IMG/VR virus record: IMGVR_UViG_3300034073_003245
Span: 1-64,000 of that record
Origin: a virus
Strand: one strand, 5' to 3'
Length of the DNA stretch: 64,000 bases
In this document: piece after piece, positions 1-64,000 of the stretch
How the letters are laid out: each line of letters begins with the position of its first letter
Position numbering within the stretch: the stretch's first letter is position 1
Program-made: the position numbers and the translations under genes
Notes under the pieces: generated by a model
Database searches by the model: none
What the model was told of the DNA's origin: nothing
What the model saw: the letters and a program-made list of their open reading frames with translations, nothing else

Positions 1-312
1 AGAAAGGGTCGGTCTAATAGGCTTGATCTTTCTTCGTCTTTGCTCTGCCGCCAACTGTCTACTAGTAAACCCAGCCCATACCCCGTGCATGTCAGCCGGT
101 GGAAACTCTAATGCGTACTCCAAACACTCTTTCTGAACCGGGCAGGTTTTACAGATGGCTCTTGCCTGAGTGATATAGGTAATATCCTTATGTTCCTTGG
201 GGAACATTAGTTGGGTCTTTCCTTTGCATGCAGCAAGGTCAAACCAAGTGGATTCCTGTATATCTACAGATTTATCCAGTTGGGGAACTATAGTGGGGTC
301 TTCATGAATCAC
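1..312 (-). CDS. WhiB-family transcriptional regulator (3' end cut by window edge)
   Basis: Reading leftward from a GTG at 312-310, an open frame runs off the window after 104 codons. The start is supported by a GGGAGG Shine-Dalgarno about 8 bases upstream. Four cysteines fit the WhiB iron-sulfur pattern: C29, then C54-x2-C57-x5-C63. They are followed by a G-V-W-A-G turn (residues 77-81) and a basic tail rich in Arg and Lys. WhiB proteins bind a 4Fe-4S cluster and act with sigma-A; phages of actinobacteria often carry them, which is the strongest host clue in the window. The gene lies downstream of the proteasome-like gene on the same strand, 79 bases away. Confidence 0.85.
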   Translation of the reverse strand, partial: MIHEDPTIVPQLDKSVDIQESTWFDLAACKGKTQLMFPKEHKDITYITQARAICKTCPVQKECLEYALEFPPADMHGVWAGFTSRQLAAEQRRRKIKPIRPTLS

Positions 313-391
313 TTTCTTTCCCTCCCTGTGTTGTTGTCTCTCTCTATAGGGATCGGACTGTTCTTGCGAACATTGAGGGATTTTCTGGGCG

Positions 392-1015
392 TCACTTCTC
401 CTCCGCCTTTATCTCCTGTGTGTAGGCGTGGAATGGACCGCCGGTATACGGGTCACACTTCGCTGCGATTTGAAGACTTTTCAGAACTACTCGTTTTGCC
501 TGAGCAGCAGATAGTCCTTTACTTGCGGTCAGGGCGTGTAGTGACCCGAGCGCATATGCGGCTCCAGTGCCAACGGAGTAGAGCCCCCCGGCCTCTGAAG
601 TCCACGAATAGTCGTTTTCTATGATGTAAATAGTTGCGTTCACAACTACTACGACAGACGACCCCTGTTCTGCCCCCTTTTCCTTCGCCTGTTTCTCCTC
701 CGGCATCGCATATCCCTGTTGCTCAAAACATGATCTAAGAGCAGGGACGAACTTAGAAGTAATGAACTGGTCTAGTTTCTTCCCCCTTAGGTTCGCTGGT
801 ACTGCAGGGGGCTGGAAGACATGGTGAAGAATATTTATCGCGCGGACATCACCTGCGGCTCCTAGTAGATACTTCTTGCTAAGGGCGATCTTGGACTGGC
901 CGTTTCCTAGAGTGGAACTTTGGTACGCGAACCCTCCAGTATCAAAGGAAGAGATTCTTGTGTCAGCGCCGACGACCACATAGTTGTCGCCCTGTATTGC
1001 GGCAATTGTTGTCAT
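392..1015 (-). CDS. Proteasome beta-subunit/HslV-like Ntn hydrolase
   Basis: A 207-residue protein whose N-terminus is M-T-T-I-A-A. Removing Met exposes Thr1, the nucleophile of 20S proteasome beta subunits and HslV. Counting from that Thr, Asp17 and Arg19 (G-A-D-T-R) sit exactly at the conserved family positions. A Lys-Ile pair resembling Lys33 comes about 8 residues late (Lys41), after an insertion rich in Ser, Thr and Gly. G-A-A-G-D follows, as in beta subunits. There is no long propeptide, which resembles HslV more than actinobacterial PrcB. It could be a self-processing threonine peptidase degrading host or phage proteins. No alpha subunit or unfoldase is seen nearby, so how it would be gated is unknown. 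Confidence 0.8.
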   Translation of the reverse strand: MTTIAAIQGDNYVVVGADTRISSFDTGGFAYQSSTLGNGQSKIALSKKYLLGAAGDVRAINILHHVFQPPAVPANLRGKKLDQFITSKFVPALRSCFEQQGYAMPEEKQAKEKGAEQGSSVVVVVNATIYIIENDYSWTSEAGGLYSVGTGAAYALGSLHALTASKGLSAAQAKRVVLKSLQIAAKCDPYTGGPFHAYTQEIKAEEK

Positions 1016-1072
1016 GTAAACCTACTAACTTTCTGAAATTCAGAAATAAATTAGTGGTTCTTTTTTATTGTG

Positions 1073-1279
1073 TCAAGAACGCCATTTTCTAGCGTTGTGC
1101 AAATGCACGGAACCGTACGCAATAGCGCCGGCGATAAAGCCGTACTGTTTCGTGGTAATGGCGTAAATGATCCAAAGACACTCGTTGACAAAAGCGACGA
1201 CCCAGCCCCACCAGCGTCTTTGGCCTACAAGAAATAAGCCGGAAACGCCTACGGCGCTCAGTATCCAAGACCAGGCCAT
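1073..1279 (-). CDS. Small membrane protein, PnuC-like half
   Basis: 68 residues with two or three hydrophobic segments separated by Arg/Trp turns. The pattern R-R-W-W-G-W, then N-E-C-L-W-I-I-Y-A, then a Gln-Tyr-Gly turn recalls one half of the nicotinamide-riboside transporter PnuC, but the protein is far too short to be a full transporter. It ends just before the proteasome-like gene and starts 10 bases after the phosphoesterase gene. It could assemble as a multimer in the host membrane, or be a holin-like peptide; the sequence does not decide this. Confidence 0.6.
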   Translation of the reverse strand: MAWSWILSAVGVSGLFLVGQRRWWGWVVAFVNECLWIIYAITTKQYGFIAGAIAYGSVHLHNARKWRS

Positions 1280-1289
1280 TTAGATTTAA

Positions 1290-2468
1290 CTAAGCCCGGT
1301 ACTCTTTCCCACGGAACATTGACCAGCCGTTGTAGATAGCCATGCACTCGTAGGAGAACTTGTGCTCGCCATCGTCTTCGTAGTTCACGATTCCGATGCC
1401 CTGTTGCCAGTTTTCGTGGCGAACCAGTGGGCGACCGTCAAGGTCTACTCCACCCTTGGTGGAAGGTATAGCACCGTCAATACGGGCTAGACACCCAGGA
1501 GAGGCAGCCATGATGGTGCGAGGACCGTCGTAGTCCTCCCTGGTCTTGTAGGCACACTCAATACGGTGGATGTGCCCATAAATGACCGACGTCTTCTCTG
1601 CATTGAGATATACATGGGCGGTAGACCCAGATGACTTCACGCGATCACCGTGGATAATGCGGAGTTTCTTGTTGACCCAAAAGTCGGCTGCCGGGTATCC
1701 GGGGAAGTATTCAACGCCGAACTCGTCCATTCGGCAGAGATACGGAACGCTCAGAACAGGCCAGGACTCCGGAGTATTGCCCTTTCTGAGGCCATAAGCC
1801 GCTGCGGCATTGGTCAATAGGTACTTAGGCATACGCTCTTCGTGGTTTCCAGCCAGCCAGACGATTCTGGCGTGTGGGGCTGCCGATCTCATTTGGGCAC
1901 AGAACATAGTGGCACGATCAATCGCGGCCTGCGTGGTTTGCGCGTAGGCCGGATAAGTCAAGTATTTGCCCATTTCGGGGAGGTCAAGGTTGTCCCCGAC
2001 GCACACAATCAGTTCCGGCTGGAGTTCCTTGATGACCGACAAGAGGATTGAGATAGCGGCCTCGTCGTGCGTTGGCTCCAGTTCGCCGTTCATATTCCTG
2101 AAGTAACCGATTTGTATATCAGGGGGGATAACGCAGGTTTTGAACCCTGTTGGTGTCTTCGGTTTTGTCGTTGACTTTTGTAGTTGTACGGGCTTGCCCT
2201 GCTGGATTACTGGCCACTCTGGCCCAGTCTCCCATTTGGGGGAAAACTGAATAGCGGCAAGGTCGTGAATCTGAGCCTCGCCCTGCTCATCTTTGAGCAT
2301 TGACTGGTAAAGAGAGACCTTCTTGATGTCCCCAATCTCTGCAAGATCAATATTCTTGCGCTCCAGCATGTCGGCAAGAGTTCCGAGAAGTTTCTTCTTC
2401 ATCTCTGTGGAATTCGCCTGAGACTCTGTTGCCTCAAGATCTTTCAAAAGTTTCTTATTGTCAGCCAT
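1290..2468 (-). CDS. Calcineurin-like metallophosphoesterase
   Basis: 392 residues. The C-terminal two thirds carry the metallophosphoesterase blocks in order: a P-D-I-Q motif (family D-x-H, here Gln replaces His), G-D-N-L-D, G-N-H-E-E, an H-G-D and finally G-H-I-H. These residues hold a two-metal centre that hydrolyses phosphodiesters or phosphomonoesters. About 100 N-terminal residues of unknown fold precede the domain. An in-frame start 16 codons upstream exists, but the ATG at 2468 follows a perfect AGGAGG with 6-base spacing and overlaps the upstream gene by 8 bases. The substrate is unknown; phage relatives are commonly annotated as DNA or nucleotide phosphoesterases. Confidence 0.85.
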   Translation of the reverse strand: MADNKKLLKDLEATESQANSTEMKKKLLGTLADMLERKNIDLAEIGDIKKVSLYQSMLKDEQGEAQIHDLAAIQFSPKWETGPEWPVIQQGKPVQLQKSTTKPKTPTGFKTCVIPPDIQIGYFRNMNGELEPTHDEAAISILLSVIKELQPELIVCVGDNLDLPEMGKYLTYPAYAQTTQAAIDRATMFCAQMRSAAPHARIVWLAGNHEERMPKYLLTNAAAAYGLRKGNTPESWPVLSVPYLCRMDEFGVEYFPGYPAADFWVNKKLRIIHGDRVKSSGSTAHVYLNAEKTSVIYGHIHRIECAYKTREDYDGPRTIMAASPGCLARIDGAIPSTKGGVDLDGRPLVRHENWQQGIGIVNYEDDGEHKFSYECMAIYNGWSMFRGKEYRA

Positions 2469-2724
2469 TCTTGGCCTCCTTAATGCATGGGCACTCTTCT
2501 CCGGAGAAGCATTCACGGCGTTTTTCCCTCAAATGAGTTATTCCTCCGTTATATCCAGACTGTCGGATATGGGGGAGAATCTTTGCGGCGGAAACTTCAG
2601 GGTTTTTCATGATTCGCTCAAAAACCTCAAGAGTTTCTTCGTCAAGGTTTTTCATGAAAACACCAAGCATGCAACGCTTTGGCTCTTTGCTGTTTTCTAG
2701 TTGTAGCAACTTGTCAGCCAACAT
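2461..2724 (-). CDS. Small phage protein, possible DNA-binding
   Basis: 87 residues, mostly helical and charged. The central part (E-E-T-L-E-V-F-E-R-I-M onwards, then H-I-R-Q-S-G-Y-N-G-G-I-T) resembles a helix-turn-helix followed by a Gly turn and a basic helix. A Cys-containing tail (E-C-P-C) ends the protein. AGGAGG sits 5 bases before the ATG. It is the first gene of the leftward unit, transcribed divergently from the winged-helix genes to the right, which would suit a regulator. No named family is recognised. Confidence 0.6.
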   Translation of the reverse strand: MLADKLLQLENSKEPKRCMLGVFMKNLDEETLEVFERIMKNPEVSAAKILPHIRQSGYNGGITHLREKRRECFSGEECPCIKEAKNG

Positions 2725-2823
2725 GTTCGCCTCCTATTTGGTCAACGCGGTGACGACACGTTAGTCAATTCGCTCGCAACGCGCAAGCATGATACTCTCT
2801 GGAGGGGTCGCTGCGAGGAAAGT
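2725..2823. promoter_or_regulatory. Divergent intergenic region, likely promoters
   Basis: The 99-base gap between the leftward gene starting at 2724 and the rightward gene starting at 2824 should hold promoters for both directions. Both genes have clear ribosome sites at the edges (AGGAGG leftward, GAGGAAAG rightward). On the minus strand a TTGACT hexamer is visible, but I cannot find a convincing -10 partner at 16-18 bases. The promoter call rests mainly on the gene arrangement. Confidence 0.4.
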
Positions 2824-3246
2824 ATGGCGGATAATAAAGTCGCACAACTCAAGAAAGAACTTGATGTTCTTTTGAGCAGCCCAGAACTAGTTGAAAAAGT
2901 AATGACCACTCTTGATGATCTGAGAATAGTTCACTATCAAGAAGGCTCAGAAACTCCGCTTTTTTCAACTGCCGGCAGAGTGCTCTACTCTCTGATGTTA
3001 GACCCATACATGACGCAGAGGGCGCTTGCTGTTTACCTACAACTCAGCGAAACAATGATTGAAAAAACAATTAAGTCGTTATTAGAAGATGGCTTAATTA
3101 CAAAGACAAAAGTCAATCGCAAAAATGTCTACACTTTTGATATAAATCTTTTGCTAAAACACCCTGATATACAACGCATACCGCCGATTCTCAAGGAAGT
3201 AAATAGACTTAGGTCACAGCAGGTTGATGATGAACCGCTGTTCTAG
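2824..3246 (+). CDS. Winged-helix DNA-binding protein
   Basis: 140 residues. Residues about 55-105 fit a winged helix-turn-helix: a helix (R-V-L-Y-S-L-M), the helix-turn-helix T-Q-R-A-L-A-V-Y-L-Q-L-S-E-T-M-I, then K-S-L-L-E-D-G-L-I and a basic wing. This is the layout of MarR/ArsR/Rrf2-type regulators and of phage repressors. The gene starts with a good GAGGAAAG ribosome site and reads away from the leftward lysis and host-modification genes. It probably acts as a transcription regulator; whether it is a repressor or activator cannot be read from the sequence. Confidence 0.7.
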   Translation: MADNKVAQLKKELDVLLSSPELVEKVMTTLDDLRIVHYQEGSETPLFSTAGRVLYSLMLDPYMTQRALAVYLQLSETMIEKTIKSLLEDGLITKTKVNRKNVYTFDINLLLKHPDIQRIPPILKEVNRLRSQQVDDEPLF

Positions 3247-3255
3247 GTACAATTC

Positions 3256-3576
3256 TTGACCGTGCCAAAGAACCCGCCCAAAGCAAAACCAAAGCCAGAA
3301 CTTCCGGCACCTACGTTTAAGTACGGATCAGCGACTTACGTGTGCCTAGCCTACGCAAAAATGGTGAATAAGCCATTTGGGATTATCAATATTAGGCAAT
3401 TCACGTACAGGTACAAAACCGACTACGAGGTAAAGCGCTCATTGGATGTGCTTGTTAAAAATGGTTCAATTAAAAAGGTTACAGAAGATACCTGGGAAAT
3501 AACGCCCAAAGGGATTACGCATGTGTACGATTTTGCTAAGCGTCGCGAACTTGCTGAATATCCCTCATCCTACTGA
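3256..3576 (+). CDS. Small protein with winged-helix-like fold
   Basis: About 106 residues starting at TTG 3256, or GTG 3262 two codons later; both are close to the previous stop, with only a weak AGG as ribosome site. After a Lys/Pro-rich N-terminus, the pattern I-R-Q-F-T-Y-R-Y, then V-K-R-S-L-D-V-L-V-K-N-G-S-I and W-E-I-T-P-K-G looks like recognition helix plus wing of a small winged-helix domain. It follows the first winged-helix gene by 9 bases, so the two probably form one operon. Its 3' end overlaps the convergent gene by 7 bases. Confidence 0.6.
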   Translation: MTVPKNPPKAKPKPELPAPTFKYGSATYVCLAYAKMVNKPFGIINIRQFTYRYKTDYEVKRSLDVLVKNGSIKKVTEDTWEITPKGITHVYDFAKRRELAEYPSSY

Positions 3577-3893
3577 GCGTTTTTGCTCACAAGCCACGCC
3601 TGGAATGTCTCGTCACTAAGGGGCATGAACCACAACTGGCAAGAGTCTAGATCTCTGGGGTCTCCGATGAGGGTCCAACATATTTGGATGGATTCAGCCG
3701 CAGGACACGAACCAGCATTGCACTCAAGCCCATAACGGTTGATAAACCATTCAACGGCGCAACCATCGTATTCCGTCCGGCACGAACCATTTTCCGGATT
3801 GGGGCAGAAAACTTCAACAATGTCAACCTCCGAACGGTTGATCCTGAGATGGATTTTGTGGCCGTCGTTGTGCCAGACCATTTCCTGCGACAC
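3570..3893 (-). CDS. Hypothetical phage protein, Cys-rich
   Basis: 107 residues starting at GTG 3893 after AAGGAG at 5-6 base spacing. There are five cysteines in the middle (F-C-P, S-C-R, G-C-A, E-C-N, S-C-P) and several Trp residues, which could mean metal binding or disulfides. No domain is recognised. It lies at the end of the leftward lysis block and its stop overlaps the end of the convergent winged-helix gene. Confidence 0.6.
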   Translation of the reverse strand: MSQEMVWHNDGHKIHLRINRSEVDIVEVFCPNPENGSCRTEYDGCAVEWFINRYGLECNAGSCPAAESIQICWTLIGDPRDLDSCQLWFMPLSDETFQAWLVSKNAQ

Positions 3894-3934
3894 GGGGTCT
3901 CCTTGGTTAGATTTTAAAAAACTACCCCGTCTTC

Positions 3935-3954
3935 AGGCATTCCTCCACATGCCT
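3935..3954. terminator. Inverted repeat AGGCAT/ATGCCT, possible terminator
   Basis: A perfect 6-base inverted repeat with an 8-base loop lies just after the holin-like gene (minus strand) and before the next gene. On the minus strand a run of six T appears about 13 bases beyond the stem. That is too far for a textbook intrinsic terminator. It may be a weak terminator or an RNA-processing hairpin. Confidence 0.35.
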
Positions 3955-3964
3955 ATTTTATCTT

Positions 3965-4198
3965 CTAAGCCTTGGCCTTCTTGTCAACCCTGTTGAAAAC
4001 CTCGTTGATTTCTTCAACGCTCAGTTTTCCATCGTCAAGGAATGCTCTGGCCAGACCCTCAATGACAGTGGCGACACCGGCGATTCCAGCCATAAAAACG
4101 GCTTTCCAGAGCGGAACACCGGCAATTGATCCCGCGCCTATAACGCCGAGGCCGTTGGCAGCAAAAACCGCCATAATTCTTAACAGTACTGTTTTCAT
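3965..4198 (-). CDS. Probable holin with EF-hand-like C-terminus
   Basis: 77 residues from ATG 4198. A GTG four codons upstream is possible but has worse spacing to its G-rich leader. Two hydrophobic segments (about residues 3-22 and 27-45) are joined by a short turn and followed by a charged tail with D-D-G-K-L-S-V-E-E-I, which matches half of an EF-hand loop. Small two-segment membrane proteins with such tails are typical phage holins. It lies in the same strand and region as the endolysin. Holin function is inferred from topology and context. Confidence 0.65.
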   Translation of the reverse strand: MKTVLLRIMAVFAANGLGVIGAGSIAGVPLWKAVFMAGIAGVATVIEGLARAFLDDGKLSVEEINEVFNRVDKKAKA

Positions 4199-4221
4199 TT
4201 GAACCCCCACACCCCTGTGGA

Positions 4222-4434
4222 TTATGTATGTGATTTCGCGCAGGATGCTGAGCAGAACAAAAGGTCTGCTTTCATCCTCACAATCCCCCTAGCGGTCTCT
4301 TTCCCGCATTTGTGGCATTTACACGCCGAACCCTTAATGCCCACGTAGCGGACCACTGAGCCATATACGGCGGGATCCTGGGGGACATTAGTGCGCCCAC
4401 CTGACTGTGGCTTTGCCGGCTTCTTACCCGACAT
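4222..4434 (-). CDS. Small zinc-ribbon-like protein
   Basis: 70 residues with C-K-C-H-K-C and, about 25 residues later, F-C-S-A-S-C-A-K. The paired cysteines suggest one zinc site of the ribbon or treble-clef type. The N-terminus is rich in Lys, Pro and Gly. The gene overlaps the upstream membrane-protein gene by 11 bases and sits between two lysis genes. Its partner and role are unknown. Confidence 0.65.
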   Translation of the reverse strand: MSGKKPAKPQSGGRTNVPQDPAVYGSVVRYVGIKGSACKCHKCGKETARGIVRMKADLLFCSASCAKSHT

Positions 4435-4663
4435 CTTTGAACTCGCCTATCGCATGGTCGTTGATGTGGTCGTCAATCTTTTTTTCAGTACGAATAGCGG
4501 CTTGCTCAACTCTGTCAATTGATCTTCCAAGATTCTTTGCGATCAAGTCAAGTCTTTCCCTGAGAGCAGCATGGTCGGACTTGTTCTCCCTGCGTCCCTT
4601 CTCAATGAGGGCCACAGAAAGAGCGCTAACCATGCCGATGATGGCGATGATTATGTTTTCCAT
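4424..4663 (-). CDS. Single-span membrane protein with coiled-coil tail, holin-like
   Basis: 79 residues: one N-terminal membrane helix (about residues 3-21), then a highly charged helix with heptad-like spacing (A-L-R-E-R-L-D-L-I-A-K-N-L) and an acidic end. This layout is common in actinophage lysis cassettes, where such proteins are labelled holin or DUF2746-like membrane protein. It is the first gene after the endolysin and overlaps the zinc-ribbon gene. It may be a second holin or an antiholin. Confidence 0.6.
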   Translation of the reverse strand: MENIIIAIIGMVSALSVALIEKGRRENKSDHAALRERLDLIAKNLGRSIDRVEQAAIRTEKKIDDHINDHAIGEFKDVG

Positions 4664-4703
4664 TACTTAGTACCGCCCTTTTTTGGCCTTCTAAGCCGGG
4701 CGG

Positions 4704-5240
4704 TCAGTCTTTTTTTTCCGGCTTGGGCAGGGCACGCCAGGCTGCTTCAAACTTCGCAGCGTCCTTGGCCATCTCTGGGTCAAGTTCAATGTGGAGCCAC
4801 TTTCCGCCGAAAGAACCAGCATTGTCCTTTTCGTTAAAAATCTTGACGCCCTTGGCGCCCTCGCCGCGTGATGAACGGTATCCACGGCCGTAGCCAGGCT
4901 TTCCATCCTTGACGTTAGCGTCAAATGCGTAGTCGTGGATCTCAACAATCCCGAGTTCTTTGGTGTGCTTTAGAAACCACTCCCACATCTCCACGCCAAC
5001 CTTGCGGTCGTCATAGCCGATATCCGCCGCAGCACCAGTGGCATGCACAGACAACCACTTCTCCATACCGGGATCGCCAATCTTCTTTCCCTGGGTATGC
5101 GAGTTTCTCATAAGGCGCGCCGAGTAAATACCTAGGTTCTTTGTCTTCCAGCGCTTACCGCAGAGTTCAACCAGTTTTACGGTCCCAGGCTGGGCCTTCT
5201 TGCCGTCAAATGCTGGGTAGTAAGGATATGGACGTGTCAT
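4704..5240 (-). CDS. Endolysin, M15/LAS-type peptidase
   Basis: 178 residues. The LAS metallopeptidase signature S-x-H-x2-G-x-A-x-D is present at S64-H66-G69-A71-D73. The second zinc-binding histidine lies in W-L-H-I-E-L (H150). Enzymes of this kind (VanY, L-Ala-D-Glu endolysins) bind zinc and cleave the peptide stems of cell-wall peptidoglycan. No separate wall-binding domain or signal peptide is visible, so it needs a holin for release, and holin-like proteins are the next genes downstream. A GGAAG ribosome site precedes the ATG. Confidence 0.85.
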   Translation of the reverse strand: MTRPYPYYPAFDGKKAQPGTVKLVELCGKRWKTKNLGIYSARLMRNSHTQGKKIGDPGMEKWLSVHATGAAADIGYDDRKVGVEMWEWFLKHTKELGIVEIHDYAFDANVKDGKPGYGRGYRSSRGEGAKGVKIFNEKDNAGSFGGKWLHIELDPEMAKDAAKFEAAWRALPKPEKKD

Positions 5241-5288
5241 ATTCTTCCAATCTCTTGTATGGCCGACCTAAATATTGTACAGCAGTGT

Positions 5289-5450
5289 TTAATCTTTGCT
5301 GGCAAAAAGAGCGGCGAGATACACGGCTAGAGATACAACAGATATCCAAATTCCCCAAGTTCTTGTATCACCGCTTAGGGTGATTAGGACTAGCCCAGTT
5401 CCGCCAAGCGTCCATGAAAGATCGCCAAGGTTGTCAAGCAATTTTCTCAT
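5289..5450 (-). CDS. 53-residue membrane protein in lysis region
   Basis: A short gene starting at ATG 5450 with AGGAG at 6-base spacing. Its start overlaps the stop of the surface-protein gene in TAATG. The product (M-R-K-L-L-D-N-L-G-D start) has two hydrophobic stretches, about residues 13-24 and 30-48, separated by a short polar turn, and ends in S-K-D. The strong ribosome site, start-stop overlap and clean topology argue that it is real. It could be a holin, an antiholin, or a partner of the surface protein whose start signals it shares. Confidence 0.75.
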   Translation of the reverse strand: MRKLLDNLGDLSWTLGGTGLVLITLSGDTRTWGIWISVVSLAVYLAALFASKD

Positions 5451-6868
5451 TAATTTCTCCTAGATGTTGTTACAGGTGGTGCAGCAAAAACCATTACAGC
5501 AGATACTCCAATTATGACTCTTCTAGCACCGACTGGAATAGAAGAACCTAGTGGAACGTAAGAATCTGTTGAGCCATCAAAAACATTGATCTCTTCCTCA
5601 AACGCTTCCCTCACTTCTTCTGGCGCGTTTTGAACTGCGGCCACAAGTTGTTCTGCCTGCTCTGATGTGAGTTCAGAAACATCAATTGCAGCAAATACTT
5701 GAGTTGCCTCTTCTTGTGTTATCTGCTCTAAGGCTTTAGCGGTAGTTGCTATTGCTACAGCCTGTTCAGTTGATATTGAAGGAGTTATTTCTGGGATAAC
5801 GGTTGTAGTTGTTGGCGAAATTGTTGTAGTGGTTGCAAAAAATGTTGTAGTCGGAGCAATAGTGGTAGTCGGAGCGGCTGTAGTTGTTGGTGCAGTAGTA
5901 GCGATAGTTATTTGTACCGTCGTCGTCGGTGGCGTTGTTTCCTGTTGTTCTGGTGGTTGTAGTACCGTAGTTTGGGGGGCCGAAGTGCTGGTACTGGTTG
6001 CAACAGGAACCTCCGTACTAGTTGTTGTAGTTTCAACAATTGTAGTTGAGGTAGTAGTCGTGGTTGTGGGAACAGTTGTTGTAGTTGTAGTTGTAGTTGT
6101 AGTTGTAGTTGTAGGGCTAGATATAAGCAGGGAAACTGGATCTGAAGTTTGTGAATAGACACCATTTGTGTCGTTGTCTGCTCTGACTGTAAAAATATAG
6201 TTTGCGTCAAGCCCTCCGGTTGAACTGAATAGTTCATAACTAAGAAGAATTTCTGTATTTAAAGAATTTGCATCACCGACATTACCTGTGGCAACTCCCC
6301 ATCCTGATTGACCATTTGACCACGATATTGCGTATCTCTCTGGGGAAATTCCAGAGTCGTTGGTCGCGGCTTCCCAATTTAAAAAAACACCGTCTTCTCT
6401 TGGCTCAACAGAAACAGACGTTGGGACCCCTAGGAACATCTGGACAGTTGTGGTGCTGGTGGTTGGACCCGATATAAGAGTCGGCTCAGACTGAGTTTCA
6501 ACAACATAACTAGTCCCATACCAGGCGTCTGGATTGCCACAACACACCCCGGTTCTTAGTCTGTAATTACCCGGCTGCGCCTCATACAAAATTCTTGAAT
6601 CAAGACCATAGTGATCGTCGTTGGCAGTTACTAGATTCCAGACTTGCTGACCATCAATGATTTGCTCTTGATAAAGCCACAACATTGAGTCAATTCCATA
6701 CTGCTGTGCGTATGTTCTGAAATCAAGAGTTTCAGGTTCTGCAAATGTGAAGTAATAATCGGATGCGCCGTAAGTAGTAAAAGTGGCCGCTTTAACTGAA
6801 GAAGGAAACATGCCCAGTATCGCAACTGGGGCAATGACTATTAATCTGAGCAGTCGTTTTAAGTTCAC
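5450..6868 (-). CDS. Secreted surface protein: signal peptide, FnIII, Thr-rich stalk, C-terminal membrane segment
   Basis: 472 residues from GTG 6868 (AGAGG about 7 bases upstream). Order: signal peptide with hydrophobic core and A-x-A-like end (about 1-28); a beta-rich domain with a C-C pair (30-130); a fibronectin type III-like domain (about 145-245); a threonine-rich stalk with pure Thr runs (about 250-365); a helical domain with A-L-E-Q-I-T-Q-E-E; and a hydrophobic C-terminal segment ending in Arg-Arg-Asn. The plan is that of an exported cell-wall-spanning host protein, not a virion part. The stalk and C-terminal domain resemble surface proteins of aquatic actinobacteria (recalled, not checked), so it may be host-derived and may alter the infected cell surface. 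Confidence 0.75.
   Translation of the reverse strand: MNLKRLLRLIVIAPVAILGMFPSSVKAATFTTYGASDYYFTFAEPETLDFRTYAQQYGIDSMLWLYQEQIIDGQQVWNLVTANDDHYGLDSRILYEAQPGNYRLRTGVCCGNPDAWYGTSYVVETQSEPTLISGPTTSTTTVQMFLGVPTSVSVEPREDGVFLNWEAATNDSGISPERYAISWSNGQSGWGVATGNVGDANSLNTEILLSYELFSSTGGLDANYIFTVRADNDTNGVYSQTSDPVSLLISSPTTTTTTTTTTTTTVPTTTTTTSTTIVETTTTSTEVPVATSTSTSAPQTTVLQPPEQQETTPPTTTVQITIATTAPTTTAAPTTTIAPTTTFFATTTTISPTTTTVIPEITPSISTEQAVAIATTAKALEQITQEEATQVFAAIDVSELTSEQAEQLVAAVQNAPEEVREAFEEEINVFDGSTDSYVPLGSSIPVGARRVIIGVSAVMVFAAPPVTTSRRN
6078..6113. repeat. Six tandem GTTGTA units
   Basis: A perfect (GTTGTA)x6 microsatellite codes on the minus strand for a run of threonines in the stalk of the surface protein. 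Such hexamer runs can expand or contract in steps of two residues without breaking the frame. Confidence 0.9.
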
Positions 6869-6873
6869 CCACA

Positions 6874-6900
6874 CACCTCTGCACAATTTTAGCAGAGGTG
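6874..6900 (-). promoter_or_regulatory. Hairpin covering the ribosome site of the surface protein
   Basis: A perfect 9-base inverted repeat (CACCTCTGC / GCAGAGGTG) with a 9-base loop lies between the upstream stop and GTG 6868. On the minus-strand RNA, the downstream arm contains the AGAGGTG that serves as the ribosome-binding site. Folding would hide it and lower translation. There is no U-run after the stem, so a terminator is less likely. Confidence 0.55.
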
Positions 6901-6904
6901 ACTC

Positions 6905-7150
6905 TTACCATTTATTAAGAGGGCAGGTTGCGTGTTCTAGTTTTGTCTTTAGTGGCATTATGCAACCACACTGGCGACACTGTTTTGTCGGGAGAAGTTC
7001 TGGACACTGCTCGCAGATTGCCATTCTCTCGGCAGCAATACCATCAGAAACCTTTGGCGTATCAGGGTTGAAGAGAGCAGTCGGCCCTACTTCACCGCGC
7101 TGCTGTCTTTCAAGATTCTTCTTTTTCCACTCTTGCCACGGATTTGTCAT
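6905..7150 (-). CDS. Small Cys-rich (zinc-ribbon) phage protein
   Basis: 81 residues from ATG 7150, which overlaps the previous stop as ATGA; an upstream in-frame start 14 codons earlier would overlap that gene further. The C-terminal half has I-C-E-Q-C-P, then Q-C-R-Q-C-G-C-I-M and a final C-P-L-N-K-W. This set of paired cysteines with a C-P-x2-K-W end is recurrent in environmental phages beside tail-fibre genes. It is a probable zinc-binding structural or assembly protein; the function is not known. Confidence 0.65.
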   Translation of the reverse strand: MTNPWQEWKKKNLERQQRGEVGPTALFNPDTPKVSDGIAAERMAICEQCPELLPTKQCRQCGCIMPLKTKLEHATCPLNKW

Positions 7151-7365
7151 GAACCAGATTCTAGCGGATCGTAGAACTTCTCGCCATCCCACATCCAGCC
7201 TTCTGGAATTGATACTTCAGATGGAATGATTTTTGGATCACTTGACATTATGGCAACAAACTTTTCCGATATCGGTTGCACCTTGTCGTCGGGAGTGACG
7301 TGCATAGGTGTTTTTATACCACCTGCCACTTCTCCATCAACAACAAAAATAAAATATTTAGACAT
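7147..7365 (-). CDS. Small hypothetical fibre-region protein
   Basis: 72 residues beginning M-S-K-Y-F-I-F-V-V-D-G, beta-rich, with a G-W-M-W-D-G-E-K-F-Y motif near the end. Trp-rich motifs of this sort are found in small virion-tip proteins of aquatic phages. It follows the Arg-rich fibre gene by 12 bases and overlaps the next gene by 4. Confidence 0.55.
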   Translation of the reverse strand: MSKYFIFVVDGEVAGGIKTPMHVTPDDKVQPISEKFVAIMSSDPKIIPSEVSIPEGWMWDGEKFYDPLESGS

Positions 7366-7377
7366 TTATTTTCCTAA

Positions 7378-8589
7378 CTAAAAAGGTGGTGAATATGGAT
7401 TGCAGAAGGTCGGACCAACTGCTCTATAAACGCCAGTAAGAGTACATCTTTCTACATTTGTGGGACCGTAGTACCCATCGGGACACGGAAATGCATAAGC
7501 ACCAGAAGAGTTTGTATAGACCCAACCTACTCCTCCGACCACATTAGATGCTACATACTGAGATAGCGCGCCACCGACGACAGTAAGAACATCGTATGTT
7601 ACATATTCGTCAACATCAACCCAACTGTCGGAAGGAACACAAACCCCCGTAGTGTCTACCCAGGTGGTTGTTGTACACCCAATTGTTGACCAGTCTGGAT
7701 ACGGGGTGTAGTTCCAAGCAATTGTTGACCAGTCCGGATAGGCAGTATAAACCCAGGAAATTGTTGAAAAGTCTGGGTATGCAGTATAAACCCACGGAGT
7801 GACCCATACTGTTTCTGAGCCGCCATCAGAGTATGTCCATGCGGTGTATGGTCCGGCAGTACAAGATACTGAAGGATTTATAAAACGAGTTCTTGATCTT
7901 GTCCTGCTTCTACTGCGTGTTCTTGTTCTAGTTTTTGATCTTGTCCTAGTTCTGCTGCGAGATCTGGTTCTAGTTCTTGTTTTATATGTACTTCTTTTTT
8001 GCTGTCTATTGCCGCAATCGCCACAAACGAGTTGCTGAGTGCATGTTGTGTCGCATCCGTTATTGCCAACATAAGAACCGTCATTGCAGGTGTATAGAGT
8101 CTCAGAACAAGTGCCGTCATTACAGTCCGTTTGTGTTTCAATACAGTCAGGACATCCATTTGTATAGTTTTCTGTTATTGTTTCAGAACAACTTCCGTCT
8201 GTACATGTGTTGTCAAAACACGTTCCATCAGTACACGACGTATCGGTCTCAATTGTCCATGGAATGTTGTTAGAAGAAGCCGTGCTCCATTCGCTCCAGC
8301 CATAAGCATTGAAAGCCCGCACTCGTATTTTGTATCTGTTTGTGTTGTATTGAGTGAGTATTTGATGACTCAACGAAGTAACTTCAGTTCCAGCAGACCA
8401 GGCACCATCGTTGGTTGAAACTTGATATTCGTACTTAGTTATATCAAGCCCATTGTCGGCTGGCTTTGTCCAGTTGTAAGTTGTATTTACACAGCCGTTT
8501 GAAACTGTTGGTGCAGCAGGAACAGAGGGTACTCTGGCAAATCCAGAATAACCCTTAGACGAACTTCCTCTTCCCGCTATAAAAGGCAC
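7378..8589 (-). CDS. Tail fibre with FnIII domain, Cys-rich part and Arg-Thr/Arg-Ser repeat
   Basis: 403 residues from GTG 8589. Residues about 20-115 form a fibronectin type III-like domain (P-A-A-P-T-V-S-N-G, then Y-K-I-R-V-R-A-F-N-A-Y-G-W-S). A Cys-rich segment with repeated C-x-D/N-G-x-C units follows (about 118-190). Next is a strongly basic stretch of alternating Arg and Thr/Ser (about 202-235). Three copies of a W-x-Y-T-x-Y-P-D-x-S-T-I unit follow (about 260-305). The end is Cys- and aromatic-rich. It is probably a host-contacting fibre or adhesin. Confidence 0.7.
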   Translation of the reverse strand: MPFIAGRGSSSKGYSGFARVPSVPAAPTVSNGCVNTTYNWTKPADNGLDITKYEYQVSTNDGAWSAGTEVTSLSHQILTQYNTNRYKIRVRAFNAYGWSEWSTASSNNIPWTIETDTSCTDGTCFDNTCTDGSCSETITENYTNGCPDCIETQTDCNDGTCSETLYTCNDGSYVGNNGCDTTCTQQLVCGDCGNRQQKRSTYKTRTRTRSRSRTRTRSKTRTRTRSRSRTRSRTRFINPSVSCTAGPYTAWTYSDGGSETVWVTPWVYTAYPDFSTISWVYTAYPDWSTIAWNYTPYPDWSTIGCTTTTWVDTTGVCVPSDSWVDVDEYVTYDVLTVVGGALSQYVASNVVGGVGWVYTNSSGAYAFPCPDGYYGPTNVERCTLTGVYRAVGPTFCNPYSPPF

Positions 8590-8591
8590 TA

Positions 8592-9419
8592 CTACACCTG
8601 CGCGTATCTAGCCTGGCTCGCAAAAACAGCAACCGCATTAGTCCCAGTTCTTACAAAAGTAAAAGTGTAAATATCAATGCCGCTTCCGCCTGCCGGGATT
8701 GCGCCGCCGAACCAGTATGTGGTCACTGTAGGTGGTGAGGTTTTGTCTCCATCAACAACAATTCCAGATGTTCCAAACTGTCTTGAGTTTGGGTTTTGGA
8801 TCATCACAACAATAGTCGCTGAATTTGAATCAGTAGTCAGCAGATCGGTTAGCCGAGTTCCAGCATTTCCCCTAAAGTTGATTCTCATGTTTGCTGCATG
8901 CGCACCAGTGAACCAGTAGACAGCACCGTCAAGAAAATTGACATTGGTATCTGTGGCTGTAGAGGTAATGGCTGTTGAGTTTCTTGTTGCCTTCTCCAGA
9001 AGTTGCCCAATAGAGGCAGTGCCTGAAAGAGTTGTAGTGCCAGAAAGGGTAAGCCCAGATCCAAGTTTTGCACTTGTCACAGCAGCGTCTCTAATTGTTG
9101 CTGTTGTAACTGCTTCTAATCCCGACGTTTGAAGCAATTTTGCTGTAGTTACGGCGCCGTCCTCAACCTGGGCAACCTGCTTTGTCCATGCAAAAACTCC
9201 AGGAGATGTTTGGGTGTAAATATATGTTGCAGGATTTCCAGTACCGTCATCCTTGATGTAGGCAAAGCGCCCTTCCTGAAGTTCCGGCTCGTCAACATCG
9301 CCAAACGCTGCGTCTCTTTGTGCGATTGTGTCAAAGACAACGAACGCCTGGTCCATGAAAAACTGGTTGACTTCTGTGGCGTCAAGAATTTCATCATTTA
9401 CGAATTTTTTAATAGGCAT
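8592..9419 (-). CDS. Tail fibre/virion tip protein
   Basis: 275 residues. The N-terminus (I-K-K-F-V-N-D-E-I-L-D-A-T-E-V-N) is typical of phage fibre proteins that begin with a short attachment helix. It is followed by an F-x-T-I-A-Q-R-D-A-A-F domain, a Gly/Thr/Ala beta-helical middle with T-T-L-S-G-T-A-S-I, and a beta-rich C-terminus. The stop is 2 bases before the start of the Arg-rich fibre gene. It is probably trimeric. Confidence 0.7.
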   Translation of the reverse strand: MPIKKFVNDEILDATEVNQFFMDQAFVVFDTIAQRDAAFGDVDEPELQEGRFAYIKDDGTGNPATYIYTQTSPGVFAWTKQVAQVEDGAVTTAKLLQTSGLEAVTTATIRDAAVTSAKLGSGLTLSGTTTLSGTASIGQLLEKATRNSTAITSTATDTNVNFLDGAVYWFTGAHAANMRINFRGNAGTRLTDLLTTDSNSATIVVMIQNPNSRQFGTSGIVVDGDKTSPPTVTTYWFGGAIPAGGSGIDIYTFTFVRTGTNAVAVFASQARYAQV

Positions 9420-9803
9420 TTAGGCCTCCGTCGCTTCTTGTGACGTTAATTCTACCTCAATCCATGATTGGCTATTTTCATCCCAATACCATTGCCCTTC
9501 TTCCGGCATCGGAACCGGGGGATTCCATCTGCATGTTGTTTCGTCAAGAATCCATGAAGAAAAGTTTTGAGGTGGTATAAAGGCATCAAGAATGGGGTCA
9601 TAGGCATAGCCAATCCCTGCATAATTTTTTCTAAATGAGTTGTTGTAAGAAGTCTGTACCCATTTTCCTTTAATTATTGAATTACAGAACGCGATGCCAA
9701 CCTCCTCAGATTCATTGCCGTTCTCATCTAAGCAGTCAGAGTTGTCAACCCTTATTACATTGACGACAACATTATTTTCATCTAGGAAAGCAAAGTGGGC
9801 CAT
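9420..9803 (-). CDS. Conserved aquatic-phage fibre-associated protein
   Basis: 127 residues: M-A-H-F-A-F-L-D-E-N-N-V-V start, a central F-R-K-N-Y-A-G-I-G-Y-A-Y-D, then F-I-P-P-Q and a Trp-rich end (S-W-I-L-D-E-T-T-C-R-W). I recall this pattern from cyanophage and pelagiphage tail genes. It probably caps or joins fibres. It overlaps the upstream Gly-rich gene as TAATG and abuts the downstream start with no spacer. Confidence 0.7.
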   Translation of the reverse strand: MAHFAFLDENNVVVNVIRVDNSDCLDENGNESEEVGIAFCNSIIKGKWVQTSYNNSFRKNYAGIGYAYDPILDAFIPPQNFSSWILDETTCRWNPPVPMPEEGQWYWDENSQSWIEVELTSQEATEA

Positions 9804-10636
9804 TATGGATAAACCCTATACCTTATATAGCAAATACCAGACCCACCAGACCCGCCGAGATCCCGACCCCCGCCACCACCGCCACCGTATTGTGCGGTGC
9901 CATTTTGGCCAATATATGTTGGGTCTGCTACGCCGTATCCGCGACCTCCACCATGGGTCGCTGTTGCTCCATAGTCTCCGCCCCCACCGCCGCCACCTCC
10001 ACCCCGAAAAAGAGAAGTAAAAATCCACCCAGACTGTGGAACTGCTGAACCACCTCCACCTGGTCCACAGTATGTTGGAAATCCTGCAGCGCTTCCAGCG
10101 GTGCCAGCAGACCCAATACCGCCCCCACCGCCGCCTGAATATAGGTAGCCCCACGCACCATCAAACCCCTGCTGGCCTGTTCCTCCTGGCTGATAGAAGC
10201 CACCCCCACCACCGCATCCACCGGAAAAACCAGCGTTTGCGTACGCTCCACCACGCCCTCCACCAATCGCTGTAATTGTGTTTACCCCTGGCCCTGAAAA
10301 TGTTGAGTTACCAGCACTAAATCCAGGAGCCGAGTGGCCGGGCCCACCTGCTCCACCAGCGGCTATGACTATTGAATATGACCCATCCCTAACGAACGCT
10401 TTAGTAATAATTCTTCCGCCGGCGCCACCGCCGCCTGCTCCGTTGTGGTCAGAACCTCCTCCTCCACCGGATCCAAGAAAGTCAATTTCTATTTCATCAA
10501 AACCTTGGCTTACGGAAAAAGTACCACTTGCTGTAAACATGTGCACCTTGTACCCACCGGAGGAAGTAACAGAAGAACCACCAGTAGCAACTATTTGTTG
10601 TCTTCTTGAAGAAGCCAACATTCCCTGCAGAATCAT
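9803..10636 (-). CDS. Glycine-rich tail-tip adhesin
   Basis: 277 residues from ATG 10636 (ATGA overlap; ten earlier in-frame codons discarded). After a beta-rich N-terminal strand region (about 30-60), the protein has many runs of four to nine glycines separated by short loops, ending in I-C-Y-I-R-Y-R-V-Y-P. The closing strand and polyglycine core resemble the glycine-rich domains of phage adhesins that form polyglycine II bundles at the fibre tip (family knowledge). Receptor binding is the likely role. Confidence 0.75.
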   Translation of the reverse strand: MILQGMLASSRRQQIVATGGSSVTSSGGYKVHMFTASGTFSVSQGFDEIEIDFLGSGGGGGSDHNGAGGGGAGGRIITKAFVRDGSYSIVIAAGGAGGPGHSAPGFSAGNSTFSGPGVNTITAIGGGRGGAYANAGFSGGCGGGGGFYQPGGTGQQGFDGAWGYLYSGGGGGGIGSAGTAGSAAGFPTYCGPGGGGSAVPQSGWIFTSLFRGGGGGGGGGDYGATATHGGGRGYGVADPTYIGQNGTAQYGGGGGGGRDLGGSGGSGICYIRYRVYP

Positions 10637-11091
10637 GACGAAGATATATCTCCAACTACTACCCACTCATTTTGGGTAATCATAATTATTGTTGCTGACG
10701 AATATCGCGTTCTTAGGTAAATTGTTGCAGTTCCGGGGTTATTAATTGAGTCGCCAACCGCGGATCTTAGGGTTACATTGGTAAATCCTCTAATGTTTGT
10801 TCTTCCTGTTCCGTATTGCATGATGTGAAAGTTTCTTCCAGGAGAATAAGTAATATTCTGCTGTACATAAAAAGTGTTTGCAGAAGATCCCGTGGAGCGA
10901 ATCATTGCCCCCATATGGACAGACTGGGCATAAAAAGTAGTAGAACTATAAGAAAATAGCCCGCCTAGTGTCAGTATGTTGTTGACAGTGTTTGAAACAG
11001 TAGCAATACCCGCCGCGTTCAGCGATATGTCTTGTTCTATTTCAGGTATGCGTCTTGAGTTGTTATATGCTTCAGTATCCCTGAATGTCAT
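10633..11091 (-). CDS. Fibre-region structural protein
   Basis: 152 residues from ATG 11091 (ATGA overlap with the previous stop). A charged N-terminal helix (D-T-E-A-Y-N-N-S-R-R-I-P-E-I-E) leads into a beta-rich body with many Thr, Ser and Asn. The helix may trimerise. It is probably a small fibre or fibre connector; no family is named. Confidence 0.6.
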   Translation of the reverse strand: MTFRDTEAYNNSRRIPEIEQDISLNAAGIATVSNTVNNILTLGGLFSYSSTTFYAQSVHMGAMIRSTGSSANTFYVQQNITYSPGRNFHIMQYGTGRTNIRGFTNVTLRSAVGDSINNPGTATIYLRTRYSSATIIMITQNEWVVVGDISSS

Positions 11092-11453
11092 TGGACTATC
11101 CTGTTTACATAGCCAAATCCATAGCATTCCGATCCAAGTATGCCATCTAGGGCGCGAAACTTAATAGTCGTAACGTTTTCGCCATCTCCAGAAAACGGTA
11201 TTCCTGGCAAAGCCAGCCATGTTGATGAGGGATAAACTTTTTCTTTCATGAAGTAAACGTCATTAACTATTACGTCTACTAAGTATTCGTTTAGTGATGG
11301 ATTTGTAATCCAGAACCAAACCTCATCTAAAATTGAACTGCTTGTTCCTGTCTCGTGGACTACTGGCTCAAGAAGATACGCAGGGAATGTGTCAATGATT
11401 GGTCCGTTTGAGTCTCCAGCGCCACTCAGTTTTACTTTTGTAAATGTTGACAT
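11088..11453 (-). CDS. Small beta-rich structural protein
   Basis: 121 residues beginning M-S-T-F-T-K-V-K-L-S-G and containing W-F-W-I-T-N-P-S and Y-P-S-S-T-W-L-A-L-P-G. The sequence looks like a beta-sandwich such as those of phage decoration or fibre-adapter proteins. It overlaps the upstream membrane-protein gene as TGATG and the next gene as ATGA. Confidence 0.55.
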   Translation of the reverse strand: MSTFTKVKLSGAGDSNGPIIDTFPAYLLEPVVHETGTSSSILDEVWFWITNPSLNEYLVDVIVNDVYFMKEKVYPSSTWLALPGIPFSGDGENVTTIKFRALDGILGSECYGFGYVNRIVQ

Positions 11454-11701
11454 CAGTTAACCAACCAATAAACAAGACCCGAAAGCCATACAGGAATCTG
11501 TGGTACAAAGTTTAGCAAAATAGGCCCAGCCTTCTTCTTGATGCCAACATAAACCCACAAAGAGGCGCCGACTAGATGTATGGCAGGACCAATCGGATAC
11601 AGGTCAAATGCGTGACAAATAATTGCTATAAAAACAAGTGATGGGGCGGTCCATTCAATTAGTTTGAACACACAAGCAGATCCGCTTTGTTTTTTTTTCA
11701 T
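11453..11701 (-). CDS. Small membrane protein
   Basis: 82 residues with a basic N-terminus (M-K-K-K-Q) and three hydrophobic segments (about 18-33, 38-53, 60-80). No clear ribosome site precedes the ATG. Only 16 bases separate its start from the start of the divergent P450 gene. Its place beside fibre genes gives no clear role. Confidence 0.55.
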   Translation of the reverse strand: MKKKQSGSACVFKLIEWTAPSLVFIAIICHAFDLYPIGPAIHLVGASLWVYVGIKKKAGPILLNFVPQIPVWLSGLVYWLVN

Positions 11702-11717
11702 GTGTAAAATCTAACAT

Positions 11718-12929
11718 ATGAACGAAAATTTGCCCTTGCAAAATATCCCGTCAATTCCGTCAAGGGCTGAATTAAAAGAAAATACGATATCACGCAAGTC
11801 TCTTGTCAAAATATCAGTAGACGCTAGTGCGGATTCCTGGATAGCGAAAAGTATGTTTGGCTATTCAATACTTAGAAATGAAGACTGCAAAAATATTCTA
11901 TCTGATTCAAGGTGGCTTTCTGCAGTTGGGTTACTTGCTGACCTAAATCCATACACAACGCAAGAGTTTAAGACAAGAAGAAAAACAGGGATGTTGGCAG
12001 TAGACGGCGAGCCACACAAAAAACTTAAAAAAATAGCAAATGCGGCATTCTCAAAAGATGCCGTAATGAAAATGGATTCAGAAATTAATCGCACTTTTTC
12101 GGAACTTATTAATTCATTTAGCCCAGGAGATGAATTTGACATATCGCAAAAAATCTTCAAAAAATTTCCAATACTTGTCATATGTGACATGATTGGACTT
12201 CCAAGAGATAGGGCTGACGACTATTCGCGATGGGGTGAAAACCTGCTGAAAAATTGGGAAAACAACTATCGGAAGTCAACTGAAGAAATATTGACATCAC
12301 AAAAAGAAATGGATGAGTACATTCTCTCGCTTATTGAAGAGCGCCGAAATAATCCAAAAGATGATTTGATATCCAGGCTTGTGCATCCAGTTGACAAAAG
12401 TCAAAATATGAGCGATGAAGAGATAATCACATTTATTGAGACAATAACAACGGCAGGAATTGACACCGTTTTTCATCAACTCGGCTCAGTTTTCCTTCTT
12501 ATTGTAAACAAACAACAAATATGGAATGAATACAGAGACAACCCTCAAAGCAGGTCATGGATAATTGATGAGGTTATAAGAATCACAAACGCCGTTCACG
12601 AAACGGGCAGAATTGCCTCACAGGACATCAACTATAGAAACACGATGTTCCCCAAAGGAACGATAGTTTTTTTAAATATCACATCCGCAAACAGGGATGC
12701 TTTTGAGTTTGAAAACCCTGAAGATATTCAGGATGGAAGAAAGCCAAACATTGCATTTGGATGGGGCGCTCATAGGTGCTCCGGTCTTTTTATGGCAAAA
12801 GCGGAGATAACAGCCGCAATGAACTACATAGTAGAAAATTTGCCCAACATAAAAGTTATTGACACGCCTCAATACACCAAGTCAAATGCAGCGGTATACG
12901 GCCCGTCTTCAATAATGGTCAGAATTTAG
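11718..12929 (+). CDS. Cytochrome P450 monooxygenase
   Basis: 403 residues, full bacterial P450 length. All key blocks are present: I-helix A246-G247-I-D249-T250 (oxygen activation), K-helix E285-V-I-R288, and the heme loop F347-G-W-G-A-H-R-C354-S-G with the heme-ligating cysteine. It should hydroxylate or otherwise oxidise a small substrate using electrons from a host ferredoxin; no redox partner lies nearby. It is the only plus-strand gene between 3.6 and 53.9 kb, starts 16 bases from a divergent gene, lacks an obvious ribosome site and ends tail to tail with the next gene. This looks like an inserted cargo gene. The base composition is visibly AT-rich. Confidence 0.95.
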   Translation: MNENLPLQNIPSIPSRAELKENTISRKSLVKISVDASADSWIAKSMFGYSILRNEDCKNILSDSRWLSAVGLLADLNPYTTQEFKTRRKTGMLAVDGEPHKKLKKIANAAFSKDAVMKMDSEINRTFSELINSFSPGDEFDISQKIFKKFPILVICDMIGLPRDRADDYSRWGENLLKNWENNYRKSTEEILTSQKEMDEYILSLIEERRNNPKDDLISRLVHPVDKSQNMSDEEIITFIETITTAGIDTVFHQLGSVFLLIVNKQQIWNEYRDNPQSRSWIIDEVIRITNAVHETGRIASQDINYRNTMFPKGTIVFLNITSANRDAFEFENPEDIQDGRKPNIAFGWGAHRCSGLFMAKAEITAAMNYIVENLPNIKVIDTPQYTKSNAAVYGPSSIMVRI

Positions 12930-13591
12930 AGTTCACTGATAATCTGTTCAAAAGTTTTTCCGCTGTAGTCAACCGTCAGCGAGATAACCCAGTCATTAAA
13001 TGAAGACGATGCCGGTGGATAAGGGTGCGGAATCTTCTTATAGTCTGGGTCGCCTTTTAGAAACCTAACTAAGTGCATATCCGGCATTGAGTCAATTTCG
13101 TCAATGATTGATTGAGGAGGACTTAGCCTTTCAAAAATCATCTTTGAATAGATGGCCATTGGGTGTTCTGAGTTGAATTCCCCACCAACAAGTTGTGACC
13201 ATTCCCTCATTGTTTTAAAAAGTTGAATCATTGATTTTGCGGCCCACATGGTTGATGGAGTTGGGTCGGACTGAATGTCAAACCATGACTCCATCTCTAA
13301 ATATGTAATATAGAATTCAGGCTCACAATTGATGACATGCTCGTATTTTGTAACATTATTGACTTCCACAACGAAGTCAGAAACTTCAGACCGCTTCACA
13401 AACCCATGTCCGTGACTCTGGTACTCAGTGCCTTCCGTTACCAGAACACCCGTGTATGAGAGATTGTCGCATCTTTCCATGTTTTGGAGAGAGTCAGGTT
13501 TTTCCTCTGTAAGGAAAACGCATTTTTCAATGAAGAAAATCCCTCTGTCATGGGGGTTGGAATCTCTTAGAAGTGTGTCAATATCAAGCAT
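12926..13591 (-). CDS. Unknown protein of the halogenase cassette
   Basis: 221 residues from ATG 13591, which overlaps the previous stop by 8 bases; an earlier in-frame start would overlap more. It contains H-G-H-G-F near residue 65 and E-M-E-S-W-F, and is aromatic-rich with a mixed alpha/beta look. No catalytic motif is recognised with confidence. As last gene of the tightly coupled run that includes the halogenase, it may belong to the same modification pathway. Confidence 0.6.
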   Translation of the reverse strand: MLDIDTLLRDSNPHDRGIFFIEKCVFLTEEKPDSLQNMERCDNLSYTGVLVTEGTEYQSHGHGFVKRSEVSDFVVEVNNVTKYEHVINCEPEFYITYLEMESWFDIQSDPTPSTMWAAKSMIQLFKTMREWSQLVGGEFNSEHPMAIYSKMIFERLSPPQSIIDEIDSMPDMHLVRFLKGDPDYKKIPHPYPPASSSFNDWVISLTVDYSGKTFEQIISEL

Positions 13592-13856
13592 TTTCAAGTT
13601 CCTCAATCTTGTTGATAACTACTTTTAGTTTATCAACATTGCGAGCGACGCTCATTTTTGCTAGATGCTCGTGCCTTGGTATGTTTTCAAAAGTTGCGGT
13701 TGCTTCATTGACTTGTTGTTCGTTTGTGTAATCAAAAGAATCCGGGTCAACACCTACAACAAGAAGATTCATATAAAGGTCCTTAATAAGAAGTTCCTTT
13801 ATTTTATTAAGCGCCTCGGCCCTGTCCTGTATAGTCAGAAAATTTGAAATATTCAT
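13584..13856 (-). CDS. Small helical protein, paralogue of the 17153-17386 gene
   Basis: 90 residues, helical. The motif V-G-V-D-P-D-S-F-D sits in the middle after a Leu/Ile-rich helix, and the same arrangement (V-G-A-D-P-D-S-F-D) occurs in the gene at 17153-17386. The two bracket the oxygenase/halogenase genes. They may be small chaperones or adapters for those proteins or for the fibres. Confidence 0.65.
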   Translation of the reverse strand: MNISNFLTIQDRAEALNKIKELLIKDLYMNLLVVGVDPDSFDYTNEQQVNEATATFENIPRHEHLAKMSVARNVDKLKVVINKIEELENA

Positions 13857-13864
13857 ACTTGCTC

Positions 13865-14656
13865 CTATTTTTTCAGTCTCAGTCTCTCAAGAATAGAATA
13901 CTTCCCTCTTTCGGTAAGGGCATTGTCTACCCTCACGCGTTCCCTCCTGTATGGAGCAGCAGTGCCCTCAAGAGGGGTTATGTGACCCATGCCAAAACCA
14001 GTGCTGGCCACAAATCTGTAATAAGACTCGTCATTGAATAAGATTTCTTTTGTATTTGACGAACGCTGAAATGGAATCACCATCATCAAGGGTGTTCCCC
14101 ATTTGATAGAAAAAGGAGAGTCTGTCTTAATATTTAAGACAATATTTGCTGTGTGGTAAAAGTCCGTATGAACAACGGCTGGGAGAACGTCGTAATTATT
14201 GTTTGGCTCCCATAGAACCGGCAGAAAAAGCGACGACCACCCAGGCGCTGTCTCAAATCTCCATGGATTAACAATCTTGGGATACTGGGCTTCTCTTGTT
14301 TTGCCGTTTCTGACATCGTTAATAGGACATCCCACGGCAGCCTCGTAATCAAACCCTTCTATTTTGGAAACATCTGTGCCGCCTGAAGCAAACGCAAAGT
14401 TTGCGCCCCTTGTTTCCCATCTTCCTTCATTACTCGGCCTAAAATCAAAATTTGTCCAACAGGGGATGGTGACCCCTATGTTATAGAAGTCATTTATTCC
14501 AGCGCACCTTCTTAGGGAGCCTGGATTTTTATGCAGTCTTTTAAACCAAGACGGATAGGTTTCAACAGAATTAATGAATGGGGGCATCTCCATCAGTCTG
14601 TTGTCAAGCGGGGTAATTCGTATTTGACCAGGCTTTACTTTGGGATTCTTCTTCAT
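13865..14656 (-). CDS. Conserved phage protein next to halogenase
   Basis: 263 residues from ATG 14656 (ATGA overlap with the halogenase stop; another ATG lies two codons upstream). It has a Trp/Pro/Asn-rich composition, with P-S-W-F-K-R-L, a G-S-L-R-R-C-A-G-I segment, V-T-I-P-C-W-T-N-F and F-R-P-S-N-E-G-R-W near the N-terminus, then a beta-rich body. I recall similar proteins beside halogenase genes in cyanophages, but cannot check. The role is unknown. Confidence 0.65.
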   Translation of the reverse strand: MKKNPKVKPGQIRITPLDNRLMEMPPFINSVETYPSWFKRLHKNPGSLRRCAGINDFYNIGVTIPCWTNFDFRPSNEGRWETRGANFAFASGGTDVSKIEGFDYEAAVGCPINDVRNGKTREAQYPKIVNPWRFETAPGWSSLFLPVLWEPNNNYDVLPAVVHTDFYHTANIVLNIKTDSPFSIKWGTPLMMVIPFQRSSNTKEILFNDESYYRFVASTGFGMGHITPLEGTAAPYRRERVRVDNALTERGKYSILERLRLKK

Positions 14657-16152
14657 GACCATTCATCCTCAATTGCGCTGAGTTGCCTCAATGCAACAGC
14701 ATGGTCAATGAGTTCATGGTTATGACGAGACTCCCTCATCTGTGCGGCAACATTTTCAACCTGCGTCCTAATGTGCAATCTGTCAATTGTCCTAGTAGAT
14801 GGCCCAGCGCTAAATACGCCCTGTCCTTGAGCGACATGAGCCATATGGGGAGTGTGGAAAAGTTCCATATGCAAATGAGGAACGTCGGTCCTGTTTGGGG
14901 GTCTCTCTGACCAGATATCAATAAGTTCCTGCAACTCTTCGTTAAGGGGCTTTTCCTTCATCGCCGCCCAGAACGCCGTGTCAGACCTATCGCTGTAGTA
15001 ATGCAGGCGAATCATTGTGAGTATGTTTCTCATAATCTCGCCATACGACTTATTGAAGTGTTTTTGTGACTTTGTGTACGAATGGTCATATGCCGCAAGA
15101 TAGGGAATCATCATTTTAATTTGTTGGATTGAAGAGCCGATGCTTGTTGCTTCTAACGGCTCAACAAAAGAGCCAGCAAGACCAATCGCAACACAGTTTT
15201 TTACCCATACCGAATCAAGGTATCCAGCGTCAAACTTGAAGTGTCTGTAGTTGTCTATCTTGTAGCCAGATATTTTTTCTGCTTCTTTAACAGCCTCATC
15301 TTCTGAACAAAAAGCGGAAGAAAATACATATCCGTTACCACGACGTTGCTGTGTTGGTATTTCCCAAACCCAGCCGCTATCGCCTGCTATCGCCCTTGTA
15401 TAGGGGCGAATTTGACCCGATGGGTCGGACTCTGTTGGAAACGCAATTGCTGAGTCTGTTAAAAGATACTCGCTAAAAGAATTCCACTTCTGATTTCCGA
15501 GTTTTTCCATCAAGACTCTTCTGAACCCAGAAGCATCAAACCAGAAATCGGCCTCAACTGAATCTGCCATATCCGTCTTAACAGATACAATGTTCCCGCT
15601 TTCCGCGTCAAGAACTATGTCATTGACTATTCCATCAACAAACTTAATTGACCTCTTAAAACAAAGCGACACAAAGTATTCATTCAGTTTATTCGTATCA
15701 AAATGAAACTGGTTTGTGGACCTATGGAGTCCATGAACACGTATTTGATTTCTGACAAGGCCTACGGAAGTTGTCTGGTCGGTAAATAATTTTTCGTTCT
15801 CAATGAAATATGCGTAGGAGGCAAACGCGCCCCAGGCAAATATTTCATCAACTTCACTAACGCTGTGGAAATACTTTGGCGTATGAGTAGTCCAGTTTTC
15901 AAATCGGATTCCATACTTGTGGGTTGCGTCGGTTGAGACAATCATCTCCTCAAGGTCTATGTCGCAGTGCTTCATAAACTCAGACCAATGCTCAGTGCTT
16001 CCCTCACCAACACCAATAATGCCTATTTGAGATGAAGAAATAATAGTTACGGGCGCACTTGGAAATGCTTTTCTCAGCATTAGTGCGGTTATTAGTCCTG
16101 CTGTGCCTGAACCAACTATGCCAAATGAAAGAGGTTTTGTTTTTTCCATCAT
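14653..16152 (-). CDS. Flavin-dependent (tryptophan-type) halogenase
   Basis: 499 residues from ATG 16152. Motifs in order: FAD-binding G-S-G-T-A-G-L (14-20), G-V-G-E-G-S-T (47-53), Lys79 in H-K-Y-G-I-R-F-E-N-W aligning with the essential lysine of PrnA/RebH, W-V-W-E-I-P near 260 (the W-x-W-x-I-P signature that blocks monooxygenase activity) and F-V-E-P-L-E-A-T-S near 330. All active-site hallmarks are kept. Such enzymes use FADH2, oxygen and halide to halogenate electron-rich carbons. The cyanophage enzyme VirX1 is a characterised viral member with a preference for iodide. The gene is coupled by ATGA overlaps to the 2OG oxygenase upstream and an unknown downstream. No flavin reductase is present; the host would supply FADH2. 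Confidence 0.93.
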   Translation of the reverse strand: MMEKTKPLSFGIVGSGTAGLITALMLRKAFPSAPVTIISSSQIGIIGVGEGSTEHWSEFMKHCDIDLEEMIVSTDATHKYGIRFENWTTHTPKYFHSVSEVDEIFAWGAFASYAYFIENEKLFTDQTTSVGLVRNQIRVHGLHRSTNQFHFDTNKLNEYFVSLCFKRSIKFVDGIVNDIVLDAESGNIVSVKTDMADSVEADFWFDASGFRRVLMEKLGNQKWNSFSEYLLTDSAIAFPTESDPSGQIRPYTRAIAGDSGWVWEIPTQQRRGNGYVFSSAFCSEDEAVKEAEKISGYKIDNYRHFKFDAGYLDSVWVKNCVAIGLAGSFVEPLEATSIGSSIQQIKMMIPYLAAYDHSYTKSQKHFNKSYGEIMRNILTMIRLHYYSDRSDTAFWAAMKEKPLNEELQELIDIWSERPPNRTDVPHLHMELFHTPHMAHVAQGQGVFSAGPSTRTIDRLHIRTQVENVAAQMRESRHNHELIDHAVALRQLSAIEDEWS

Positions 16153-16730
16153 TGGAACCACGTTACCATTGAATACTTAGTTCCTTTTTGGACGGGATGA
16201 GCGATGTGTGTGTATGGAAAGTTGCTTGGAAAAAGAATCACTGAGCCAGGGTCAAGTTTTGTTGAAAAAGTAAAATTGACAAATTCAAGTTCTCCGCCAA
16301 CTTCTGCTGTCCCGAGGCTTGCTACAAGACTAAAAACTCTTTTATTTTCTGGATGGTGGTCATGGTGCGCTTTGTATTCGGCCATTCCTGTGTATTTAAG
16401 GATTGAGATAAGTTCATGGCTTCCGCCGCTAAGAGAATGGTCTTCAACATAGTCATTGACGACCTCAATGCAGGGGGCGTATATCTCAGACCTAAAGATT
16501 TGAGAAAGTTCAGTCATTCCATATGGGGGCAAAAGACTTGTTGCCATGCAACTCATTGAGGTTCTGTGCTTATTGAGATGTCCAGAACCTCCACCAACTC
16601 TTGAATATTCCCAGAAAAGTTCTGTTTCTTCATCATTTTCTATTGATTGTTCAAGTTTTTGAATGAAATCTTTAGGGTCAAAAACATCTTTGTAAATACT
16701 GATGCACGTTGCTGGATTTTCAAAAATCAT
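16149..16730 (-). CDS. 2-oxoglutarate/Fe(II)-dependent oxygenase (prolyl-4-hydroxylase type)
   Basis: 193 residues. The iron-binding H-x-D occurs in K-A-H-H-D-H-H (about residue 120), the distal histidine in T-H-I-A-H-P-V (about 175) and the 2OG-binding basic residue in K-G-T-K-Y-S. G-G-E-L-E-F and G-S-V-I-L-F-P between them are standard for the double-stranded beta-helix of P4H-like oxygenases. It could hydroxylate a protein side chain or a small molecule. ATGA overlaps on both sides couple it to the halogenase, so the two probably act on one substrate or in one pathway. Confidence 0.88.
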   Translation of the reverse strand: MIFENPATCISIYKDVFDPKDFIQKLEQSIENDEETELFWEYSRVGGGSGHLNKHRTSMSCMATSLLPPYGMTELSQIFRSEIYAPCIEVVNDYVEDHSLSGGSHELISILKYTGMAEYKAHHDHHPENKRVFSLVASLGTAEVGGELEFVNFTFSTKLDPGSVILFPSNFPYTHIAHPVQKGTKYSMVTWFQ

Positions 16731-17146
16731 AAGACACCAAAAGTTCCTTCTGCAATAACAGCGTCCCCCTCTGACAGTATTTTAAAACTGTATTGACCTT
16801 CTGTATTCATTCTCACCCTAAACTTTGCAGAATGACTTTCTCTGACTCTAGGAGCAAAGACGCTTTCATTCCCGTGCTCATCCGTAATCTTAATAAATAC
16901 AGACGAAGGAAAAGTAATAAACTCATTTGTGTAGTCAATAGGATTTAAGAATCCCTTTTTAACTTCGCGTTTATACGACAGAATATCTGTTTCCGGTATT
17001 TGAATAACCGTAATTTCAGTAATATCCGTCTCTTCTTGTTTCCCGATTTGGATTCCAAGTTGCAAATCTTTTGACAAAGATACTGCTATCTCTGGTATTT
17101 TGCCTTCTTCAAGTTTTGCAAATGGGACGTAAATTTGCCTTTTCAT
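16727..17146 (-). CDS. Unknown beta-rich protein of the halogenase cassette
   Basis: 139 residues, rich in alternating hydrophobic and charged residues typical of beta strands (F-I-T-F-P-S-S-V-F-I-K-I-T), ending in A-V-I-A-E-G-T-F-G-V. It could be a carrier, a small virion protein or the substrate of the enzymes; no family is recognised. It overlaps the oxygenase start by 4 bases. Confidence 0.6.
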   Translation of the reverse strand: MKRQIYVPFAKLEEGKIPEIAVSLSKDLQLGIQIGKQEETDITEITVIQIPETDILSYKREVKKGFLNPIDYTNEFITFPSSVFIKITDEHGNESVFAPRVRESHSAKFRVRMNTEGQYSFKILSEGDAVIAEGTFGVL

Positions 17147-17152
17147 GCCCCA

Positions 17153-17386
17153 TCACGATAGAGAAGTAATTTTTTCCTTTACGAGATTGATGGAACTTAT
17201 CAGTTGCTTCAATCTCATCACTTCACCCTCTGTTGCGGGTGCCCTTAGTGATTCAATCTCTGACTCATCAAAGGAATCTGGGTCAGCACCGACACGAATA
17301 AGTGTGTTGTAAATCTCAAGCGCAAGTGTTTTTTCTGCTGCTTGTAGGGACTGCAGTTTTTGTTCGTTTGTGAGATTGAGTTCCAT
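17153..17386 (-). CDS. Small helical protein, paralogue of the 13584-13856 gene
   Basis: 77 residues: a Leu/Ala-rich helix, then R-V-G-A-D-P-D-S-F-D-E-S, then a second helical part. It matches the 13584-13856 protein along its length, especially at D-P-D-S-F-D. It is the first gene of the cassette and follows the histidine-rich fibre gene by 7 bases. Confidence 0.65.
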   Translation of the reverse strand: MELNLTNEQKLQSLQAAEKTLALEIYNTLIRVGADPDSFDESEIESLRAPATEGEVMRLKQLISSINLVKEKITSLS

Positions 17387-17393
17387 TTTTTTC

Positions 17394-19148
17394 CTATTCG
17401 TTTATGAGTATATATGCCGAACCATTTTCAGCAGAAAAGTTGTCGCTGGAATCCAGTAATCCTGCTCTTGTGTCGTATGTTATCGTACCGGCGACACTAT
17501 CACATACTAGCAAAATAGAACCTCCTCCGCCAGCGCCTCCCCTTTTCCCCGGCTGTCCGTCAGTGCCTGCGCTTCCAGTTACTGCTGGAGCGGCAGCCCC
17601 CCCAGCCCCTCCAGCCCCTCCAGCCCAATGGCCATCGGGCTGGGCGGTAAAGGTTTGTGGGTTGGCGTGGTGTGACCATCTGTTGGCATTGAGATATCCG
17701 TTGCTATAAGTATGGGGACCATGGTGGTGCCCACCGCCCACCTGCATACCGCCTCCCTGGTTTGTCCCGTTTCCTAGGTCGTTTCCGTTTGCATGACCGT
17801 GTGTGTGCGCCGGATGGGCGTGTCCAGCGTGAATGTGCCCATCGTGGCCACCGGCATGCACATGCTCAATTCTTCCATGGAATGTGCCGTTTGTTGCCGG
17901 ATGACTGTGCTGTCCGGCATGGTTCCGTTTTGCGTGAGAATGGATAACTGAAGGCCAGTTGTGGGTGTGTGTAATGCCGCCGTGTCCGTCGTTTGAGTGT
18001 GGATGGTGTCTTGCGCCGTAGTGGTGATAGTGACCGGAGTTGAAGTAATGGCCGCCGTGGTAACTAGCCGCGATGTGGTAGGCAGCATTTTTATAGTCGC
18101 CAGGAGAATGAAAAGCAGGCTGATGGGTTCCACAGCAGTGTGGATGCGGATTTACTGTGTGAGCATGAAAATCCGAGAAAATTGCATAGCCGTGGTGATG
18201 ACTGGGATTGTGTGTGTAAGTAAGTGGATTCGCTACAGGGGGAACGTGATAGGCCAAATTTGGCGCTGGGGTTCCAGAAGACCCAGCAGTACCAGGATTG
18301 CCAGTTTGTCCTGGAGAGCCAGGTAGACCAAGTGAGCCATCGGAACCCGACATCCCTAGTGAAATAAATTTTCCACTTCCGACTATGTGCTTTGCCACTA
18401 CGCAAACAACTCCACCGCCATAGCCTGGAGAACCGCCTGCTCCACCTAGACCGCCAGCACCTCCGAGACCAGGCGTCGCCCCTGTTGCACTTCCTGCACT
18501 TCCTGCACTTCCTGCGCCGCCGGGAACCCCAATTGTCAGCCTGTAGGGGTTAACTACGCTGTTCACGCTTCCTGTCGCTGCTCCCGCAGCGCCGGGGGAA
18601 CCTTCTTTCCCGGGCCAAGTATCCAAATCTGTTAATGCTGGAGTTGTTTCTCCAGACTGCCCATCTGCGCCCTGACTTCCGCCTGTCCCACTAGAGCCGC
18701 CACTAATTGGGGTTATCCCGGATGAGACATCAAAAAATACACCACCCGACATTGCATTAATGTCTTTGTACAAATAAGAAGGTAGTGCCGTTGCTCCAGG
18801 GCTGGTGTAACCACCGCCCTGGCCGCCGGTCCTGTATGTGATGACGCCAGAAGAATTGCCACTTACTGTGCCGTCTGGAACTGGACTGTCTGGCTCGTAA
18901 ACAGTGTTTTCACTAATGCTTCCTATCCCTATAAACCCATTGAGTGTAAGGGTTTCTTTTACAAAAACCCTGTATCCATTTGTTGACAAAAATGCGCCAC
19001 TCTGTACATCTAGGGTGTTGTAGTACATATCAGATGTTAGTGATACTGTTGAACCAGATGGTATTACTACGTCTGAATCTAGCCCGCTACCATAGATTTG
19101 GTCATTTCCAGACCTCTGAAGATATTCTGGCCTATTTAATCTTTCCAT
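17394..19148 (-). CDS. Histidine-rich, glycine-rich tail fibre
   Basis: 584 residues. The N-terminal part (1-75) has a strand block (D-M-Y-Y-N-T-L-D-V, G-Y-R-V-F-V-K-E-T-L-T-L) shared with the next fibre gene. A Gly/Ala/Ser collagen-like part follows (about 100-290). Residues about 300-507 hold roughly 46 histidines, many as H-x-H or H-H-H. A Gly/Ala run and a strand-rich end (I-L-L-V-C-D-S-V-A-G-T-I-T-Y) close the protein. In T4 gp12-type fibres, H-x-H pairs bind iron inside the trimer; this one has many times more. Virion attachment and metal binding are likely. Confidence 0.75.
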   Translation of the reverse strand: MERLNRPEYLQRSGNDQIYGSGLDSDVVIPSGSTVSLTSDMYYNTLDVQSGAFLSTNGYRVFVKETLTLNGFIGIGSISENTVYEPDSPVPDGTVSGNSSGVITYRTGGQGGGYTSPGATALPSYLYKDINAMSGGVFFDVSSGITPISGGSSGTGGSQGADGQSGETTPALTDLDTWPGKEGSPGAAGAATGSVNSVVNPYRLTIGVPGGAGSAGSAGSATGATPGLGGAGGLGGAGGSPGYGGGVVCVVAKHIVGSGKFISLGMSGSDGSLGLPGSPGQTGNPGTAGSSGTPAPNLAYHVPPVANPLTYTHNPSHHHGYAIFSDFHAHTVNPHPHCCGTHQPAFHSPGDYKNAAYHIAASYHGGHYFNSGHYHHYGARHHPHSNDGHGGITHTHNWPSVIHSHAKRNHAGQHSHPATNGTFHGRIEHVHAGGHDGHIHAGHAHPAHTHGHANGNDLGNGTNQGGGMQVGGGHHHGPHTYSNGYLNANRWSHHANPQTFTAQPDGHWAGGAGGAGGAAAPAVTGSAGTDGQPGKRGGAGGGGSILLVCDSVAGTITYDTRAGLLDSSDNFSAENGSAYILINE

Positions 19149-19154
19149 GATTCA

Positions 19155-19874
19155 TTACACCAACTGCATGTAGTTGACTGTTCCTGGAAAATCGCCCGTC
19201 ACATCAGTTTCTATAGAGTACGGTAGTTGTGGCGCGCTTGAAACTATAAGTATTACTCCGCCTCCCGCTGGAGGTGTAGCAGGGGCGGCTATGGAACCAA
19301 AGCCAGATATATAGCGGGCAGCAATAATAACTACTCCGCCACCAGCCTCCCCTGAGCCACCGGCACCCCCTCTGAGCCACGTCGGTCCACCGGATGCCGT
19401 TATGGAGTAGCCCTTAATTGCTTGATGGGGGACAGTCCACCACGACGTTCCACCCAGGGATTCCAGTGGTGGCGTTGCAGTTGTCGTATTTCCAGAACCT
19501 CCCAGCGAATGGGTTACCGACTGCAAAGCCGCACCCCCCTGGTAAATACTTCCAGGGGTTGACCATCCTGATGTAAAGCCAATAATGGAGGTGCCATGCA
19601 TCATAAGCATATTCTTGACAAATATTCTGTACCCCTTGGGGGCAAGACGTACTTGGTCATTTATGGTCAAGTTATGAAAGTACATGTCTCTCGTCATTGA
19701 GTAGACATTGTCATCCTGCCCCTCTGAGCCTGGAACCATTCCAAGCACTGTATCTATGCCATTAAGTACGGCATTTCCGTCAGAACCAGTTCCATAAATA
19801 GGGTCAGCAGCATCAATGAAGTCATTGATGTCAGCCTGTTTGTTGATTCTTGAAATGCTGTTGAAGTACGTCAT
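19155..19874 (-). CDS. Tail fibre, paralogue of the histidine-rich fibre
   Basis: 239 residues. D-M-Y-F-H-N-L-T-I and G-Y-R-I-F-V-K-N-M-L-M match the N-terminal block of the 17394-19148 protein, and G-G-G-V-V-I-I-A-A-R-Y-I matches its middle. The histidine-rich domain is absent, so that domain was either gained by the neighbour or lost here. It probably forms part of the same fibre or a simpler version of it. Confidence 0.7.
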   Translation of the reverse strand: MTYFNSISRINKQADINDFIDAADPIYGTGSDGNAVLNGIDTVLGMVPGSEGQDDNVYSMTRDMYFHNLTINDQVRLAPKGYRIFVKNMLMMHGTSIIGFTSGWSTPGSIYQGGAALQSVTHSLGGSGNTTTATPPLESLGGTSWWTVPHQAIKGYSITASGGPTWLRGGAGGSGEAGGGVVIIAARYISGFGSIAAPATPPAGGGVILIVSSAPQLPYSIETDVTGDFPGTVNYMQLV

Positions 19875-19875
19875 A

Positions 19876-20217
19876 TCACACCGTTGTTGTTACGACTCCA
19901 GAAATAATCAGGTTTACTACATCGTCGTCAGAAGCGCTCGCCCAAATTTTTTCGCCATTAGATATCGGCAAACTTGTCATAACCATGACTGTTTCGTTGG
20001 CGCTAATTGAGAATTCGCTAAAAAACCTGTCGGTCGCAGCAGAAGTTGTAGCAGCACTGTCCGTTAAAGCAAGGCTTACGGTCACAGTGCTTGCGCTTGT
20101 GTTGCACAGCATTACCTGCGTAATCAGAACATCGGTTGACGAAGGAACTGTATAGACAACTTCGTCGGTTGCGTCAATAGGAGTTTTGACTAATCTTGTT
20201 TGTACTGGGATAGACAT
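19876..20217 (-). CDS. Small virion protein (beta-sandwich)
   Basis: 113 residues, Thr/Val/Ala-rich with alternating hydrophobics (V-L-I-T-Q-V-M-L-C-N-T-S-A). The pattern resembles small fibre or decoration proteins and is like the gene at 26504-26836, which also sits between fibres. It is probably an adapter or capping subunit. Confidence 0.6.
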   Translation of the reverse strand: MSIPVQTRLVKTPIDATDEVVYTVPSSTDVLITQVMLCNTSASTVTVSLALTDSAATTSAATDRFFSEFSISANETVMVMTSLPISNGEKIWASASDDDVVNLIISGVVTTTV

Positions 20218-20225
20218 TTTTTACC

Positions 20226-22271
20226 TCAGGTCTTGATGATGTAGTTAAGGACTAAGTACGGTTGCAGGTTATTGTGCGCCGCTCCGCCACCAGTGTTTTG
20301 GTTTGTTGCGGTTGTGTTGTTTGTGGTAAACGAGTGAGAGTGGTCACCGGCTGATGAGGTATTGGCTAGTCGCGCGTAGTGATAGAAACCATATGATCCA
20401 GCAGGACCCATTCCGCTTGTGTTATAAGCCTCGTTGTATGTGTGAGTGTGCGCCCCCGCTGTTGAAGTTGTACCAGAGTGCGCGTGGGCATTCTGAGTGT
20501 GGGTGTGGCTTGGCATTTCATTGACCGTAAGCGTGTGCGTTTTTGCACCACCAGTTTCTCCAAGACCATCAAATTCTGCCTGACCAGAGTCAAAACCGAC
20601 AGGTATGCGCCCCTTTAAGTTTGGTATTCCAAATGTCGTAGAACCGTCACCAGAACCGTAAGTTGTGCCAATTACCGCAAACAGTGCTGCATAAGTCGTT
20701 CTTGAAACATTGCTACCGTCGCAGATCAACCACCCAGTGGGAGCCGACGATGCAGCGAACTGCGTGATTGATCCCGATGGAACACCTAAATTTGCGTTAA
20801 CCCACCCAGATCCGTCATACCCAATAACCTGGCCAGATGTAACGCTTGTAATTGTCACATCACCAACATCGTCAAGAGAGTTAATTGTGGGAACAGAATC
20901 TGGCACCCAGGAAGTACCGTCAAACTTTAAGAAATCTCCAGTATCTGGAGCCGAGGCAGAGACGTTGCTGATGTCGTCAAGAACAACAGTTCCCATCGCC
21001 GTTGAATGGTCGTGAGAATCATGGCGAGCAGTGTTTAGATATTGGGTGTGGTCGTCATCCCCAAGACCAGTCATATTTCCGTGGTCAGAGACTGGGACTG
21101 TTGGTATTCCGAATCCACCACTGATGATTGAGCGAAGGTCTGTTACTTCCCTAAACGCTGCCTTGGGGTTGTTTGTATACGAATCTTTGCACTCGTATAT
21201 AACTTTGTACAGCGGTCGGAACTCAACAACCGGAAAACCATCAAGGTTTAGACTTTCATAAAACGCTGCTTCTGCTGCGCCTTTTTCTCCGTATGATGCC
21301 TGTCCAAGAACCGCAATAATTGGGTAGTTGAGATTGTTGGTAGCAAGAATATAAGATATGCCAAAACTGTTATTTGGCAAATCTGGTTTTGACCATACTC
21401 CGCCAGAAAAGGCATTGTATGCAGGGAGACTTTCTCCTTCTTTTAATGGGAAGGTGGTCGGAGCGTCAGCGACCCATTCACCAGCGCCAATTTTGTAAAA
21501 GACCGGAATCTCCGCAGCGCCCTGGAGAACCTGCTCCCATGTGTCCGCAGTGGGAGTGGCTGAATGAACAATGTCAACCTGAAGATCTTCGTCAAAGAAT
21601 GTTCCGTTAGCGATGTCAAGTTGTGCATCAGAGTCGGAAGTTCCGTCACCAAGTAGCGTGTATGCCGAAGCACCAAAACCATTAGCGATAGCCGCACCAC
21701 GAGTTCTGTGTAGATACTCATGTGTCGCCCAGTCAAGAGTAATACCGTGTCTTTCGTCTGCGAAGAAATACGCTTTATCGTCTGTGGCGTTCCAATAGAC
21801 GTAGGCAGTTGGCGTGTCTTCATCCCATGTAAAAAATGTTGTTTTATAAGAAAGAACACCGCTTGCATTAAAGTAGATGTAGTAAAGGCCAGTAGTGTCA
21901 GGAATCGTGACGGTTTCTGTTGTGGTCTTTACGTAGCGTACGCCCTTGCACCAGACCGTATATGACGTTACGCTTGGGGCAATAGAAAATGTTCTTGTTG
22001 CCTCATTGAATGAAATAACGCTTTCTGACTTATCTTCGTGGCCAATTGGTTCTGAATCAGCGCCAGTTGCATTAACCCACTCTGAGCCGTCGTACTCTAG
22101 GAATTCTCCATTTTGTGGCGTTGTTATGCCAACATCAGTCAGATCATCAAGCGGTATTCCTACGCCGGTTCCACTGACAAGACGCCAGGCACTGCCGTCC
22201 CACTTCCAGGTCTTGGAACCGGCAGTAAATTCGTCGTTTACGGATGGTGTATTTGGGAAGTCAATAGCCAC
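20226..22271 (-). CDS. Tail fibre with C-terminal phage collar domain
   Basis: 681 residues from GTG 22271, which overlaps the mini-gene stop (TAGTG). The N-terminal module A-I-D-F-P-N-T-P, then W-K-W-D-G-S-A-W recurs in the next fibre. The middle holds repeats of the S-L-D-D-V-G-D-V type. The C-terminus is a textbook collar domain: G-W-L-I-C-D-G, G-I-P-N-L-K-G-R-I-P-V-G, then E-M-P-S-H-T-H and several H-x-H pairs, ending N-L-Q-P-Y-L-V-L-N-Y-I-I. It belongs to the T4 gp12 short-tail-fibre class, whose tip binds the host. Confidence 0.85.
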   Translation of the reverse strand: MAIDFPNTPSVNDEFTAGSKTWKWDGSAWRLVSGTGVGIPLDDLTDVGITTPQNGEFLEYDGSEWVNATGADSEPIGHEDKSESVISFNEATRTFSIAPSVTSYTVWCKGVRYVKTTTETVTIPDTTGLYYIYFNASGVLSYKTTFFTWDEDTPTAYVYWNATDDKAYFFADERHGITLDWATHEYLHRTRGAAIANGFGASAYTLLGDGTSDSDAQLDIANGTFFDEDLQVDIVHSATPTADTWEQVLQGAAEIPVFYKIGAGEWVADAPTTFPLKEGESLPAYNAFSGGVWSKPDLPNNSFGISYILATNNLNYPIIAVLGQASYGEKGAAEAAFYESLNLDGFPVVEFRPLYKVIYECKDSYTNNPKAAFREVTDLRSIISGGFGIPTVPVSDHGNMTGLGDDDHTQYLNTARHDSHDHSTAMGTVVLDDISNVSASAPDTGDFLKFDGTSWVPDSVPTINSLDDVGDVTITSVTSGQVIGYDGSGWVNANLGVPSGSITQFAASSAPTGWLICDGSNVSRTTYAALFAVIGTTYGSGDGSTTFGIPNLKGRIPVGFDSGQAEFDGLGETGGAKTHTLTVNEMPSHTHTQNAHAHSGTTSTAGAHTHTYNEAYNTSGMGPAGSYGFYHYARLANTSSAGDHSHSFTTNNTTATNQNTGGGAAHNNLQPYLVLNYIIKT

Positions 22272-22447
22272 TACTCAACCTCCCACGGTTCAGGTGTGTT
22301 ACCCTCAGCAAGCCACGCAAGATACTGTTGATAATCAGTATTAGCAGGATCGGGGGGAATAGACAAAACCATTCCATCTTCAGTTCGTGCCATGATTGAT
22401 TCCTGTGAACCAACAGGCCGTTCGTGTTTCCAAATCAAGTATCGCAT
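22271..22447 (-). CDS. 58-residue mini-protein, NTPEPWE family
   Basis: A short gene wedged between two fibre genes by TAATG and TAGTG overlaps. It begins M-R-Y-L-I-W-K-H and ends with D-Y-Q-Q-Y-L-A-W-L-A-E-G-N-T-P-E-P-W-E. The last 20 or so residues are nearly the same in the mini-gene at 25294-25461, and the N-T-P-E motif recurs at 24451-24579. Conservation and tight coupling argue for a real protein. It may be a fibre chaperone or a tip cap. Confidence 0.75.
   Translation of the reverse strand: MRYLIWKHERPVGSQESIMARTEDGMVLSIPPDPANTDYQQYLAWLAEGNTPEPWEVE
22279..22342. repeat. 64-base direct repeat, copy A
   Basis: Matches 25302-25365 in the same orientation: the first 22 bases are identical, about ten differ, then 17 identical bases and a mostly matching end. 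It covers the conserved C-terminal coding part of the mini-gene. Such islands could serve as recombination points for fibre swapping. Confidence 0.85.
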
Positions 22448-23745
22448 TACAACTCAGCCTGAACAGAAATAAACGCATTAGCATTTCTTGTGTACAACAT
22501 CCCGGCTACCCCGTTAGTGCTTGTTGCACCAACAATAGACCCATACACACGACAACTATGGGGTGTTGCTTGGTCAAGAGTCATTGAATCAACTCTTTGT
22601 TCTACGGCCAGCACATACACACCGTAATATTGGGAGCCGGAAACATAGGACAGCGTGGGGGTAGCCCTCATATGTTGGGGAAAATGAAGCACTGCTTCCC
22701 ATGTTGTGCTTCCTGTCATGTATGCCAATCCGAACGCTTTGCCTGTGCCGGATGCGAGATTGGTGTAGTACCGCTGGCAGAGTGCCAACTCAATACCATA
22801 CGGTCTCTGCTCAAACGGGGTCGCCTGAGAGTTGGCCTCTAATTGCACGCCCGTAATGGCAAATATGTCGTTTGTCGTATCAAGTGCATCAACTGTCCCA
22901 GTTGCACCAAGAATGATTCCGGTAGAATCGCTAAACCAAGAATTAACCGTTGAGGTCTGCTGCTCGCTGCCGATCTGAACGGGGAAGTAAACACGCAGAC
23001 CAGTGCCGTTGTCCTTTAACCATGTGCCAGACGAATCACCGGGCAAGGTAACTGTTTTGTACTCCCAAGTATTTACCGCATTAACCGTATAGGTAGTAAT
23101 GTATTTTCTATCTTCAGAGTTATTCCCGAAGGCGACAGAATGAGTCCCAGTTGCTGCAGAACGGACCCAGAAAGAAAGGCTTAGTTGCTTTGCCTCGCTG
23201 GTGCCATAGGCTAGAAAAGCAACATTGTTTCCCTCAATACGGTGTTCAAAGTAGTTAGCCGAACTGGTCCCAGCGGCAAGACCTAGAGTTGCCGTCATTC
23301 TTAGGGAGTTTGTAAACCCAGTAGGCGCGTCTGTTGATTGCGCTACGCTCATCGCGGAACCACCAAACTTAAAAAAATACCATCGGTCAACAGAGTACCC
23401 AGCGCCAGTAATGGTGGCATTACGCTGGTTTATCAGCATATCTCCATTGATGATGAGGTTGCGGTTCGCTGGGGCTCCCGTAGAGCCAGCCGGACCAGTC
23501 TCGCCCTGAATACCTTGCGGACCAGGGTCACCCTGAACCCCCTGCGGACCAGCAGGACCAGTTTCACCCTGAATGCCTTGCGGGCCGGTTGCGCCAGTTT
23601 CTCCCTGTGGGCCCTGTGGCCCTGTCGGCCCTACTGCGCCGCCGACAACCAAAAGAATCCAGGATGATCCGTCCCACTTCCACGTACGGTCGCCAGAAGT
23701 GAATTCGTCGTTTAGTGCTGGGGAGTTAGGAAAATCAATAGCCAT
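22447..23745 (-). CDS. Collagen-like tail fibre with lectin-like C-terminus
   Basis: 432 residues. The N-terminal attachment module ([14 protein letters not shown]) is shared with the 20226-22271 fibre. About 17 G-x-y triplets ([13 protein letters not shown]) form a collagen-like stalk, roughly residues 35-90. Then comes [15 protein letters not shown], the start of a beta-sandwich domain. It ends with [20 protein letters not shown] and a C-terminal head. The last two blocks recur in the 25461-26501 fibre. It is a receptor-binding fibre. Confidence 0.8.
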
Positions 23746-23755
23746 TTACATACCC

Positions 23756-24451
23756 CTAGTTACGGTAACCGTACACCCGAATAGTGCCACCATTGAAGTT
23801 TCCAGAACTCATGTTTAGCGTAAAGCCAGTGTATGGTTCATTATTTGCCTGCATCCCGCCGCCGTAGCCAAATACATCTTCCATGCTGGCCATCCATGTA
23901 GCGTTAGTGCGAAAGCCCCTATTTGGGTTGAAGACCGTCATATCAACAGCACCATCGTCTGTTCTGCTTGAATAAGCCAAGACCCAGTATGCTCCGTTGT
24001 TAATCCTGTTGTAAGACGGAGTTGCACTTGATGCTGCTTGGTAACTGTAGACAGAGTAGTAACCGGAGTTTACCCCAGTTAATGTGAAAAAAATAAAAGC
24101 GGCTGCAGTATCAATGTCAATTTTTGACATCATAATTTTATAGTTGTCATAACTTGAATTGAAAGCATTTGTAACACTCACTGTTGATATTCCAGAGTTT
24201 ACTGTGATGACACCATTTGATGCTGTGCCACCCGCTGAACACCCAACACCCGTAATCAACTCTAATCCCGGTGGGTTTGCTGTCGTTGAGTTCGGCGCAA
24301 CCCACGCCGACCCGTTCCACACCAACAACTGATTCGTGTCCAACTGGTAGATCAGTTGCCCCTCATACGGAGAGACAGGACGGCTAGCAGTGTCAGCAAC
24401 AACACCAGCCTGAGCAATACGAGACGACGGGATTTGATTACTGAGGCCCAT
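23756..24451 (-). CDS. Tail fibre, GYR-ending paralogue 1
   Basis: 231 residues from ATG 24451, overlapping the mini-gene stop as TGATG. The N-terminal module R-P-V-S-P-Y-E-G-Q-L-I-Y-Q and V-W-N-G-S-A-W is an attachment unit seen again in the 24560-25294 protein. The C-terminal domain has Y-D-N-Y-K-I and ends G-G-T-I-R-V-Y-G-Y-R, also shared. It is probably a short receptor-binding fibre; the two copies are a duplication that has diverged in the exposed middle. Confidence 0.75.
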   Translation of the reverse strand: MGLSNQIPSSRIAQAGVVADTASRPVSPYEGQLIYQLDTNQLLVWNGSAWVAPNSTTANPPGLELITGVGCSAGGTASNGVITVNSGISTVSVTNAFNSSYDNYKIMMSKIDIDTAAAFIFFTLTGVNSGYYSVYSYQAASSATPSYNRINNGAYWVLAYSSRTDDGAVDMTVFNPNRGFRTNATWMASMEDVFGYGGGMQANNEPYTGFTLNMSSGNFNGGTIRVYGYRN

Positions 24452-24579
24452 CACTCACCACCCAATAGTTCAGGTGTGTTCGCCTGCTGTTCCATCCAGG
24501 CCTCGTATTCCTCTTCCGTCATCGGACGCACAAGGTCATCAATCTGGATATTGGGCCATTCAGGACTTTCTGTATCCAT
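24451..24579 (-). CDS. 42-residue mini-protein, NTPE motif
   Basis: M-D-T-E-S-P-E-W-P-N start, acidic, ending Q-Q-A-N-T-P-E-L-L-G-G-E. It overlaps the previous fibre gene by 20 bases and the next by 3. It shares only the N-T-P-E core with the other two mini-genes and lacks an obvious ribosome site, so it is less certain than they are. Translational coupling would explain the arrangement. Confidence 0.5.
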   Translation of the reverse strand: MDTESPEWPNIQIDDLVRPMTEEEYEAWMEQQANTPELLGGE

Positions 24580-25294
24580 AAACACAGATAACACCTCCAT
24601 TCATCGCAGACGAAGAACTAAGAACAAAACCAGTATAAGCAGAAGCAACTTTATGCACAGAAGTTGACCTCCCTAACCCCAAGTCTGTTCTCCAAAGTTC
24701 AGAATTGAAAATTGTGTGTCTGGCAAGATTTGGCCCCATCACGGTTATGTCACAGTATGTACCACCCGTGTAATTTGCCCCTGCCCAGTTAGCAGATGTC
24801 TGACTGACGCTCCTTGCGGCCTGTGGTGAACCTGAACCAAATGTTACATATGTGATAGCAGAGTCATAATCCGCACTAGTACCGCCAGACAACTGAATAT
24901 TCATATCGCCATTAGCAGAACCAGCGCCCCCAGAATAAAGAATTTTATAGTTATCGTATGTTGAAGAAAAGGCACTAGATACTGTTACAGAATAAACATT
25001 ATTGCCGACCGTTTGTGACTTAATAAAAACTAGACCACCAGCAGAATTAGCAAATGCGGTAGTGGCTATTTGTGTCGTATTTGTACCAGTCGTAGCAGTA
25101 GGTGATGTAGGAACCCCGGTTAGCGATGGTGAATCGCTAGAAATAAAATTTCCATCCCACGAAGAACCATTCCAAATTTTGACAAGGTCTGTGTCGGTCT
25201 CGTAGATCATCTGTCCCTCATACGGAGTGGTGGGGCGTGTGGTTGATGTGCAGACTCCGGGCCTGAACCCCGACTCAAGGTTGTTGATAGCCAT
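24560..25294 (-). CDS. Tail fibre, GYR-ending paralogue 2
   Basis: 244 residues from ATG 25294 (TAATG overlap with the mini-gene; an in-frame start 5 codons earlier is rejected). It begins A-I-N-N-L-E-S-G-F-R-P-G and then shares T-T-P-Y-E-G-Q-M-I-Y-E and I-W-N-G-S-S-W with paralogue 1. Y-D-N-Y-K-I-L-Y in the middle and the end G-G-V-I-C-V-Y-G-Y-R are also shared. It is probably a receptor-binding fibre. Confidence 0.75.
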   Translation of the reverse strand: MAINNLESGFRPGVCTSTTRPTTPYEGQMIYETDTDLVKIWNGSSWDGNFISSDSPSLTGVPTSPTATTGTNTTQIATTAFANSAGGLVFIKSQTVGNNVYSVTVSSAFSSTYDNYKILYSGGAGSANGDMNIQLSGGTSADYDSAITYVTFGSGSPQAARSVSQTSANWAGANYTGGTYCDITVMGPNLARHTIFNSELWRTDLGLGRSTSVHKVASAYTGFVLSSSSAMNGGVICVYGYRKS

Positions 25295-25461
25295 TACTGG
25301 GCCTCCCACGGTTCAGGTGTGTTGCCTTCTTCTAGCCACGCAAGATACTGCTGATAATCGGTGTTCGCTAAATCTTTAGGTATAGCACAAATAAAATCAT
25401 CATTGTGAAACATGCATAGATAATCAGAAACCAAATCTTTATATTCTTTATATTTAATCAT
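25294..25461 (-). CDS. 55-residue mini-protein, NTPEPWE family
   Basis: Begins M-I-K-Y-K-E-Y-K-D-L and ends D-Y-Q-Q-Y-L-A-W-L-E-E-G-N-T-P-E-P-W-E-A-Q. Its start overlaps the previous fibre stop (TAATG) and its stop overlaps the next fibre start (TAATG). The C-terminal half is almost the same as in the 22271-22447 protein while the N-terminal half is unrelated, so a conserved tail is joined to variable heads. Confidence 0.75.
   Translation of the reverse strand: MIKYKEYKDLVSDYLCMFHNDDFICAIPKDLANTDYQQYLAWLEEGNTPEPWEAQ
25302..25365. repeat. 64-base direct repeat, copy B
   Basis: Partner of 22279-22342, same orientation, 22-base identical core at its left end. It lies in the conserved 3' part of the mini-gene. 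Confidence 0.85.
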
Positions 25462-26501
25462 TACAACTCCGAACTAAGCCATAAAGTTCTATTTGGGTCG
25501 CCCCAGTTGCCAAAATAAATTGTTCCATTTCCTAGTGCAGCGCCAGAATAATTAAACTGAATACCTAGCCCACCGCCATAGATTCCGTAAGAAGTGATTG
25601 TTCTAAGGTTTGAATTATTGTCTGCAATGTATGGGGGGTAAGACCCTATTGGATATGTTGGGTCAGTGCTGGCGGAAGGGACAGCCCTCATAGGAACCGG
25701 GTTAAGAACATTAATAGGAACAACTGCATATGTTCCAAAACCTGAAATCTGAAATGAAGGCAACCCAGTAACAGACAAAGGCTTAGCCCAAAAGTACCGC
25801 TGGCACAACGCCAACTCGGCACCTATCGGCCTCTGCTCAAACGGGGTTGCCTTAAGATTGACTTCAACCTGCACATTAGTAATATGATACTCAAAAGAAG
25901 AAAAACTACTATTTTCAAACTCCAGAGCAACATAACTGGTGTTTGCAGTAGTGCCAAGAGTTTTTCCTGAAATACTAGGAGGAACAAAAGTGTACGAATA
26001 TTCTTTCCACGATGAAGAAAGACTAATTGAAGTAGCAACAGTAGTAGAAACCTGACTTGACGGAGAACCACCAGTCCCAAAATTCTGAACAATTCTCAAG
26101 GTTTGTATTGCGTTGTTACTTGGAGATTTTGCCCAAAAAGAAACAGTAACAGGAAACGGAGGAAGAGAGTTGACATTCTCAATTCTCTGAATAAGCCTTC
26201 TAGAAGCACCAGTGCCCCCATACCAACGAATATACCTTTCAATAGGTGTTATACCCGCATAATCCACCCCAGGGGATGTAGAAACAATATCAACCATGCT
26301 CAAAGTAAGAGGAAGCCCTGAATCGCTAGATGAAATAGCCCACCTATCTGCGGTATACACCAAAGCACCCGCTTGACCTGCCGCGATACTTGTAGTAGTA
26401 CCCCTTTGATTAATCCGCATATTTCCATTAATGATAAGATTGCGGAAACCCAACCCTGCCGGAAAAAATGCAGACGGCCCTAGAGCAGCAGAAATACCCA
26501 T
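25461..26501 (-). CDS. Tail fibre with FEQRP head, paralogue of 22447-23745
   Basis: 346 residues from ATG 26501; an earlier in-frame start would overlap the upstream gene. N-L-I-I-N-G-N-M-R-I-N-Q-R and [19 protein letters not shown] match the collagen-like fibre, but the collagen stalk is missing. An AGGA-type ribosome site lies about 9 bases upstream. It is a receptor-binding fibre of the same family without the stalk. Confidence 0.75.
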   Translation of the reverse strand: MGISAALGPSAFFPAGLGFRNLIINGNMRINQRGTTTSIAAGQAGALVYTADRWAISSSDSGLPLTLSMVDIVSTSPGVDYAGITPIERYIRWYGGTGASRRLIQRIENVNSLPPFPVTVSFWAKSPSNNAIQTLRIVQNFGTGGSPSSQVSTTVATSISLSSSWKEYSYTFVPPSISGKTLGTTANTSYVALEFENSSFSSFEYHITNVQVEVNLKATPFEQRPIGAELALCQRYFWAKPLSVTGLPSFQISGFGTYAVVPINVLNPVPMRAVPSASTDPTYPIGSYPPYIADNNSNLRTITSYGIYGGGLGIQFNYSGAALGNGTIYFGNWGDPNRTLWLSSEL

Positions 26502-26503
26502 CC

Positions 26504-26836
26504 CTAGACTTCCTTTTCCCAACCCATAACCGTGCAATTCACGCCCGCACGGTCAGCAAACCCCTGAAGGGTTTCAGCGGCCTCCAACACCAACGCCGTA
26601 TCCCACACAATCGTGTCGTACGCCGCAATCGGCAACGCCGACAAAACACGGTTTGACGCTGTAGCCGCCGATCCGATAGCGAGATAGATCAACGCCTCAG
26701 CACCGCCAGTGTTAGTAAACACAACCTGCTTCAGCGTCCACTGCCGTGATGCTGGGACCGTTGCGAGGGTGTCGTTGCTGGTCGGCATCTCCGCAGGTCC
26801 ATCTAGTCTTTTTTCAGTTCTGTCGCCAGCGGCCAT
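26504..26836 (-). CDS. Small virion protein, beta-sandwich
   Basis: 110 residues: L-D-G-P-A-E-M-P-T-S-N near the start, then alternating hydrophobic strands (W-T-L-K-Q-V-V-F-T-N-T-G-G). It resembles the 19876-20217 product in length, strand pattern and position between fibres. It could be a fibre adapter or capsid decoration protein. Confidence 0.6.
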   Translation of the reverse strand: MAAGDRTEKRLDGPAEMPTSNDTLATVPASRQWTLKQVVFTNTGGAEALIYLAIGSAATASNRVLSALPIAAYDTIVWDTALVLEAAETLQGFADRAGVNCTVMGWEKEV

Positions 26837-26837
26837 G

Positions 26838-28232
26838 TCAAACTCCTACGTCCATTGCCAAAATTGCGCCATAGCGAGGGTCGCTATAGGCATCTGTTGT
26901 GACGGCCTTATAGTTTGTGCCATCAGTTGTCAGTTCCCACTTGTCTGTTGTCTCGTTCCAGCGCAGTTGCACATTAACAGAAGTTCCACGCTCAATCTCT
27001 ATTCCAGCGTTAAGAGTTGGAGAACCAGTGACGCCAGAATTTAGTACAACTATGTTGTCTTCAACGAGCAAATTCTCTGTATTGAGAGTTGTAGTTGTTC
27101 CAGAGACAGTCAAATCTCCAGTGACGACAAGATTGTCGTCAATCGTAACGGTGCCACCGGCTGAATCAATTGTTAGGTTCCCAGTAGTTGTATCAATTTC
27201 CCCAGTATCAGTTACCCCGACTCTTATTTTTCCAGATGTAACTGAGTCAAAAGTTACTGCGTCGCCCGTCCCAACCGCCTGCCCAATCGCAATAGTCGGG
27301 TTTGAGCCTTCGCCTGGGGTGTGAGTAACGGTGACGCCGGTGCCTGCGGTTACATCAGAAACATAGTTGCCAGTTGTATCTGTGCCAAGGTCAATAGCGT
27401 CGTTTACCCAGGCTGAGCCGCTCCATTTCAAGAACTGACCACTAGCAGGCTCACCGATGCTTACGTCGCCAATGTCGTCAAGAGAAGTAATAGTGGTGCC
27501 AGCATTGTCTGTGCTGTTAATCCAGTTGGTTCCGTTGTATTTGAGGACCTGTCCCTCTGTGGGGGAAGTGATTACAACGTCGCCAATGTCATTGATTGAA
27601 GTAATGCTTGGTGTTCCGCCAGCGAGTTCTACCCATGAAGAATCGTAGTAAATAAAACTGCGACCAGTGCTTGAATCAAACCATAAGTCACCCTCAGATG
27701 GAGCAATTGGAGCAGTGTCGCTTACCTCAATGCTTGCGCCACCACCGCCGCCACCCCCTCCGCCAGTTTCAATCCAGGCGGAGTCGTAGTAAACAAACAT
27801 TGAACCGGTATCAGACTCGTACCAAAGATCCCCTTCTTCCGGCTCTGCAGGGGGTGTGTCGCTAATTTCAATACTTGCTCCGCCCCCTCCGGTGACTTGA
27901 TTCCAAAGATTGTTGGAGCGGAAGTAAAATACATGGTTAGTAGTGTCAATGGCAATCGCGCCATTTGGTAGTGCTGTAGTGGGGATGCCGTCTGTGGTTA
28001 CGGTAATAAGACCACTGATGGCCTTGAACACATCATCTGTTACAAGGGTGTTCTCGCCATCCCTGTAAAGAGTGGTGTCACCAGCAGATGATCCTGCTGA
28101 CCATGTAATACGCCCGCCTGCATCTATGCGGATTCTTGGGTGACCATCACCGTTGACACGGGCTGATACAGCCTCATCAGATGGGGAACTGAATTCAATC
28201 CCCCTCAGGGGAGTGCCAACGAATCTTGTCAC
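26838..28232 (-). CDS. Long tail fibre with internal tandem repeats
   Basis: 464 residues from GTG 28232. Repeats are visible: two copies of E-G-D-L-W-(Y/F)-(E/D)-S followed by Y-Y-D-S-(A/S)-W, linked by a run of glycines; and two copies of D-I-G-D-V-x-I followed by G-Q-x-L-K. The C-terminal half has the T-x-D/N-L-T-I-x-G-T beta-helix look. Similar repeat units occur in the 20226-22271 fibre. It is probably a trimeric fibre shaft. Confidence 0.75.
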   Translation of the reverse strand: MTRFVGTPLRGIEFSSPSDEAVSARVNGDGHPRIRIDAGGRITWSAGSSAGDTTLYRDGENTLVTDDVFKAISGLITVTTDGIPTTALPNGAIAIDTTNHVFYFRSNNLWNQVTGGGGASIEISDTPPAEPEEGDLWYESDTGSMFVYYDSAWIETGGGGGGGGGASIEVSDTAPIAPSEGDLWFDSSTGRSFIYYDSSWVELAGGTPSITSINDIGDVVITSPTEGQVLKYNGTNWINSTDNAGTTITSLDDIGDVSIGEPASGQFLKWSGSAWVNDAIDLGTDTTGNYVSDVTAGTGVTVTHTPGEGSNPTIAIGQAVGTGDAVTFDSVTSGKIRVGVTDTGEIDTTTGNLTIDSAGGTVTIDDNLVVTGDLTVSGTTTTLNTENLLVEDNIVVLNSGVTGSPTLNAGIEIERGTSVNVQLRWNETTDKWELTTDGTNYKAVTTDAYSDPRYGAILAMDVGV

Positions 28233-28256
28233 GACCTCAATCGCTTTCTTGTTTGC

Positions 28257-28272
28257 AGCCCCCTCGGGGGCT
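28257..28272 (-). terminator. GC-rich hairpin AGCCCC/GGGGCT
   Basis: A perfect 6-base stem (7 if the loop tightens) lies immediately downstream of the 28277-28465 stop on the minus strand. No U-run follows, so it may pause or partly terminate transcription between the 28474 block and the fibre array to its left. Confidence 0.4.
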
Positions 28273-28276
28273 TATA

Positions 28277-28465
28277 TTAGGCCTTCTTGCCGAATGCTGT
28301 GTCGCCTGGGTTCAGGTAACGCATCACCACTGGGAGCGCCGCCGCCCACAGAGCGTTGAGCGTCAACTTGATGTCCTGGGTGGCAACATAGGTTGACACG
28401 CCAGCACCAAGAACGCTGCGGGCGTAAGAGGCGAGCATTGCCTTGTGTTCTGCTGATAGTTTCAT
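28277..28465 (-). CDS. Small helical virion-associated or membrane protein
   Basis: 62 residues: a charged start (K-L-S-A-E-H-K-A-M-L), a Gly/Ala-rich hydrophobic helix, then a second hydrophobic helix (L-W-A-A-A-L-P-V-V) and N-P-G-D-T-A-F-G-K-K end. AGGAG precedes the ATG by 5 bases. I recall near relatives in aquatic myoviruses with no assigned role. A holin is possible, but it sits among fibre genes. Confidence 0.6.
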   Translation of the reverse strand: MKLSAEHKAMLASYARSVLGAGVSTYVATQDIKLTLNALWAAALPVVMRYLNPGDTAFGKKA

Positions 28466-28473
28466 GTTTTCTC

Positions 28474-29952
28474 CTAACCGATTACGACAACCGTAAAGGC
28501 ATTTGATGATGGTGCTGACGAGAACTGAACAGTCACGGTATCCGCATCAGTGCGAATCGTGTCAGCGATAACCGTGTCATAACTTGATGAATCGTAAACC
28601 TGAATAAGCACTTCTCTTGTATTAAAACCATGAATTACGGTAAATGAAGTGTCAACTCCATTGCCAACAGTCTTGCTAACTTTTCTCGCAAGAGAAGGGG
28701 TCGTAACGCCGGAACCCTGAACTCCTCCAGCCGCAAGGTTAGTTCTTGCGTTGGCTTCAGTTGAGGCTCCGGTACCACCGTGGGTTACTGGAAGATCGTT
28801 TGTAACCGCAGCAGACTGAGAAAGGTCAACTGCGCCAAACTCTGGCACACCGCCAGCAGCGGCGCGGAGAACTTGGTGCTGAGTGCCGGCCGCTGTTACG
28901 TCAAGAGCGCCTGTACCATTGCCGTAAATAACACCGTTGTCAGTAAACGATTCTTGTCCAGTACCACCGGCAGTAACCGCAACTGTCGTTGCATCCCATG
29001 TACCGGTTGTAATCGTTCCGAGGGTTGTAATTGACGTCTGGCCGACATATGTGGCGGCGATGTCAATTGAATCAGCGTTGACTGTGATTCTGTCGGCAGT
29101 GCCAACAGCATCAATCGTATTGCCCGTCTTTGTAAGACCATTCCCTGCCGTAATCTGCCCGGCGCCAGAGAATTGAGCAAAGTAAAGTTCTGTTGTGCCA
29201 AGAGTGATTGTGTCGTTAGTTGTAAGAACCCATCCGCTGTCGGCGTTTACCGTTCCTTCTGTAACGAAGGTGAACATTCCGGCAGTGACTTTGGCACTCG
29301 TGTCTGCATCGTCTGCTCTTGTTGGAGCGGCGCCATCATTAATGACGTAGATGCCGTTTTGGGATGCGCCAGAACCGGAGTCTTTAATAAGAACCCTATC
29401 TCCGGCAGCAAGGGTAACGCCGTCAAGCGTATCGCCGGCCTGCAGATCTGCCAGAGCACCCCACGGATCGCTTGTTGTCGCTGCGCGAACAGACGCTTTG
29501 ACATCCAGGCCTGAACGGGCTGCATCAACGTACGCTTTTGTTGCAGCATGGGCAGGATCGGTTGGGGTGCCAAATTTTGCTTGGCCATTAGCGTCTCTTT
29601 TTACAAGCGTGCTAACTGTTGCTTCTGAAGTCGCTCCAGTAAGAAGATTCCAAAAATCGGCAGATAGCAAACCCGCCGAATCAGTGTCGGCAAGATTCAA
29701 AGAAATTGAAATACTGCCATCAGATGCAGGTGTTAGTGTAATAGCGTCTGTATGATCGCCCGTCTTTGACAGCGTATTTATGGCGTTTTTCCAAGCCGAG
29801 TCCGTATCGTCGTACCAGCGAACGACGCCATTGGCGCTGTTGTAGTACATCCGGCCAGGGAACCCCGTTGGGTCTGTGGCTAGGACCTCAAAACGACCAT
29901 TAAGAATCTGATTCTGGTTGAGATCTAGATTTGTGACGAATTTTGTTGCCAT
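28474..29952 (-). CDS. Long tail fibre (proximal part)
   Basis: 492 residues. The N-terminus K-F-V-T-N-L-D-L-N-Q-N-Q-I-L-N-G is a common baseplate-attachment start. A-H-A-A-T-K-A-Y-V-D-A-A-R-S-G-L, A-G-D-R-V-L-I-K and G-T-G-A-S-T-x-A-x-A-R-T-N-L-A are standard fibre-shaft motifs of myoviruses. The C-terminal domain (about 430-492) is beta-rich and may join to the next fibre segment. It lies directly after the baseplate genes, as expected for the first fibre. Confidence 0.8.
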   Translation of the reverse strand: MATKFVTNLDLNQNQILNGRFEVLATDPTGFPGRMYYNSANGVVRWYDDTDSAWKNAINTLSKTGDHTDAITLTPASDGSISISLNLADTDSAGLLSADFWNLLTGATSEATVSTLVKRDANGQAKFGTPTDPAHAATKAYVDAARSGLDVKASVRAATTSDPWGALADLQAGDTLDGVTLAAGDRVLIKDSGSGASQNGIYVINDGAAPTRADDADTSAKVTAGMFTFVTEGTVNADSGWVLTTNDTITLGTTELYFAQFSGAGQITAGNGLTKTGNTIDAVGTADRITVNADSIDIAATYVGQTSITTLGTITTGTWDATTVAVTAGGTGQESFTDNGVIYGNGTGALDVTAAGTQHQVLRAAAGGVPEFGAVDLSQSAAVTNDLPVTHGGTGASTEANARTNLAAGGVQGSGVTTPSLARKVSKTVGNGVDTSFTVIHGFNTREVLIQVYDSSSYDTVIADTIRTDADTVTVQFSSAPSSNAFTVVVIG

Positions 29953-29962
29953 TTAGCCACCC

Positions 29963-30271
29963 TTACGTTAGATAGGCGTATCCCGAAAACGCCGCAGTGA
30001 AGGTCACCGTCACTTGCGTGTTGCTGTTATATGTTACCTCACCTATAACCACAGTATCTGCAGAATCAACCACCATTATTGACGGCTTCCCGCCCAAAGT
30101 GTGCTCAATCACCCACTCGGTAGCAGGCATAGCCTGTGTATGTATGTGACGCCTCGTATTTCCTGCAGCGCCATTTGACCGGACGATAACTACATTTGGT
30201 GCGTCCTGGTCAACAATGACCTGGTTAGGAGTGTCCTGAAATACATTGACGTTGTTGGGCACCGAACTCAT
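29963..30271 (-). CDS. Baseplate/fibre adapter protein
   Basis: 102 residues: repeated D-x-P-N-x-V-I-V strands at the start (two copies), then a compact beta domain also found at the end of the 28474-29952 fibre in pattern (W-V-I-E-H-T-L-G versus F-T-V-I-H-G-F-N; V-V-D-S, then V-T-V-T-F-T-A-A-F-S-G). The shared domain suggests it joins or mimics the fibre end. It overlaps the upstream gene as ATGA. Confidence 0.65.
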   Translation of the reverse strand: MSSVPNNVNVFQDTPNQVIVDQDAPNVVIVRSNGAAGNTRRHIHTQAMPATEWVIEHTLGGKPSIMVVDSADTVVIGEVTYNSNTQVTVTFTAAFSGYAYLT

Positions 30272-30633
30272 CTCGTCACCTCAGGCGACAGAATAAAATC
30301 ACCCTGAATAACTCTTGACACATTTCCGCCGCCATCAATAATTTCTAAGTCATACACACCGCTAGAAGTGAGTGCGGAGGTTTGCGTGTCGGTAATAATC
30401 ACGGAGACTTTGCCATTGTCCCCGTCAATAGATATCCCACCGTTTTCTGTGGTTAGAGAAATCATAACAGTTGACGATTCAATCGTTCTTCTTACCTGCA
30501 TTCTTGCTGTATGGCCGTTTAGGTCATACGGATAGAATATTTCTGGGTCAACAGAATCTGGATATTGAATCTCAAAAACGCGGCCAAAGGTAGTTCCCTG
30601 TTCACAATATATGTTGTAAACACCTGCAATCAT
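30268..30633 (-). CDS. Baseplate protein, upper-baseplate-like
   Basis: 121 residues, beta-rich: Q-G-T-T-F near residue 13, then D-L-N-G-H-T-A-R-M-Q-V-R and G-V-Y-D-L-E-I-I-D-G. This pattern resembles the N-terminal domain of baseplate upper proteins and fibre adapters that sit between tail protein I and the fibres. AGAGG lies 5 bases before the ATG. Confidence 0.65.
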   Translation of the reverse strand: MIAGVYNIYCEQGTTFGRVFEIQYPDSVDPEIFYPYDLNGHTARMQVRRTIESSTVMISLTTENGGISIDGDNGKVSVIITDTQTSALTSSGVYDLEIIDGGGNVSRVIQGDFILSPEVTR

Positions 30634-30680
30634 TTTAGCCTCTCGCGCTTGTCTGGGTACCTCTATTGTGCCCTATTTGC

Positions 30681-31859
30681 TTATAGTGTGGCAGAACCAA
30701 GCCGCCCATAAATTGGATCCCCAAGAACAAGGTTGATTTCTTCAACCGACTCATGGCTTAGCGAATACCCCAGCGGTCTTGCCGGCTCTGCTGCGGCAAG
30801 GATTATTTCAGAATCAGGGCTTTCGCTAGTAATTGTAATAATTTTTATAGCCCATGGATCACCACCAGAAATCTGGGAAATGATGACTGTTTTTGTGCCA
30901 GTTAGAACGAATTGCACCGCTTCCCTAATGGCCTGCTGGGTCCCCGCGCCAGAACCATAACCAGCAGGGCTCAACTGCCATGTTCTAAAATCTTCCAGAT
31001 TTTCTTCTGGTATAACTGGCGCGCCGAGATAATAAACCTGTTTTCTCAGTTTATTGCCACTGAACTGTGCCAGCCACTGTACATACTCGTCTCTTACGAC
31101 CTTATAGTTTGCGACCCTACTTAGCATTCGTGGATCATCTTTTGTAATACCTGCGGGCACTTCTCTTTCTTCGTATTCAAACCATTCAGAATAAGAGAAC
31201 ATTGTGTCGGCAATTGCATCCGTAAGAACGTCAATAAACCTGAACATTGGGTAGCGCGGGTTTTCCTGCAAAGCGTCGTACTCAGCGTAGAAACCAGGCA
31301 TATACGGCTTCATGCTGTTAATGACCGGATTAGATAGCCACGCTGAATCATTTACAAAATTGGGCGTTGAAATCCTTACTCTTGTGGTGTTGTGATTTGA
31401 GATAATTAAATCAAGTTTATAAAAGTTTGAATAAACACCATCTGCCTCATTGACCGTGTATTGGTTTGACCTAAAAGCCCCCCACAGCCCGGCTTGCAGT
31501 GTTTTTTGAACGCCGGCATTTGGTTCCGTTTCTTCAACATCATAAATACGCGCCGTTACTGTGACGTCGTAGTTTTGAGATATTAGTACACCTGTAAAAA
31601 CGAATATTTGTCCAATGTCTTCTGTTTCAAGAAAACTGTCAAGCGGTATTGTCACCGTGACTGGTCCAGGGCCGCTTGGCGCAACGTCAACTACATAAAA
31701 GTTTGGTGTATAAGGATTATCTGATGTAACAACAAGTGAACCGCCAGAGCATGACCAGGCAAATGAAGAAGATATGTCATTTATTGAATACTCAGTAGTG
31801 CCGTCAACAGAAAACCTTCGTAGCGCGTTATAGTCGTCAAGTCTCTGTATTGTCTTCAT
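30681..31859 (-). CDS. Baseplate protein I-like (P2 gpI type)
   Basis: 392 residues. The region from about 190 (M-P-G-F-Y-A-E-Y-D) through V-R-D-E-Y-V-Q-W-L-A-Q-F-S-G and R-x-A-V-Q-F-V-L-T-G-T-K to P-L-G-Y-S-L is the pattern of P2-type tail protein I, which sits on the baseplate wedge and carries fibres. The N-terminal 170 residues look like an added beta domain. Its start overlaps the J stop (TGATG), and gene order matches P2 and many myoviruses. Confidence 0.8.
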   Translation of the reverse strand: MKTIQRLDDYNALRRFSVDGTTEYSINDISSSFAWSCSGGSLVVTSDNPYTPNFYVVDVAPSGPGPVTVTIPLDSFLETEDIGQIFVFTGVLISQNYDVTVTARIYDVEETEPNAGVQKTLQAGLWGAFRSNQYTVNEADGVYSNFYKLDLIISNHNTTRVRISTPNFVNDSAWLSNPVINSMKPYMPGFYAEYDALQENPRYPMFRFIDVLTDAIADTMFSYSEWFEYEEREVPAGITKDDPRMLSRVANYKVVRDEYVQWLAQFSGNKLRKQVYYLGAPVIPEENLEDFRTWQLSPAGYGSGAGTQQAIREAVQFVLTGTKTVIISQISGGDPWAIKIITITSESPDSEIILAAAEPARPLGYSLSHESVEEINLVLGDPIYGRLGSATL

Positions 31860-33064
31860 CAGATATCAACAGACGTAAGGGCAACAGTGACATTCTGAAA
31901 TGGCATGTATGGAAGTGTCCCCTTTTTGGGGAAATCAACTGAAGATGCACCGCTTGATGAATTTCCATCTTCGCTGGTTACTGATATTGATGGAACAAAA
32001 ATAACGCCAGGAACAGAAGAAGCGAGAGCATAAAATTCCGACATTTTTATTGAATCAGTAAATCTATAGTTTTCTGGCGAAAAGTATTGAGATATTACAG
32101 ACTGCAAATTTTCTTCAACTATTGTCGCTTCGTATTCCGATGAATACCCGGCCTCAATAACAAGACTCAACTCTGCAAGAGTTACCGGATTTACGCCAAC
32201 CTCAAGGCCGGCAACTGTCCTTGCCTGGATTGCTAAAAGAAGATCAACCTTTTCATCTTCTGTTGGAAGTCTCCCAATCCCGTAGACATAAACCGTGACG
32301 TGGCCAACTTCCGCTGGTGTTTCCCACAATTGATCCCCAGCAGGATCCGTAAGGTCATATGTTTTACATCTAGAAACAGTTTCTGTGAACTGAGAAAGAG
32401 CAAAACCATCAATTTGACTTGCTCTTGCAAAAGAAGAAGATAGCGAGCCTAAATATTGAACCGCCCTTTCAAGATACTCATCGGATGTTTCTGGATTAGA
32501 GCCATATGTAAGGATTGAATCAAGTGTTGCGGAAACAATGTTAGAAGTTGGTGTGTCAATTGAAAATTCAAGACCTTGCCCTATTGGGAGAATTACACCA
32601 ACATCAAGTGCTCGGCATTCAATGGTTGTAGAAGGAAGCGGTTCTGTTCCGGTATATGTAACGGGATCAATAATTCCTTCTTCTGCTGTTTCAAAATATA
32701 TTGAAATCGGTTGTCCAAGATTTTCATAGTCGTATCTAATGACCGTTCCAGCAGGAATAGAAGTTCCGTCATAGTCAATGCATGTAAAAACTACGTCAAT
32801 AGTTGCTCTTGCGCCCTCGTTTGCCGTTACCCCCATCATCCCGAGAATGCCCGACATTAAACGGTCTGGCAACCTGTTGATCGCCGCAATATTCAGGGAT
32901 GAAATATAGGAAATCGCCTGAAGTATGGCGTCTTCTGGGGTTCCCTGGCGCAATTGAAATTCAGGCAAAGCAAGACGCCCGTATTCAATGGCATCAAAAT
33001 AAATGTCGGTTGGAGATACGTCAAAGTCTCTCAGTGTTACATATCTTGAAAAATCATACGGCAT
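31859..33064 (-). CDS. Baseplate J-like protein (wedge)
   Basis: 401 residues. A-I-N-R-L-P-D-R-L near 60, then G-V-T-A-N-E-G-A-R-A-T and I-P-A-G-T-V-I-R form the N-terminal part of the baseplate J/T4 gp6 family. The middle N-P-E-T-S-D-E-Y-L-E-R-A, with R-A-S-Q-I-D-G-F-A, is the standard J core. These proteins form the wedge ring that drives sheath contraction. It overlaps the genes on both sides by one base. Confidence 0.88.
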   Translation of the reverse strand: MPYDFSRYVTLRDFDVSPTDIYFDAIEYGRLALPEFQLRQGTPEDAILQAISYISSLNIAAINRLPDRLMSGILGMMGVTANEGARATIDVVFTCIDYDGTSIPAGTVIRYDYENLGQPISIYFETAEEGIIDPVTYTGTEPLPSTTIECRALDVGVILPIGQGLEFSIDTPTSNIVSATLDSILTYGSNPETSDEYLERAVQYLGSLSSSFARASQIDGFALSQFTETVSRCKTYDLTDPAGDQLWETPAEVGHVTVYVYGIGRLPTEDEKVDLLLAIQARTVAGLEVGVNPVTLAELSLVIEAGYSSEYEATIVEENLQSVISQYFSPENYRFTDSIKMSEFYALASSVPGVIFVPSISVTSEDGNSSSGASSVDFPKKGTLPYMPFQNVTVALTSVDI

Positions 33065-33369
33065 TAACGATCACCAACTATCTTGAAGGAAAATTCAACG
33101 CTCAATGACCCGCTTACTGGCTCTTTTGAGGGGACAATTGATGTTATCTCAACTTCTGGAACATATTTAGCCGCATTGAGAATAAAATCAGCAGGTTCAA
33201 CTGGCATGAATGATGGATCCAAAACTCCAAAGTCGGGCGTAATCGGATTTTCTCCCGGCTCTGTCAGTAGGGAGATTGTTAACATTTGTTTGTAATAATC
33301 GTATGTACCATCTGTGAGTTTGGCTATTCCTGTAGTGTCAAACTTTAATGGAAATTCAAGTGAGTCCAT
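33064..33369 (-). CDS. T4 gp25-like baseplate wedge protein
   Basis: 101 residues, the normal size of gp25/W proteins, with D-Y-Y-K-Q-M-L, E-P-G-E-N-P-I-T-P-D-F-G and A-A-K-Y-V-P-E-V-E-I. gp25 starts sheath polymerisation at the baseplate. The E-P-G-x-N/R-P-x2-P-x-F-G block is the family signature. The stop overlaps the J start in TAATG. Confidence 0.85.
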   Translation of the reverse strand: MDSLEFPLKFDTTGIAKLTDGTYDYYKQMLTISLLTEPGENPITPDFGVLDPSFMPVEPADFILNAAKYVPEVEITSIVPSKEPVSGSLSVEFSFKIVGDR

Positions 33370-33386
33370 TTTCTTATTATCTCACA

Positions 33387-33701
33387 TTATCCGAACACTT
33401 GTGTTGCGATTATTGAACTTGCGCTCAAGTCTCCGTCATCTGCGGATGGATTTGCCTCACCCATGACATACATTTCCGTATTAGAGGCATTTGTGTATGC
33501 GCAAAGCACTTGTGTGCCGACTGCCAATGGTTTGCCTAGCCTCGCATTTAAAACCCGCAGTGGGCCCACTGTCACCCCAAGTTTGGGAATGGTTACAAAT
33601 GGTCTTTCTTGTTGGTTAACTGCTTTAACAATTCCAACATATATTCCTCCAGGAGGAGTCGGATGTTGTGATGCTTTTGATCTGTTGATGATGTTAGCCA
33701 A
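33387..33701 (-). CDS. Baseplate spike/gpV-like OB-fold protein
   Basis: 104 residues: G-G-I-Y-V-G-I-V-K-A-V-N, then V-T-I-P-K-L-G-V-T-V-G-P-L and G-T-Q-V-L-C-A-Y-T. This is the OB-fold core found at the N-terminus of gpV/gp5 spikes. No beta-helix or tip follows, so the spike tip may be another protein. It overlaps the hub gene by 8 bases. Confidence 0.7.
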   Translation of the reverse strand: MANIINRSKASQHPTPPGGIYVGIVKAVNQQERPFVTIPKLGVTVGPLRVLNARLGKPLAVGTQVLCAYTNASNTEMYVMGEANPSADDGDLSASSIIATQVFG

Positions 33702-35373
33702 TTGAGCACCTACCTATGTTTACAGCGATTGCATCGTCAACTTGTCCCTTGACAATTTTTTTATAAGATTTAGGAAAACGTTTTTTTAAAACTTCATCTT
33801 GTATTGCGTAAAGGATATTATTGTAAAATTTTGCACCTAATTGAGATTCAAAAATTCCATGATGCAGCGCCGAGTTGTAATACAGGCTTTCTGCGTCTTC
33901 TGGAGAACCGAGCAACGGCGCACCATCGGCGCATGACAGCATTTCACCAATTACATATACGTTATTTTCTGCATCATAGAATATATGCGTGCTGATTGTA
34001 ATTATTTGTTTACCGCCAATATTGTTTTGGATATATAGCGGCCTGTTGTAGATGTCAATATTCCCAAATTCAACCATATCTGCAATAGCATTAAGCGCTT
34101 CCTGCAAAGAAACTCCACCTGGAACAAGTTTTCTTATTGCATTAGAGTTCACAAAATTTAAAACGTGGGGATAATAATCAGGTCTTCTTGAGTTTGGAAG
34201 TTTAACCATAGACAATTGGCCGTCTGGAGAAAGTGTAGTTCCCGGTATTGCCCCAGTTGGGAGTATTTCTGCCCTAGTGACTTCGCCTATTGCGCTGGCG
34301 CCATAAATTGGTCTTTGTATTTTGTACTGAGATTCAAATATCTGACCCACTGGTAGTTGTGGGATATCCGGCTCTTTGCCGTCTTCTTTTCTCAAACGTT
34401 CAGGCGTTCTGAATTCAACACCAACCGGATCGGTTGTCTGCTCGGAAAAGTTAACTGCTGTTATTAAATAATATCCAGACATATTCGGAATATTTTTAAT
34501 GCGTATTGTCATTCCCGGTCTTAACTGGACTCCGTTTTGGCGAGATACCTGAAGAGAGCCAGACGCCTCCATCGGGTCGTTTTCATTTCGCGATATTTGC
34601 GGAAGAGACATGACCTCAAATGCCGAAGGGTTTGCCGTATAGCCCACATAATCCATAGGTATGTAATATTTATTTGGATATAGTTCCGGTTTTTTTGTTT
34701 TTGGATTAATAATTGGCTTACCTTTTTTGTCCTTCTTTTGCTTGCCCTTTAGGACCTCCGTACCCCATCTATAAAGAAGCCATTCTTGTGTACCAAAGTA
34801 CAAAACTCCATCTTGCACAAAAAGCATGTACTGAGACTCATCTGCAATGCTCTTGATGACATTCCAAACAGAGTCAGATTGACCATCTCCAGAGTTTTTG
34901 CTTGAATGCTTGATTCTTGAACTTTTTTCTCCAACAAACTGGAGACCGTATCTTCTGGCTGCTTTTTGAACATAGGAATAACCAGAGCCACTAATTGCTT
35001 CAGGTTTTTTATCTCGCTTCATTTGCTGAACGGCTTTGGGCATGGCCTCAACAGACCAAATAGGCGAAGAACTATTTTGCTGCGAAACAGAAACCTGGCT
35101 TATTTCGTATATGTGTCGTATTCTTGTGACTATTGGAGAATCGTCACCCAAAACTCTTATTTTGTCTATTGAGGTTGTCTCATACACAACGTCAACTCCT
35201 ACTTGGAAGTAGTTATTTACGCCCATTACAAAACCTGGGTCAATAACAGAAAAAGAAAGTTGATTAGCCATATCCATTGAATAACTAACATTTATATTCA
35301 AAAGATTTGATGCTATAGACGCCATCTGCGCTCTTGACAGATATCCAATCTGTAGAGACTCTCCCGTAAACAT
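33694..35373 (-). CDS. Baseplate hub protein (gpD/gp27/XkdQ type)
   Basis: 559 residues. The N-terminal beta domain (V-S-Y-S-M-D-M-A-N-Q-L-S-F-S-V) is followed by I-W-S-V-E-A-M-P-K-A, a helical part (V-W-N-V-I-K-S-I-A-D-E-S-Q-Y-M-L-F) and G-M-T-I-R-I-K-N-I-P, as in hub proteins. A large C-terminal extension (about 340-559) is of unknown fold. The hub trimer joins the tube to the spike. Its position between the XkdP-like and gpV-like genes is as expected. Confidence 0.75.
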   Translation of the reverse strand: MFTGESLQIGYLSRAQMASIASNLLNINVSYSMDMANQLSFSVIDPGFVMGVNNYFQVGVDVVYETTSIDKIRVLGDDSPIVTRIRHIYEISQVSVSQQNSSSPIWSVEAMPKAVQQMKRDKKPEAISGSGYSYVQKAARRYGLQFVGEKSSRIKHSSKNSGDGQSDSVWNVIKSIADESQYMLFVQDGVLYFGTQEWLLYRWGTEVLKGKQKKDKKGKPIINPKTKKPELYPNKYYIPMDYVGYTANPSAFEVMSLPQISRNENDPMEASGSLQVSRQNGVQLRPGMTIRIKNIPNMSGYYLITAVNFSEQTTDPVGVEFRTPERLRKEDGKEPDIPQLPVGQIFESQYKIQRPIYGASAIGEVTRAEILPTGAIPGTTLSPDGQLSMVKLPNSRRPDYYPHVLNFVNSNAIRKLVPGGVSLQEALNAIADMVEFGNIDIYNRPLYIQNNIGGKQIITISTHIFYDAENNVYVIGEMLSCADGAPLLGSPEDAESLYYNSALHHGIFESQLGAKFYNNILYAIQDEVLKKRFPKSYKKIVKGQVDDAIAVNIGRCSIG

Positions 35374-35376
35374 CGT

Positions 35377-36927
35377 TTAACCTTTTGGTTGCGGATATGC
35401 AATAGAAGAAACGGTTGGGACAAAAGTGTAGGTATTTGTCCACAAGTCTCTTTGCGGATCTGTTTTTGGTGGCGGACAACATTCAGGCTTGCCGCTTCCT
35501 GGCCTTAATTTTGGAATGCGAATAATGTCTCTTGCTATTATTGGGTACTCATTTAGTGTGATGGACACTTCAGCCGCCGCTATTTCCTTGCCATTCGGAG
35601 TAAGTCTGTTCGCGACAATAGACATGTCAGCGATTACCCAACTAATTCCACCTGCTTTTTGCAAAAATGGGTATCTAAAAGTATTTGTCAGAAGCGTATT
35701 CATGTTATAAATTCTGATCGGGCTAGGGGCGGCAGCCATGCTTCTTATGTTGTCAATTTGTTCGTCAATTGAAACATCAATACCGTCATTCAATGGTTGA
35801 CCACTGAAAAATCCAGGGCCGAAAGCGGTTGTCCGTGTTCCGGTCACCAAAAACCTAAACGAAACTTTTGTTAGGTTGTAATTTGACCAGTCAACATAAG
35901 GATAATTTCCACTTCTAGGAACTTCATTCCAGGTTGAGTTTAGTTGAGAAAATTCAAAAGAATTTGGTATCAACTCAAATGCGTGCCGCCTAACGATGTC
36001 TGTTCTTGTAGATGACGTAGCGCCAGTTCTTTCATAAACAGAAAATTTTTGCTCCATATAGGGAGCGGCGTTATTGTAGGCAATACCACTGTTAAAGTCT
36101 CTAGTATTTATTTGGACGGTAACTGTGGACTTGGACGATGGAGTTTGGTTATTTTTTCTGTTGTCACCGCGCCTCTGGCTTGATCCTGTTGATGGGGTGT
36201 TGGTTGATGGGTTGCTTGAACCAGAAGAACCGCTAGACCACCCCTCAAACTCTCTCGGCACTCTATATTTGTCGCCAGGGTCAAAGCCCTCAAACTCCCT
36301 AACACCGCTTGGCCGCCCGGGATCAAAGCCTTCAAATTCGCGAGGTGTTGTGTATTTTTTCCCGTAGAAATTATCCCAAGCCTCATTTGATTTGCCAAGT
36401 TCTTCAAGGAAATCTTTGTCTACGCCAGGCTGATCTACAGTCGGAGGAACAATTCTTGATGGGGCGTCTGTAGTTCCACCAGAGGTTATTTCATCAATTT
36501 CTAGAGATGAAAGACGGATAAAAACAAAGTTTCCCCAAGCCTTTGAATTATCAAGCCTTGTTCTTTCAAGTTTATCTTTTACAAGATTATCTTCGTACTC
36601 TATTTTGGCGCCGGAAATTGTTCTAACGGTAAATTTTTCATTTGACTTCCCCGGTTTTCCGGTTTTAACCCAAATGTACTGCCCTGCGCCAAGAACTGGT
36701 TTTCCATCAAGCCCATCATTTACGATCTTTTCCCATATTGGAAAATTTTTTGTTTTTTCATTAGTACAGCGATAAACAACAAGGCCTGCATTCTGCTCGG
36801 CTACTTGCACGATCATTCCAGGTCGCTGTTTTTCAAAAACATTATTTTGGCGCTCATATGAAAGACCGCCACTAGGGTGCGCCCGGATCGGGTTCTTGAA
36901 TGTTCCGTTTTCCCGTGAGGTTGCCAT
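35377..36927 (-). CDS. Tail protein with internal REFEGFDPG repeats
   Basis: 516 residues. The C-terminal 230 residues (F-E-L-I-P-N-S-F-E-F-S-Q-L, then W-S-N-Y-N-L-T-K-V-S-F-R-F) resemble the tail/baseplate proteins between tape measure and hub in Bacillus PBSX-type tails. The N-terminal 145 residues are a separate beta domain. Between them lie three copies of R-E-F-E-G-(F/W)-(D/S) in about 45 residues, followed by a Ser/Gly/Asn/Pro linker. It probably links tube end to hub. Confidence 0.65.
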   Translation of the reverse strand: MATSRENGTFKNPIRAHPSGGLSYERQNNVFEKQRPGMIVQVAEQNAGLVVYRCTNEKTKNFPIWEKIVNDGLDGKPVLGAGQYIWVKTGKPGKSNEKFTVRTISGAKIEYEDNLVKDKLERTRLDNSKAWGNFVFIRLSSLEIDEITSGGTTDAPSRIVPPTVDQPGVDKDFLEELGKSNEAWDNFYGKKYTTPREFEGFDPGRPSGVREFEGFDPGDKYRVPREFEGWSSGSSGSSNPSTNTPSTGSSQRRGDNRKNNQTPSSKSTVTVQINTRDFNSGIAYNNAAPYMEQKFSVYERTGATSSTRTDIVRRHAFELIPNSFEFSQLNSTWNEVPRSGNYPYVDWSNYNLTKVSFRFLVTGTRTTAFGPGFFSGQPLNDGIDVSIDEQIDNIRSMAAAPSPIRIYNMNTLLTNTFRYPFLQKAGGISWVIADMSIVANRLTPNGKEIAAAEVSITLNEYPIIARDIIRIPKLRPGSGKPECCPPPKTDPQRDLWTNTYTFVPTVSSIAYPQPKG

Positions 36928-39900
36928 TACGACCTGTCTCTCTTCTGGCGCTCAATGTCCTTGACTTTTTGAAAAACCATTTCTGCAATTTCATTGGCAG
37001 ACGCATTTGCGTTACCAGAAATATAGAAGTTGTAGTTGTTTCCGCCACCACTGCCCATGGTTAGTGGTTGGCGCGATGCCATTTGACCAACTGGAGTTGC
37101 AGAGTCTCCAATCCCCGGTCCTGGAACAACATGGAGATGTCTCGCTCCGCCTATGCCGTGGAACTCTGCAAACCCGCCACCAGCCCTAACTAGGGTTTGA
37201 TACTGCCCTAGGTTTTGCCCAACTAAATCGTACGCTCTTCCGGTTACGTGGTCTGAGTTTATTGAACCAAGACCGTAGTTTCTAAAGGATGACGTGACCG
37301 TCCGTTTGCCAGTAAGCATTCCATCCATTGCTGAATGTCTTCCCATAGTCTGTGCAAGTTTGCTAGAAGTTGTGTCGCCAATTCTTGAGCCGCGAGGCGT
37401 GGGAGTGTCTTCTGTTTCAAGAAGTTTCTTGAAAGACTCCTTCGTATACCAGGACGGAACTTGTTCTTGCTGGGAAGTATAAAACTCTTTCATCTTGTTG
37501 ATAAGTTCAGTTGTCTTGTTGGCCATCTCCTGTGGAAGATCTTCTAGTTTTGTTGCTTCGCTGGATGGCTTATCAAGGGCTGTCATCTTTAGACCACCAA
37601 GACCGAGAGACGTCAAGTATTCACCCATCCTGAGTGAACCCTGGTTAAAGCCGCCAATTGAAGCCTGCGCAATTTTTGCCAACTGCTCAGGGCTCATCTT
37701 CATGATCCGTTGATTTACCTCTTCGGCATTGAGTGTTTGGCCACTCTTGCCTAGAAGCAGAGTGTTTAGTTGTCCAGATATCTGGCCGGCAAATTGCGGA
37801 AGAACCGCTTTTTGATATTCAACAAACGCAGGATTTTCGTAGAACTTTTGGTCGGCCATTCCCTCAAAAGCGCCGCCTTTTTGATATGCGGTGCCGCCCT
37901 TTTGGAACGAAAGCATTGTCTGGGCAAGAGCCATTCCCGGATCGCCGTAGTATGCAATATTTTGCTCAATAATATCTCTAATAAATTTTGTTTTGTCTTT
38001 TTCCGATGCCTGACCACCACTCGTTGAATCAACAAGATCTCTAAAGGCTCTTGCTGTTTCGTTAAGAATTTCTGGCGCCTCAAGTCTCTTGAGGTTCTCG
38101 TCAAAAATACTCAAGTTGTCAACCAAAATATTATTCAGAGAAGTTTTCATTTGCTCTGTAGTTTTCATGGTCGTTAGACCGAGTTCTTTCATGATCTCAA
38201 TAGAACTCTTGGTTGCGTCATACAGGTTGACATTCATTGACTTGGCAAGTTCGTTAATTTCCCTGTCTGACTTGCCGGTTATGCGATTGAGGTCATCCAT
38301 CCTCTTGTTGTACTTTTCCTGCAGAGGGCCCATAGCCTGCTCAGTAAGTTCCATGTCTTTTTTCATTGTTTTTAGAAATTCGCCAGGCTTTTTTAGGTTT
38401 TCCTCAAGTTCTTTTGAAGACATTTCAACGCCAAGTTGTTTTTGCAAAGAAAAAATTTGCTTGACTGTTTTTTCCTGGTCTGCCCTGTATGAAGGTATTT
38501 CCCCAATAACTTCCTGAACCCTTCTTTGCCTCTCTTGAAGATTTTTAAACACATCTCTAACTGCGGTGCGACCAGAGCCGCTTTCTTTTGCGACAGAATC
38601 AAAAATGCCACTCAATGTTGTATTGAGTATCTCGTTTGTCATCTCTGTTGCGTTTTTACGGGCCTGTTTTGCTTCTGCTCGTTTTTTATTGAGATTTCCC
38701 GCAATAGCACCAACCACACCGCCAACTACTGCTCCAACTGCCGCACCAACAGGACCACCCATCATCGCGCCAAGTGCCGCGCCTCCGCCTATTCCAGAAA
38801 GGGCTCCCCCAGCAGAAGTTTTTGCTGTAAGAGCAGTGCCGCCAAGACCAACAGCCAGGCCAGCAAGTGGGTTCATCATTCCCACCATTCCACCAAGGGC
38901 GAGCGCGCCCTGCGCTTCCTGTGGAGCGATCATTGATAGAGCAGATAGGCCCATTGAGGCTCCCATCTTCCCGCTCATTGAGCCCTGGAATTTGCCCATT
39001 CTTTTTCCAAATTTTCCTTCAGATCTTTGTCTTCTTAGGAAACTGGCAGTCCTTTGACGCCTTGTGTCCTTAAAGTCTTTTCCTCCAGGCGTGTCATCGT
39101 AGTCAACGCTTTGGTTATAAAACCATTGCCCTATTCTGTTAAAGCGTGCTGCTCTGCCAGGAAGATTAACTCTGTAGTTTGGATCACCCGTGTACCATCT
39201 TCTGTTTACTGGACTTGTCGGCCCGGCTGGAATGCTTGGGGTTGGAAGCACAAACCCGCCCGGCCCTCCCGGCCCGCCTGGTCCACCCGGCCCGCCACCT
39301 GGTGCAATAATGATTGGTGCGCCTCCAGTTGACATCATGCCTCTTGATGACATGCCACCACCGCCGCCTGGGGTAATAACTTGGCCCCTGTTGAGCGCAG
39401 CCATTGTTGTGCCAAGGTTTCTTCCGCCAGCGACTGGTGTTGCTGGAGCACCGCGAGCCCCAATTCCGCCTATATTTACATTGTTGGCATTGACGTTCAT
39501 GTTCCTGACGTTTTCTGAGGCGATAAAACCACCCTTGGTGTTTTTCGCTTTTTGAAGACCGGTTCTCATGAGGGCAAATGTTGCGAATGCCCCAAACGCT
39601 CCACCCCCGGTCAGGCCCTGAAGGCCTTTGACCATTGATGTAATAGCGCCAACGATTGCCGTTAGACCCGAGAGAACATCGTTAATAAACGGAAGCATTC
39701 TCTGGAAGAGTTTTGTCATCTCTCCCTGGAATTCCATAATTTTTCCGATTAATTCACCGACACGATCACCAAACTCAAGAACAGTATCGCTGTTGTTCTG
39801 AAGCCATTGGTTGAATTGGCCGAATCTTGACGAACCAACCGCCTTTACGTGAGCCCAAACTCGGCCAAACATTTTCTCAATAACTCTCGCTCCGTCAATG

Positions 39901-41126
39901 TAGGGACGGAGTGTGTCCAGCATCTTGTTCCAGCCATAAGTGAATCTGTCCCACCAGTCGGACATTCTCTGGAAGATTCCCTCTGCTTCGTGGAGGTTAT
40001 TGTTAATAAAATCTGTTAAATATCTAACAACTTTGTCTGTTGCAGAAACTATTGATTCCAGCATTGATCCCATGCCGAATCTCTGGGTGCTTGCAGAAAT
40101 TCTTACAAAACCCCTACGCAAAATATTAAATATATCGTATGCAGCCTGTTTCATTGGCTCAAGAAGAGGCTGACCCAAATCTGCAAGTTGATTTCTTAGA
40201 ATATTAAAATACCCTTTGATTCTGTTCATGAGCGTTCCAGAAACGGCATCAAACTGGCCTTCAACTCCGGCGGCTTTTGCAAGTTCTCCACTAGTGATTG
40301 CTTGTTCAAGTTCTTTCTTTGTGTCAATACCAAGTTTTTTCATTGCCTTTTTCATGGCTTCTTGATCCGGGAAAAGACCTTCGGCTGCAACTTTCGCTTC
40401 CGAGAAACCCTTCTTTGTGTCTTGGAGAATTGCAATAAGTTCTCCAGCCTTCTTCACACCCTCTTCAAGAGGCTGGCCAGCAGAGGCAAAGTCCATCAGC
40501 CCTTTTAGTGTATTTTGTGATCTTTGGTTAAACGTTGAAGTTTTAGAAACTGTCGCAAAAACAGTTCCAAGATTTTGCATACCAGCAGCGGCAAGATATG
40601 CATCAGACTGTAGTGCTCTTAGAGTTTGACGAGACTGGTTAAGACCTGGGCCAAATTCTCTTTTTTGCGTGTAGCGAAACGCAAACATTGCCGCTTCTTG
40701 TTCCCTCATGGCGGCAGCAGCGGCAGATAGACCTGCTGTGAATGCTGCCATACCGGCAGCAAGTGGGCCCATAGTTGAGCGCATTGCTTTCATGATCCAG
40801 TTGCCGGCGACAAACGACGCATGGACGGCAATCATGGCTGCTGACATCAAGCCAAGTTCAAGAACCACTCCCTTTAGGGACAGGTTCATGGCCTTAAGGC
40901 CTATTGTTCCCATCATCTTGACGGATTTGTCAAGAGCATCAAAATGTTTACGCCATTTGACAGATGACTGATTTAGTCTGTTCTGGGTCTGATTTAAGCG
41001 TCCTACGGTGTTGTTGAGCGCTCTTGTGCGACTGTCTAACTGCCGTATGTCTCTGTTGGCTGACCGGAATCCACGCCCATCATAACGAGAGTCTATTTTT
41101 AAGACTGTCTCTGCTGTGGCCGCCAT
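36927..41126 (-). CDS. Tape measure protein with C-terminal M15-like peptidase
   Basis: 1399 residues, the longest minus-strand gene. The N-terminal third is helical with L-D-S-R-T-R-A-L-N-N-T-V-G coiled-coil pattern, then hydrophobic helices (about 75-130), a Gly/Pro-rich middle (about 590-640), glycine-zipper-like helices (about 735-815) and long charged helices. Residues about 1270-1345 contain S-D-H-V-T-G-R-A-Y-D and H-L-H-V-V, the S-x-H-x2-G-x-A-x-D plus H-x-H signature of M15/LAS wall peptidases. The protein sets tail length and probably digests peptidoglycan on ejection. Most family members lack this peptidase. Confidence 0.85.
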   Translation of the reverse strand: MAATAETVLKIDSRYDGRGFRSANRDIRQLDSRTRALNNTVGRLNQTQNRLNQSSVKWRKHFDALDKSVKMMGTIGLKAMNLSLKGVVLELGLMSAAMIAVHASFVAGNWIMKAMRSTMGPLAAGMAAFTAGLSAAAAAMREQEAAMFAFRYTQKREFGPGLNQSRQTLRALQSDAYLAAAGMQNLGTVFATVSKTSTFNQRSQNTLKGLMDFASAGQPLEEGVKKAGELIAILQDTKKGFSEAKVAAEGLFPDQEAMKKAMKKLGIDTKKELEQAITSGELAKAAGVEGQFDAVSGTLMNRIKGYFNILRNQLADLGQPLLEPMKQAAYDIFNILRRGFVRISASTQRFGMGSMLESIVSATDKVVRYLTDFINNNLHEAEGIFQRMSDWWDRFTYGWNKMLDTLRPYIDGARVIEKMFGRVWAHVKAVGSSRFGQFNQWLQNNSDTVLEFGDRVGELIGKIMEFQGEMTKLFQRMLPFINDVLSGLTAIVGAITSMVKGLQGLTGGGAFGAFATFALMRTGLQKAKNTKGGFIASENVRNMNVNANNVNIGGIGARGAPATPVAGGRNLGTTMAALNRGQVITPGGGGGMSSRGMMSTGGAPIIIAPGGGPGGPGGPGGPGGFVLPTPSIPAGPTSPVNRRWYTGDPNYRVNLPGRAARFNRIGQWFYNQSVDYDDTPGGKDFKDTRRQRTASFLRRQRSEGKFGKRMGKFQGSMSGKMGASMGLSALSMIAPQEAQGALALGGMVGMMNPLAGLAVGLGGTALTAKTSAGGALSGIGGGAALGAMMGGPVGAAVGAVVGGVVGAIAGNLNKKRAEAKQARKNATEMTNEILNTTLSGIFDSVAKESGSGRTAVRDVFKNLQERQRRVQEVIGEIPSYRADQEKTVKQIFSLQKQLGVEMSSKELEENLKKPGEFLKTMKKDMELTEQAMGPLQEKYNKRMDDLNRITGKSDREINELAKSMNVNLYDATKSSIEIMKELGLTTMKTTEQMKTSLNNILVDNLSIFDENLKRLEAPEILNETARAFRDLVDSTSGGQASEKDKTKFIRDIIEQNIAYYGDPGMALAQTMLSFQKGGTAYQKGGAFEGMADQKFYENPAFVEYQKAVLPQFAGQISGQLNTLLLGKSGQTLNAEEVNQRIMKMSPEQLAKIAQASIGGFNQGSLRMGEYLTSLGLGGLKMTALDKPSSEATKLEDLPQEMANKTTELINKMKEFYTSQQEQVPSWYTKESFKKLLETEDTPTPRGSRIGDTTSSKLAQTMGRHSAMDGMLTGKRTVTSSFRNYGLGSINSDHVTGRAYDLVGQNLGQYQTLVRAGGGFAEFHGIGGARHLHVVPGPGIGDSATPVGQMASRQPLTMGSGGGNNYNFYISGNANASANEIAEMVFQKVKDIERQKRDRS

Positions 41127-41159
41127 ATAAACCCCGTCGCACTAATAGGTCGGGCGCGG

Positions 41160-41360
41160 TTACTGAGATGCCCGTTTTTCCTGTTCTTCGCGATCTTGTT
41201 GAATAACTTTAGCACAGGCAAGCCGAATTAACCATTCGTCTTCCGTGCAATTAAGCAGCGAAATAGGGTCTGTTCCGAACAATTCCCCCAACCTTGCGGC
41301 TGAGATTATTGAGGAGTCCTCAACTAGTTCGCTGAAGACTCCATCGTAGGGTCCACGGTG
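41160..41360 (-). CDS. Tail assembly chaperone, frameshifted part (GT-like)
   Basis: A -1 frame open from 41360 to a stop at 41160, overlapping the end of the upstream chaperone by 37 bases and having no ATG or GTG start. The product reads L-L-N-C-T-E-D-E-W-L-I-R-L-A-C-A-K-V-I near the end, then a Gln/Glu/Arg tail, as in second-frame tail chaperones (lambda G-T). Position between the first chaperone and the tape measure is the classic one. The overlap window has no canonical X-XXY-YYZ heptamer; a GAC-CCT step (CCT slipping to CCC) is the best candidate. Confidence 0.7.
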   Translation of the reverse strand, partial: HRGPYDGVFSELVEDSSIISAARLGELFGTDPISLLNCTEDEWLIRLACAKVIQQDREEQEKRASQ

Positions 41361-41860
41361 TCAACTGTATCCGAGTATCCTGCTGCGTCAAGGATTGCGA
41401 GCGCGCCAGCCTCAAGATGTGGATCAACGCCAAAAAATGCCCGAACAGCATCGGGAACAGGCTTTGTCGCATCCGTCATCTCCAGAACATCTGGTGAGGC
41501 AAAGTTGAGGGCATAGCCATCTTCGTCAAAGACCTCTTCACCGTCAATGCAAATGCCGACAGTCGTGTGGCCAATAACGAAACATGAGAACTTAGTGGCA
41601 TCAAGACCGTTCTTTGAGTCCTCTCCACAAGCCTTACGCCAGTTCTTTAACTGATTCTGTGTGATATTTGGGCTGATTCTCAGTGAAACGCCAGGACGTT
41701 CTGGGACCTCAAGGCGCACAACAGGACGCTCAACTTTTTTCTGTATCGCTTCCTTGAGACGGCCGAGCATCGTGGGTTCTGTGGCTGTTTTTGAAGCCTT
41801 AGCCTTTGGCTGCTTCTCGTCTGCCGGCTCTTCTGCGTATAGGGACGTGTTATCTGTCAT
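41324..41860 (-). CDS. Tail assembly chaperone (G-like)
   Basis: 178 residues. A Lys/Ala/Pro-rich start is followed by an alpha/beta domain (V-S-L-R-I-S-P-N-I, W-R-K-A-C-G, F-S-C-F-V-I-G-H). The stop TAG at 41324 can be bypassed by a -1 shift to give the longer form. Such proteins coat the tape measure before tube growth. The gene sits 62 bases downstream of the tail tube gene, as expected. Confidence 0.75.
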   Translation of the reverse strand: MTDNTSLYAEEPADEKQPKAKASKTATEPTMLGRLKEAIQKKVERPVVRLEVPERPGVSLRISPNITQNQLKNWRKACGEDSKNGLDATKFSCFVIGHTTVGICIDGEEVFDEDGYALNFASPDVLEMTDATKPVPDAVRAFFGVDPHLEAGALAILDAAGYSDTVDTVDPTMESSAN

Positions 41861-41921
41861 GCTGGCAGACTAGCACAAAGCGCGCAATAGCGTGCAACTA
41901 ATTAGTAAATTGTTGTTTTAA

Positions 41922-42377
41922 TCAGACGACGCTCTGGACTGAAAATGTCAGCGCAAATGTCGTTGGCGCACCTGACGACGAGTCGCCGTCTGGCTCCGTA
42001 ATCCCAACCAGGAGGCATGAGGAGTAAACTCTGTCGGCGCCGCGAACCTTGATGTCACAGTCGTAAGTTGACACAGTGATGTCGTAGTAAGCACGGCCGA
42101 CCAGCGGTCTAAGGTCCTTCAACTTCTTGGCAATGCCGGCAGCCTTGCCATCGTCGTTGTTGTCATCGTCAAAGTGGGCAGTCAGAGTGATGTCACCGAT
42201 TTCTGCTGGCGCACAAAGAACTGTTGGAAACTTTGCGCCACCCTCATAAATCTTTTCAACAGATGCTGTGATTTCACCGCCTGAGACCTGGGCAAACCGG
42301 AAGGTTGTCCACTTTGGCAGCCCTTCGCTGACTGGTGTAATCTCGGCAAGAATTTGCCTCTGTGAAAGTTTAGCCAT
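41922..42377 (-). CDS. Tail tube protein
   Basis: 151 residues starting A-K-L-S-Q-R-Q-I-L-A-E. The body is beta-rich with D-I-T-L-T-A-H-F-D-D-D and Y-Y-D-I-T-V, ending T-F-A-L-T-F-S-V-Q. Size and place directly after the sheath gene fit myovirus tube proteins (T4 gp19 type). Tube hexamers stack inside the sheath. An 11-base gap separates it from the sheath stop. Confidence 0.8.
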   Translation of the reverse strand: MAKLSQRQILAEITPVSEGLPKWTTFRFAQVSGGEITASVEKIYEGGAKFPTVLCAPAEIGDITLTAHFDDDNNDDGKAAGIAKKLKDLRPLVGRAYYDITVSTYDCDIKVRGADRVYSSCLLVGITEPDGDSSSGAPTTFALTFSVQSVV

Positions 42378-42389
42378 TTCTGTCTCCTA

Positions 42390-43847
42390 TTAGACGGTAA
42401 CTGTTGAGGTTAGGTTTGACTTGACAATCGTGACATTGATCTTGTCGCCAATGCCGGAAACGCGAACCCCAACCTGCGCCGAAACTGTTCCAGCAGCAAG
42501 GGAGGCTGTTGTGTTGATTGATTCATCACACTTGACTGTATATCCATTGTCAACCTGAACGCCATTGGCATTGAAACCCTCGTACAGAGCGCCAATTGCC
42601 CTCATTCTCTCGCAGATAGCAGTCAGTCTGCCGGTGATTGAAGCGAACAGGCTTCCTCTTGCGTCAATGACCGAGAACAGCAGGTCCTCCATTGAGGCAG
42701 AAGCCTCAACAACGACACTGTTGATAGTGTCTTGCGATGTGATGAAGCGGAAGTTCTCTGTGTCAGAGGAGAGTGACCGGGCTCCGTAGATCCGAACCTG
42801 ATTTGCAATAATTCTGATTGCATTAACGAAGTTCTCGTCAAGTTCGTCGCCAGTTGTCTTGTTTACATCAACCTCAACGCCATTGACGAAGTTTGCTGAA
42901 GAAATAAGACCGGCTGCTGGCTGATGAGGGCCAGTCTGGTTGTGTGCAAGAGCCCTCTTGCCGGCAATGTAGCCGTCGGGTGGGATCAGTCTATTGATGC
43001 CTGCGACCTCCGTTGGGACATAAACCCATGGGTAGTAGAGAGCGGCGTGTTCTGCACCATCTTCTCCCGCTAGGTCTGCTGCAACTGTTTCAGCGGCTGC
43101 GGCTGTCTGGCCATCGTCGGTGTGGAGAACGGCAATTCTATTGTAGGCATTTGCATGTGCAATTAGCGCAGTGTTGATTGAGTGAGTCTCTGGGCAAGAA
43201 ACCGCACCAGCGCCGTATGAGTCGCTGAACAACTCAAGGGCATCAACGAAGGCTGTAAATGTTGTATCAACGGTGTCATCGTCTCTGTCGTCATCGCCAG
43301 CGCTGAAAGAAACTGCAATTGTTGCTTCCGGAAGGTTGTCAGTGACTTTTGCCGCCGTAACGTACTTTGAAGCGATTGGGCTGTTGTTGATTGCGTTAAC
43401 AATGGCGTCGTTAGAAGCCTTAAGGCCTGTAGCGTACACAAGGTCGCCCGCATAGTAAAGGCGAACGTTTCTCAGAAGGCCAGAGGCAACAACCTCTGCC
43501 TCAAGATCTTCGCTCCATGAACCCTCGCCAACGGCAGTGAGAGTAATAACTGCAGCAGACGATGCTTCAAGGTCAAGCGAGCCGGAAGTAGCAGCAGGTC
43601 CAACAACTCTCGCGATATAGCACTGCGTGCCACCCTCTTCAAAGAAAGTCTGAACGGTTGGGTGCAGGTATGCGTAGGTGACATAGTCTCCATAGATTTG
43701 CTGGAACTCGGAAAGGCTTGTGACCTTAACCGCAGAGCCAGATGGCCCTCTTTGTGCAAGACCAACAAAAAAAGCCTGCGACGACTCTCTGATTGTTGCG
43801 CTAGTTGGACCAGTTCTTACTGCTGTGGATATTGTAACGCCCGGCAT
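42390..43847 (-). CDS. Contractile tail sheath protein
   Basis: 485 residues. The N-terminus P-G-V-T-I-S-T, then F-F-V-G-L-A-Q-R-G-P and F-x2-I-Y-G with V-x-T-F-F-E-E-G-G-T-Q-C-Y-I-A-R-V are the strongest markers of the sheath family. The middle domain has the D-V-E aldolase-like core, and a C-terminal arm (V-G-V-R-V-S-G) passes to neighbouring subunits. Its presence fixes the virus as a myovirus. It is followed by the tube gene, the usual order. Confidence 0.92.
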   Translation of the reverse strand: MPGVTISTAVRTGPTSATIRESSQAFFVGLAQRGPSGSAVKVTSLSEFQQIYGDYVTYAYLHPTVQTFFEEGGTQCYIARVVGPAATSGSLDLEASSAAVITLTAVGEGSWSEDLEAEVVASGLLRNVRLYYAGDLVYATGLKASNDAIVNAINNSPIASKYVTAAKVTDNLPEATIAVSFSAGDDDRDDDTVDTTFTAFVDALELFSDSYGAGAVSCPETHSINTALIAHANAYNRIAVLHTDDGQTAAAAETVAADLAGEDGAEHAALYYPWVYVPTEVAGINRLIPPDGYIAGKRALAHNQTGPHQPAAGLISSANFVNGVEVDVNKTTGDELDENFVNAIRIIANQVRIYGARSLSSDTENFRFITSQDTINSVVVEASASMEDLLFSVIDARGSLFASITGRLTAICERMRAIGALYEGFNANGVQVDNGYTVKCDESINTTASLAAGTVSAQVGVRVSGIGDKINVTIVKSNLTSTVTV

Positions 43848-43865
43848 GGCACCTCTCTCCGTTGG

Positions 43866-44246
43866 TTAAAATTCGTCGCCTGATGGTGTCTCGGATTCCT
43901 CTGACGAATCCAATTGTACAGATGGCGAAGGTTCGGGTTCTGCAACTGTAGTAAAAGTTTCAGGTTCAGGCTGTGGCTCTTCTGCTTTCGCCTTCTTGCT
44001 CTTTGGGGCTGGTGCAGGATCTGACTGTGAAACAATTTTGTATTTTTTTGACTTAACGCCATCAAGCACTGCTGGATGGCATGCGCAGGCAACGCCAGTG
44101 TTTCCCGGATAAAGAAGAACAGATGGATTTCCTACTGAGACATTTCTGCCGGACACGTTGACGAATGTAACAACTCCAGCATCGGTTGACGCAAGTTCGG
44201 CGTTGGAATTGCTTTTGATTTTCTTTACATCATGCACATGTGCCAT
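43866..44246 (-). CDS. Small protein with acidic Pro/Glu tail
   Basis: 126 residues from ATG 44246 after GGAG; an upstream start adds four codons but loses that spacing. A compact beta domain (V-T-F-V-N-V-S-G-R-N-V-S-V) with a C-A-C-H motif is followed by a Lys-rich link and an acidic tail of Pro, Glu and Ser. It lies between sheath and tail-terminator genes. It may be a tail or neck component; no family is recognised. Confidence 0.6.
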   Translation of the reverse strand: MAHVHDVKKIKSNSNAELASTDAGVVTFVNVSGRNVSVGNPSVLLYPGNTGVACACHPAVLDGVKSKKYKIVSQSDPAPAPKSKKAKAEEPQPEPETFTTVAEPEPSPSVQLDSSEESETPSGDEF

Positions 44247-44294
44247 AAAAATCTCCATTGACTACAAAGTGACAAAATTGTACATCATAAAAAG

Positions 44295-44876
44295 TCACTC
44301 AAGACTGAGCGAAGAGTATGTAATTCCTATTTCACTAGCAGTTCCTATTGGTTGTCTATCAACAACTTCATCTATTGACAGGTCGTAAGATATATACGCA
44401 CCAGCCATTACTCTGTCTCCCTTGAGAAGCGTTAGATCAGAGAATTGCTCCTGCATTGATGCTTCGTCTATCTGTACTCTAAAAGTCTCACGCTCGTCCA
44501 TTGCCTGTAAACACGGGTAGTCCAGCAGCGCAGACCTAACAACAGTGGTGAGCCGGTCCCTCATCAATGTCACTTCCTCTGATCCAATATCCCTGGCCCA
44601 AACATATGTTCTCATAGAGTAGTTGACTCTATATAGCGGATTGTCTCCGCTGTAGCCAATTCTATTAAAATTATTAGTTGACATCACAACAGTAATAACA
44701 GTTGGCCATGAATCAAGAGCAACTGGCTCGTAAGTGAGGAATGTAATTGGATCCGGCATATTCCCATCATGCGCAGACCAGCCGTTACGGTAGGAAACAA
44801 GCCGGACCGGAATATCCCTTTTAAGGTATTCATTAACGTAGTTCTTGGCAAACTGAGCGCCATTCATTAGTTCCAT
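44295..44876 (-). CDS. Tail terminator-like protein
   Basis: 193 residues. The central R-T-Y-V-W-A-R-D-I, with M-R-D-R-L-T-T-V-V-R-S-A-L-L and the I-S-Y-D-L-S-I-D-E strands resemble tail terminator/completion proteins of myoviruses (gpU-like). The position before the sheath and after the tail-completion gene is right. A TGATG overlap couples it to the upstream gene. Confidence 0.65.
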   Translation of the reverse strand: MELMNGAQFAKNYVNEYLKRDIPVRLVSYRNGWSAHDGNMPDPITFLTYEPVALDSWPTVITVVMSTNNFNRIGYSGDNPLYRVNYSMRTYVWARDIGSEEVTLMRDRLTTVVRSALLDYPCLQAMDERETFRVQIDEASMQEQFSDLTLLKGDRVMAGAYISYDLSIDEVVDRQPIGTASEIGITYSSLSLE

Positions 44877-45331
44877 CAGTCTGCATCCTCAAGGTATTCG
44901 GCAACGTCTTTCTCTAGTTGCTTTGCAAACAGCGGCGGCTCAAAAATGATCTCTCTTTTTGGCATGCTCCACGTCCCAAATTGGTGGAACTTGGCAACAT
45001 CACCCCTAATACCAAATGTTGCACTTTTCTTTCTTATGACCCTTACATTGAGCCTCTCAAGAGACCGGAACAGTTTGCCGTTTTGCACCAGCATTGGAGC
45101 GCCGATGTACCTCTTCGCTTTCCACGCCCCATACTCTGCGTCAAGCGGCTTCCAACCACCAACAAGACTTCCCTGGGTTGTGAAGTTAAAGATCCAAGAT
45201 TCTTTAAGTCTTTCTTCTGCTTTTAAAAAAACAGGTTCTAAATTTTTAGTTCTTCTTTCAACTTTTTTTAATAAATCTCTTAAAGGATCGCCGTCAAACT
45301 CAATCTGGTATCTAATTTTTCTCGCATACAT
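44876..45331 (-). CDS. Tail completion/virion morphogenesis protein
   Basis: 151 residues with K-E-S-W-I-F-N-F-T, G-K-L-F-R-S-L, the central K-F-H-Q-F-G-T-W-S-M-P-K-R-E, and F-A-K-Q-L-E-K-D-V at the end. H-Q-x-G, then P-x-R-x-F/I is the mark of P2 gpS/Mu gpG and HK97 gp10-like neck proteins. It joins head and tail. The stop overlaps the next gene. Confidence 0.8.
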   Translation of the reverse strand: MYARKIRYQIEFDGDPLRDLLKKVERRTKNLEPVFLKAEERLKESWIFNFTTQGSLVGGWKPLDAEYGAWKAKRYIGAPMLVQNGKLFRSLERLNVRVIRKKSATFGIRGDVAKFHQFGTWSMPKREIIFEPPLFAKQLEKDVAEYLEDAD

Positions 45332-45333
45332 TT

Positions 45334-45984
45334 TTACGCAACCCGAGTTCTACGGTACTTTTTCACGGACATGAGTTCCCGCTCGGTAAACCCAGTCTCT
45401 AGAGGGGCGACGTTTCTTGACTCTAAATCCTTGATCCCGACAACGTCGTCATGCATATTTTGCATTTCTCTTGTCGCGGCGCGGAGTATCAAAAGTTTGA
45501 AGAAAGGTATTGCCTCGCCATCAAGGCCAGCCTCGTAGGTAACCGTAACCAAATCATCAGCCAACAGCAGATACACATCAATCCCATAGCGACGCACTAC
45601 GTAGTCTCTTTCTGCGACGAGGGTCTGCTCGGTACCGTTGATGGGCTTAACCTTGACTTCCGATACGGACACAACGGGAGAATTTCTTAGATAGACAGTC
45701 TCTGGAGGCATCGCATAGTTAATGGCGCTTTGCTGTGAATTTCCCTGGCTTGTATAAAAAGAAGATTCTAAATTGTGGTTGTAGAAAAATGAGGACATCG
45801 GCATTGGCTGGTTGAACGAAGAAACCCTGTGTTCCTCAATAAATTCAGTCACCTCAATCGGCCTTCTCAGGTACGTCTCAAGTTCGCTTTGCAGGCCAGC
45901 GAGAACCATGTCGGCAGCGTCCTGTTGACGCAGCGACAGGCTTATGTCCATGTAAGTGACAAGGTCTTGTGCCGTAACCAGCAT
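45334..45984 (-). CDS. Head-tail connector (adaptor) protein
   Basis: 216 residues: an N-terminal helical bundle (V-T-A-Q-D-L-V-T-Y-M, then A-A-D-M-V-L-A-G-L-Q-S-E-L-E-T-Y-L-R-R), then a beta insertion rich in aromatic residues, and the C-terminal helices L-L-I-L-R-A-A-T-R-E-M-Q. Such proteins form the ring below the portal. The central Ser/Asn/Tyr part is longer than in HK97 gp6. Confidence 0.7.
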   Translation of the reverse strand: MLVTAQDLVTYMDISLSLRQQDAADMVLAGLQSELETYLRRPIEVTEFIEEHRVSSFNQPMPMSSFFYNHNLESSFYTSQGNSQQSAINYAMPPETVYLRNSPVVSVSEVKVKPINGTEQTLVAERDYVVRRYGIDVYLLLADDLVTVTYEAGLDGEAIPFFKLLILRAATREMQNMHDDVVGIKDLESRNVAPLETGFTERELMSVKKYRRTRVA

Positions 45985-45991
45985 TGCTTAT

Positions 45992-46004
45992 ACCCCCTAG
46001 GGGT
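45992..46004 (-). promoter_or_regulatory. ACCCC/GGGGT hairpin in front of connector gene
   Basis: A 5-base inverted repeat with 3-base loop between the Arg-rich gene and the connector gene. On the minus strand its downstream arm holds the G-rich ribosome site of the connector. It may tune translation or act as a weak terminator. Confidence 0.35.
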
Positions 46005-46009
46005 TTAAA

Positions 46010-46216
46010 TCAGCCGCGACCGCGACGACGGAACAGGTTGGTGACGCCCTCGCGCACGATGTCGCGGACACGCTCTTCCTGGGTTCCGCCCTGGCCAAAG
46101 CGCCGCCTGCCCAACTGTGCAGCGGAGCGGCCAACTCTGCGAATTCTGCTTGAGCGACGGCCGCCTCTTCTGCCTCCGCGACCGCCCCCGAGAGTAAACT
46201 TCAAGCCTGGGATCAT
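46010..46216 (-). CDS. Arg/Gly-rich small basic protein
   Basis: 68 residues, with almost a third arginine (R-R-G-G-R-R, R-I-R-R-V-G-R-S, R-R-R-F-G at points along the chain). AGGAG stands 6 bases before ATG 46216. It sits between the ParB-like gene and the connector. It may bind DNA in the head or neck, or the RNA of its own operon. No family is recognised, but the ribosome site is strong. Confidence 0.65.
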   Translation of the reverse strand: MIPGLKFTLGGGRGGRRGGRRSSRIRRVGRSAAQLGRRRFGQGGTQEERVRDIVREGVTNLFRRRGRG

Positions 46217-46274
46217 TGAAAACTCCTAATCAAGTGTTTTCAGTGATTGTACCACTATGCAAATAGCGCTTTTG

Positions 46275-46823
46275 TTATCTGTCAGCGTTTGGCGGTTTTT
46301 CAGCAGTAAAGCCAGAGTCAACAGTACCCGCTGGCGCCTCAACTGGAACCCATGCGCGAGAGTATTTGTGATTAGCCACATCTCTGTGCTTTAAAAGGGA
46401 CCCGTCCATCATTAGTTGATACTCGTCGGTCTTCATTTGAAGCAAAGAATCCATGTCTTTTTTGTCATATTTTTTTGACCTAATGATGTTTCTAATAATG
46501 CTGGAAACTGGCTTGGCAACCATGGTTGTTCTGCCCCTGTTGAGACGTATGTGCATCAATTGTGCGTCAATGCTGTCGCAGTCAAAAAAGATCACAGGGC
46601 AACTACCTCCGCATGCATCCTGTATGCGTTTTTGAGACTGCCCCAACAAGAGTCTCTCATTCCCATCAATAACTATATTTGTTGACGACTGGACAATCAG
46701 TGGAGAAAGAATCCCGTAGTCAGCCAACGAACGAGATAGGACCAAAAGATCCGGGCGAAGAATGTGGGTTGATTTAAATGGGGCAACATGAAGTTCCGCG
46801 AAGTCAACATAATCAATCTTCAT
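46275..46823 (-). CDS. ParB-like nuclease-domain protein (small)
   Basis: 182 residues. The ParB N-terminal fold is visible: L-H-V-A-P-F-K, R-P-D-L-L-V-L-S-R-S-L-A-D-Y-G, then S-P-L-I-V-Q-S and V-I-D-G-N-E-R-L-L, with L-N-R-G-R-T later. ParB/Srx domains bind CTP or ATP, or cut DNA. The usual G-x-R-R is replaced by G-N-E-R. It overlaps the PAPS-reductase-like gene by 11 bases. A Pro/Ala-rich tail follows. Confidence 0.75.
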   Translation of the reverse strand: MKIDYVDFAELHVAPFKSTHILRPDLLVLSRSLADYGILSPLIVQSSTNIVIDGNERLLLGQSQKRIQDACGGSCPVIFFDCDSIDAQLMHIRLNRGRTTMVAKPVSSIIRNIIRSKKYDKKDMDSLLQMKTDEYQLMMDGSLLKHRDVANHKYSRAWVPVEAPAGTVDSGFTAEKPPNADR

Positions 46824-47952
46824 TTGCTAGTTCCTGTTCTGCTGCTTTCTGTCTAAGAGTGTGCGCCTTGGTCTTTGGCCCGACCGGCGCTGCTGCGGCA
46901 ACGTTTATTTCATTGAGAAGAAGGTTCCGTATAAGCCAGTTGATCGGGTACGAGTACGGGTCAGCGAGATGCTTTTTTCTGAAGTCGGCTACATAAGCCT
47001 TTGCGCGACGTTCATTATCTATTCCAAGCATGTTTTCATCTATGCATCGCTTAGCGCCATCAAAACCGTCATTCGCGTAACTCTCAATTAATTTCTCAAC
47101 ATCAAAGTCTTTCCACCATCTGCGCTGAGCATCAATTTCCGGCCAACACTCCCAGAGCCTGTCGTAAAACTCTGGCTCGGTGGCTATTACGTCACCAATC
47201 CTACGGATAGCGACAGAGTGGAGGGGAATACCGACACGTGTGTTGCTCCCAGTTAGCGCAGCAACATCGTAATACTCGCAATACTCCGCATTATGCTCTT
47301 CTGAAATAAATTTCAGAACATCATCCATTTGCCAGTCATAGATTACTTTTGCAAACTTCAAAGGTATTGACTTCTTCATTCTGTACGGCGAAACAATGTA
47401 GTTTTCGTGCAGTTTTTGAACCAGAGAACGGTATCTAACCATGGACTCGTTGGCTCTAACGCCAGTGATAAAAGCAACGCTCCCCTTCTTTCCCTGCATT
47501 GTGTAGTAGTCAACCATTTCCGGCAATCCCTCGTCTGAGGTGAGCCCAAAATGCTCTGCAGTGATAGCCCACTCAGGTATCGGTCTAACCCTGCGACCCT
47601 CTTTATATCTCTCATTGCTCCACAGAACAACAGGCTGTCTAGCCCCAAGAACCCATACTTCTGCCAGATATGGCAAGCAGTACCACTCCATATCAACCCA
47701 GTCATATTGCCTGACTTTGTTGGCATACTCGTAAATCATGGGGCTGACCATTTCTTCATCTCTAAAGATGACCTTTACTGGTCCGAGCCCACGTTCTTCA
47801 TGCACTTCTTTTGCTAGATACAAAACGGCAGTGCTGTCTTTGCCCCCAGAAAACTGGACGCATACGGTGTCAAAGGAATCATAAACGTGCCTAATGCGCT
47901 GGCGGGCTGCTTCAACTACGTCTATGTCAAGAAACATCCTCTGTCTAGTCAT
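46813..47952 (-). CDS. PAPS reductase-like protein (IbrA/DndC relative)
   Basis: 379 residues. The PP-loop S-G-G-K-D-S (about residues 35-40) binds ATP, as in PAPS reductases, DndC and IbrA. F-R-D-E-E-M, G-V-R-A-N-E-S and R-I-G-D-V follow. The C-terminal half is rich in Trp, as in IbrA. The usual PAPS-reductase C-x-G end is not seen, so it probably does not reduce PAPS but activates a substrate with ATP. Its pairing with ParB-like proteins is the known IbrA/IbrB arrangement. Confidence 0.8.
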   Translation of the reverse strand: MTRQRMFLDIDVVEAARQRIRHVYDSFDTVCVQFSGGKDSTAVLYLAKEVHEERGLGPVKVIFRDEEMVSPMIYEYANKVRQYDWVDMEWYCLPYLAEVWVLGARQPVVLWSNERYKEGRRVRPIPEWAITAEHFGLTSDEGLPEMVDYYTMQGKKGSVAFITGVRANESMVRYRSLVQKLHENYIVSPYRMKKSIPLKFAKVIYDWQMDDVLKFISEEHNAEYCEYYDVAALTGSNTRVGIPLHSVAIRRIGDVIATEPEFYDRLWECWPEIDAQRRWWKDFDVEKLIESYANDGFDGAKRCIDENMLGIDNERRAKAYVADFRKKHLADPYSYPINWLIRNLLLNEINVAAAAPVGPKTKAHTLRQKAAEQELANED

Positions 47953-48218
47953 AGGTATGTAACCAATCCGCTCAGCCTTGAAATTTCCGCTCTCAGTTCA
48001 TCAATAACTCTATTGAGGCGATTTATTTCAAGATCTTTTTCGTCGGGCTTGCTGTAGTAGGGGTTGTTTTTGTTGTGGACCAAAGTTGCGTATCCGGACA
48101 TGAGATATTCACCCCAGTTGTCTCGCATATAGGCCCACCACTGTTCCCAGTCCTGCATGGACATCTTTCCTGCAGAACGGAATTCAACTCCAATTTCAGC
48201 GCCACTTCCTATAGCCAT
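47949..48218 (-). CDS. Small Trp-rich protein with coiled-coil end
   Basis: 89 residues between the PAPS-reductase-like and large ParB-like genes. Trp-rich middle (D-W-E-Q-W-W-A-Y-M) and a heptad C-terminus (I-N-R-L-N-R-V-I-D-E-L-R). Overlaps on both sides (TGATG, ATGA) tie it to the cassette. It may be an adapter of the ParB/PAPS system. Confidence 0.65.
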   Translation of the reverse strand: MAIGSGAEIGVEFRSAGKMSMQDWEQWWAYMRDNWGEYLMSGYATLVHNKNNPYYSKPDEKDLEINRLNRVIDELRAEISRLSGLVTYL

Positions 48219-48991
48219 CAGTAATCAGCAACCGAGTCAAGAAAGTTAATCAATTTTTCTGATGTTGTATTGCCGTCAGTTCCGGGGTCGTTGCGAAGCC
48301 ACCGGATGAATTCATACCATCGTCTCTGCTGTTCTGGATTGTCAAAAACAAGCGTGTATTGGACCACTGCCTGGGGGGCTGATCCCGGTGCAACAACAGT
48401 GCTGCCAGAAACGGCGACTTCCCTGTGGTCAATATCCCTATTTGCGACAATCTTGCGCTCACCCTCTTCGTCTTCTTCAACATTGAGGGTTGGTGCCTGT
48501 GGGCGCTCCATGACGACAGGTGGGACGTATCCACCAGCGATGGGAGAAATGACTTCACTGGCAATCTGGGATTCCTCCATAGCGGCCATCTCAAACTCAT
48601 CCCAACCAAGATCTTCTAGCAATTCCGGATAGGAGTCATATACGTCAATAAGAAGATCGCTGAGTTCCCTGGGGTCTGTATGTCCAAGTTCCATCGTTCT
48701 GTTGTCTGCAAGCGCGTAGGCAATCGCCGTTTCGTCTGGCACGTCCATTTGTACGGCAGCAATTTCAGTCCACCCAAGACGTTTGGCGGCTTCAAGTTGG
48801 TGGTTTCCTGCGATGACGGTGTATGTTCCGTCAGAATTAGGTCGCACGACTATTGGCTTCATCTGCCCGAACTCGCTGTACGAGGATGCAATAGCGCCGA
48901 TGTTGCCTCGCCTGGGGTTTTTCTCCAGTGGTAACAACTGTTCTATTGGCAGTGCAAGTGACTGCAGGTCTTGGGAAATCTTATTAATCAT
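48218..48991 (-). CDS. ParB-like nuclease-domain protein (large)
   Basis: 257 residues. P-I-E-Q-L-L-P-L-E-K-N-P-R-R-G, then F-G-Q-M-K-P-I-V-V-R and V-I-A-G-N-H-Q-L-E-A-A-K-R-L-G-W form a clear ParB/Srx domain (about 12-100), with A-L-A-D-N-R-T after it. G-N-H-Q replaces G-E/H-R. The C-terminal half is acidic with a Trp-rich end. It resembles IbrB in context. Confidence 0.82.
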   Translation of the reverse strand: MINKISQDLQSLALPIEQLLPLEKNPRRGNIGAIASSYSEFGQMKPIVVRPNSDGTYTVIAGNHQLEAAKRLGWTEIAAVQMDVPDETAIAYALADNRTMELGHTDPRELSDLLIDVYDSYPELLEDLGWDEFEMAAMEESQIASEVISPIAGGYVPPVVMERPQAPTLNVEEDEEGERKIVANRDIDHREVAVSGSTVVAPGSAPQAVVQYTLVFDNPEQQRRWYEFIRWLRNDPGTDGNTTSEKLINFLDSVADY

Positions 48992-49335
48992 GAAATAACC
49001 TGCGCCCTCACATTGGCGTTTAGAGTACGCATTGCGTCTATTGATGTACGCAATGACAATAGTTTTTCGCGCTTTGACTTTAGGAGTGCTTCGGCAATTT
49101 TGAAGTCAAAGTTTTCGTCGGCAAGTTTGTAGTCAGCCCACGCTTCTCTCTCTTTAATTGACCCTTTGGCAGAGAGATACTCTTTTGCCCAGTTTGATTT
49201 GTAAAGTGCTTCTTTTTTAGCCTGATCTTCTGCGAGTGATTCAAAAGCCTCTGTCTCCTCTTCAAGTAGGCCTATCAGCCTGGTTAACTCATGCTCAATG
49301 TCAACTTGGCTGATCGGTTTGTTTCTATTTATCAT
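48988..49335 (-). CDS. Small coiled-coil protein
   Basis: 115 residues from ATG 49335 (ATGA overlap with the RuvC-like gene; an upstream in-frame start is rejected). Nearly all helix, Lys/Glu/Ala/Leu-rich (E-E-E-T-E-A-F-E-S-L-A-E-D), ending N-V-R-A-Q-V-I-S. Small coiled-coil proteins of this kind are frequent beside phage recombination genes. Function unknown. Confidence 0.6.
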   Translation of the reverse strand: MINRNKPISQVDIEHELTRLIGLLEEETEAFESLAEDQAKKEALYKSNWAKEYLSAKGSIKEREAWADYKLADENFDFKIAEALLKSKREKLLSLRTSIDAMRTLNANVRAQVIS

Positions 49336-49868
49336 TTTTCTCCAAGCAGAGTATCTAGCGGGGACCAATCTATCTTTTCCAAAGAAGACAGTTGCTCCTT
49401 GGTCCAACTGTATTGTGATTCACCAATTTTTACAATCCCCATTTCCCTCAAAACCCACGCATCACATTCGTCATCAGCGCTTCCTCCACTAAACAAGATC
49501 CCGGTCTTTGAAGAGATTGCGGATATGACTTCAGACTTTCCTGCGTTGCCTTTTCCGGTGGCAAATTTCGCCCTAGATGTAGGCGGTATGTCAATGAACG
49601 GAATATTTGATTCCCACAAAAGCATCCGTATGCATCCACCTAGTTCTCCAATGCTGTGCGCTTGGGAATTTCTTGAAGCAAATGAATAACTTTCAATTAT
49701 TACAAGATCAATATTTAAATTTTCGCACAATTCAATCACGCCACGGCTAACCGCAGAAAGGCGTGATGCTCCCCGCAGAGTCGTTTTAATGACTTCTGTT
49801 CCAGCGCTTGTTGATATCCCTGTTGAGGTCAAAGAAGGGTCTATGCCGGCAATATTGATTAATCCCAC
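49332..49868 (-). CDS. RuvC-like Holliday-junction resolvase
   Basis: 178 residues from GTG 49868. Acidic RNase H-fold residues are in place: G-I-D-P-S-L-T-S-T-G (Asp10), I-I-E-S-Y-S near 60, and D-D-E-C-D-A-W near 133. A phage RuvC would cut branched DNA before packaging. It is grouped with HNH, Rad52 and RecB-like genes. It overlaps the HNH gene by 10 bases. Confidence 0.82.
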   Translation of the reverse strand: MGLINIAGIDPSLTSTGISTSAGTEVIKTTLRGASRLSAVSRGVIELCENLNIDLVIIESYSFASRNSQAHSIGELGGCIRMLLWESNIPFIDIPPTSRAKFATGKGNAGKSEVISAISSKTGILFSGGSADDECDAWVLREMGIVKIGESQYSWTKEQLSSLEKIDWSPLDTLLGEK

Positions 49869-50158
49869 GAATGTCTCGCTAGACCAAGATCAAAAGCCAA
49901 TTGCGGATTGTCCCCTATCCGCCTATGACAAGGCCTGCAAACGGCAAGGAGATTGTCTTCATCAAGAATTGAGCCACCCTGAGAACGCCGTACAAGTTCA
50001 TGGATGTCAACTGCCATTTGGCGCGTGTAAACAACCTTGCCATCGTGTTCGGCAAAAACAGGGCACGCTTCGCAGAGCGGACGCTCTTCAAGCAGTCTCT
50101 TGACAAGTGGGCGTCTAAGCCGGTATTCCGCTTCTTTTTTCTTTGACCTGTATCTCAC
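49859..50158 (-). CDS. HNH endonuclease
   Basis: 99 residues from GTG 50158. C-E-A-C near 29-32, D-I-H-E-L-V-R-R-S-Q-G-G in the middle, then N-L-L-A-V-C-R-P-C-H-R-R-I give a complete HNH motif with two zinc Cys pairs. In other phages such enzymes sit next to terminase and are needed for DNA packaging; here the terminase is 2.5 kb upstream. The basic N-terminus may bind DNA. Confidence 0.85.
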   Translation of the reverse strand: MRYRSKKKEAEYRLRRPLVKRLLEERPLCEACPVFAEHDGKVVYTRQMAVDIHELVRRSQGGSILDEDNLLAVCRPCHRRIGDNPQLAFDLGLARHSWD

Positions 50159-50178
50159 AGGGCGGATACTACTACTCG

Positions 50179-50685
50179 TTAGAGCGAGTCTCCGGATATG
50201 TCGTCAAATTCCCACTTGTTATTGAGTGCTGCCCAGAGTGCTCTGTCAACTGCGGTGTCTTCAAGATCAAACTCTTTCAACATCTGACGATGAGTAGCGA
50301 TTGCTCGCTTGAAGAACTCAACTTGCTCCCACCCGTCAGACTTGATTTGAGTTCCAGTTTCAATCATCATCATGACGTCATCAAGGCGTCTATTGACGTG
50401 AAACTTAAATCTGTCAATCTTGATTATTTTGCCCTGGTATGCCTTCGCTGCCTCTCGGGCTAGTTTTTCTCCGCTACGCCCCATTGACAAATACCGGTCA
50501 GCATCTGCTTCGGCATCCTCCTTGATGTTTTCAATTTGGGCATCAAGGTTGTCAATGAGCATCAAAAGAGCGTCTTTCCAACGGCCCCAGTTTTGGGGCT
50601 CAAGAAGGATCGCCCTCTGGCTTGGGGAGAGTTTGTTTTTTACCTCTTCCGCAACCATTCTGGCAAAAGTGTCGTCATTAATCAT
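50179..50685 (-). CDS. Unknown protein of the recombination module
   Basis: 168 residues from ATG 50685 (TAATG overlap with the RecB-like gene). The N-terminal half has F-A-R-M-V-A-E-E-V and D-A-E-A-D-A-D-R-Y; the second half is helical with R-R-L-D-D-V-M-M-M-I. A helical DNA-binding or partner protein is plausible. No family recognised. Confidence 0.6.
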   Translation of the reverse strand: MINDDTFARMVAEEVKNKLSPSQRAILLEPQNWGRWKDALLMLIDNLDAQIENIKEDAEADADRYLSMGRSGEKLAREAAKAYQGKIIKIDRFKFHVNRRLDDVMMMIETGTQIKSDGWEQVEFFKRAIATHRQMLKEFDLEDTAVDRALWAALNNKWEFDDISGDSL

Positions 50686-51449
50686 TATTCCCACGCTGGA
50701 CATATTTTTTTGTATGAACACCATCCGCACAAGACGGATTTAACTGGTTCAAATTCCTCCGATTCGCATTTCTTGTCTATTTCTTCTTTTGTCTTGACAA
50801 CTGTTTCCTCAACAGATTCAAGTTCTATTTTTGTAACACTCTTATTGAACTTAACCCCATCTTTTAGATAAAGAAGTTCAACCTCAGTTGCTGTCCCCAG
50901 ACCTATTGATTCCAGCAAATGAGAATAAACAAGGAGTTGGAAAAACTTATCCCCGACCCACTTTTGTTTCGGTGTTTTACCTGTTTTGTAGTCAGAGATA
51001 ACGAAAGTTTCGTCATCTTCTGATTTGCTGTACCTATCAATAAAGCCTTTAATCCTGACGCCACCTATTTCACCGTTAAGTTCTGTTTCAATGCCGGTTG
51101 GCGAGACGTATTGTGGATTTTCAATCTTCCACAGGTTTTCTATACACCACCAAGAGTTCCACCTGAACAGACGCATTTTGTCTTCCCCGCGAACATATTG
51201 GACAACCCTGTCGTGATACTGCTCGTCCCAAACTTGCTTTGCGAGAAATTTCGCAGTTTCCTGCGTTCTGTCTTCTGGTGGAAGCGCGTACATCTCCTCA
51301 AGAACAGTGTGAACAAAATTGCCCATCAGGGTTGCCTCTGTGGGGGCGTCTGGGATCAGATCAATTTTGCTGTATTTGAACTTCAGGGGACACTGCTTAA
51401 ATGTCCCCATTGAAGACGGGGACAGATGCGGTGGCGGTGAAAACGCCAA
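50685..51449 (-). CDS. RecB/Cas4-like PD-(D/E)XK exonuclease
   Basis: 254 residues from TTG 51449 (GAGG 9 bases upstream, 1 base after the Rad52 stop; five earlier codons are possible). L-S-P-S-S-M-G-T-F-K-Q-C-P, then I-S-D-Y-K-T-G-K with D and K of the nuclease site, Q-L-L-V-Y-S-H and C-G-W-C-S-Y-K-K-I-C-P. The four cysteines likely hold an iron-sulfur cluster as in Cas4/AddB. It should resect DNA ends for the annealing protein next to it. Confidence 0.85.
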   Translation of the reverse strand: MAFSPPPHLSPSSMGTFKQCPLKFKYSKIDLIPDAPTEATLMGNFVHTVLEEMYALPPEDRTQETAKFLAKQVWDEQYHDRVVQYVRGEDKMRLFRWNSWWCIENLWKIENPQYVSPTGIETELNGEIGGVRIKGFIDRYSKSEDDETFVISDYKTGKTPKQKWVGDKFFQLLVYSHLLESIGLGTATEVELLYLKDGVKFNKSVTKIELESVEETVVKTKEEIDKKCESEEFEPVKSVLCGWCSYKKICPAWE

Positions 51450-51450
51450 G

Positions 51451-52089
51451 TTATTCCGCCTCAACAGCCATCATCAGAACCTGGCCTATGAGGGCCTCAA
51501 GGTCTTCGCGATTTGCTGTCATCTTGGTTGGCTTCTGCCTATCCCCTGCGTATTCGCTCCAGAAGGAATTTAGTTGCGACTTTTGCTCCTGATTTAGGCT
51601 CTTGGAAAGAGACACGAATTGATTCCACAATTCCTCAATCACTGGGTCAATTTCATTGACAGCCTCAATCTCCATCGCCTCTTCAGTTCTGGCGAGGTAA
51701 AGGCCGATGCCGAGAGCCTGAGCAGCCTTCTTCAATGCATCGGATACAGCGCCCTTGAACTCATCGCCAAGGTCAACGATGTCACCCTGCTTGGTGCGCT
51801 TGATTTTCTGACCGCCGAAGCCGTCCTTTGTAACTGAAACAAATCTGTCTGCCTCTGGAAAGGCGACTAGGCGGACGTGGGCGACGATGAAATCGGGATC
51901 AAGGGGATCGCGCTCGCACTTGATGATTTCGTACGACCATCCGTCATAGCCGAGAACCTTGTTGAGGCGGGTAATTACTTCGCTGACAGGGATGTAGGTG
52001 AGGCTCGCACCGCCCTTTTTGAGTACGCGCTCTACCTCCTTGGGGAATGGCTCGGACAGTTTGCTGTATGTCTCAGCGCTGTTTTTCAC
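51451..52089 (-). CDS. Rad52-like single-strand annealing protein
   Basis: 212 residues. Y-I-P-V-S-E-V-I-T-R-L-N, G-W-S-Y-E-I, then D-G-F-G-G-Q-K-I-K-R and A-V-S-D-A-L-K-K-A-A form the Rad52/Rad22 core (residues about 25-130). A helical C-terminal tail follows. It anneals single strands made by the nuclease gene immediately downstream, a phage recombination pair like Red or RecET. ATGA overlap with the upstream gene. Confidence 0.85.
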   Translation of the reverse strand: MKNSAETYSKLSEPFPKEVERVLKKGGASLTYIPVSEVITRLNKVLGYDGWSYEIIKCERDPLDPDFIVAHVRLVAFPEADRFVSVTKDGFGGQKIKRTKQGDIVDLGDEFKGAVSDALKKAAQALGIGLYLARTEEAMEIEAVNEIDPVIEELWNQFVSLSKSLNQEQKSQLNSFWSEYAGDRQKPTKMTANREDLEALIGQVLMMAVEAE

Positions 52090-52592
52090 TTGTCAGTACC
52101 TTTCATGTAAATAGCAATGTTTGTTTTTTCTTCACCAACTTCACAGAACTGGTCTGCGTTGATTCCGATCTTTGATAGTTCCTTCACCCGCCAGTAAGAG
52201 GGGTTGAAATACTCCAGCATCTTAATGGCGATTTCCCGTGAAGACAACACGACTTCGCCGGTGTCCATGTCAACAGAGGACTGACTGATGCGGTCATAGG
52301 TCGCTTCCATCAAAGATTTGTGATCCCACGACTTGCGGGGACTGGCTGTTTTCTTTTGAACAGAAGCACCGGCAACGTCAATTTCGGAGATGTTCTTCTC
52401 CTCCATTTTTTCCATTACCTTCTTTGAGAAGGACTCGTAGATGTCCGCTATGTCTCGCTTGATTTGATTGAGAACAACAAGGTGTTCCAGCATTTTCTCA
52501 ACATCAAGCGAATCAAGTTCATCGTTGTAGTTAAGGAAGTTGTCAAGGTTGAGAAGCATCGCTCTCAACTCAGAGGGTGTAATAAGCAACAA
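52086..52592 (-). CDS. Unknown protein coupled to Rad52-like gene
   Basis: 168 residues from TTG 52592 (GGAG 6 bases before). A helical N-terminal half (V-V-L-N-Q-I-K-R-D-I-A-D-I-Y) and a beta-rich part with R-K-S-W-D-H-K-S-L follow. A protein with this outline often precedes recombinases in actinophages; a role in binding single-stranded DNA or guarding ends is possible but unproved. Confidence 0.6.
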   Translation of the reverse strand: MLLITPSELRAMLLNLDNFLNYNDELDSLDVEKMLEHLVVLNQIKRDIADIYESFSKKVMEKMEEKNISEIDVAGASVQKKTASPRKSWDHKSLMEATYDRISQSSVDMDTGEVVLSSREIAIKMLEYFNPSYWRVKELSKIGINADQFCEVGEEKTNIAIYMKGTDK

Positions 52593-52613
52593 ACTCTCCG
52601 TTCGTGTTAGTTG

Positions 52614-53921
52614 CTAGACGATGATACTCACCCTTTTTCTCTGCGGCAACCCAAGACCAGCCAAATATGAAAATGCACCCACAGCAGAGTCAACTTGGTC
52701 GTCGTGGTCACAGGCTTCTGGGAATGAAGAAATCTCATCAAGCCAGTCGCTGACCCATGGACCACGAACGATCCGCACGTTTCCGTTTGCAACTGCGGCG
52801 GCAAATGGCCTTGCTCTTGTGACCTTGTCCCCGGTAGACCTAATACCCTGGAAGTCATACCCTGGGACCACATAACGGGCGTATTGGTCAACCAGGGCCT
52901 TGCCGGAAGAGCCAGGCTCCTGTTCCATTCTTATGGCCACCCCATGACCGTCTTCATAAGCGGTCTGAGCCACTAACTGCTCAACCTGCTCCCCCCTGAC
53001 CCTTGCCTTACGCACATCAAGGATGTAGGCAACACCCTGGTCAAAAATCATTAGTGTACCAACGGTCCAGTCGGGATTAGGGTTTGACGCTGAGGGCTCA
53101 GTCGCCGCTAAGTCCCAAAATCTGACAACTCTTGCCGCAGATGTCACATGGGGAACTTCAGCGGGGTCAATAATTACTACAGAAGTCCGCTCAAACATGG
53201 TCCCCAGGGTCGTAGACCACCAGTCGCCTTCTTCTAGCCTTCTTCTCTCAACAGGATCAAGCGCTGACAGGGCCTGACGGTAGGAGTCGGCATCAATACC
53301 GGGGTTATCCGTCAATTTTGATGGAACAAATATTCTGCCTTTTTCTTTACCCTCAATAATAAATCTTTGCCTAACCCAGTTGGGGGCTGGGTTTGATGCG
53401 GCCCTCATTCGTAGCGGGATTTGAGAAAGAGGGCCGGTTGCCGGGCGGCGCAAACGGGAGAACAAGTATCTGTAATCAGATTCGCGAATTTCCGTCACCT
53501 CGTCCATACCGATGAACTGAAATTCAGATCCCTTGTATCGGAGATAATCGTTGGTGTTGTTCAGGTATCCGAAAGAAATTCTCGCCCCAGAAGGGAAGGT
53601 GGCAACATAACTATTCGCATTCCAGTGAATGTCCGACTCATTGTCAATCCATGACTTAAATCTGTCCATCAAAGCGCCAGGGAGAGAAAGGTCGGCAAAT
53701 GTTCTTCTAAAAAGGATTGCGGAATAGCCGGGTACATCAACATATTGAAGAGCAGACATCAAAAGGGCGGAAGACTTTCCGCCGCCAGCCGCGCCGCCAA
53801 AAAGAGCCTCAATCGCGTTTGTTCGCAAAAATACCCTTTGTGTAATGGACGCCGACTCAGGGCAATACAGAGGTTTCTTTGGTTCAAGATATTCAAGAAC
53901 CTTGTTCCAGTCAGTTGCCAT
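52614..53921 (-). CDS. terL: Terminase large subunit
   Basis: 435 residues, normal length. Walker A G-G-A-A-G-G-G-K-S-S (about 42-51), Walker B F-I-G-M-D-E-V-T-E-I (about 136-145), and nuclease-domain acids in F-W-D-L-A-A-T-E-P (about 270) and D-D-Q-V-D-S-A-V-G at the end. It pumps and cuts DNA. An AAGGAAG lies about 7 bases before ATG. It starts the leftward unit 62 bases from the divergent portal unit; no small terminase gene is seen in this window. Confidence 0.92.
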   Translation of the reverse strand: MATDWNKVLEYLEPKKPLYCPESASITQRVFLRTNAIEALFGGAAGGGKSSALLMSALQYVDVPGYSAILFRRTFADLSLPGALMDRFKSWIDNESDIHWNANSYVATFPSGARISFGYLNNTNDYLRYKGSEFQFIGMDEVTEIRESDYRYLFSRLRRPATGPLSQIPLRMRAASNPAPNWVRQRFIIEGKEKGRIFVPSKLTDNPGIDADSYRQALSALDPVERRRLEEGDWWSTTLGTMFERTSVVIIDPAEVPHVTSAARVVRFWDLAATEPSASNPNPDWTVGTLMIFDQGVAYILDVRKARVRGEQVEQLVAQTAYEDGHGVAIRMEQEPGSSGKALVDQYARYVVPGYDFQGIRSTGDKVTRARPFAAAVANGNVRIVRGPWVSDWLDEISSFPEACDHDDQVDSAVGAFSYLAGLGLPQRKRVSIIV

Positions 53922-53983
53922 CTAAACACTTCCTTCGCTTCATAACACAATAGAGCACTAAAATAGGCTACGGTGTAGCATGT
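53922..53983. promoter_or_regulatory. Divergent gap between terminase and portal unit
   Basis: 62 bases serve both directions. The terminase side has AAGGAAG as ribosome site; the plus-strand gene starts with no clear one. AT-rich segments could hold -10 boxes, but no convincing -35/-10 pair was found. The promoter call is from gene layout. Confidence 0.35.
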
Positions 53984-54199
53984 ATGCGCAAGAGAGCAAA
54001 AGAGAATCTTTCAAAGATGATTGACAAATTAAGAAAATTTGGCCGCAAAATAGCAACTAGACAATTTTCTTCATACCTATTGATGGTAGGATTTATATTA
54101 TTTACGAGCATAGGCGCAGGGATTTTTTCCCCTGCCTTGGGTTTTATTGCGGCGGGTATCTCATGCGGTCTATACGGATTTCTCTTGGGTCTTGAGTAG
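53984..54199 (+). CDS. Small membrane protein before portal
   Basis: 71 residues: a basic helical start (M-R-K-R-A-K-E-N-L), then two hydrophobic segments (about 32-45 and 50-68) ending G-F-L-L-G-L-E. No clear ribosome site. It stands alone as the first gene of the plus-strand morphogenesis unit, so leaderless translation is possible. Role unknown. Confidence 0.55.
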   Translation: MRKRAKENLSKMIDKLRKFGRKIATRQFSSYLLMVGFILFTSIGAGIFSPALGFIAAGISCGLYGFLLGLE

Positions 54200-54206
54200 A
54201 TAACAC

Positions 54207-56276
54207 ATGGCCTGGAACTCAACACAGAACAAGTCTCTATCCGGACAGTCTTCTAAGGCTGCAGTTGGCCCTGGGGCGCCTATTGCACAAAACCTGGCAC
54301 TTGCTGGTCGTCCGTACACTGACTCATGGGACATTGAGCGCGTTTACAAAGAGGGCATGCAGAAGGTCACCTGGGTGGCTAGGTGCATTGACGCAATCGC
54401 AGGAAACCAAGCAAGACTCCCGATTATTCTCCGAAAAGACAATTCTCCGGATGGGGAAGTATTGAGCGGAAGCAAGGCCAAAAACTCCGAACTTCTTAAG
54501 ATCCTGAATACGAAGAGCAATATCGGGGAAAACTCATTTATCTTCAGGTACAGGCTTTCATCGCAACTCCTCATGAGTTCTAGGGGCGCTTTCATTGAGA
54601 AGATCAGGGGGCGCGACGGGAGTATCGTTGGCCTCAACCTTTTGCCGCCACAAGCAACTGCACCAATACCTGATCCAAAGAAGTTTGTTGCTGGCTACGA
54701 AGTAAAAATGCCAAACGGCGGTGCCGTGTACATGAAGCCTGAAGATGTTGTTTGGGTTCGTCGTCCACACCCGCTTGATCCATACCTTTCGCTCACTCCG
54801 CTGGAGGCTGCGGGAATCGCGGTTGAAATTGAGAACTTGGCAAAGGTCTACAACAGAAACTTTCTCCTCAATGACGGCAGACCTGGAGGAATCGTTGTTC
54901 TTCGTGGCGAGATTGACGACGACGACAAAGAAGAAATAAAAAACAGATTCCGTGGAAACCTAACAAAAGCGGGTCAAACAACAGTTATTTCCTCGGACGA
55001 TGGAGCAGACTTTGTAGACACTTCGTCAAGCCCGAGAGACGCTGCCTACATACAAATGCGCCAGATCACCAAAGAGGAGATTCTCGCTTCCTTTGGTGTT
55101 CCTGAGTCGGTCATCGGCAATGCCTCGGGCAGAACATTCTCCAATGCTGGCGAAGAAATTAGAGTCTTCTGGAATGAAACAATGCTCCCCCATCTTGAGC
55201 CTCTCGCTAGGGCTCTTGATGAACTTGATGAGCAGTATTACGTTGACTTTGACACAAGCCAGGTACCTGTTCTTATTCTCTACGAACAGGAGAGAATGCG
55301 TTACATCAAGGAAGAACTTAGCCAGGGGCTTATCAGCGTCAACGAATACAGGATTGCCGCCGGCATGAAGGAAGTTGAGAGCGATCTTGCCGACTCACTT
55401 CTGATGAACCCAAACCTGACCCCCATTGCAAACACAAAAAAGAAGATGGAGGAGCAGACGCAGGCCCAGGTCCAGGGGCCCCCAGGAATGCCGGGGATGC
55501 CCCCAGGCGCTCCCCCGGGGATGCCGCCCGGAATGCCGGGAGCAGGTCCGGTCGGAGCGGGTGGTCCACCGGGGGCGCCAGATCCAACGACCATGGAAGG
55601 CGCAATGCAACTCGCCGGACAAACCCAGGCAATGGCAGAAGATGCTACTGGCACAACAGACCTTCCACCTCTTCCAGTCGCAGAGCCCGAGGTTGCTCCC
55701 GCTACCGCATCAGCACCTTCGGGCGGAATACAGACGAAGTCTGAAGATGAGTGGGACAAGAAGATTAAGACAACATTTAACAGGTGGACAGAAATCCTTG
55801 ACAGAAGCCTTGAGAGGGTTTTTGAGCGCCAACAGAGAGTCGTCCTTGAAAAGGCAACTGGCGCAAAATCTAAAAAACAGATAGAAACCGGTTTGCTGGA
55901 TGTTGATTCAGTTTTCTCAATTGACACTTGGGATAAGCAGATGGACGAAGACATCAAGCCAGTTCTTTCTGCAATCATCAATGATGCGCAAGAAACCTAC
56001 GCAGAAAAAAGCCTCATCAAGTCTCACATGAAGAAAGAGGACATAATCGCCCACATTGACTCTCAGATGTTGAGAATCAAAGCGATTAACGAAGAAACAT
56101 CCTCAGAGATCAGTAGCGCAATTTTTGCTACACTTTCCATTAGGGACCCCGAAGAGCGAGCAACGGCACTTAGGAGCGCTATTGTCACAACTTTCACCAA
56201 TCTTCTGGCAAAGAAGCGTGGACAAATTGCTGAAGACGAAGCCCGTCGTGCCTGGTCAGTTGGTGCCCAAATATAA
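54207..56276 (+). CDS. Portal protein
   Basis: 689 residues. The core (about 45-385) fits phage portals: R-C-I-D-A-I-A-G-N, L-P-P-Q-A-T, V-W-V-R-R-P-H-P-L-D-P, N-F-L-L-N-D-G-R-P-G-G, E-I-L-A-S-F-G-V-P-E-S-V-I-G. Residues about 424-463 are a Pro/Met/Gly-rich run, unusual in portals, then a charged helical C-terminus (about 515-689) of about 175 residues that could act as a MuF-like or scaffold part. The portal ring admits DNA and anchors the tail. It is followed by the protease gene after a 109-base gap. Confidence 0.88.
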   Translation: MAWNSTQNKSLSGQSSKAAVGPGAPIAQNLALAGRPYTDSWDIERVYKEGMQKVTWVARCIDAIAGNQARLPIILRKDNSPDGEVLSGSKAKNSELLKILNTKSNIGENSFIFRYRLSSQLLMSSRGAFIEKIRGRDGSIVGLNLLPPQATAPIPDPKKFVAGYEVKMPNGGAVYMKPEDVVWVRRPHPLDPYLSLTPLEAAGIAVEIENLAKVYNRNFLLNDGRPGGIVVLRGEIDDDDKEEIKNRFRGNLTKAGQTTVISSDDGADFVDTSSSPRDAAYIQMRQITKEEILASFGVPESVIGNASGRTFSNAGEEIRVFWNETMLPHLEPLARALDELDEQYYVDFDTSQVPVLILYEQERMRYIKEELSQGLISVNEYRIAAGMKEVESDLADSLLMNPNLTPIANTKKKMEEQTQAQVQGPPGMPGMPPGAPPGMPPGMPGAGPVGAGGPPGAPDPTTMEGAMQLAGQTQAMAEDATGTTDLPPLPVAEPEVAPATASAPSGGIQTKSEDEWDKKIKTTFNRWTEILDRSLERVFERQQRVVLEKATGAKSKKQIETGLLDVDSVFSIDTWDKQMDEDIKPVLSAIINDAQETYAEKSLIKSHMKKEDIIAHIDSQMLRIKAINEETSSEISSAIFATLSIRDPEERATALRSAIVTTFTNLLAKKRGQIAEDEARRAWSVGAQI

Positions 56277-56385
56277 ATCTGTAAATTAGCCAAATAATTT
56301 AAAGATTTATCAATATCTTCAAATTGATACTTCCCTTCGTGCCGGTTTTTATGACCTATTATTTTTGAAGTCACCGAGGAGTCGT

Positions 56386-59300
56386 ATGTCATATAGCAAC
56401 ATTGAGTTCAAGTCAAACCCGGGCCAATTCAACATTGACGAGGCCCAGGGCATCGTTGAGTGTTTCGTGGCGGGCATTGGCAACAAAGACTCGGTAGGCG
56501 ACGTTCTTGTTCCTGGAGCATTTTCAGAAAGCCTTAAGAGAAGAAAGCCTCGCGTTGTGTGGGGCCACAACTGGAATGACCCAATTGGAAAAGTCCTAGA
56601 GATTTATGAGGTTGGCCCTGGAGACGCCAGACTCCCACAGAAGATGCGCCAGGCCGGAATCGGCGGTCTTTACGCCAAAGTGCAATTCAACCTGAATTCG
56701 GAGAAGGGTCGCGAGGCTTTTGCCAACGTGGCTTTCTTCGGCCATGAGCAAGAGTGGTCAATTGGATACAAGACCATTGACTCAATCCATGACCCAGGCG
56801 TCAAGGCGAACATCCTCAAGGAAGTTGAACTTTACGAAGTTTCGCCAGTTCTTCACGGCGCCAACCAGTTGACTGGCACAATTTCTGTAAAGTCAGACGA
56901 TCTGGCCCTGGCCGATGCAGAAAAGGGTTGGGGCATGGGGATGCCACACCACATGATGGGCATGAAGCCGCAGCAACCACAGGTCATCGTTATTAGAGAA
57001 GACGACGATGATGATGACAAGTACGAGTCTGAGAAGCCGATTTTTGCCGAGGGGCTCGCTCAGCCGATTGGCGGACAACAGCGACGTATGCTTGAAAAAG
57101 AAATCGCTGAAAGAACCGGTTCTCAAATCCGCCTAATTGAGGCGACCGAAAACACGGCAGTTTTTTCAAGAATGATGCCTACTGGCGGAACAATGGTTTT
57201 CCGCGTCAGTTATCACACCCCTGACAATTTCAGAACTTTTATGTTTGGCAAGCCGGAACTTGCAGACGGCCAAGTGACAATGCCGGGTGCGACGCAAAAG
57301 CCAAGAACGGTTGTTCCCTCCCAGATGCCATCAATGCCCATGCAGGTTAAGCCCGGCTATTCGCAAGACGAAATGGGGATGTATTCATTCCCTAAGTCTG
57401 GTGAGACGGAAAAGTCTGATCTAGGTTCCCAGATTCAGGCCATTGAGGACATCCTCATGGCTGAAACTGAGGAAAAAGTTGGCAGAACCCTCAATAGAAG
57501 AAATCTTTCAAAACTGAAGTCAGTCATGGAGAGCCTTCAAGAAATAATTGCTTCTGCTGAAAAGGAAATGGACACAAAGGGGTACGTGATCCCGGTTCCA
57601 TTGGAAGAGGCATTTAGCACCAAGCAACTTCTAGATCCAATCTTTGACTATCACAGAGTTGAGACTCAAGTTACAGAAGACGGAATTGTCATTACTTCCG
57701 GAGTTACACAGGAATTCATAGAGGCAATTGGCGTTGCCGAAAAAGCGCTCGGGCGCACGCTGAGGGGCGGCCCGGGAAAAGCGCGCCGCGCCGGGCGCGG
57801 CCTGGCGGCACGCTTTGATCCAAACGCCTGGGACGGAGACGGAGACGGCTTAGTTCAGGAAGGTACACCTTTCCAGCGTCCTGCGATTCCAGGAGTTAAC
57901 GACCGTTCAACTCGCGGAAGAGTTGACCCAGCAGCAGCAACACAGGCCTGGCAAACAGGTCAGCGCGGAATGGCTTCGCGCGGCGGTCGCCGTATCACCT
58001 TGGGCAATGCGAACCCGAATAGTTTGGGCCCGATGTACGGCTATGACCCAGAAGAGCAGGACTTCAGTTCTGAATCTTATTGGGAAGAAGTTTTTACAGA
58101 CAGCGACGATATGTTGCCGTTTTTTCAGGAATGGCTTGAAAAGGAAAAAGGCAAAGAAGCGCTCTGGCATGAACTATCAGATGATGAATTTGAAGAATTG
58201 GTTGATAAGTGGAAGTCAAGCGATGCGTTTGAAAAAGACGTAAAACGCTACGCTGAAATTCAGGCCGATGAAGGAATAGAAGATGGCGAAGCATTTAGGT
58301 CCCTATTCAAGCGGTCAACGCTTGACAAAGTGTGGGTAAGAAACGAACCCAAAGAACGCGGGATGGCATCTCGCGCCGATGTTTTGACAGATCTGGCCAT
58401 AGATAGCGACGTATCTGAAGCAATAGATTCTATTGTCAGAGAAGTGCTTGTTTATTCTGGGACAGGGGATAAAGACAAGATTTCTGACTTGGTTTCAGAC
58501 GCGGCCAGAGAGATTCTTGACTCCATTAATTTTGACTCCATCAAAGACAGCCCTGGTAAAGCAGTTTCTGATTTCAGAAAAAAACTTGTGGAAACACTGT
58601 CAGACGAGGACTTTTTGCGCGAAGCAATGAGGAAAAAGGACGCAATTAATGAGTTTGTTGATGGTTTATACGACGCCGTAAATTCTGCTTTTGAAAAATA
58701 TGAAGATCATCTCAAAAAAACTGGTGGAGACTTTGAAGACTTTGCCGATTTGAAATTTGAACTCCTTGATGACCTTGACGGAAGAGTTTCTAAAATTCTC
58801 AATTCATCGCGCAAATTATTTGGCGAACTAAAATCAAAGAAAACTGAAGACGAATATAAGTCCAGAGATGAACGTAGAAAGTTAATTGCCTCAATACGGG
58901 CAGGGGAACTTCCTAAAGACTGGAGAGGTAGAGAGACAGAAGACCTAGTGGATGGTCGTGTTGCGTATGAGGAAGCACTTGAAGAAATTGTAAACAACAG
59001 CCCAGATGCAGACATTGACGAGTTGATGTCTGACTATATTGAGGCCGTCAGAGAGGGCGCTAGGAAAAATCCGGACAACAGAGTCCTCGCAGTCCTTGCT
59101 GATGTGTACGGAGATGATGGGAAAATAACAGACGAAGAACTCAAGAGAAACCTGCAGGACGTAGCAAGACGCTCTCCATTTAACAAAAAGAGGGGCAGAA
59201 ATGAGAAAGAAGTTCTTCGCGGCATGGCATCTCGCGGTGGCGGGCGTCCTGGCGACCCGATAACCGACCAAGAGCGCAATAAGGTCAAGAGAGACAGCAC

Positions 59301-62300
59301 TGCCGTATCAATGTTCAAAGAGTCAACAGACTACGACAATGCTTTTAATTCTTGGCAAAAAGCCAACCCTGGAAAGTCGGAAAAAGACTTTGAAAAGTCG
59401 CCGGAATTTACTGATGCACTGGTTGAGTTTGACAGATACCTGCTTGACCAAGCATCAAAGGCCACGGGGATTCGCTACAGCAGAACCATGCCATATAGCG
59501 GTGGTCCAATTTCTCTTGAGCAAATGACTGCTAAGCAAATTCTCAGAGACAGAATGTCTGGGATGTCTCTTGATGATGTCGCTGAAAAAATGAATCTGTC
59601 TCGCGAGAAAGTCAGATCGCTTGAGGCTCAGGAAGTTATGCGCCTGAGAGATGATGCTTCACCTAGAGAAATACTTGCCTACAGAACAATGGGCTTGAGC
59701 CTTGAAGACACAGGTCGTCTCTTTGGCATGCGCCCAGAGGACGTGCGCAAAGCAGAAGCCAAAGAGATGGCCGACATCCGCAAGGATATGGACGACAACA
59801 AACTTATTGAACTCCGGATGATGGGCTTTTCTCTTGATGATCTCGCAGAAATCACCGGAGCCAGTAGGGAAGATCTTCGTAAGCGGGAAATACAAAGACT
59901 AAGAAGAGGCCCAGAAGACGGTGGCGGCGCGCGCGGAATGGCTAGCCGTGGAAGGTCAGAAGACTTTGACGGCGGGTATGACGAGGCGTACGGTCCGACA
60001 CCCCCCATAACAAGAAGGCCGCCGGTCGGAGAATGGGATGTCCTCGTGGGTGAAGAAGCCTACGAGAGAGAAGATGCCAGCAGGCAGCAACGCGGCATGG
60101 CAAGCCAAAACGTTAGACCAAACGCCGGTCTAGTTAAGTACTCAACAGATCTATTGAATGAAAAACTTGAAGACCTGGACTCAGATCCTCAACCAGGAAT
60201 GGCCGGAGCGACCCTTGATAAGACATGGGCAGAGGGAGTGCTTGATGGGCTTCGTGACGGCAGACTTTCATCTGATGACGCAATCAACATCATTGGCCTA
60301 GCAGGCAACGATGTCTTTAACGAAGGCAAGAAGCCAGAAGGCGAAAGAAACCAGGCACTCATTGATTCACGTATCAAGTTGAGCAAGAGGCTAAGAAGGT
60401 CTGTCGTTGATTCAATGTCCGAGGGCGACATGGAGGAATACCAGGCAAATCGCCGCAGAAGAATGGGTGCTGATCGTGGAATGAGAAGCACTCTTTCTGA
60501 GGCAAACAGAAGGAGGGATGCCGGCCTTACTCCAGGCACTGGTGATCCATCCCCGGGAACACGTGGCCAAAGAGTGGCATCAAGTGGCGGCGAGTACAAG
60601 CCGAACACAGAAGAAAGAGATGCTGCGATTATTCAAAGGCTGAGAGACATAGGCCTTAGCGATGATGAAATTTCCGAATTGACTGGAATAGACAATCTTC
60701 CAGACGCAGAAAGAGGAATGGCATCAAGAGAAATAAAACTAAACAATCGGCAGATTGATAACGCCTTATCAGAACTTGACAATTTGACAGATGATCGTGG
60801 TTATGAAGATTGGGAATCAATCCAAAAACTGCGTCAGCAATTGTCGGACGCCAAAGACAACAACGGAGTTTTTTCTCCTTCTGAGAGGGATATTGAGGAC
60901 TATCTTGACGAACTAGAAAAACTTGAAGATGCAGGATTTGACGACTGGGAAGGTCTGTCAATGATCCGTTCTATTATTAGTGATTCTAGGGGCGAACGTG
61001 GCATGCGCTCAAGAAACTCCGAAATAGATATGACCCTTGAGGAATACGGTCAACTTCTTGACACTCTTGACAAATATGTTGACGGAAGCGCGGGCGAGGG
61101 AGTCGGCGCTGATGACGACATGCGTGTTCTTCAGCAGGTAATGGACAAACTTGAGGCGAGCCAAAACGCCAATGACGCAGTTGAACTAACGTCTGACGAA
61201 ATTTCTGACTATCTAGACAGTCTTAAGAATATCCGCGACAACGGTCCAATGGAGGACGCGACTTCTGGCGACAAGGCTAATATCAACAAGTTGATCTCAG
61301 CCCTTGAGGGGGCTAGGGATTCACGGGATGGATCCTACGAGACGCCGGCATTAAGGCGTTCCGGCGCAAGAATTAGCGACCAGCAGGGAAGGGCGTTTAG
61401 GTCATCAAGCGGAACTGTTAACCCTCACGAAAAAATTGAGATGACCCTCAACGGCGATGATATCTCAGCAATGGTTGAAGACATTGACGCGCTTCTGAAA
61501 CAAACCCCAAATTCCGCAGCACTTAAGGCTGCTAGAGAAAAGTTCTCAAAGGCCAAGACTGGTGAAAAGATCACCATGGATAAAGACGAGTACGAGCAAC
61601 TCTACAAAGACATTGAGACAGCAAAAACGCAGGGCAATAGGGTCACTTCTGAACTCGCATCACTTCTTGACCAGGCAGCAGAAAGCAAAGATGGCAAGTA
61701 CGTTGACCCCAACCTAAGAGGACGCGGCGGTATGGCGTCTCGTAATAATGGGGCTCCTTCAGACATTACAGAGGCAATGCAGAAGGAATACATCTTCTGG
61801 GCCAGAAATAACCCAAATCTTTTTGTCGCTCAAAGAATCCTGAAGAAGTACGACGATAACGATGGACAATTGTCCGCTAGGGACTGGAGAGCGCTTGACA
61901 CTCTCTACACGAACTTAAGCCCACGTGGAGGCGGTCGTCGCTCTGGAATGAGATCTCGTTCGGGCCGTGATGCGGAAATAGAGAAACAGAAAAAAATAGA
62001 CGCCGAAAGAATGCGATCAGGCTCCACCACGGGATCGGAGAGCGAAAGAATTGGCAGATCTTCAGAGGGAACTGGAGTCTCAGCCAGTGGTCTTGGAGAC
62101 ATTGGCATTCGTGGTGAAGGCGCAAGCCAGAGGACAGAAACACCTGGCCCTTCAGAGAAGAAATTTACAGGGAAGTCATTCAATGAAGTCCAACCAGATA
62201 ACTGGGAATCTCTTGACATTGAGGAGAAGTACGACTGGCTATTCAGCAATGGCAAGCCGGAGGTTTCAGGAATGTCGCCGGCGGCCTATGAGGGCGCTCT

Positions 62301-63282
62301 CAAGAAGTTAATTGCGGAAGAAGAGGCTCTTGAAAAGGCCAATACCCGCAGAGCCAGAAGAGCAGGGGCGGGCCAAGATCGCGGAATGGCATCACGTGGA
62401 AGAACCCCGAGTCAAAATGCCACCTATGACTGGGTTAACAATTTAAGCAGCCCTACTGAAAAATGGCTTGAAGAAAAGAATAAAGCAACCCTTGATTCGT
62501 ATAAGGAATGGAAAAAAAACCTGGGAACTATAACCCCAGGAGGACAAGCGCCAGAGATGCTCAGGGGCATGTCTTCTCGCTCCGGTGGTTCTGGTCGCCA
62601 GGGAAGAACAATGATTACCGACGAAGCAACATACTTCGGTGAGATTGAGAAGAACCTCCCAGTTGAGATAAGAAAAGCAACAGAAGCAAAAGAATCAAAA
62701 ATTTCCCAAGCATTATCGCTGCTGCAGGACATTATCAAGAAACAAGAAGCATCAAAGACCGGTTCAAGAAGAACCAATACGGGAAGCATTTTTGTAACAG
62801 CCGACGAGGCTGATCGTATTCTTGATGCGCTTATGTGGGTTATTGATAGACAGGTCCAAAGAAATGGCAACGAAGAAAGAATATCTGCTTTTGCAAAACT
62901 GGTTGACAAGATGGCACAAGCCGCCATGTCAACTTTTGTAAACAGAGACACATCAGAAATCGGTTCTCGCACTACAAAAAGAACCAACAGCCGAGGAAAA
63001 GAAGTTGAGATCCCCGATGCCGGTATAGGCCTGCCAAGAGGAATGGCTTCTAGTTCTAATTTAGGCGGTTACAATAGACGCAGAACACAAGCGGCGGACA
63101 AAAAATTTGAAGACATCCTTCGTGAGGAAGTTGAAACAAAATTGACTCCAGATCAGCAGAAAAGATACAGCAAACTATACGAAGCAGAAATGGCCAAGTA
63201 CGGCGGCGCTGGGCTGGCATTAAAGAGACAAGAAAAAAAAGAAATACACCAAAGAATCATGAAAGAAATTCTCGGCCAGTAA
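56386..63282 (+). CDS. Giant prohead protease with repeat-punctuated extension
   Basis: 2298 residues from ATG 56386 (GAGGAG 4 bases upstream; a TTG seven codons earlier is rejected). Residues about 1-175 are an HK97/U35-type prohead protease: G-I-V-E-C-F-V-A-G, G-A-F, V-V-W-G-H-N-W, W-S-I-G-Y and E-V-S-P-V. This domain normally ends near 200 residues. From about 471 a motif R-G-(L/M)-(A/R/S)-(A/S)-(R/S) recurs 14 times: 471, 527, 658, 945, 1183, 1236, 1364, 1443, 1538, 1780, 1852, 1999, 2060, 2218. After the first copy comes D-P-N-A-W-D-G-D-G-D-G, a calcium-loop-like motif. Segments between are helical and charged. Residues about 1047-1175 hold three helix-turn-helix-like units. Later segments repeat an L-T-S-D-E-I-S-D-Y-L-type module. 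It may be a polyprotein cut at these sites during head maturation. Confidence 0.85.
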   Translation: MSYSNIEFKSNPGQFNIDEAQGIVECFVAGIGNKDSVGDVLVPGAFSESLKRRKPRVVWGHNWNDPIGKVLEIYEVGPGDARLPQKMRQAGIGGLYAKVQFNLNSEKGREAFANVAFFGHEQEWSIGYKTIDSIHDPGVKANILKEVELYEVSPVLHGANQLTGTISVKSDDLALADAEKGWGMGMPHHMMGMKPQQPQVIVIREDDDDDDKYESEKPIFAEGLAQPIGGQQRRMLEKEIAERTGSQIRLIEATENTAVFSRMMPTGGTMVFRVSYHTPDNFRTFMFGKPELADGQVTMPGATQKPRTVVPSQMPSMPMQVKPGYSQDEMGMYSFPKSGETEKSDLGSQIQAIEDILMAETEEKVGRTLNRRNLSKLKSVMESLQEIIASAEKEMDTKGYVIPVPLEEAFSTKQLLDPIFDYHRVETQVTEDGIVITSGVTQEFIEAIGVAEKALGRTLRGGPGKARRAGRGLAARFDPNAWDGDGDGLVQEGTPFQRPAIPGVNDRSTRGRVDPAAATQAWQTGQRGMASRGGRRITLGNANPNSLGPMYGYDPEEQDFSSESYWEEVFTDSDDMLPFFQEWLEKEKGKEALWHELSDDEFEELVDKWKSSDAFEKDVKRYAEIQADEGIEDGEAFRSLFKRSTLDKVWVRNEPKERGMASRADVLTDLAIDSDVSEAIDSIVREVLVYSGTGDKDKISDLVSDAAREILDSINFDSIKDSPGKAVSDFRKKLVETLSDEDFLREAMRKKDAINEFVDGLYDAVNSAFEKYEDHLKKTGGDFEDFADLKFELLDDLDGRVSKILNSSRKLFGELKSKKTEDEYKSRDERRKLIASIRAGELPKDWRGRETEDLVDGRVAYEEALEEIVNNSPDADIDELMSDYIEAVREGARKNPDNRVLAVLADVYGDDGKITDEELKRNLQDVARRSPFNKKRGRNEKEVLRGMASRGGGRPGDPITDQERNKVKRDSTAVSMFKESTDYDNAFNSWQKANPGKSEKDFEKSPEFTDALVEFDRYLLDQASKATGIRYSRTMPYSGGPISLEQMTAKQILRDRMSGMSLDDVAEKMNLSREKVRSLEAQEVMRLRDDASPREILAYRTMGLSLEDTGRLFGMRPEDVRKAEAKEMADIRKDMDDNKLIELRMMGFSLDDLAEITGASREDLRKREIQRLRRGPEDGGGARGMASRGRSEDFDGGYDEAYGPTPPITRRPPVGEWDVLVGEEAYEREDASRQQRGMASQNVRPNAGLVKYSTDLLNEKLEDLDSDPQPGMAGATLDKTWAEGVLDGLRDGRLSSDDAINIIGLAGNDVFNEGKKPEGERNQALIDSRIKLSKRLRRSVVDSMSEGDMEEYQANRRRRMGADRGMRSTLSEANRRRDAGLTPGTGDPSPGTRGQRVASSGGEYKPNTEERDAAIIQRLRDIGLSDDEISELTGIDNLPDAERGMASREIKLNNRQIDNALSELDNLTDDRGYEDWESIQKLRQQLSDAKDNNGVFSPSERDIEDYLDELEKLEDAGFDDWEGLSMIRSIISDSRGERGMRSRNSEIDMTLEEYGQLLDTLDKYVDGSAGEGVGADDDMRVLQQVMDKLEASQNANDAVELTSDEISDYLDSLKNIRDNGPMEDATSGDKANINKLISALEGARDSRDGSYETPALRRSGARISDQQGRAFRSSSGTVNPHEKIEMTLNGDDISAMVEDIDALLKQTPNSAALKAAREKFSKAKTGEKITMDKDEYEQLYKDIETAKTQGNRVTSELASLLDQAAESKDGKYVDPNLRGRGGMASRNNGAPSDITEAMQKEYIFWARNNPNLFVAQRILKKYDDNDGQLSARDWRALDTLYTNLSPRGGGRRSGMRSRSGRDAEIEKQKKIDAERMRSGSTTGSESERIGRSSEGTGVSASGLGDIGIRGEGASQRTETPGPSEKKFTGKSFNEVQPDNWESLDIEEKYDWLFSNGKPEVSGMSPAAYEGALKKLIAEEEALEKANTRRARRAGAGQDRGMASRGRTPSQNATYDWVNNLSSPTEKWLEEKNKATLDSYKEWKKNLGTITPGGQAPEMLRGMSSRSGGSGRQGRTMITDEATYFGEIEKNLPVEIRKATEAKESKISQALSLLQDIIKKQEASKTGSRRTNTGSIFVTADEADRILDALMWVIDRQVQRNGNEERISAFAKLVDKMAQAAMSTFVNRDTSEIGSRTTKRTNSRGKEVEIPDAGIGLPRGMASSSNLGGYNRRRTQAADKKFEDILREEVETKLTPDQQKRYSKLYEAEMAKYGGAGLALKRQEKKEIHQRIMKEILGQ
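57796..63054 (+). repeat. Dispersed RGMASR-coding repeats (14 copies)
   Basis: Copies begin at 57796 (R-G-L-A-A-R variant), 57964, 58357, 59218, 59932, 60091, 60475, 60712, 60997, 61723, 61939, 62380, 62563 and 63037. Most are R-G-M-A-S-R. Variants are R-G-M-R-S-R, R-G-M-S-S-R, S-G-M-R-S-R, R-G-M-R-S-T, R-G-M-A-S-S and R-G-M-A-S-Q. Codon use differs between copies (CGC, CGT, AGA or AGG for the first Arg), so the protein motif, not the DNA, is kept. Confidence 0.9.
59524..59910 (+). repeat. Three tandem helix-turn-helix-like units inside the protease extension
   Basis: Residues about 1047-1175 contain three copies of about 38-41 residues. Units carry G-M-S-L-D-D-V-A-E-K-M-N-L-S-R-E, G-L-S-L-E-D-T-G-R-L-F-G-M-R-P-E and G-F-S-L-D-D-L-A-E-I-T-G-A-S-R-E. 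Each resembles a sigma-factor region-4 or LuxR-type helix-turn-helix. A shorter fourth relative (G-L-S-D-D-E-I-S-E-L-T-G-I) occurs near residue 1425. Confidence 0.75.
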
Positions 63283-63453
63283 AAATTCCAAAATCTTGTC
63301 AAAGATTAAAAGAAAGATAGACTAATACAAATAATCGCATTTACTCTCTGCGCACAGCGGAGTTAGTGCTAAGTTATACTTTTACCAAGAAGTTCATATT
63401 TGTGTATTGACAGTTTTTCCTGTCTTGTCGCATAAAACCAGGAGTAAGAAAAA
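63283..63453. promoter_or_regulatory. 171-base gap before capsid/scaffold gene
   Basis: Contains a hairpin CTCTGC-GCACA-GCGGAG (63346-63362, one G-U pair) without a U-run, and a TTGACA at 63407-63412 with CATAAA 18 bases on. The latter would start RNA near 63443, on top of the AGGAG ribosome site at 63440-63444, so this promoter is doubtful. A TATACT at 63375-63380 is another possible -10. A separate promoter for the abundant capsid gene would make sense. Confidence 0.35.
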
Positions 63454-64000
63454 ATGGCCGAAAAAGTTCAAGTTAGCATTGACGCCGAGGGCAACGTCCT
63501 TAAGTGTGCAAAAAACCTTGCCGGCGGCGAGTGCGGCTATACGCCTGGCGCAAAAGTGTGTGGCAAGTGTGGTGCCATGCCTATTGAAATGAAGATGGTT
63601 CCGGTTGATGCCGAGGAAAAAGGTGGCGACTGGATGATGGGCGACGAAATGATGCCGGCTAAGAAAAAGAAGAAGGGCGGCATGGCTCTTCCGGACGACC
63701 TTGCTATGGATGAGGATGAGGACGGCGAGATGATGCCGTCAAAGAAAAAGGCCATGGCTGAGGCTATGGAAGACGACGAAGAGGAAATGGACGAAGAGGA
63801 AGGCGCACCAATGCCTTCAAGCAAGAAGGCCATGAACGAGGAGATGGACGACGAAGAGGACGAAGAGGAAGACGACATGGAGGAAGAGGATTCCGACATG
63901 GCTGTTGACCTTGAGGCAGCCAAGAAGAAAAGACTTGCTTCACTTGGCGAGAAGTCCGCAGAATACGGCAAGAACGCCTACATGTGCGCCATTGAGCGCA
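63454..64000 (+). CDS. Zinc-ribbon/acidic protein, possible scaffold or capsid gene (3' end outside window)
   Basis: 182 codons visible and still open at the window end. ATG 63454 follows AGGAG at 9 bases. The N-terminus has C-A-K-N-L-A-G-G-E-C-G-Y and V-C-G-K-C-G-A-M-P, a likely zinc ribbon (residues about 18-46). About 100 residues of Asp/Glu/Met/Lys-rich low-complexity sequence follow. After that, V-D-L-E-A-A-K-K-K-R-L-A-S-L and Y-G-K-N-A-Y-M-C-A-I-E-R begin a more ordered part. Position after the protease suggests a scaffold or a capsid protein with an N-terminal delta-like domain. The fold cannot be judged from this fragment. Confidence 0.7.
   Translation, partial: MAEKVQVSIDAEGNVLKCAKNLAGGECGYTPGAKVCGKCGAMPIEMKMVPVDAEEKGGDWMMGDEMMPAKKKKKGGMALPDDLAMDEDEDGEMMPSKKKAMAEAMEDDEEEMDEEEGAPMPSSKKAMNEEMDDEEDEEEDDMEEEDSDMAVDLEAAKKKRLASLGEKSAEYGKNAYMCAIER

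What the first reader, a model, noticed from the sequence alone, without database searches (positions are those of the whole stretch)
392..1015. Proteasome-like threonine hydrolase encoded by a phage
Thr1, Asp17 and Arg19 fall exactly at proteasome beta positions, with a Lys in a KI pair shifted by an 8-residue insertion. It has no partner subunit nearby. It might form a self-compartment, join the host proteasome or HslU-like ATPase, or poison the host proteasome by mixed assembly.
Basis: partly seen in the sequence, partly recalled or inferred. Interest (0 to 1): 0.72.

Follow-up and report, generated by a model that had tools for sequence, protein, structure and literature searches.

The report
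Actinophage proteasome-like threonine peptidase
A virus of lake-dwelling actinobacteria carries its own working-looking copy of the cutting subunit of a proteasome, and in a sister group of larger viruses the same gene always sits near genes resembling a ubiquitin-type tagging and unfolding machine, so phages may run their own targeted protein-disposal system.

Summary
The ORF at 392-1015(-) is a genuine proteasome-fold (Ntn) threonine hydrolase. Pfam PF00227 and PHROG 1040 'peptidase HslV family' match, and a confident AlphaFold model has BPH, HslV and 20S beta as nearest solved folds. Thr1, Asp17 and the shifted lysine (Lys41) are invariant in 48 distinct relatives; dN/dS is about 0.04. It is one of at least 129 relatives in viral contigs, mostly WhiB-bearing actinophages. 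Phage members of this superfamily were already known (Fuchs 2021), but that survey found none (AAH) in actinobacteria-specific phages. It is not HslV, PrcB or PPH by the tests run. The window record has no partner subunit, AAA+ unfoldase or ubiquitin-like genes. Mixed assembly with the host proteasome has no support; a prohead-protease role is unlikely because this phage has a separate S78 protease. Unexpectedly, large relatives carry a JAB - E1 - small Gly-ended protein - CDC48/PAN-type AAA - two E2-like proteins block, with this peptidase 10-15 kb downstream on the same strand in 31 of 31 checkable cases. E1, JAB and AAA are profile-supported; Ubl and E2 are inferred. A phage-encoded ubiquitin-proteasome-like pathway is a serious, untested possibility.

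The parts
392..1015 (-). Proteasome-like (group I, HslV/BPH-type) threonine peptidase, 207 aa, starts MTT (Thr1 after Met removal); Asp17, Lys41, Gly54, Asp187, Thr190 (Thr=1 numbering)
1..312 (-). WhiB-family regulator, directly downstream of the peptidase; cut off by the contig start. Marks the phage as an actinophage
   Evidence: PF02467 match at 55-246, E=2.9e-16; frame read; complete 109-aa copy in L002; same peptidase-WhiB order in DSL-LC01 and L092
1073..1279 (-). Small membrane protein (PHROG 2421; weak PnuC-like match) between phosphoesterase and peptidase; not conserved at this spot in most relatives
   Evidence: layouts
1290..2516 (-). Calcineurin-like metallophosphoesterase, 408 aa; directly upstream of the peptidase, often stop-start coupled, in 63 of 81 loci
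   Evidence: (PHROG 20266 E=8.7e-81)
3965..4210 (-). Holin-like small protein: lysis cassette upstream of the phosphoesterase-peptidase pair
   Evidence: PHROG 443 lysis/holin E=4.8e-6; same order in L092
56446..56883 (+). S78-type prohead protease domain inside the 2305-aa ORF 56365-63282: the ordinary head-maturation protease of this phage
   Evidence: PF04586 E=1.5e-7

Best explanation
It is an active, self-compartmentalising threonine peptidase of the HslV/BPH-like branch of the proteasome superfamily, from a family specialised to freshwater actinophages. SHOWN: fold; invariant Thr1/Asp17/Lys/oxyanion Gly; no propeptide; strong purifying selection; a phosphoesterase-peptidase cassette next to lysis genes and WhiB in this phage type; constant co-occurrence with an E1-JAB-AAA operon in a sister phage type. 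INFERRED: host methionine aminopeptidase exposes Thr1; subunits stack into a closed double ring with inward-facing active sites; the 20-residue charged linker between H2 and the next strand acts as a BPH-like pore loop; substrates enter unfolded. In the large actinophages they are most likely fed by the phage's own CDC48/PAN-type ATPase, perhaps after tagging by the phage's small Gly-ended protein. In the window phage the feeder would be a host AAA+ protein, or the enzyme works on already unfolded or cleaved proteins late in infection. The target set (host defence or regulatory proteins, or bulk recycling of host protein to amino acids) is unknown; selective removal of host proteins is my preferred guess.
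For: Fold and family. Catalytic residues invariant over diverse phages. Purifying selection: median dN/dS 0.043 over 221 pairs. Model linker 100-119 between helix 78-99 and strand 120-125, comparable to BPH rather than HslV, where it is a short link and an unfoldase gates entry (PMC5777263 and PMC8665760). Coupled cassette. ATPase/E1/JAB linkage in relatives: 31 of 31 peptidase genes on the same strand, 9.6-15.2 kb downstream of the AAA gene; the three AAA-positive records without a hit break off soon after the AAA gene.
Against: Nothing shows oligomerisation or activity; no multimer prediction was possible. BPH, the nearest solved relative, was inactive on model substrates in vitro. Most relatives (groups A and B, the window included) lack the E1/AAA/JAB block, so the peptidase does not need it. 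In the large phages the peptidase is linked but not adjacent (about 10 kb, with an SSB-like gene, a UDG and others between), so shared synteny of one phage lineage is a sufficient alternative to functional linkage.
Confidence: 0.6

Rival explanations
1. It is a head-maturation (prohead) protease recruited from the proteasome superfamily: it sits directly before portal, scaffold and major capsid genes in many relatives and would clear scaffold.
For: In about 50 of 81 loci the peptidase is followed by a small membrane-like gene, then portal (PHROG 64), a scaffold-like coiled protein and the major head protein (PHROG 1357). No S78 or ClpP-type protease was found in those records.
Against: The window phage, its relatives G006 and G014, and DSL-LC01 have a separate S78 prohead protease. 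In the window phage the head genes are on the other strand and belong to another module. Isolated relatives carry it next to ThyX/tRNA genes or HNH genes, and the large phages next to a Zn-ribbon gene. The T4-type S77 search had no positive control and says nothing.
Confidence: 0.1
2. ATP-independent peptidase: a stand-alone ring that trims unfolded host protein or peptides late in infection to feed phage synthesis, without any unfoldase.
For: No AAA unfoldase in the window record; long pore linker; BPH has no partner ATPase; late-module location beside lysis genes.
Against: The window record is a fragment; the host could supply the ATPase; the large-phage relatives are always linked to a CDC48/PAN-type ATPase.
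Confidence: 0.2
3. Poison or modifier of the host 20S proteasome by mixed assembly with PrcB/PrcA.
For: Same fold; actinobacterial hosts can carry a 20S proteasome (general knowledge).
Against: About 17-21% identity to PrcB chains in structural alignment; bacterial-beta equivalog score 21.8 against a cut-off of 191.9; nearest to BPH/HslV; catalytic residues kept under strong selection, which a structural poison would not need.
Confidence: 0.03
4. Specific processing enzyme or ligase (connectase-like) using the same active site on one dedicated substrate.
For: Extra 8 residues lie in the hairpin between the strands before the catalytic Lys (strands 20-24/30-35 in the model), close to where connectase carries its insertion; BPH also lacks activity on generic substrates.
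Against: The insertion is short, absent in several relatives and shorter in DSL-LC01; helices H1/H2 of the ring-forming type are present.
Confidence: 0.07

Closest known systems
PHROG 1040 'peptidase HslV family' (phage proteins)
   Same: All 16 diverse members tested match it, the window protein included.
   Different: The family label is broad; it implies an HslU partner, which is absent here.
BPH (bacterial proteasome homologue; 5ovs/5ovt/5ovu)
   Same: Best fold match: Z 19.5, 173 residues, rmsd 2.6; no propeptide; long linker at the pore; no known unfoldase.
   Different: About 20% identity; linker less acidic; 8-residue insertion before the catalytic Lys; actinophage genomes instead of proteobacterial chromosomes.
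HslV (ClpQ)
   Same: Best PDB profile match: 53.6 bits for the alignment; MTT start; Thr1/Asp17/Lys.
   Different: 26.5 bits against a 157.75 equivalog cut-off; no HslU; long instead of short pore linker; Asp187/Thr190 resemble proteasome beta Asp166/Ser169.
AAH and PPH of Fuchs et al. 2021 (PMC8665760)
   Same: Group I proteasome homologues carried by phages; the nearest plasmid-borne cellular proteins are rhizobial and Streptomyces, as expected for AAH.
   Different: Those proteins carry GFTSSFR and FSxGVxGPF where this family has GAAGDxRAINIL and DPYTGxPF and branch apart; PPH is ~140 aa without H2. The survey found no actinobacteria-specific phage with AAH.
Actinomycetia phage DSL-LC01 protein WJZ48484.1
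   Same: 46.6% identical, also followed by WhiB.
   Different: Shorter insertion, longer basic C-terminus; annotated only, not discussed in its paper.
Archaeal SAMP-UbaA-proteasome system and bacterial E1-E2-JAB-Ub-like operons (for the large-phage relatives only)
   Same: E1/ThiF, JAB, candidate E2 and small Gly-ended protein; ATPase and proteasome-like peptidase in one genome (PMC4895103 and PMC1779556 found).
   Different: Encoded by phages; peptidase of the HslV/BPH type, not 20S; Ubl and E2 not proven.

Membership tests
Proteasome-like Ntn hydrolase superfamily (PF00227) | Ntn alpha-beta-beta-alpha sandwich | tested here: met
   AF2 pLDDT 84/pTM 0.82; Foldseek and VIA hits are proteasome-type throughout
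Proteasome-like Ntn hydrolase superfamily (PF00227) | N-terminal Thr nucleophile with Asp17, Lys33 and oxyanion Gly47 equivalents | tested here: met
   T1, D17, K41 (shifted by 8), G54 invariant in 48 distinct relatives; K aligned across 16 diverse phages
Proteasome-like Ntn hydrolase superfamily (PF00227) | Peptidase activity in a ring | not testable with these tools
   needs protein; no multimer prediction available
HslV (TIGR03692) | Equivalog score | tested here: not met
   26.5 bits, cut-off 157.75
HslV (TIGR03692) | HslU partner in the same genome | tested here: not met
   no PF07724 in the window record (fragment), no HslU-like gene among relatives inspected
Bacterial 20S beta (PrcB, TIGR03690) | Equivalog score, propeptide and alpha partner | tested here: not met
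   21.8 vs 191.9 bits; no in-frame upstream start; no second PF00227 gene
AAH (Fuchs 2021) | Clusters with alpha-proteobacterial/actinobacterial AAH | tested here: inconclusive
   nearest plasmid-borne cellular proteins have the AAH distribution (27-30% id) but form a separate branch with a different signature; the original AAH set was not available
PPH (Fuchs 2021) | ~140 residues, lacks helix H2 | tested here: not met
   207 aa, helices 57-65 and 78-99 present
CPH (Fuchs 2021) | Clusters with cyanobacterial homologues | not tested
   no reference sequences at hand
PHROG 1040 | Profile match | tested here: met
   E=2e-20
Prohead protease S78 | S78 domain | tested here: not met
   the S78 domain of this phage is another gene at 56446-56883
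Ubiquitin-like conjugation plus proteasome-like system (large-phage relatives, not the window) | E1 (ThiF) | tested here: met
   PF00899 above cut-off in 6 of 6 records that hold the region
Ubiquitin-like conjugation plus proteasome-like system (large-phage relatives, not the window) | JAB/JAMM deconjugase | tested here: met
   PF14464 above cut-off in 13 of 13 records; HxHx7Sx2D motif intact in 11 of 12 copies read
Ubiquitin-like conjugation plus proteasome-like system (large-phage relatives, not the window) | E2 (UBC fold, catalytic Cys) | tested here: inconclusive
   single invariant Cys in 23/23 of two tandem proteins; weak PF14460 E=0.031; VIA rows are nearly all E2 enzymes but Z only 4.5-5.6; Foldseek not significant
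Ubiquitin-like conjugation plus proteasome-like system (large-phage relatives, not the window) | Ubiquitin-like beta-grasp modifier | tested here: inconclusive
   ~83 aa, between E1 and AAA, ends in Gly in most; no Pfam/NCBIfam/PDB profile support and no significant similarity to ubiquitin or MoaD
Ubiquitin-like conjugation plus proteasome-like system (large-phage relatives, not the window) | ATPase of the CDC48/PAN kind | tested here: met
   AAA scores CDC48 2.9e-35 and PAN 1e-33, but below the curated cut-offs of those models: related, not an equivalog
Ubiquitin-like conjugation plus proteasome-like system (window phage) | E1/JAB/AAA in the window record | tested here: not met
   none found; record is a fragment

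The most novel reading that the evidence does not exclude
Large freshwater actinophages encode a complete ubiquitin-proteasome-like pathway (JAB deconjugase, E1, small Gly-ended modifier, two E2-like proteins, CDC48/PAN-type unfoldase and a proteasome-like peptidase), and the window's peptidase is the proteolytic core of that pathway in a phage lineage that uses it with host ATPases.
Probability: 0.3. Interest if true: 0.92.

Novelty: new variant of a known kind. Interest (0 to 1): 0.68.

Why it matters
The 2021 survey of proteasome homologues found no co-occurring AAA+ partner for its new families, no context that pointed to a function, and no actinobacteria-specific phage with AAH. This family supplies actinophage members and, in large relatives, a constant link to a CDC48/PAN-type ATPase, an E1 and a JAB protease. 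If the link is functional, viruses carry a self-contained targeted-degradation pathway, with consequences for how phages remove host proteins and for where ubiquitin-proteasome-like systems occur and evolve.

Tried and rejected
HslU/ClpX-type partner: AAA_2 hits in five large phages proved to be a ClpA/B D2-like 473-475 aa protein next to a RecA-like gene, away from the peptidase; no ClpP in 27 records. The 241-256 aa AAA genes of group B and the 339 aa one of DSL-LC01 read as MoxR/CobS-like ATPases by inspection, not unfoldases. Gp23 and S77 searches had no positive control and are uninformative, so I do not call the large phages T4-like. One genome-contig scan found only a phage contig binned in a 'Gammaproteobacteria' MAG; a wider cellular tree with PrcB, BPH and CPH could not be built. 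Ubl recognition by Pfam, NCBIfam, PDB profiles, hhalign and shuffles failed. Single-protein scans for the AAA and E2-like genes found only the closest copies. Literature searches found no description of a phage-encoded E1-JAB-AAA-proteasome set in the open-access library; subscription papers were not searchable.

Full report
WHAT IS THERE. The window is bases 1-64000 of an 85,716-bp viral record. The minus-strand ORF 392-1015 encodes 207 aa starting MTTIAAIQGDNYVVVGADTRISS.... Profile matches: PF00227 2e-6, PHROG 1040 'peptidase HslV family' 2e-20; HslV, archaeal beta and bacterial beta NCBIfam models match weakly and far below equivalog cut-offs. An alignment profile hits HslV (53.6 bits), BPH (42.9 bits) and eukaryotic beta5 in the PDB. 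AlphaFold2 with 27 natural relatives gives pLDDT 84, pTM 0.82. Foldseek's best hits are BPH (2.5e-11) and HslV; VIA-align gives Z 19.5 over 173 residues to epoxomicin-bound BPH.

CONSERVATION. A viral-contig scan returned 129 relatives, 80 kept. In 48 distinct proteins T1, T2, D17, K41, G51, G54, G148, G150, D187, T190 and G191 are invariant; position 149 is Ser or Thr; Arg19 is Gln in two. Across 16 much more divergent phage proteins T1, D17 (D18 with Met), the Lys, Gly, Asp and Thr columns are also invariant. NG86 dN/dS over 221 close pairs has median 0.043, range 0.005-0.156. The second refuter (nucleophile loss) also failed.

HOST AND FAMILY. WhiB lies directly downstream (PF02467 at 55-246; reading), as in DSL-LC01 and in a phage contig binned in a MAG. 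WhiB is in 21 of 28 records searched; six of the seven without it are contigs of 18-44 kb. Isolated actinophages also carry distant relatives: Arthrobacter phages Hum25 and Pitbull, Microbacterium phage Pumpernickel. Fuchs et al. 2021 describe group I proteasome homologues (HslV, BPH, AAH, CPH, PPH) and phage carriage of PPH and AAH, but report no actinobacteria-specific phage with AAH and no co-occurring AAA+ partner. The nearest plasmid-borne cellular proteins are rhizobial and Streptomyces ones, the AAH distribution, yet they carry different signatures and branch apart. I place the window family in group I, subfamily unassigned.

NEIGHBOURS. In 63 of 81 loci a metallophosphoesterase gene of about 390 aa is directly upstream, often overlapping or abutting the peptidase start; in the window it is 1290-2516 with a 68-aa membrane protein between. 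In the window-type phages (group B) lysis genes precede and WhiB follows. In another set (group A) TerL and lysis genes precede and portal, scaffold-like and major head genes follow. This raised the idea of a prohead protease. It is weakened because the window phage, two relatives and DSL-LC01 carry a separate S78 protease, and because other carriers have the gene in unrelated neighbourhoods.

THE UNEXPECTED PART, outside the window. Large actinophage records (group C, up to 216 kb) lack the phosphoesterase. Searching them for ATPases found a 534-540 aa AAA protein whose best NCBIfam scores are CDC48 (2.9e-35) and proteasome-activating nucleotidase (1e-33), both below the curated cut-offs. Directly upstream are a ThiF/E1-like gene (PF00899 2.8e-11; best NCBIfam PRTRC ThiF), an ~83-aa gene between E1 and AAA whose product ends in ...RRAGEKG, and, before E1, a 537-590 aa protein with a Prok-JAB domain (13 of 13 records, above cut-off) and an intact HSHPxxxAYASGTD metal-site motif in 11 of the 12 copies read. 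Downstream of AAA are two tandem proteins, each with exactly one Cys invariant in 23 of 23 distinct sequences, set in PNxYxDxRIC / NFYxxGxLC motifs. One hits Prok-E2_D at E=0.031. The model of the first (pLDDT 76, pTM 0.54) aligns almost only with E2 enzymes in VIA-align, but at modest Z 4.5-5.6, and Foldseek is not significant.

IS THE PEPTIDASE REALLY LINKED? To avoid circularity I scanned the viral collection with the AAA alignment alone. It returned 34 loci; all have E1, the 83-aa gene and AAA in order, and the E2-like pair wherever the DNA reaches. Of 33 records searched, 30 hold the peptidase; the other three break off soon after AAA. In 31 of 31 gene pairs (one record has two sets) the peptidase is on the same strand, 9.6-15.2 kb downstream of AAA, with Thr1 kept. 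The link is thus constant, but with about 10 kb and unrelated genes between it could be lineage synteny; AAA identity to the query falls to 50%, so the block is at least old.

MECHANISM. Shown: fold, catalytic set, selection, cassettes. Following from known biology: Met removal exposes Thr1; HslV/BPH-type subunits form double rings; a long pore linker replaces the short HslV link and is associated with the absence of a gating unfoldase. Inferred: ring formation here, ATPase feeding, targets. For the window phage I favour a self-compartmentalising peptidase fed by a host AAA+ protein or acting on unfolded proteins late in infection; for the large phages, feeding by their own CDC48/PAN-type ATPase, possibly after conjugation of the small Gly-ended protein.

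LIMITS. The window record is a fragment starting inside WhiB. The ubiquitin-like identity of the 83-aa protein failed every sequence test and rests on position, size and C-terminal Gly; the E2 assignment is moderate. No activity, oligomer or target is shown. The 268-kb record with two complete sets may join two genomes.

VERDICT. Observation confirmed; interpretation partly supported; a new actinophage variant of a known phage-borne superfamily. Its relatives make a phage ubiquitin-proteasome-like pathway directly testable.

Noticed in passing
L111:7140-20713 (also L117-L149): JAB - E1(ThiF) - 83-aa Gly-ended protein - CDC48/PAN-type AAA - two E2-like proteins - proteasome-like peptidase block, constant in large freshwater actinophages.
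   Followed up: yes
L129:1464-1715, L130:8281-8532, L142:9177-9428: In three phages the 83-aa Gly-ended protein carries two extra C-terminal residues (SL or NI) after GEKG, like a precursor that would need trimming before activation.
   Followed up: no
window 11718-12929(+) and 14653-16161(-): A phage-borne cytochrome P450 (PF00067 7.3e-23) and a tryptophan halogenase (PF04820 3.8e-100); DSL-LC01 also has a tryptophan halogenase.
   Followed up: no
window 56365-63282(+); L083:1858-16781: Giant ORFs (2305, 1902, 1177, 778 aa), one fusing an S78 prohead protease to a long extension; motif FDPNAxDGDxDGxVQxGTPFxRP recurs in at least two of them.
   Followed up: no
window 1031-1045: Near-perfect 15-bp palindrome TTCTGAAATTCAGAA just upstream of the peptidase start; single copy in the window, possible operator.
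   Followed up: partly
L099:3682-5109, L102:3629-5050: Single-ring ClpA/B D2-like AAA+ protein with a conserved GTGFNKN loop in large actinophages that lack ClpP; might dock on host ClpP.
   Followed up: partly
L106 and L107 (record of 267,766 bp): One record holds two diverged complete E1-AAA-E2-peptidase sets; either duplication or two phages joined in assembly.
   Followed up: no
L092: Actinophage contig (WhiB, lysis cassette, this peptidase) binned in a MAG labelled Gammaproteobacteria: likely misbinning.
   Followed up: partly
L094:6001-6546: AAH-like proteasome homologue in a nif gene region (nifQ, nifS, nifW, rpoN) of a Sinorhizobium symbiotic plasmid.
   Followed up: no

What the first reader, a model, noticed from the sequence alone, without database searches (positions are those of the whole stretch)
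12926..17386. Halogenase and 2OG-oxygenase cassette in a phage tail-fibre region
A complete FAD halogenase and a 2OG-Fe(II) oxygenase share ATGA overlaps with three unknown genes and are bracketed by two small paralogues. A VirX1-type halogenase is known from cyanophage, but an enzyme set like this in an apparent actinophage is new to me. The location among fibre genes raises the possibility that fibres are halogenated or hydroxylated. A defence or signalling small molecule is the alternative.
Basis: partly seen in the sequence, partly recalled or inferred. Interest (0 to 1): 0.85.

Follow-up and report, generated by a model that had tools for sequence, protein, structure and literature searches.

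The report
Phage halogenase cassette beside fibre genes
Many freshwater and marine phages keep a halogen-adding enzyme, a hydroxylating enzyme and helper genes fixed beside a pair of glycine- and histidine-rich tail-fibre genes, which suggests they chemically decorate their own fibres and would answer what phage halogenases are for.

Summary
On the minus strand at 17386-12926 lie an intact PF04820 flavin-dependent halogenase, a P4H-like 2OG-Fe(II) oxygenase, three ATGA junctions and two small paralogues. The record is an actinophage (WhiB gene, Gordonia-phage-like terminase).

Relatives show a conserved module: f239 (Gly-rich) - coll (Gly/His-rich fibre) - u77 - u139 - 2OG - halogenase - p7084. 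It lies beside the fibre in 57 of 60 untruncated close halogenase loci. It can be inverted next to the fibre or tandemly duplicated together with it. 79 of 80 p7084-baited loci carry the halogenase.

Fibre loci without a halogenase keep the same scaffold, but their variable insert is Tyr/Asn/Thr-rich instead of His-rich, and several carry a PF11397 GlcNAc transferase plus 2OG enzymes. On the scaffold tree this is one contrast, not many. The characterised cyanophage halogenase VirX1 also follows Gly-rich fibre genes and precedes p7084 and 2OG enzymes.

Best explanation: post-translational halogenation and hydroxylation of the neighbouring fibre. Confidence 0.55; chemistry and target residue are untested. 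Function and linkage look new; the enzyme families are known.

The parts
11718..12929 (+). Cytochrome P450 (403 aa), convergent with the cassette, stop codons overlapping; accessory, not in every relative
   Evidence: PF00067 E 7e-23; AGxDT, ExxR and FGxGxHxCxG motifs invariant in 9 phage sequences; found in 17 viral contigs, directly beside u226 in the cassette in 12
12926..13606 (-). u226: unknown protein; AF2 model confident, no PDB fold match; likelier start is the ATG at 13591
   Evidence: A2 alignment with invariant R45, C46, E135, W136; pLDDT 84, pTM 0.85; no Foldseek match E<=0.001
13584..13856 (-). u90: paralogue of u77
   Evidence: Local score 77 vs shuffled maximum 51
13865..14662 (-). 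p7084 (PHROG_7084): dUTPase-like beta-clip fold protein, start at ATG 14656 (ATGA)
   Evidence: PHROG_7084 E 2e-21; profile hits dUTPases E 5e-4; AF2 model matches dUTPases E 6e-5
14653..16161 (-). Flavin-dependent halogenase (FDH), start probably ATG 16152 (ATGA)
   Evidence: PF04820 E 3.8e-100; PHROG_2928 E 2e-105; K82, W264, P269 invariant in 36 sequences
16149..16730 (-). 2OG-Fe(II) oxygenase, prolyl-4-hydroxylase-like
   Evidence: PF13640 E 3.5e-11; H122, D124, H175 conserved in 44-47 of 47; weak match to P4H 3itq/5hv0 E 0.01
16727..17146 (-). u139: unknown conserved cassette protein
   Evidence: Same position in relatives
17153..17386 (-). u77: small cassette protein, paralogue of u90
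   Evidence: a u77-like domain sits in ~290-aa proteins of some halogenase-free loci
17394..19148 (-). coll: Gly/His-rich fibre, proposed substrate; His-rich insert about residues 281-500 (45 His, 11 Tyr, 2 Trp in residues 271-500)
   Evidence: weak PF01391 collagen match
19155..19874 (-). f239: Gly-rich fibre protein sharing coll's scaffold but lacking the His-rich insert
   Evidence: A5 conserved scaffold
19876..20217 (-). u113: small protein upstream of the fibre pair in many relatives
20226..22271 (-). Tail-collar/short-tail-fibre protein marking the fibre locus
   Evidence: PF07484 E 4e-24, PF21939 E 4e-10; PHROG tail-fibre families

Best explanation
The cassette is a tail-fibre modification module. 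The halogenase (with host FADH2 and halide) and the P4H-like 2OG oxygenase act on residues of the neighbouring fibre polypeptide, most likely aromatic or imidazole side chains of the His/Gly/Tyr-rich insert of coll, during or just after its synthesis. p7084, u77, u139 and u226 are fibre-specific helper, scaffold or assembly proteins; the P450 is an optional further oxidation. The modified insert would change receptor binding or fibre stability. Shown: intact catalytic motifs, conserved fibre-cassette linkage, joint duplication, covariation of enzyme content with insert composition. Inferred: that the fibre is the substrate. Open: which residue, which halide, and what benefit.
For: FDH bait: 57 of 60 untruncated close relatives (FDH identity >=44%) have the Gly-rich f239/coll pair just upstream. 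p7084 bait, not using FDH: 79 of 80 have FDH, the other being truncated. f239 bait: 52 of 54 coll genes with >=5.5 kb downstream have FDH, the two exceptions being further coll-like ORFs in L220 and L228. L093 carries the whole module f239-coll-u77-u139-2OG-FDH-p7084 twice. In L149 and L160-L163 the cassette is inverted yet still adjacent. Insert sequences of diverged pairs are no more alike than shuffled ones (0.34 vs 0.34) while insert His stays at 18.5% mean, minimum 6.2%. Halogenase-free loci with the same scaffold have coll His 0-2.9% and Tyr about 7% versus 6.9% His and 3.2% Tyr; several carry PF11397 GlcNAc transferase E 1e-26 to 1e-29 with 2OG enzymes; 0 of 19 such records have PF04820 anywhere. 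Cyanophages Syn10 (VirX1), S-RIM44, S-SZBM1, Sf-CH3, P-TIM40 and S-WAM1 show Gly-rich fibres, then FDH, then 2OG/cupin enzymes, with p7084 in several. S-SRM01's FDH lies between a tail fibre and a gp37-gp38 adhesin tip.
Against: No chemistry shown. On the scaffold tree FDH presence changes only once, so the His/FDH covariation is a single contrast. A few FDH+ fibres have low His (1.8-4%), and cyanophage fibres at most about 4.5% His, so His cannot be the universal target. No FDH is known to halogenate histidine (general knowledge). Several phage FDHs lie away from fibres. coll and f239 have no Pfam/PHROG tail-fibre match of their own.
Confidence: 0.55

Rival explanations
1. The enzymes make a halogenated, hydroxylated small molecule (antibiotic, signal or host-protecting metabolite); the fibre locus is just a permissive place for accessory genes.
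For: Nearly all studied FDHs act on free indoles, phenols or pyrroles (PMC8407142). A jumbo-phage survey proposed such a metabolite for S-SSM6a, whose cluster has carbamoyltransferases and sugar enzymes (PMC7824862); S-SSM7 has a comparable cluster. Cyanophage prnA was proposed to give antibiotic protection (PMC2984593). The optional P450 fits a tailoring pathway.
Against: No precursor-building, carrier, transport or resistance gene is recognised in the cassette. The cassette stays beside one fibre pair over 46-79% FDH identity, even when inverted, and is duplicated with it. In halogenase-free relatives the fibre insert changes too and protein-type glycosyltransferases appear.
Confidence: 0.22
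2. The enzymes modify a host surface component (cell-wall polymer, S-layer or receptor), for receptor masking or superinfection exclusion, and are kept near fibres because both concern host recognition.
For: Fibre-linked modification genes are a known strategy (general knowledge); GTs and methyltransferases occur in some loci; S-PM2 FDH lies beside a putative S-layer protein.
Against: No export or membrane-anchoring feature was noticed (not tested systematically); the fibre insert composition, not only the neighbourhood, tracks the enzyme set; joint duplication is with the fibre.
Confidence: 0.13
3. FDH and 2OG act on small cassette proteins (u77/u90, u139) or another virion protein rather than coll/f239.
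For: u77 and u139 are conserved members; u77/u90 are duplicated around the enzymes.
Against: The cassette occurs without u139 or without u77 in some loci (L020, L157), always with coll; the small proteins show no low-complexity, His- or aromatic-rich stretch (by eye).
Confidence: 0.1

Closest known systems
Flavin-dependent tryptophan-halogenase family (PF04820, PHROG_2928), incl. PrnA, RebH and cyanophage VirX1
   Same: Whole-length match; dinucleotide motif, catalytic Lys, WxWxIP and EPLE motifs kept; VirX1 in Syn10 shares the fibre/p7084/2OG setting
   Different: Only 40% to the nearest phage homologue and 26% to VirX1; usual 'EPLES' reads 'EPLEA' here; set in a fixed fibre module; substrate unknown
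Prolyl-4-hydroxylase-like 2OG oxygenases (PF13640, PHROG_61)
   Same: HxD...H triad and general layout
   Different: Only weak match to solved P4Hs; substrate residue unknown
Dictyostelium/Toxoplasma Skp1 pathway (P4H then PF11397-type GlcNAc transferase)
   Same: Halogenase-free sister loci pair 2OG oxygenases with a PF11397 transferase beside a Pro/Asn/Thr/Tyr-rich fibre
   Different: Phage-encoded, fibre-linked; the window has a halogenase instead of the transferase
Capsid-glycosylating mycobacteriophages (Che8, Rita; cited in PMC11256854)
   Same: Phage enzymes modify a virion protein after translation
   Different: Glycan on capsid, not halogen or hydroxyl on fibres
Nereis jaw proteins (Nvjp-1; Birkedal et al. 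2006, cited in PMC13120676)
   Same: Gly/His-rich structural protein in a halogenated material
   Different: Animal, no FDH relation known; an analogy of material only
Halogenase gene cluster of jumbo cyanophage S-SSM6a (PMC7824862)
   Same: FDH with 2OG and cupin enzymes in a phage
   Different: Sugar/carbamoyl cluster, interpreted as a metabolite; not described as fibre-linked

Membership tests
PF04820 flavin-dependent halogenase | Whole-profile match and GxGxxG dinucleotide motif | tested here: met
   E 3.8e-100, profile 3-447 of 458; G17, G19, G22 invariant
PF04820 flavin-dependent halogenase | Catalytic lysine (PrnA K79 equivalent) | tested here: met
   K82 invariant in 36 of 36
PF04820 flavin-dependent halogenase | WxWxIP motif | tested here: met
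   WVWEIP in the window; W264 and P269 invariant, I268 >=90%, second W sometimes F
PF04820 flavin-dependent halogenase | Active-site Glu in the EPLE(S/A) motif | tested here: met
   E334 invariant, E337 >=90%; the following Ser is Ala in this clade
PF04820 flavin-dependent halogenase | Reduced-flavin-dependent halogenation | not testable with these tools
   Needs enzyme assay
VirX1 subgroup | Close sequence similarity to VirX1 | tested here: not met
   26% identity to VirX1
VirX1 subgroup | Iodide preference, trimer with open active site | not testable with these tools
   Needs assay and structure
2OG-Fe(II) oxygenase (P4H-like) | Metal triad HxD...H | tested here: met
   H122 47/47, D124 44/47, H175 46/47
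2OG-Fe(II) oxygenase (P4H-like) | Acts on proline of proteins | not testable with these tools
   Only a weak P4H match, E 0.01
Cytochrome P450 | Heme Cys loop, ExxR, I-helix AGxDT | tested here: met
   All invariant in alignment A7
dUTPase/dCTP deaminase superfamily (p7084) | Beta-clip fold | tested here: met
   54 PDB matches E <=0.001, those listed being dUTPases and a dCTP deaminase; profile E 5e-4
dUTPase/dCTP deaminase superfamily (p7084) | Complete dUTPase catalytic motifs | tested here: inconclusive
   A motif-III-like stretch with D167 is kept; other motifs were not recognised by eye
Phage virion-protein modification system | Enzyme genes conserved beside the modified virion gene | tested here: met
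Phage virion-protein modification system | Modification found on the virion protein | not testable with these tools
   Needs mass spectrometry

The most novel reading that the evidence does not exclude
Phages carry a modular, swappable fibre-decorating chemistry: a common fibre scaffold with a fast-changing low-complexity insert paired with matching enzymes (His-rich insert with halogenase and hydroxylase; Tyr/Asn/Pro-rich insert with hydroxylase and GlcNAc transferase), so that the natural substrate of fibre-linked phage halogenases, VirX1 included, is the phage's own receptor-binding fibre.
Probability: 0.4. Interest if true: 0.92.

Novelty: new variant of a known kind. Interest (0 to 1): 0.78.

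Why it matters
Halogenases have been known in cyanophage genomes for about two decades and one (VirX1) has been crystallised, yet in the papers read here no natural substrate is given. A conserved link to Gly-rich fibres makes that question directly testable. If true it would be, to my knowledge, the first enzymatic halogenation of a virus particle, a new way to vary receptor binding without changing the sequence, and a source of protein-acting halogenases for biotechnology.

Tried and rejected
u226: Pfam gave only Fam20C E 0.06 and no PDB fold match, so no function assigned. VirX1 as bait in IMG/VR gave only two loci, so cyanophage evidence rests on annotated isolates. No tblastn match for the P450 or u226 in 50,697 annotated phage records, although a P450 in Mycobacterium phage Adler is reported (PMC9405906), so the P450 is not a first. 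Considered and rejected: chance ORFs (motifs conserved in tens of relatives) and a bacterial contaminant (virus record with terminase, portal, sheath, baseplate; p7084 found in only 3 of 84,980 genomes, all MAG contigs). The Mann-Whitney p of 2e-4 for His content was not relied on because the tree shows one change only.
Full report
1. What is there. The window is 64 kb of an 85.7-kb virus record. Its tail genes include sheath, tape measure, Baseplate_J and tail-collar proteins. The terminase is nearest to Gordonia phages (44%) and a WhiB gene lies at 55-246, so 'actinophage' stands. The seven minus-strand genes at 17386-12926 are as described. ATGA overlaps occur at u139/2OG, 2OG/FDH and FDH/p7084. 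u77 and u90 are paralogues. A complete P450 converges on the cassette at 11718-12929 (+) and was missed; its heme-Cys, ExxR and AGxDT motifs are invariant in nine phage sequences.

2. Are the enzymes intact? In 36 phage halogenases down to 22% identity, K82, W264, P269 and E334 are invariant. The clade reads EPLEA where PrnA-type enzymes read EPLES. The 2OG protein keeps HxD...H and its weak PDB matches are prolyl-4-hydroxylases. p7084 has a dUTPase-like beta-clip fold by profile and by model. u226 folds confidently but matches no solved fold.

3. Linkage. With the halogenase as bait, 57 of 60 untruncated loci in the >=44% identity group have the same Gly-rich f239 and Gly/His-rich coll genes directly upstream. 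With p7084 as bait, 79 of 80 loci carry the halogenase. With f239 as bait, 52 of 54 coll genes with enough downstream sequence do, the two exceptions being further coll-like ORFs. IMG/VR contigs are redundant, so these counts overstate independence, but they span halogenase identities of 46-79%. In L149 and L160-L163 the cassette is inverted but still next to the fibre. In L093 fibre pair and enzymes are duplicated together. p7084 occurs in only 3 of 84,980 bacterial and archaeal genomes, all MAG contigs.

4. The fibre. coll shares f239's scaffold but carries an insert; in the window residues 271-500 hold 45 His, 11 Tyr and 2 Trp. Across halogenase-positive loci coll averages 6.9% His against 1.6% in other proteins. 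Insert sequences of diverged pairs are as different as shuffled sequences, yet stay His-rich (insert bounds were set crudely at residue 271 to 85 from the end). Composition, not sequence, is conserved.

5. A natural control. Distant scaffold relatives without halogenase have coll with 0-2.9% His and about 7% Tyr in Asn/Thr/Pro/Tyr repeats. They keep p7084 and 2OG genes, and several have a PF11397 GlcNAc transferase right after the fibre. PF04820 is absent from all 19 such records, though these may be incomplete. On the scaffold tree the halogenase changes state once (100/98 support), so this is one contrast and cannot prove co-evolution.

6. Cyanophages. In Syn10 the characterised VirX1 follows Gly-rich proteins (22-35% Gly) and precedes a second FDH, p7084 and a run of 2OG/JmjC enzymes. 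S-RIM44, S-SZBM1, Sf-CH3, P-TIM40 and S-WAM1 are alike, and S-SRM01's FDH sits between a fibre and a gp37-gp38 adhesin tip. Their fibres are only modestly His-rich (at most about 4.5%). S-PM2, S-MbCM6, S-SSM7, P-SSM2, HTVC008M and S-H38 have FDHs elsewhere, so not every phage halogenase can be explained this way. Actinophage DSL-LC01 has collagen genes, then a diverged FDH, then a glycosyltransferase.

7. Mechanism. I commit to modification of the neighbouring fibre by halogenase and hydroxylase (0.55). Shown: intact motifs, linkage, co-duplication, enzyme content changing together with insert composition. Inferred: substrate and timing. Unknown: residue and halide. The P450 is an accessory: 17 contigs, 12 beside u226 on either strand, others elsewhere.

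8. Known versus new. Enzyme families are known; phage virion glycosylation is known (cited in PMC11256854); earlier authors proposed antibiotic or metabolite roles for phage halogenases. The review read here lists VirX1 without a biosynthetic cluster or natural substrate in the passages seen (PMC8407142). I found no paper linking phage halogenases to fibres, within an open-licence library only. Halogenated Gly/His-rich jaw proteins of Nereis (PMC13120676) are a material analogy, not a relationship.

Noticed in passing
window 11718-12929 (+): Complete phage-encoded cytochrome P450, 28-46% to other phage P450s beside the same cassette; no match in 50,697 annotated phage records.
   Followed up: yes
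L252, L262, L307-L317, L347: Halogenase-free sister fibre loci with PF11397 GlcNAc transferase, 2OG oxygenases, p7084 copies and in L252 a GT25 gene, beside fibres with repeats such as NNNNAPTYGFTAG: a candidate Skp1-like hydroxylation-glycosylation system for phage fibres.
   Followed up: partly
L093 4558-20747: Entire fibre plus halogenase module in tandem duplicate within one phage.
   Followed up: yes
window 12926-13606: u226 family: confident predicted fold with no PDB match, in 226-aa and ~360-aa forms.
   Followed up: partly
window 7378-8589 (-): Minor-tail-like protein with long TRTRSRSRTR and TCxDGxC repeats, odd for a phage tail protein.
   Followed up: no
window 46813-47952 (-): Phosphoadenosine phosphosulfate reductase-like gene (PHROG_2302 E 7e-75) among structural genes.
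   Followed up: no
L075 (Actinomycetia phage DSL-LC01): Collagen genes, then an FDH diverged at the GEG and WxWxIP motifs, then a GT2-TPR glycosyltransferase.
   Followed up: partly
L062/L063: Marine contigs with three tandem Gly-rich (31% G) proteins followed by four FDH genes, p7084 and several 2OG genes.
   Followed up: no

What the first reader, a model, noticed from the sequence alone, without database searches (positions are those of the whole stretch)
56386..63282. Giant prohead protease that may be a self-cleaving polyprotein
Prohead proteases are usually about 200 residues. This one is 2298, and its extension is divided into 13 segments by 14 copies of an R-G-M-A-S-R-like motif starting at residue 471. 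Synonymous codons differ between copies, so selection acts on the peptide. A protease joined to regularly spaced short motifs suggests that it cuts itself, and perhaps other head proteins, at them to release internal head peptides. Alternatives are a repeated binding site for capsid or portal, or flexible linkers. This is the best candidate for an undescribed system here.
Basis: partly seen in the sequence, partly recalled or inferred. Interest (0 to 1): 0.92.

Follow-up and report, generated by a model that had tools for sequence, protein, structure and literature searches.

The report
Phage protease fused to effector polyprotein
This uncultured bacterial virus makes its head-maturation protease as the front end of a very long chain of small protein modules separated by one short repeated tag, and comparison with dozens of relatives suggests that the tag is where the chain is cut to release proteins carried inside the virus particle.

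Summary
The ORF at 56386-63282 (2298 aa) starts with an intact S78 prohead protease and carries 13 GM[A/R/S]S tags (0.12 expected by shuffling), plus a few degenerate ones. The spacing is irregular, 53-287 aa.

The finding is larger than the window. Relatives in IMG/VR carry protease ORFs of up to 5,494 aa. Each genome has its own tag spelling (GMASR, GMRSR, GFASR, GLRSS, PLGSR, GSKST, STRS, RLSS; Ser constant). The same spelling recurs in that genome's other giant head-module ORFs and, in several genomes, in its tape measure protein. Modules homologous between genomes end at the tags; one conserved exonuclease module is flanked by each genome's own spelling; Pfam domains never contain a tag; the tags tested fall in predicted linkers. 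Modules include ArdC plus polyvalent-protein metallopeptidase, exonuclease, KTSC, HTH and Zeta-toxin-like domains.

Best reading: the prohead protease cuts before the Ser (P1'), releasing polyvalent-type cargo from several polyproteins in cis and trans. Cleavage itself is untested.

The parts
56386..63282 (+). Prohead protease-polyprotein ORF, 2298 aa
   Evidence: Shine-Dalgarno-like GAGGAG upstream of the ATG
56449..56883 (+). Peptidase_S78 domain (residues 22-166); predicted catalytic His61 (56566-56568) and Ser125 (56758-56760)
   Evidence: Pfam E=2e-11; His61 and Ser125 invariant in 100/100 aligned proteases
57799..57813 (+). Degenerate tag GLAAR at the protease/extension junction (residue 472)
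   Evidence: in relative G010 the protease gene stops here and the extension is a separate ORF
57814..57906 (+). Acidic loop module FDPNAWDGDGDGLVQEGTPFQRPAIPGVND, usually single and just before the first tag of each polyprotein
57964..57981 (+). Tag RGMASR (residue 527)
58357..58374 (+). Tag RGMASR (658)
59218..59235 (+). Tag RGMASR (945)
59500..59800 (+). Sigma70 region-4-like helix-turn-helix repeats inside segment 949-1186 (approximate coordinates)
   Evidence: Sigma70_r4 E=3e-8; no tag inside
59932..59949 (+). Tag RGMASR (1183)
60091..60108 (+). Tag RGMASQ (1236)
60475..60489 (+). Tag RGMRS (1364)
60712..60729 (+). Tag RGMASR (1443)
60997..61014 (+). Tag RGMRSR (1538)
   Evidence: AF2 linker
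61009..61737 (+). Segment 1542-1784: helical domains; the homologous segment in G007 has a tag within 2 and 1 residues of its ends
61390..61407 (+). Degenerate tag RAFRSS (1669), at the edge of a predicted linker
61723..61743 (+). Tag RGGMASR (1780)
   Evidence: AF2 linker
61738..61953 (+). Segment 1785-1856 (NNGAP module), found also in non-protease ORFs of relatives
61945..61959 (+). Tag GMRSR (1854)
   Evidence: AF2 linker
62380..62397 (+). Tag RGMASR (1999)
62563..62580 (+). Tag RGMSSR (2060)
62575..63048 (+). Segment 2064-2221, which is the C-terminal end of the protease ORF in relatives G005, G011 and G016
63037..63054 (+). Tag RGMASS (2218)
54207..56276 (+). Portal gene directly upstream
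   Evidence: Pfam E=5e-52
39342..39356 (-). GMSSR at residue 591 of the tape measure protein (ORF 36927-41126), in a Gly-rich stretch where several relatives have a tag of their own spelling

Best explanation
The 2298-aa ORF is a head-assembly polyprotein. Its N-terminal S78 prohead protease cuts the C-terminal extension at RGMA|SR-like tags, most likely just before the constant Ser. It also cuts at the same tags in three other large ORFs of the same head module and perhaps in the tape measure protein. Cutting releases a set of small proteins, many with polyvalent-protein-type domains (anti-restriction, nuclease, DNA-binding), to be packaged in the head and probably delivered with the DNA. Each phage lineage has its own tag spelling, which has changed in step across all of its substrates. 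Shown by sequence: the tag arrays, genome-wide spelling coherence, tags at module boundaries, module shuffling between ORFs, and the linker location of the tags tested. Inferred: that the tag is cut, that the prohead protease is the cutter, the exact scissile bond, packaging and injection.
For: Protease intact, His61/Ser125 invariant in 100 relatives. 361 tags in 70 large ORFs against 17 expected. Tag spelling of the protease ORF matches that of the other large ORFs of the same genome: cosine 0.83 against 0.33 permuted, p<5e-5; tags nearly absent from smaller ORFs. Homology ends lie within 10 aa of a tag 14.8% against 5.6%; between genomes of different spelling both partners have their own tag at the end 103 times against 9.9. 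An exonuclease module 52-55% identical to that of G001 is flanked by GMRS, GLAS or GSKS according to genome. No Pfam domain placed contains a tag; ArdC-N+metallopeptidase always share one segment. AF2 low-confidence linkers coincide with the tags in residues 1537-1862. Protease standalone with tag-rich ORF next door in G010 and others, i.e. the fusion is dispensable. The MCP residue before a conserved Ser is the best of 433 columns for tracking tag P1 class, 11/12 against 0/10 basic, p=3e-5. Ser at P1' is established for HK97 gp5 (mature end Ser104, PMC5701804), P1 MCP (E120|S121, PMC9024508) and preferred by SPN3US gp245 (PMC10052503).
Against: No cleavage data. The MCP, the canonical substrate, has no full tag, and in genomes with S-type tags its residue 97 is Lys. 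The MCP correlation follows clades and may rest on one or two events. Protease-residue co-variation was inconclusive. The tag also occurs in the tape measure, a tail protein. At one junction some relatives have lost the tag with the segments still joined. The protease-region model gave no significant PDB match.
Confidence: 0.74

Rival explanations
1. The tag is a docking or packaging peptide: a repeated short linear motif that binds a phage structural protein (MCP inner surface, portal or scaffold) and holds long, uncleaved cargo proteins inside the prohead.
For: Genome-wide shared spelling would also follow from a co-evolving binding partner; tags sit in linkers; the MCP correlation could reflect a binding partner.
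Against: Docking needs neither one tag at nearly every module boundary nor respelling at homologous junctions. It does not explain why the array is fused to, or next to, the head protease, nor why the tags occur in the tape measure. The constant Ser with A/R/K/S/G before it looks like a P1-P1' pair.
Confidence: 0.13
2. The tags are processing sites, but for another protease: a host enzyme or a different phage-encoded peptidase (for example the zincin-like metallopeptidase modules carried by some polyproteins), perhaps after injection.
For: Polyvalent proteins carry zincin metallopeptidases proposed to process them (PMC5512222), and these are present in G003, G004, G008 and G010. Tags in a tail protein suit a non-prohead enzyme.
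Against: No MPTase-PolyVal match in the window phage's ORFs scanned, whereas an S78 protease is present in every genome used and is fused or adjacent to the array in nearly all. MCP residue 97 tracks tag P1.
Confidence: 0.09
3. The tags are neutral low-complexity linkers or remnants of module duplication, with no sequence-specific reader.
For: Linker-like surroundings and module shuffling are real.
Against: Synonymous codons differ between copies and there is no DNA repeat, so the peptide is under selection. Whole-genome respelling with a constant Ser, including at homologous junctions, is not expected of neutral linkers.
Confidence: 0.04

Closest known systems
Polyvalent proteins (Iyer et al. 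2017, PMC5512222)
   Same: Very large multidomain phage proteins with ArdC-N, PolyVal metallopeptidase, nuclease, HTH and kinase-type modules, encoded near head genes and predicted to be packaged and injected; processing proposed. An assemblin-like peptidase occurs in a few.
   Different: [quoted passage not shown] Here the S78 protease is N-terminal, and a repeated lineage-specific tag marks module edges in several ORFs. No such tag is described in that paper's passages read here.
HK97-type prohead protease (Pfam S78, HK97 gp4) with MCP delta-domain removal
   Same: Same protease family, next to portal and upstream of an HK97-type MCP; cleavage before Ser (mature gp5 begins at Ser104).
   Different: Usual S78 proteases are about 200 aa and cut themselves and the MCP. 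Here the protease heads a polyprotein of thousands of residues with more than a dozen putative sites.
T4 gp21 and SPN3US/phiKZ gp245-type head proteases with many substrates
   Same: One head protease recognises a short motif in many head proteins, including injected proteins, and can cut a propeptide several times; SPN3US prefers Ser at P1'.
   Different: Substrates are separate genes losing propeptides; the motif (A-X-E) is conserved between relatives rather than respelled in each lineage; cargo is not a chain of modules fused to the protease.
Herpesvirus assemblin-scaffold precursor (own knowledge; not tested here)
   Same: Protease at the N-terminus of a fusion, with internal sites cut before Ser (Ala-Ser).
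   Different: Few sites and a scaffold product, not a many-module cargo polyprotein.
Phage P1 Pro / DarA-DdrB internal head proteins (PMC9024508, PMC5512222)
   Same: Anti-restriction proteins packaged in the head, some proteolytically processed; MCP cut E|S.
   Different: Separate genes; no tag array and no protease fusion.

Membership tests
S78 prohead protease | Sequence match to the S78 family over the curated cut-off | tested here: met
   Pfam 44.8 bits, cut-off 21; PHROG 80 E=3e-29
S78 prohead protease | Catalytic His and Ser conserved | tested here: met
   His61 and Ser125 in 100/100 aligned sequences
S78 prohead protease | Gene next to portal and in the head module with an HK97-type MCP | tested here: met
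   Portal at 54207-56276; MCP homologue at contig 79908-81242
S78 prohead protease | Protease activity and self-cleavage | not testable with these tools
   Needs expression of wild type and Ser125Ala
S78 prohead protease as reader of the tag | Its canonical substrate (MCP) shares the tag's P1 preference | tested here: inconclusive
   Best of 433 columns, 11/12 against 0/10, but confounded by clade; no full tag in the MCP
S78 prohead protease as reader of the tag | Protease residues co-vary with tag spelling on the tree | tested here: inconclusive
   Nine P1 changes, but only three supported independent pairs
Polyvalent proteins | Several domains of unrelated activity in one large polypeptide | tested here: met
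   In relatives: ArdC-N, MPTase-PolyVal, RNase_T, KTSC, pentapeptide. In the window ORF itself only the protease and HTH repeats are recognisable
Polyvalent proteins | Packaged in the virion and injected with DNA | not testable with these tools
   Inferred from head-module location only
Polyvalent proteins with assemblin-like peptidase | Peptidase at the C-terminus (as stated in PMC5512222) | tested here: not met
   Here it is N-terminal; the C-terminal arrangement does occur in cultured relative DalanDe

The most novel reading that the evidence does not exclude
A drifting cleavage code. In a large group of uncultured, mostly aquatic phages, one head protease and a short tag language, respelled in each lineage, turn several giant polyproteins (up to 5,494 aa) and the tail tape measure into dozens of separately packaged proteins. 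Effector modules can be plugged in between tags, and each lineage's tag set would be orthogonal to its neighbours'.
Probability: 0.45. Interest if true: 0.9.

Novelty: new variant of a known kind. Interest (0 to 1): 0.8.

Why it matters
If the tags are cut, tailed phages have a true polyprotein strategy: a single gene would encode the maturation protease and a dozen or more cargo proteins, with the site sequence changing from lineage to lineage across all substrates. That would explain how very large phage ORFs carry anti-defence enzymes into cells as individual proteins, would supply a natural set of protease-tag pairs with possibly distinct specificity, and would give a rule for splitting many giant 'hypothetical' phage proteins into their real products.

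Tried and rejected
Internal translation start at the Met of GMAS: rejected, because most spellings (GFAS, GLRS, GSKS, RLSS) have no Met. DNA-level repeat: rejected (no tandem repeat; varied codons). Giant size alone brings tags: rejected, since Gilgamesh gp48 (4,624 aa) and a 3,289-aa ORF of DSL-LC01 have none. Full tag in the MCP: not found. Co-variation of protease residues with tag P1: inconclusive. Foldseek of the protease-region model against PDB: no significant match. Cultured phage carrying segments 486-2298: none by tblastn. Literature searches for a phage prohead-protease polyprotein found nothing closer than polyvalent proteins; that library holds no preprints and lacks most subscription journals.

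Full report
OBSERVATION. The ORF at window 56386-63282 is a single open frame of 2298 codons, preceded by GAGGAG close to the ATG and directly downstream of the portal gene (54207-56276, Pfam E=5e-52). Residues 22-166 match Peptidase_S78 (E=2e-11) and PHROG 80, head maturation protease (E=3e-29). The predicted catalytic His61 and Ser125 are invariant in all 100 proteases aligned. The extension holds 13 GM[ARS]S copies; shuffling gives 0.12 on average and never more than 3 in 2000 trials. Two degenerate copies (GLAAR at 472, RAFRSS at 1669) are also visible. Codons vary between copies and there is no tandem DNA repeat. The spacing ranges from 53 to 287 residues and is not regular.

NOT ONLY THIS ORF. 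The window is part of an 85,716-base virus record. The same RGMASR tag recurs in three more large ORFs past the window edge, of 1902, 1177 and 778 aa. These lie between the protease and the major capsid protein (MCP), which I found at contig 79908-81242. One GMSSR copy lies in a Gly-rich stretch of the tape measure protein.

RELATIVES. Four scans with protease sequences retrieved 76-80 loci each from IMG/VR. They reduce to 99 distinct proteases, cultured relatives included, of which 55 could be given a spelling. Their protease ORFs reach 5,494 aa (G003). The tag is spelled differently in different genomes: GMRSR in G001, GFASR in G002-G004, GLAS in G007, GLRSS in G017 and G018, PLGSR in G008, GSKST in G010, and SSRS, STRS, SMRS, RLSS and GMSS elsewhere. 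Aligned, all place a Ser at the fourth position after A, R, K, S or G. The patterns I used contain that Ser, so its constancy within genomes is partly by definition; the unbiased k-mer counts support it independently. Cultured relatives (GMA6, Chidiebere, Cantare, DalanDe, Gilgamesh) and lake phage DSL-LC01 show no repeated tag in the large proteins examined, even where they encode giant ORFs.

SHARED SPELLING. In 16 genomes the spelling profile of the protease ORF matches that of the other >=700-aa ORFs of the same genome (mean cosine 0.83). Permuting genomes gives 0.33 on average and at most 0.68 in 20,000 trials (p<5e-5). The tags are nearly absent from smaller ORFs. Several genomes also carry their own spelling in the tape measure, near residue 45 and/or 600-650. 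Some relatives encode the protease as a standalone gene of about 460-550 aa with a separate tag-rich ORF nearby, as in G010 and others.

TAGS MARK MODULE EDGES. Ends of homology between large ORFs fall within 10 residues of a tag in 14.8% of cases, against 5.6% when tag positions are rotated (maximum 7.6% in 500). Between genomes with different spellings, both partners have their own tag at the homology end 103 times against 9.9 expected (maximum 26 in 300). A roughly 300-aa exonuclease module of G001 (GMRS flanks) is 55% identical to one in G010 (GSKS flanks) and 53% to one in G009 (GLAS flanks): the module stays and the tag is respelled. None of 19 Pfam domain placements contains a tag, and ArdC-N plus its metallopeptidase always share one segment. 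In the window ORF, residues 1542-1784 correspond to a G007 segment with a tag within 2 and 1 residues of its ends. Residues 1240-1367 and 1785-1856 occur in non-protease ORFs of relatives. Residues 2064-2221 form the C-terminal end of the protease ORF in G005, G011 and G016. Sequence around tags is hydrophilic. The AF2 model of residues 1537-1862 (mean pLDDT 73) has exactly four segments below 50, at model residues 1-5, 124-133, 243-249 and 312-326; the three tags and the first residue of the degenerate one fall in these (tag starts 3, 133, 246, 318).

CARGO. Relatives' polyproteins contain ArdC-N, MPTase-PolyVal, RNase_T exonuclease, KTSC and pentapeptide domains. The window ORF has sigma70-region-4-like HTH repeats between two tags, and a sister ORF has a Zeta-toxin-like kinase domain. 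This is the repertoire of polyvalent proteins (PMC5512222), which are predicted to be packaged and injected.

READER. The S78 protease is the natural candidate: fused or adjacent, intact, and of a type that cuts head proteins. HK97 mature gp5 starts at Ser104 (PMC5701804), phage P1 MCP is cut E120|S121 (PMC9024508), and SPN3US gp245 prefers Ser at P1' (PMC10052503). I tested whether protease residues track the tag's P1 class: nine changes on the tree, but only three supported independent pairs for basic versus non-basic, so inconclusive. Scanning 433 MCP columns, the residue just before a conserved Ser (97|98 in this phage) is the best correlate: basic in 11 of 12 genomes with R/K tags and 0 of 10 with A/G tags, Fisher p=3e-5, about eighty-fold better than the next column. 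I noticed this column by eye before the full scan. In S-tag genomes the residue is Lys (5/5), not Ser, and the pattern follows clades, so it may reflect only one or two events.

JUDGEMENT. Cleavage at the tags by the phage's own head protease is most likely (0.74). Docking peptides (0.13) and another protease (0.09) remain open. Against: no direct evidence of cutting, no full tag in the MCP, tags in a tail protein, and one junction where tags are lost in some relatives. The kinds of part are known (S78 protease, polyvalent modules), so I file it as a new variant. I did not find the combination, or the lineage-by-lineage respelling, described in the papers searched.

Noticed in passing
57814-57906; contig 73575-77108 (residue ~253); most relatives: An acidic Ca-binding-like loop (DPNAWDGDGDGxVQEGTPFxRPAxPG) occurs, usually once, near the start of most tag-bearing polyproteins, just before the first tag; it may be an address or anchoring module.
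   Followed up: partly
61009-61737: Segment 1542-1784 is predicted as two domains of similar secondary-structure order separated by the degenerate tag RAFRSS; this looks like an internal duplication.
   Followed up: partly
36927-41126 (-), residue 591, and relatives' tape measure proteins: Tape measure proteins carry tags in the genome's own spelling near residue 45 and/or 600-650, so the tag reader may also act on a tail protein.
   Followed up: partly
L005 (Gordonia phage DalanDe gp27), L356:17979-31853 (Streptomyces phage Gilgamesh gp48): DalanDe has the S78 protease at the C-terminus of a 1633-aa protein; Gilgamesh has a 4624-aa ORF between portal and protease with no tags and no Pfam match.
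   Followed up: partly
L169 (G003), L177 (G008): KTSC domains are repeated within single polyproteins (4-5 stretches), a domain of little-known function.
   Followed up: no
46813-47952 (-), 46275-46823 (-), 48218-48991 (-): A phosphoadenosine phosphosulfate reductase gene beside two ParB-like genes in the middle of the structural region.
   Followed up: no
contig 64858-70566 (L003:2858-8566): The 1902-aa sister ORF contains an HEMVH (HExxH) stretch that resembles a zincin metallopeptidase but matches no peptidase model in Pfam.
   Followed up: no
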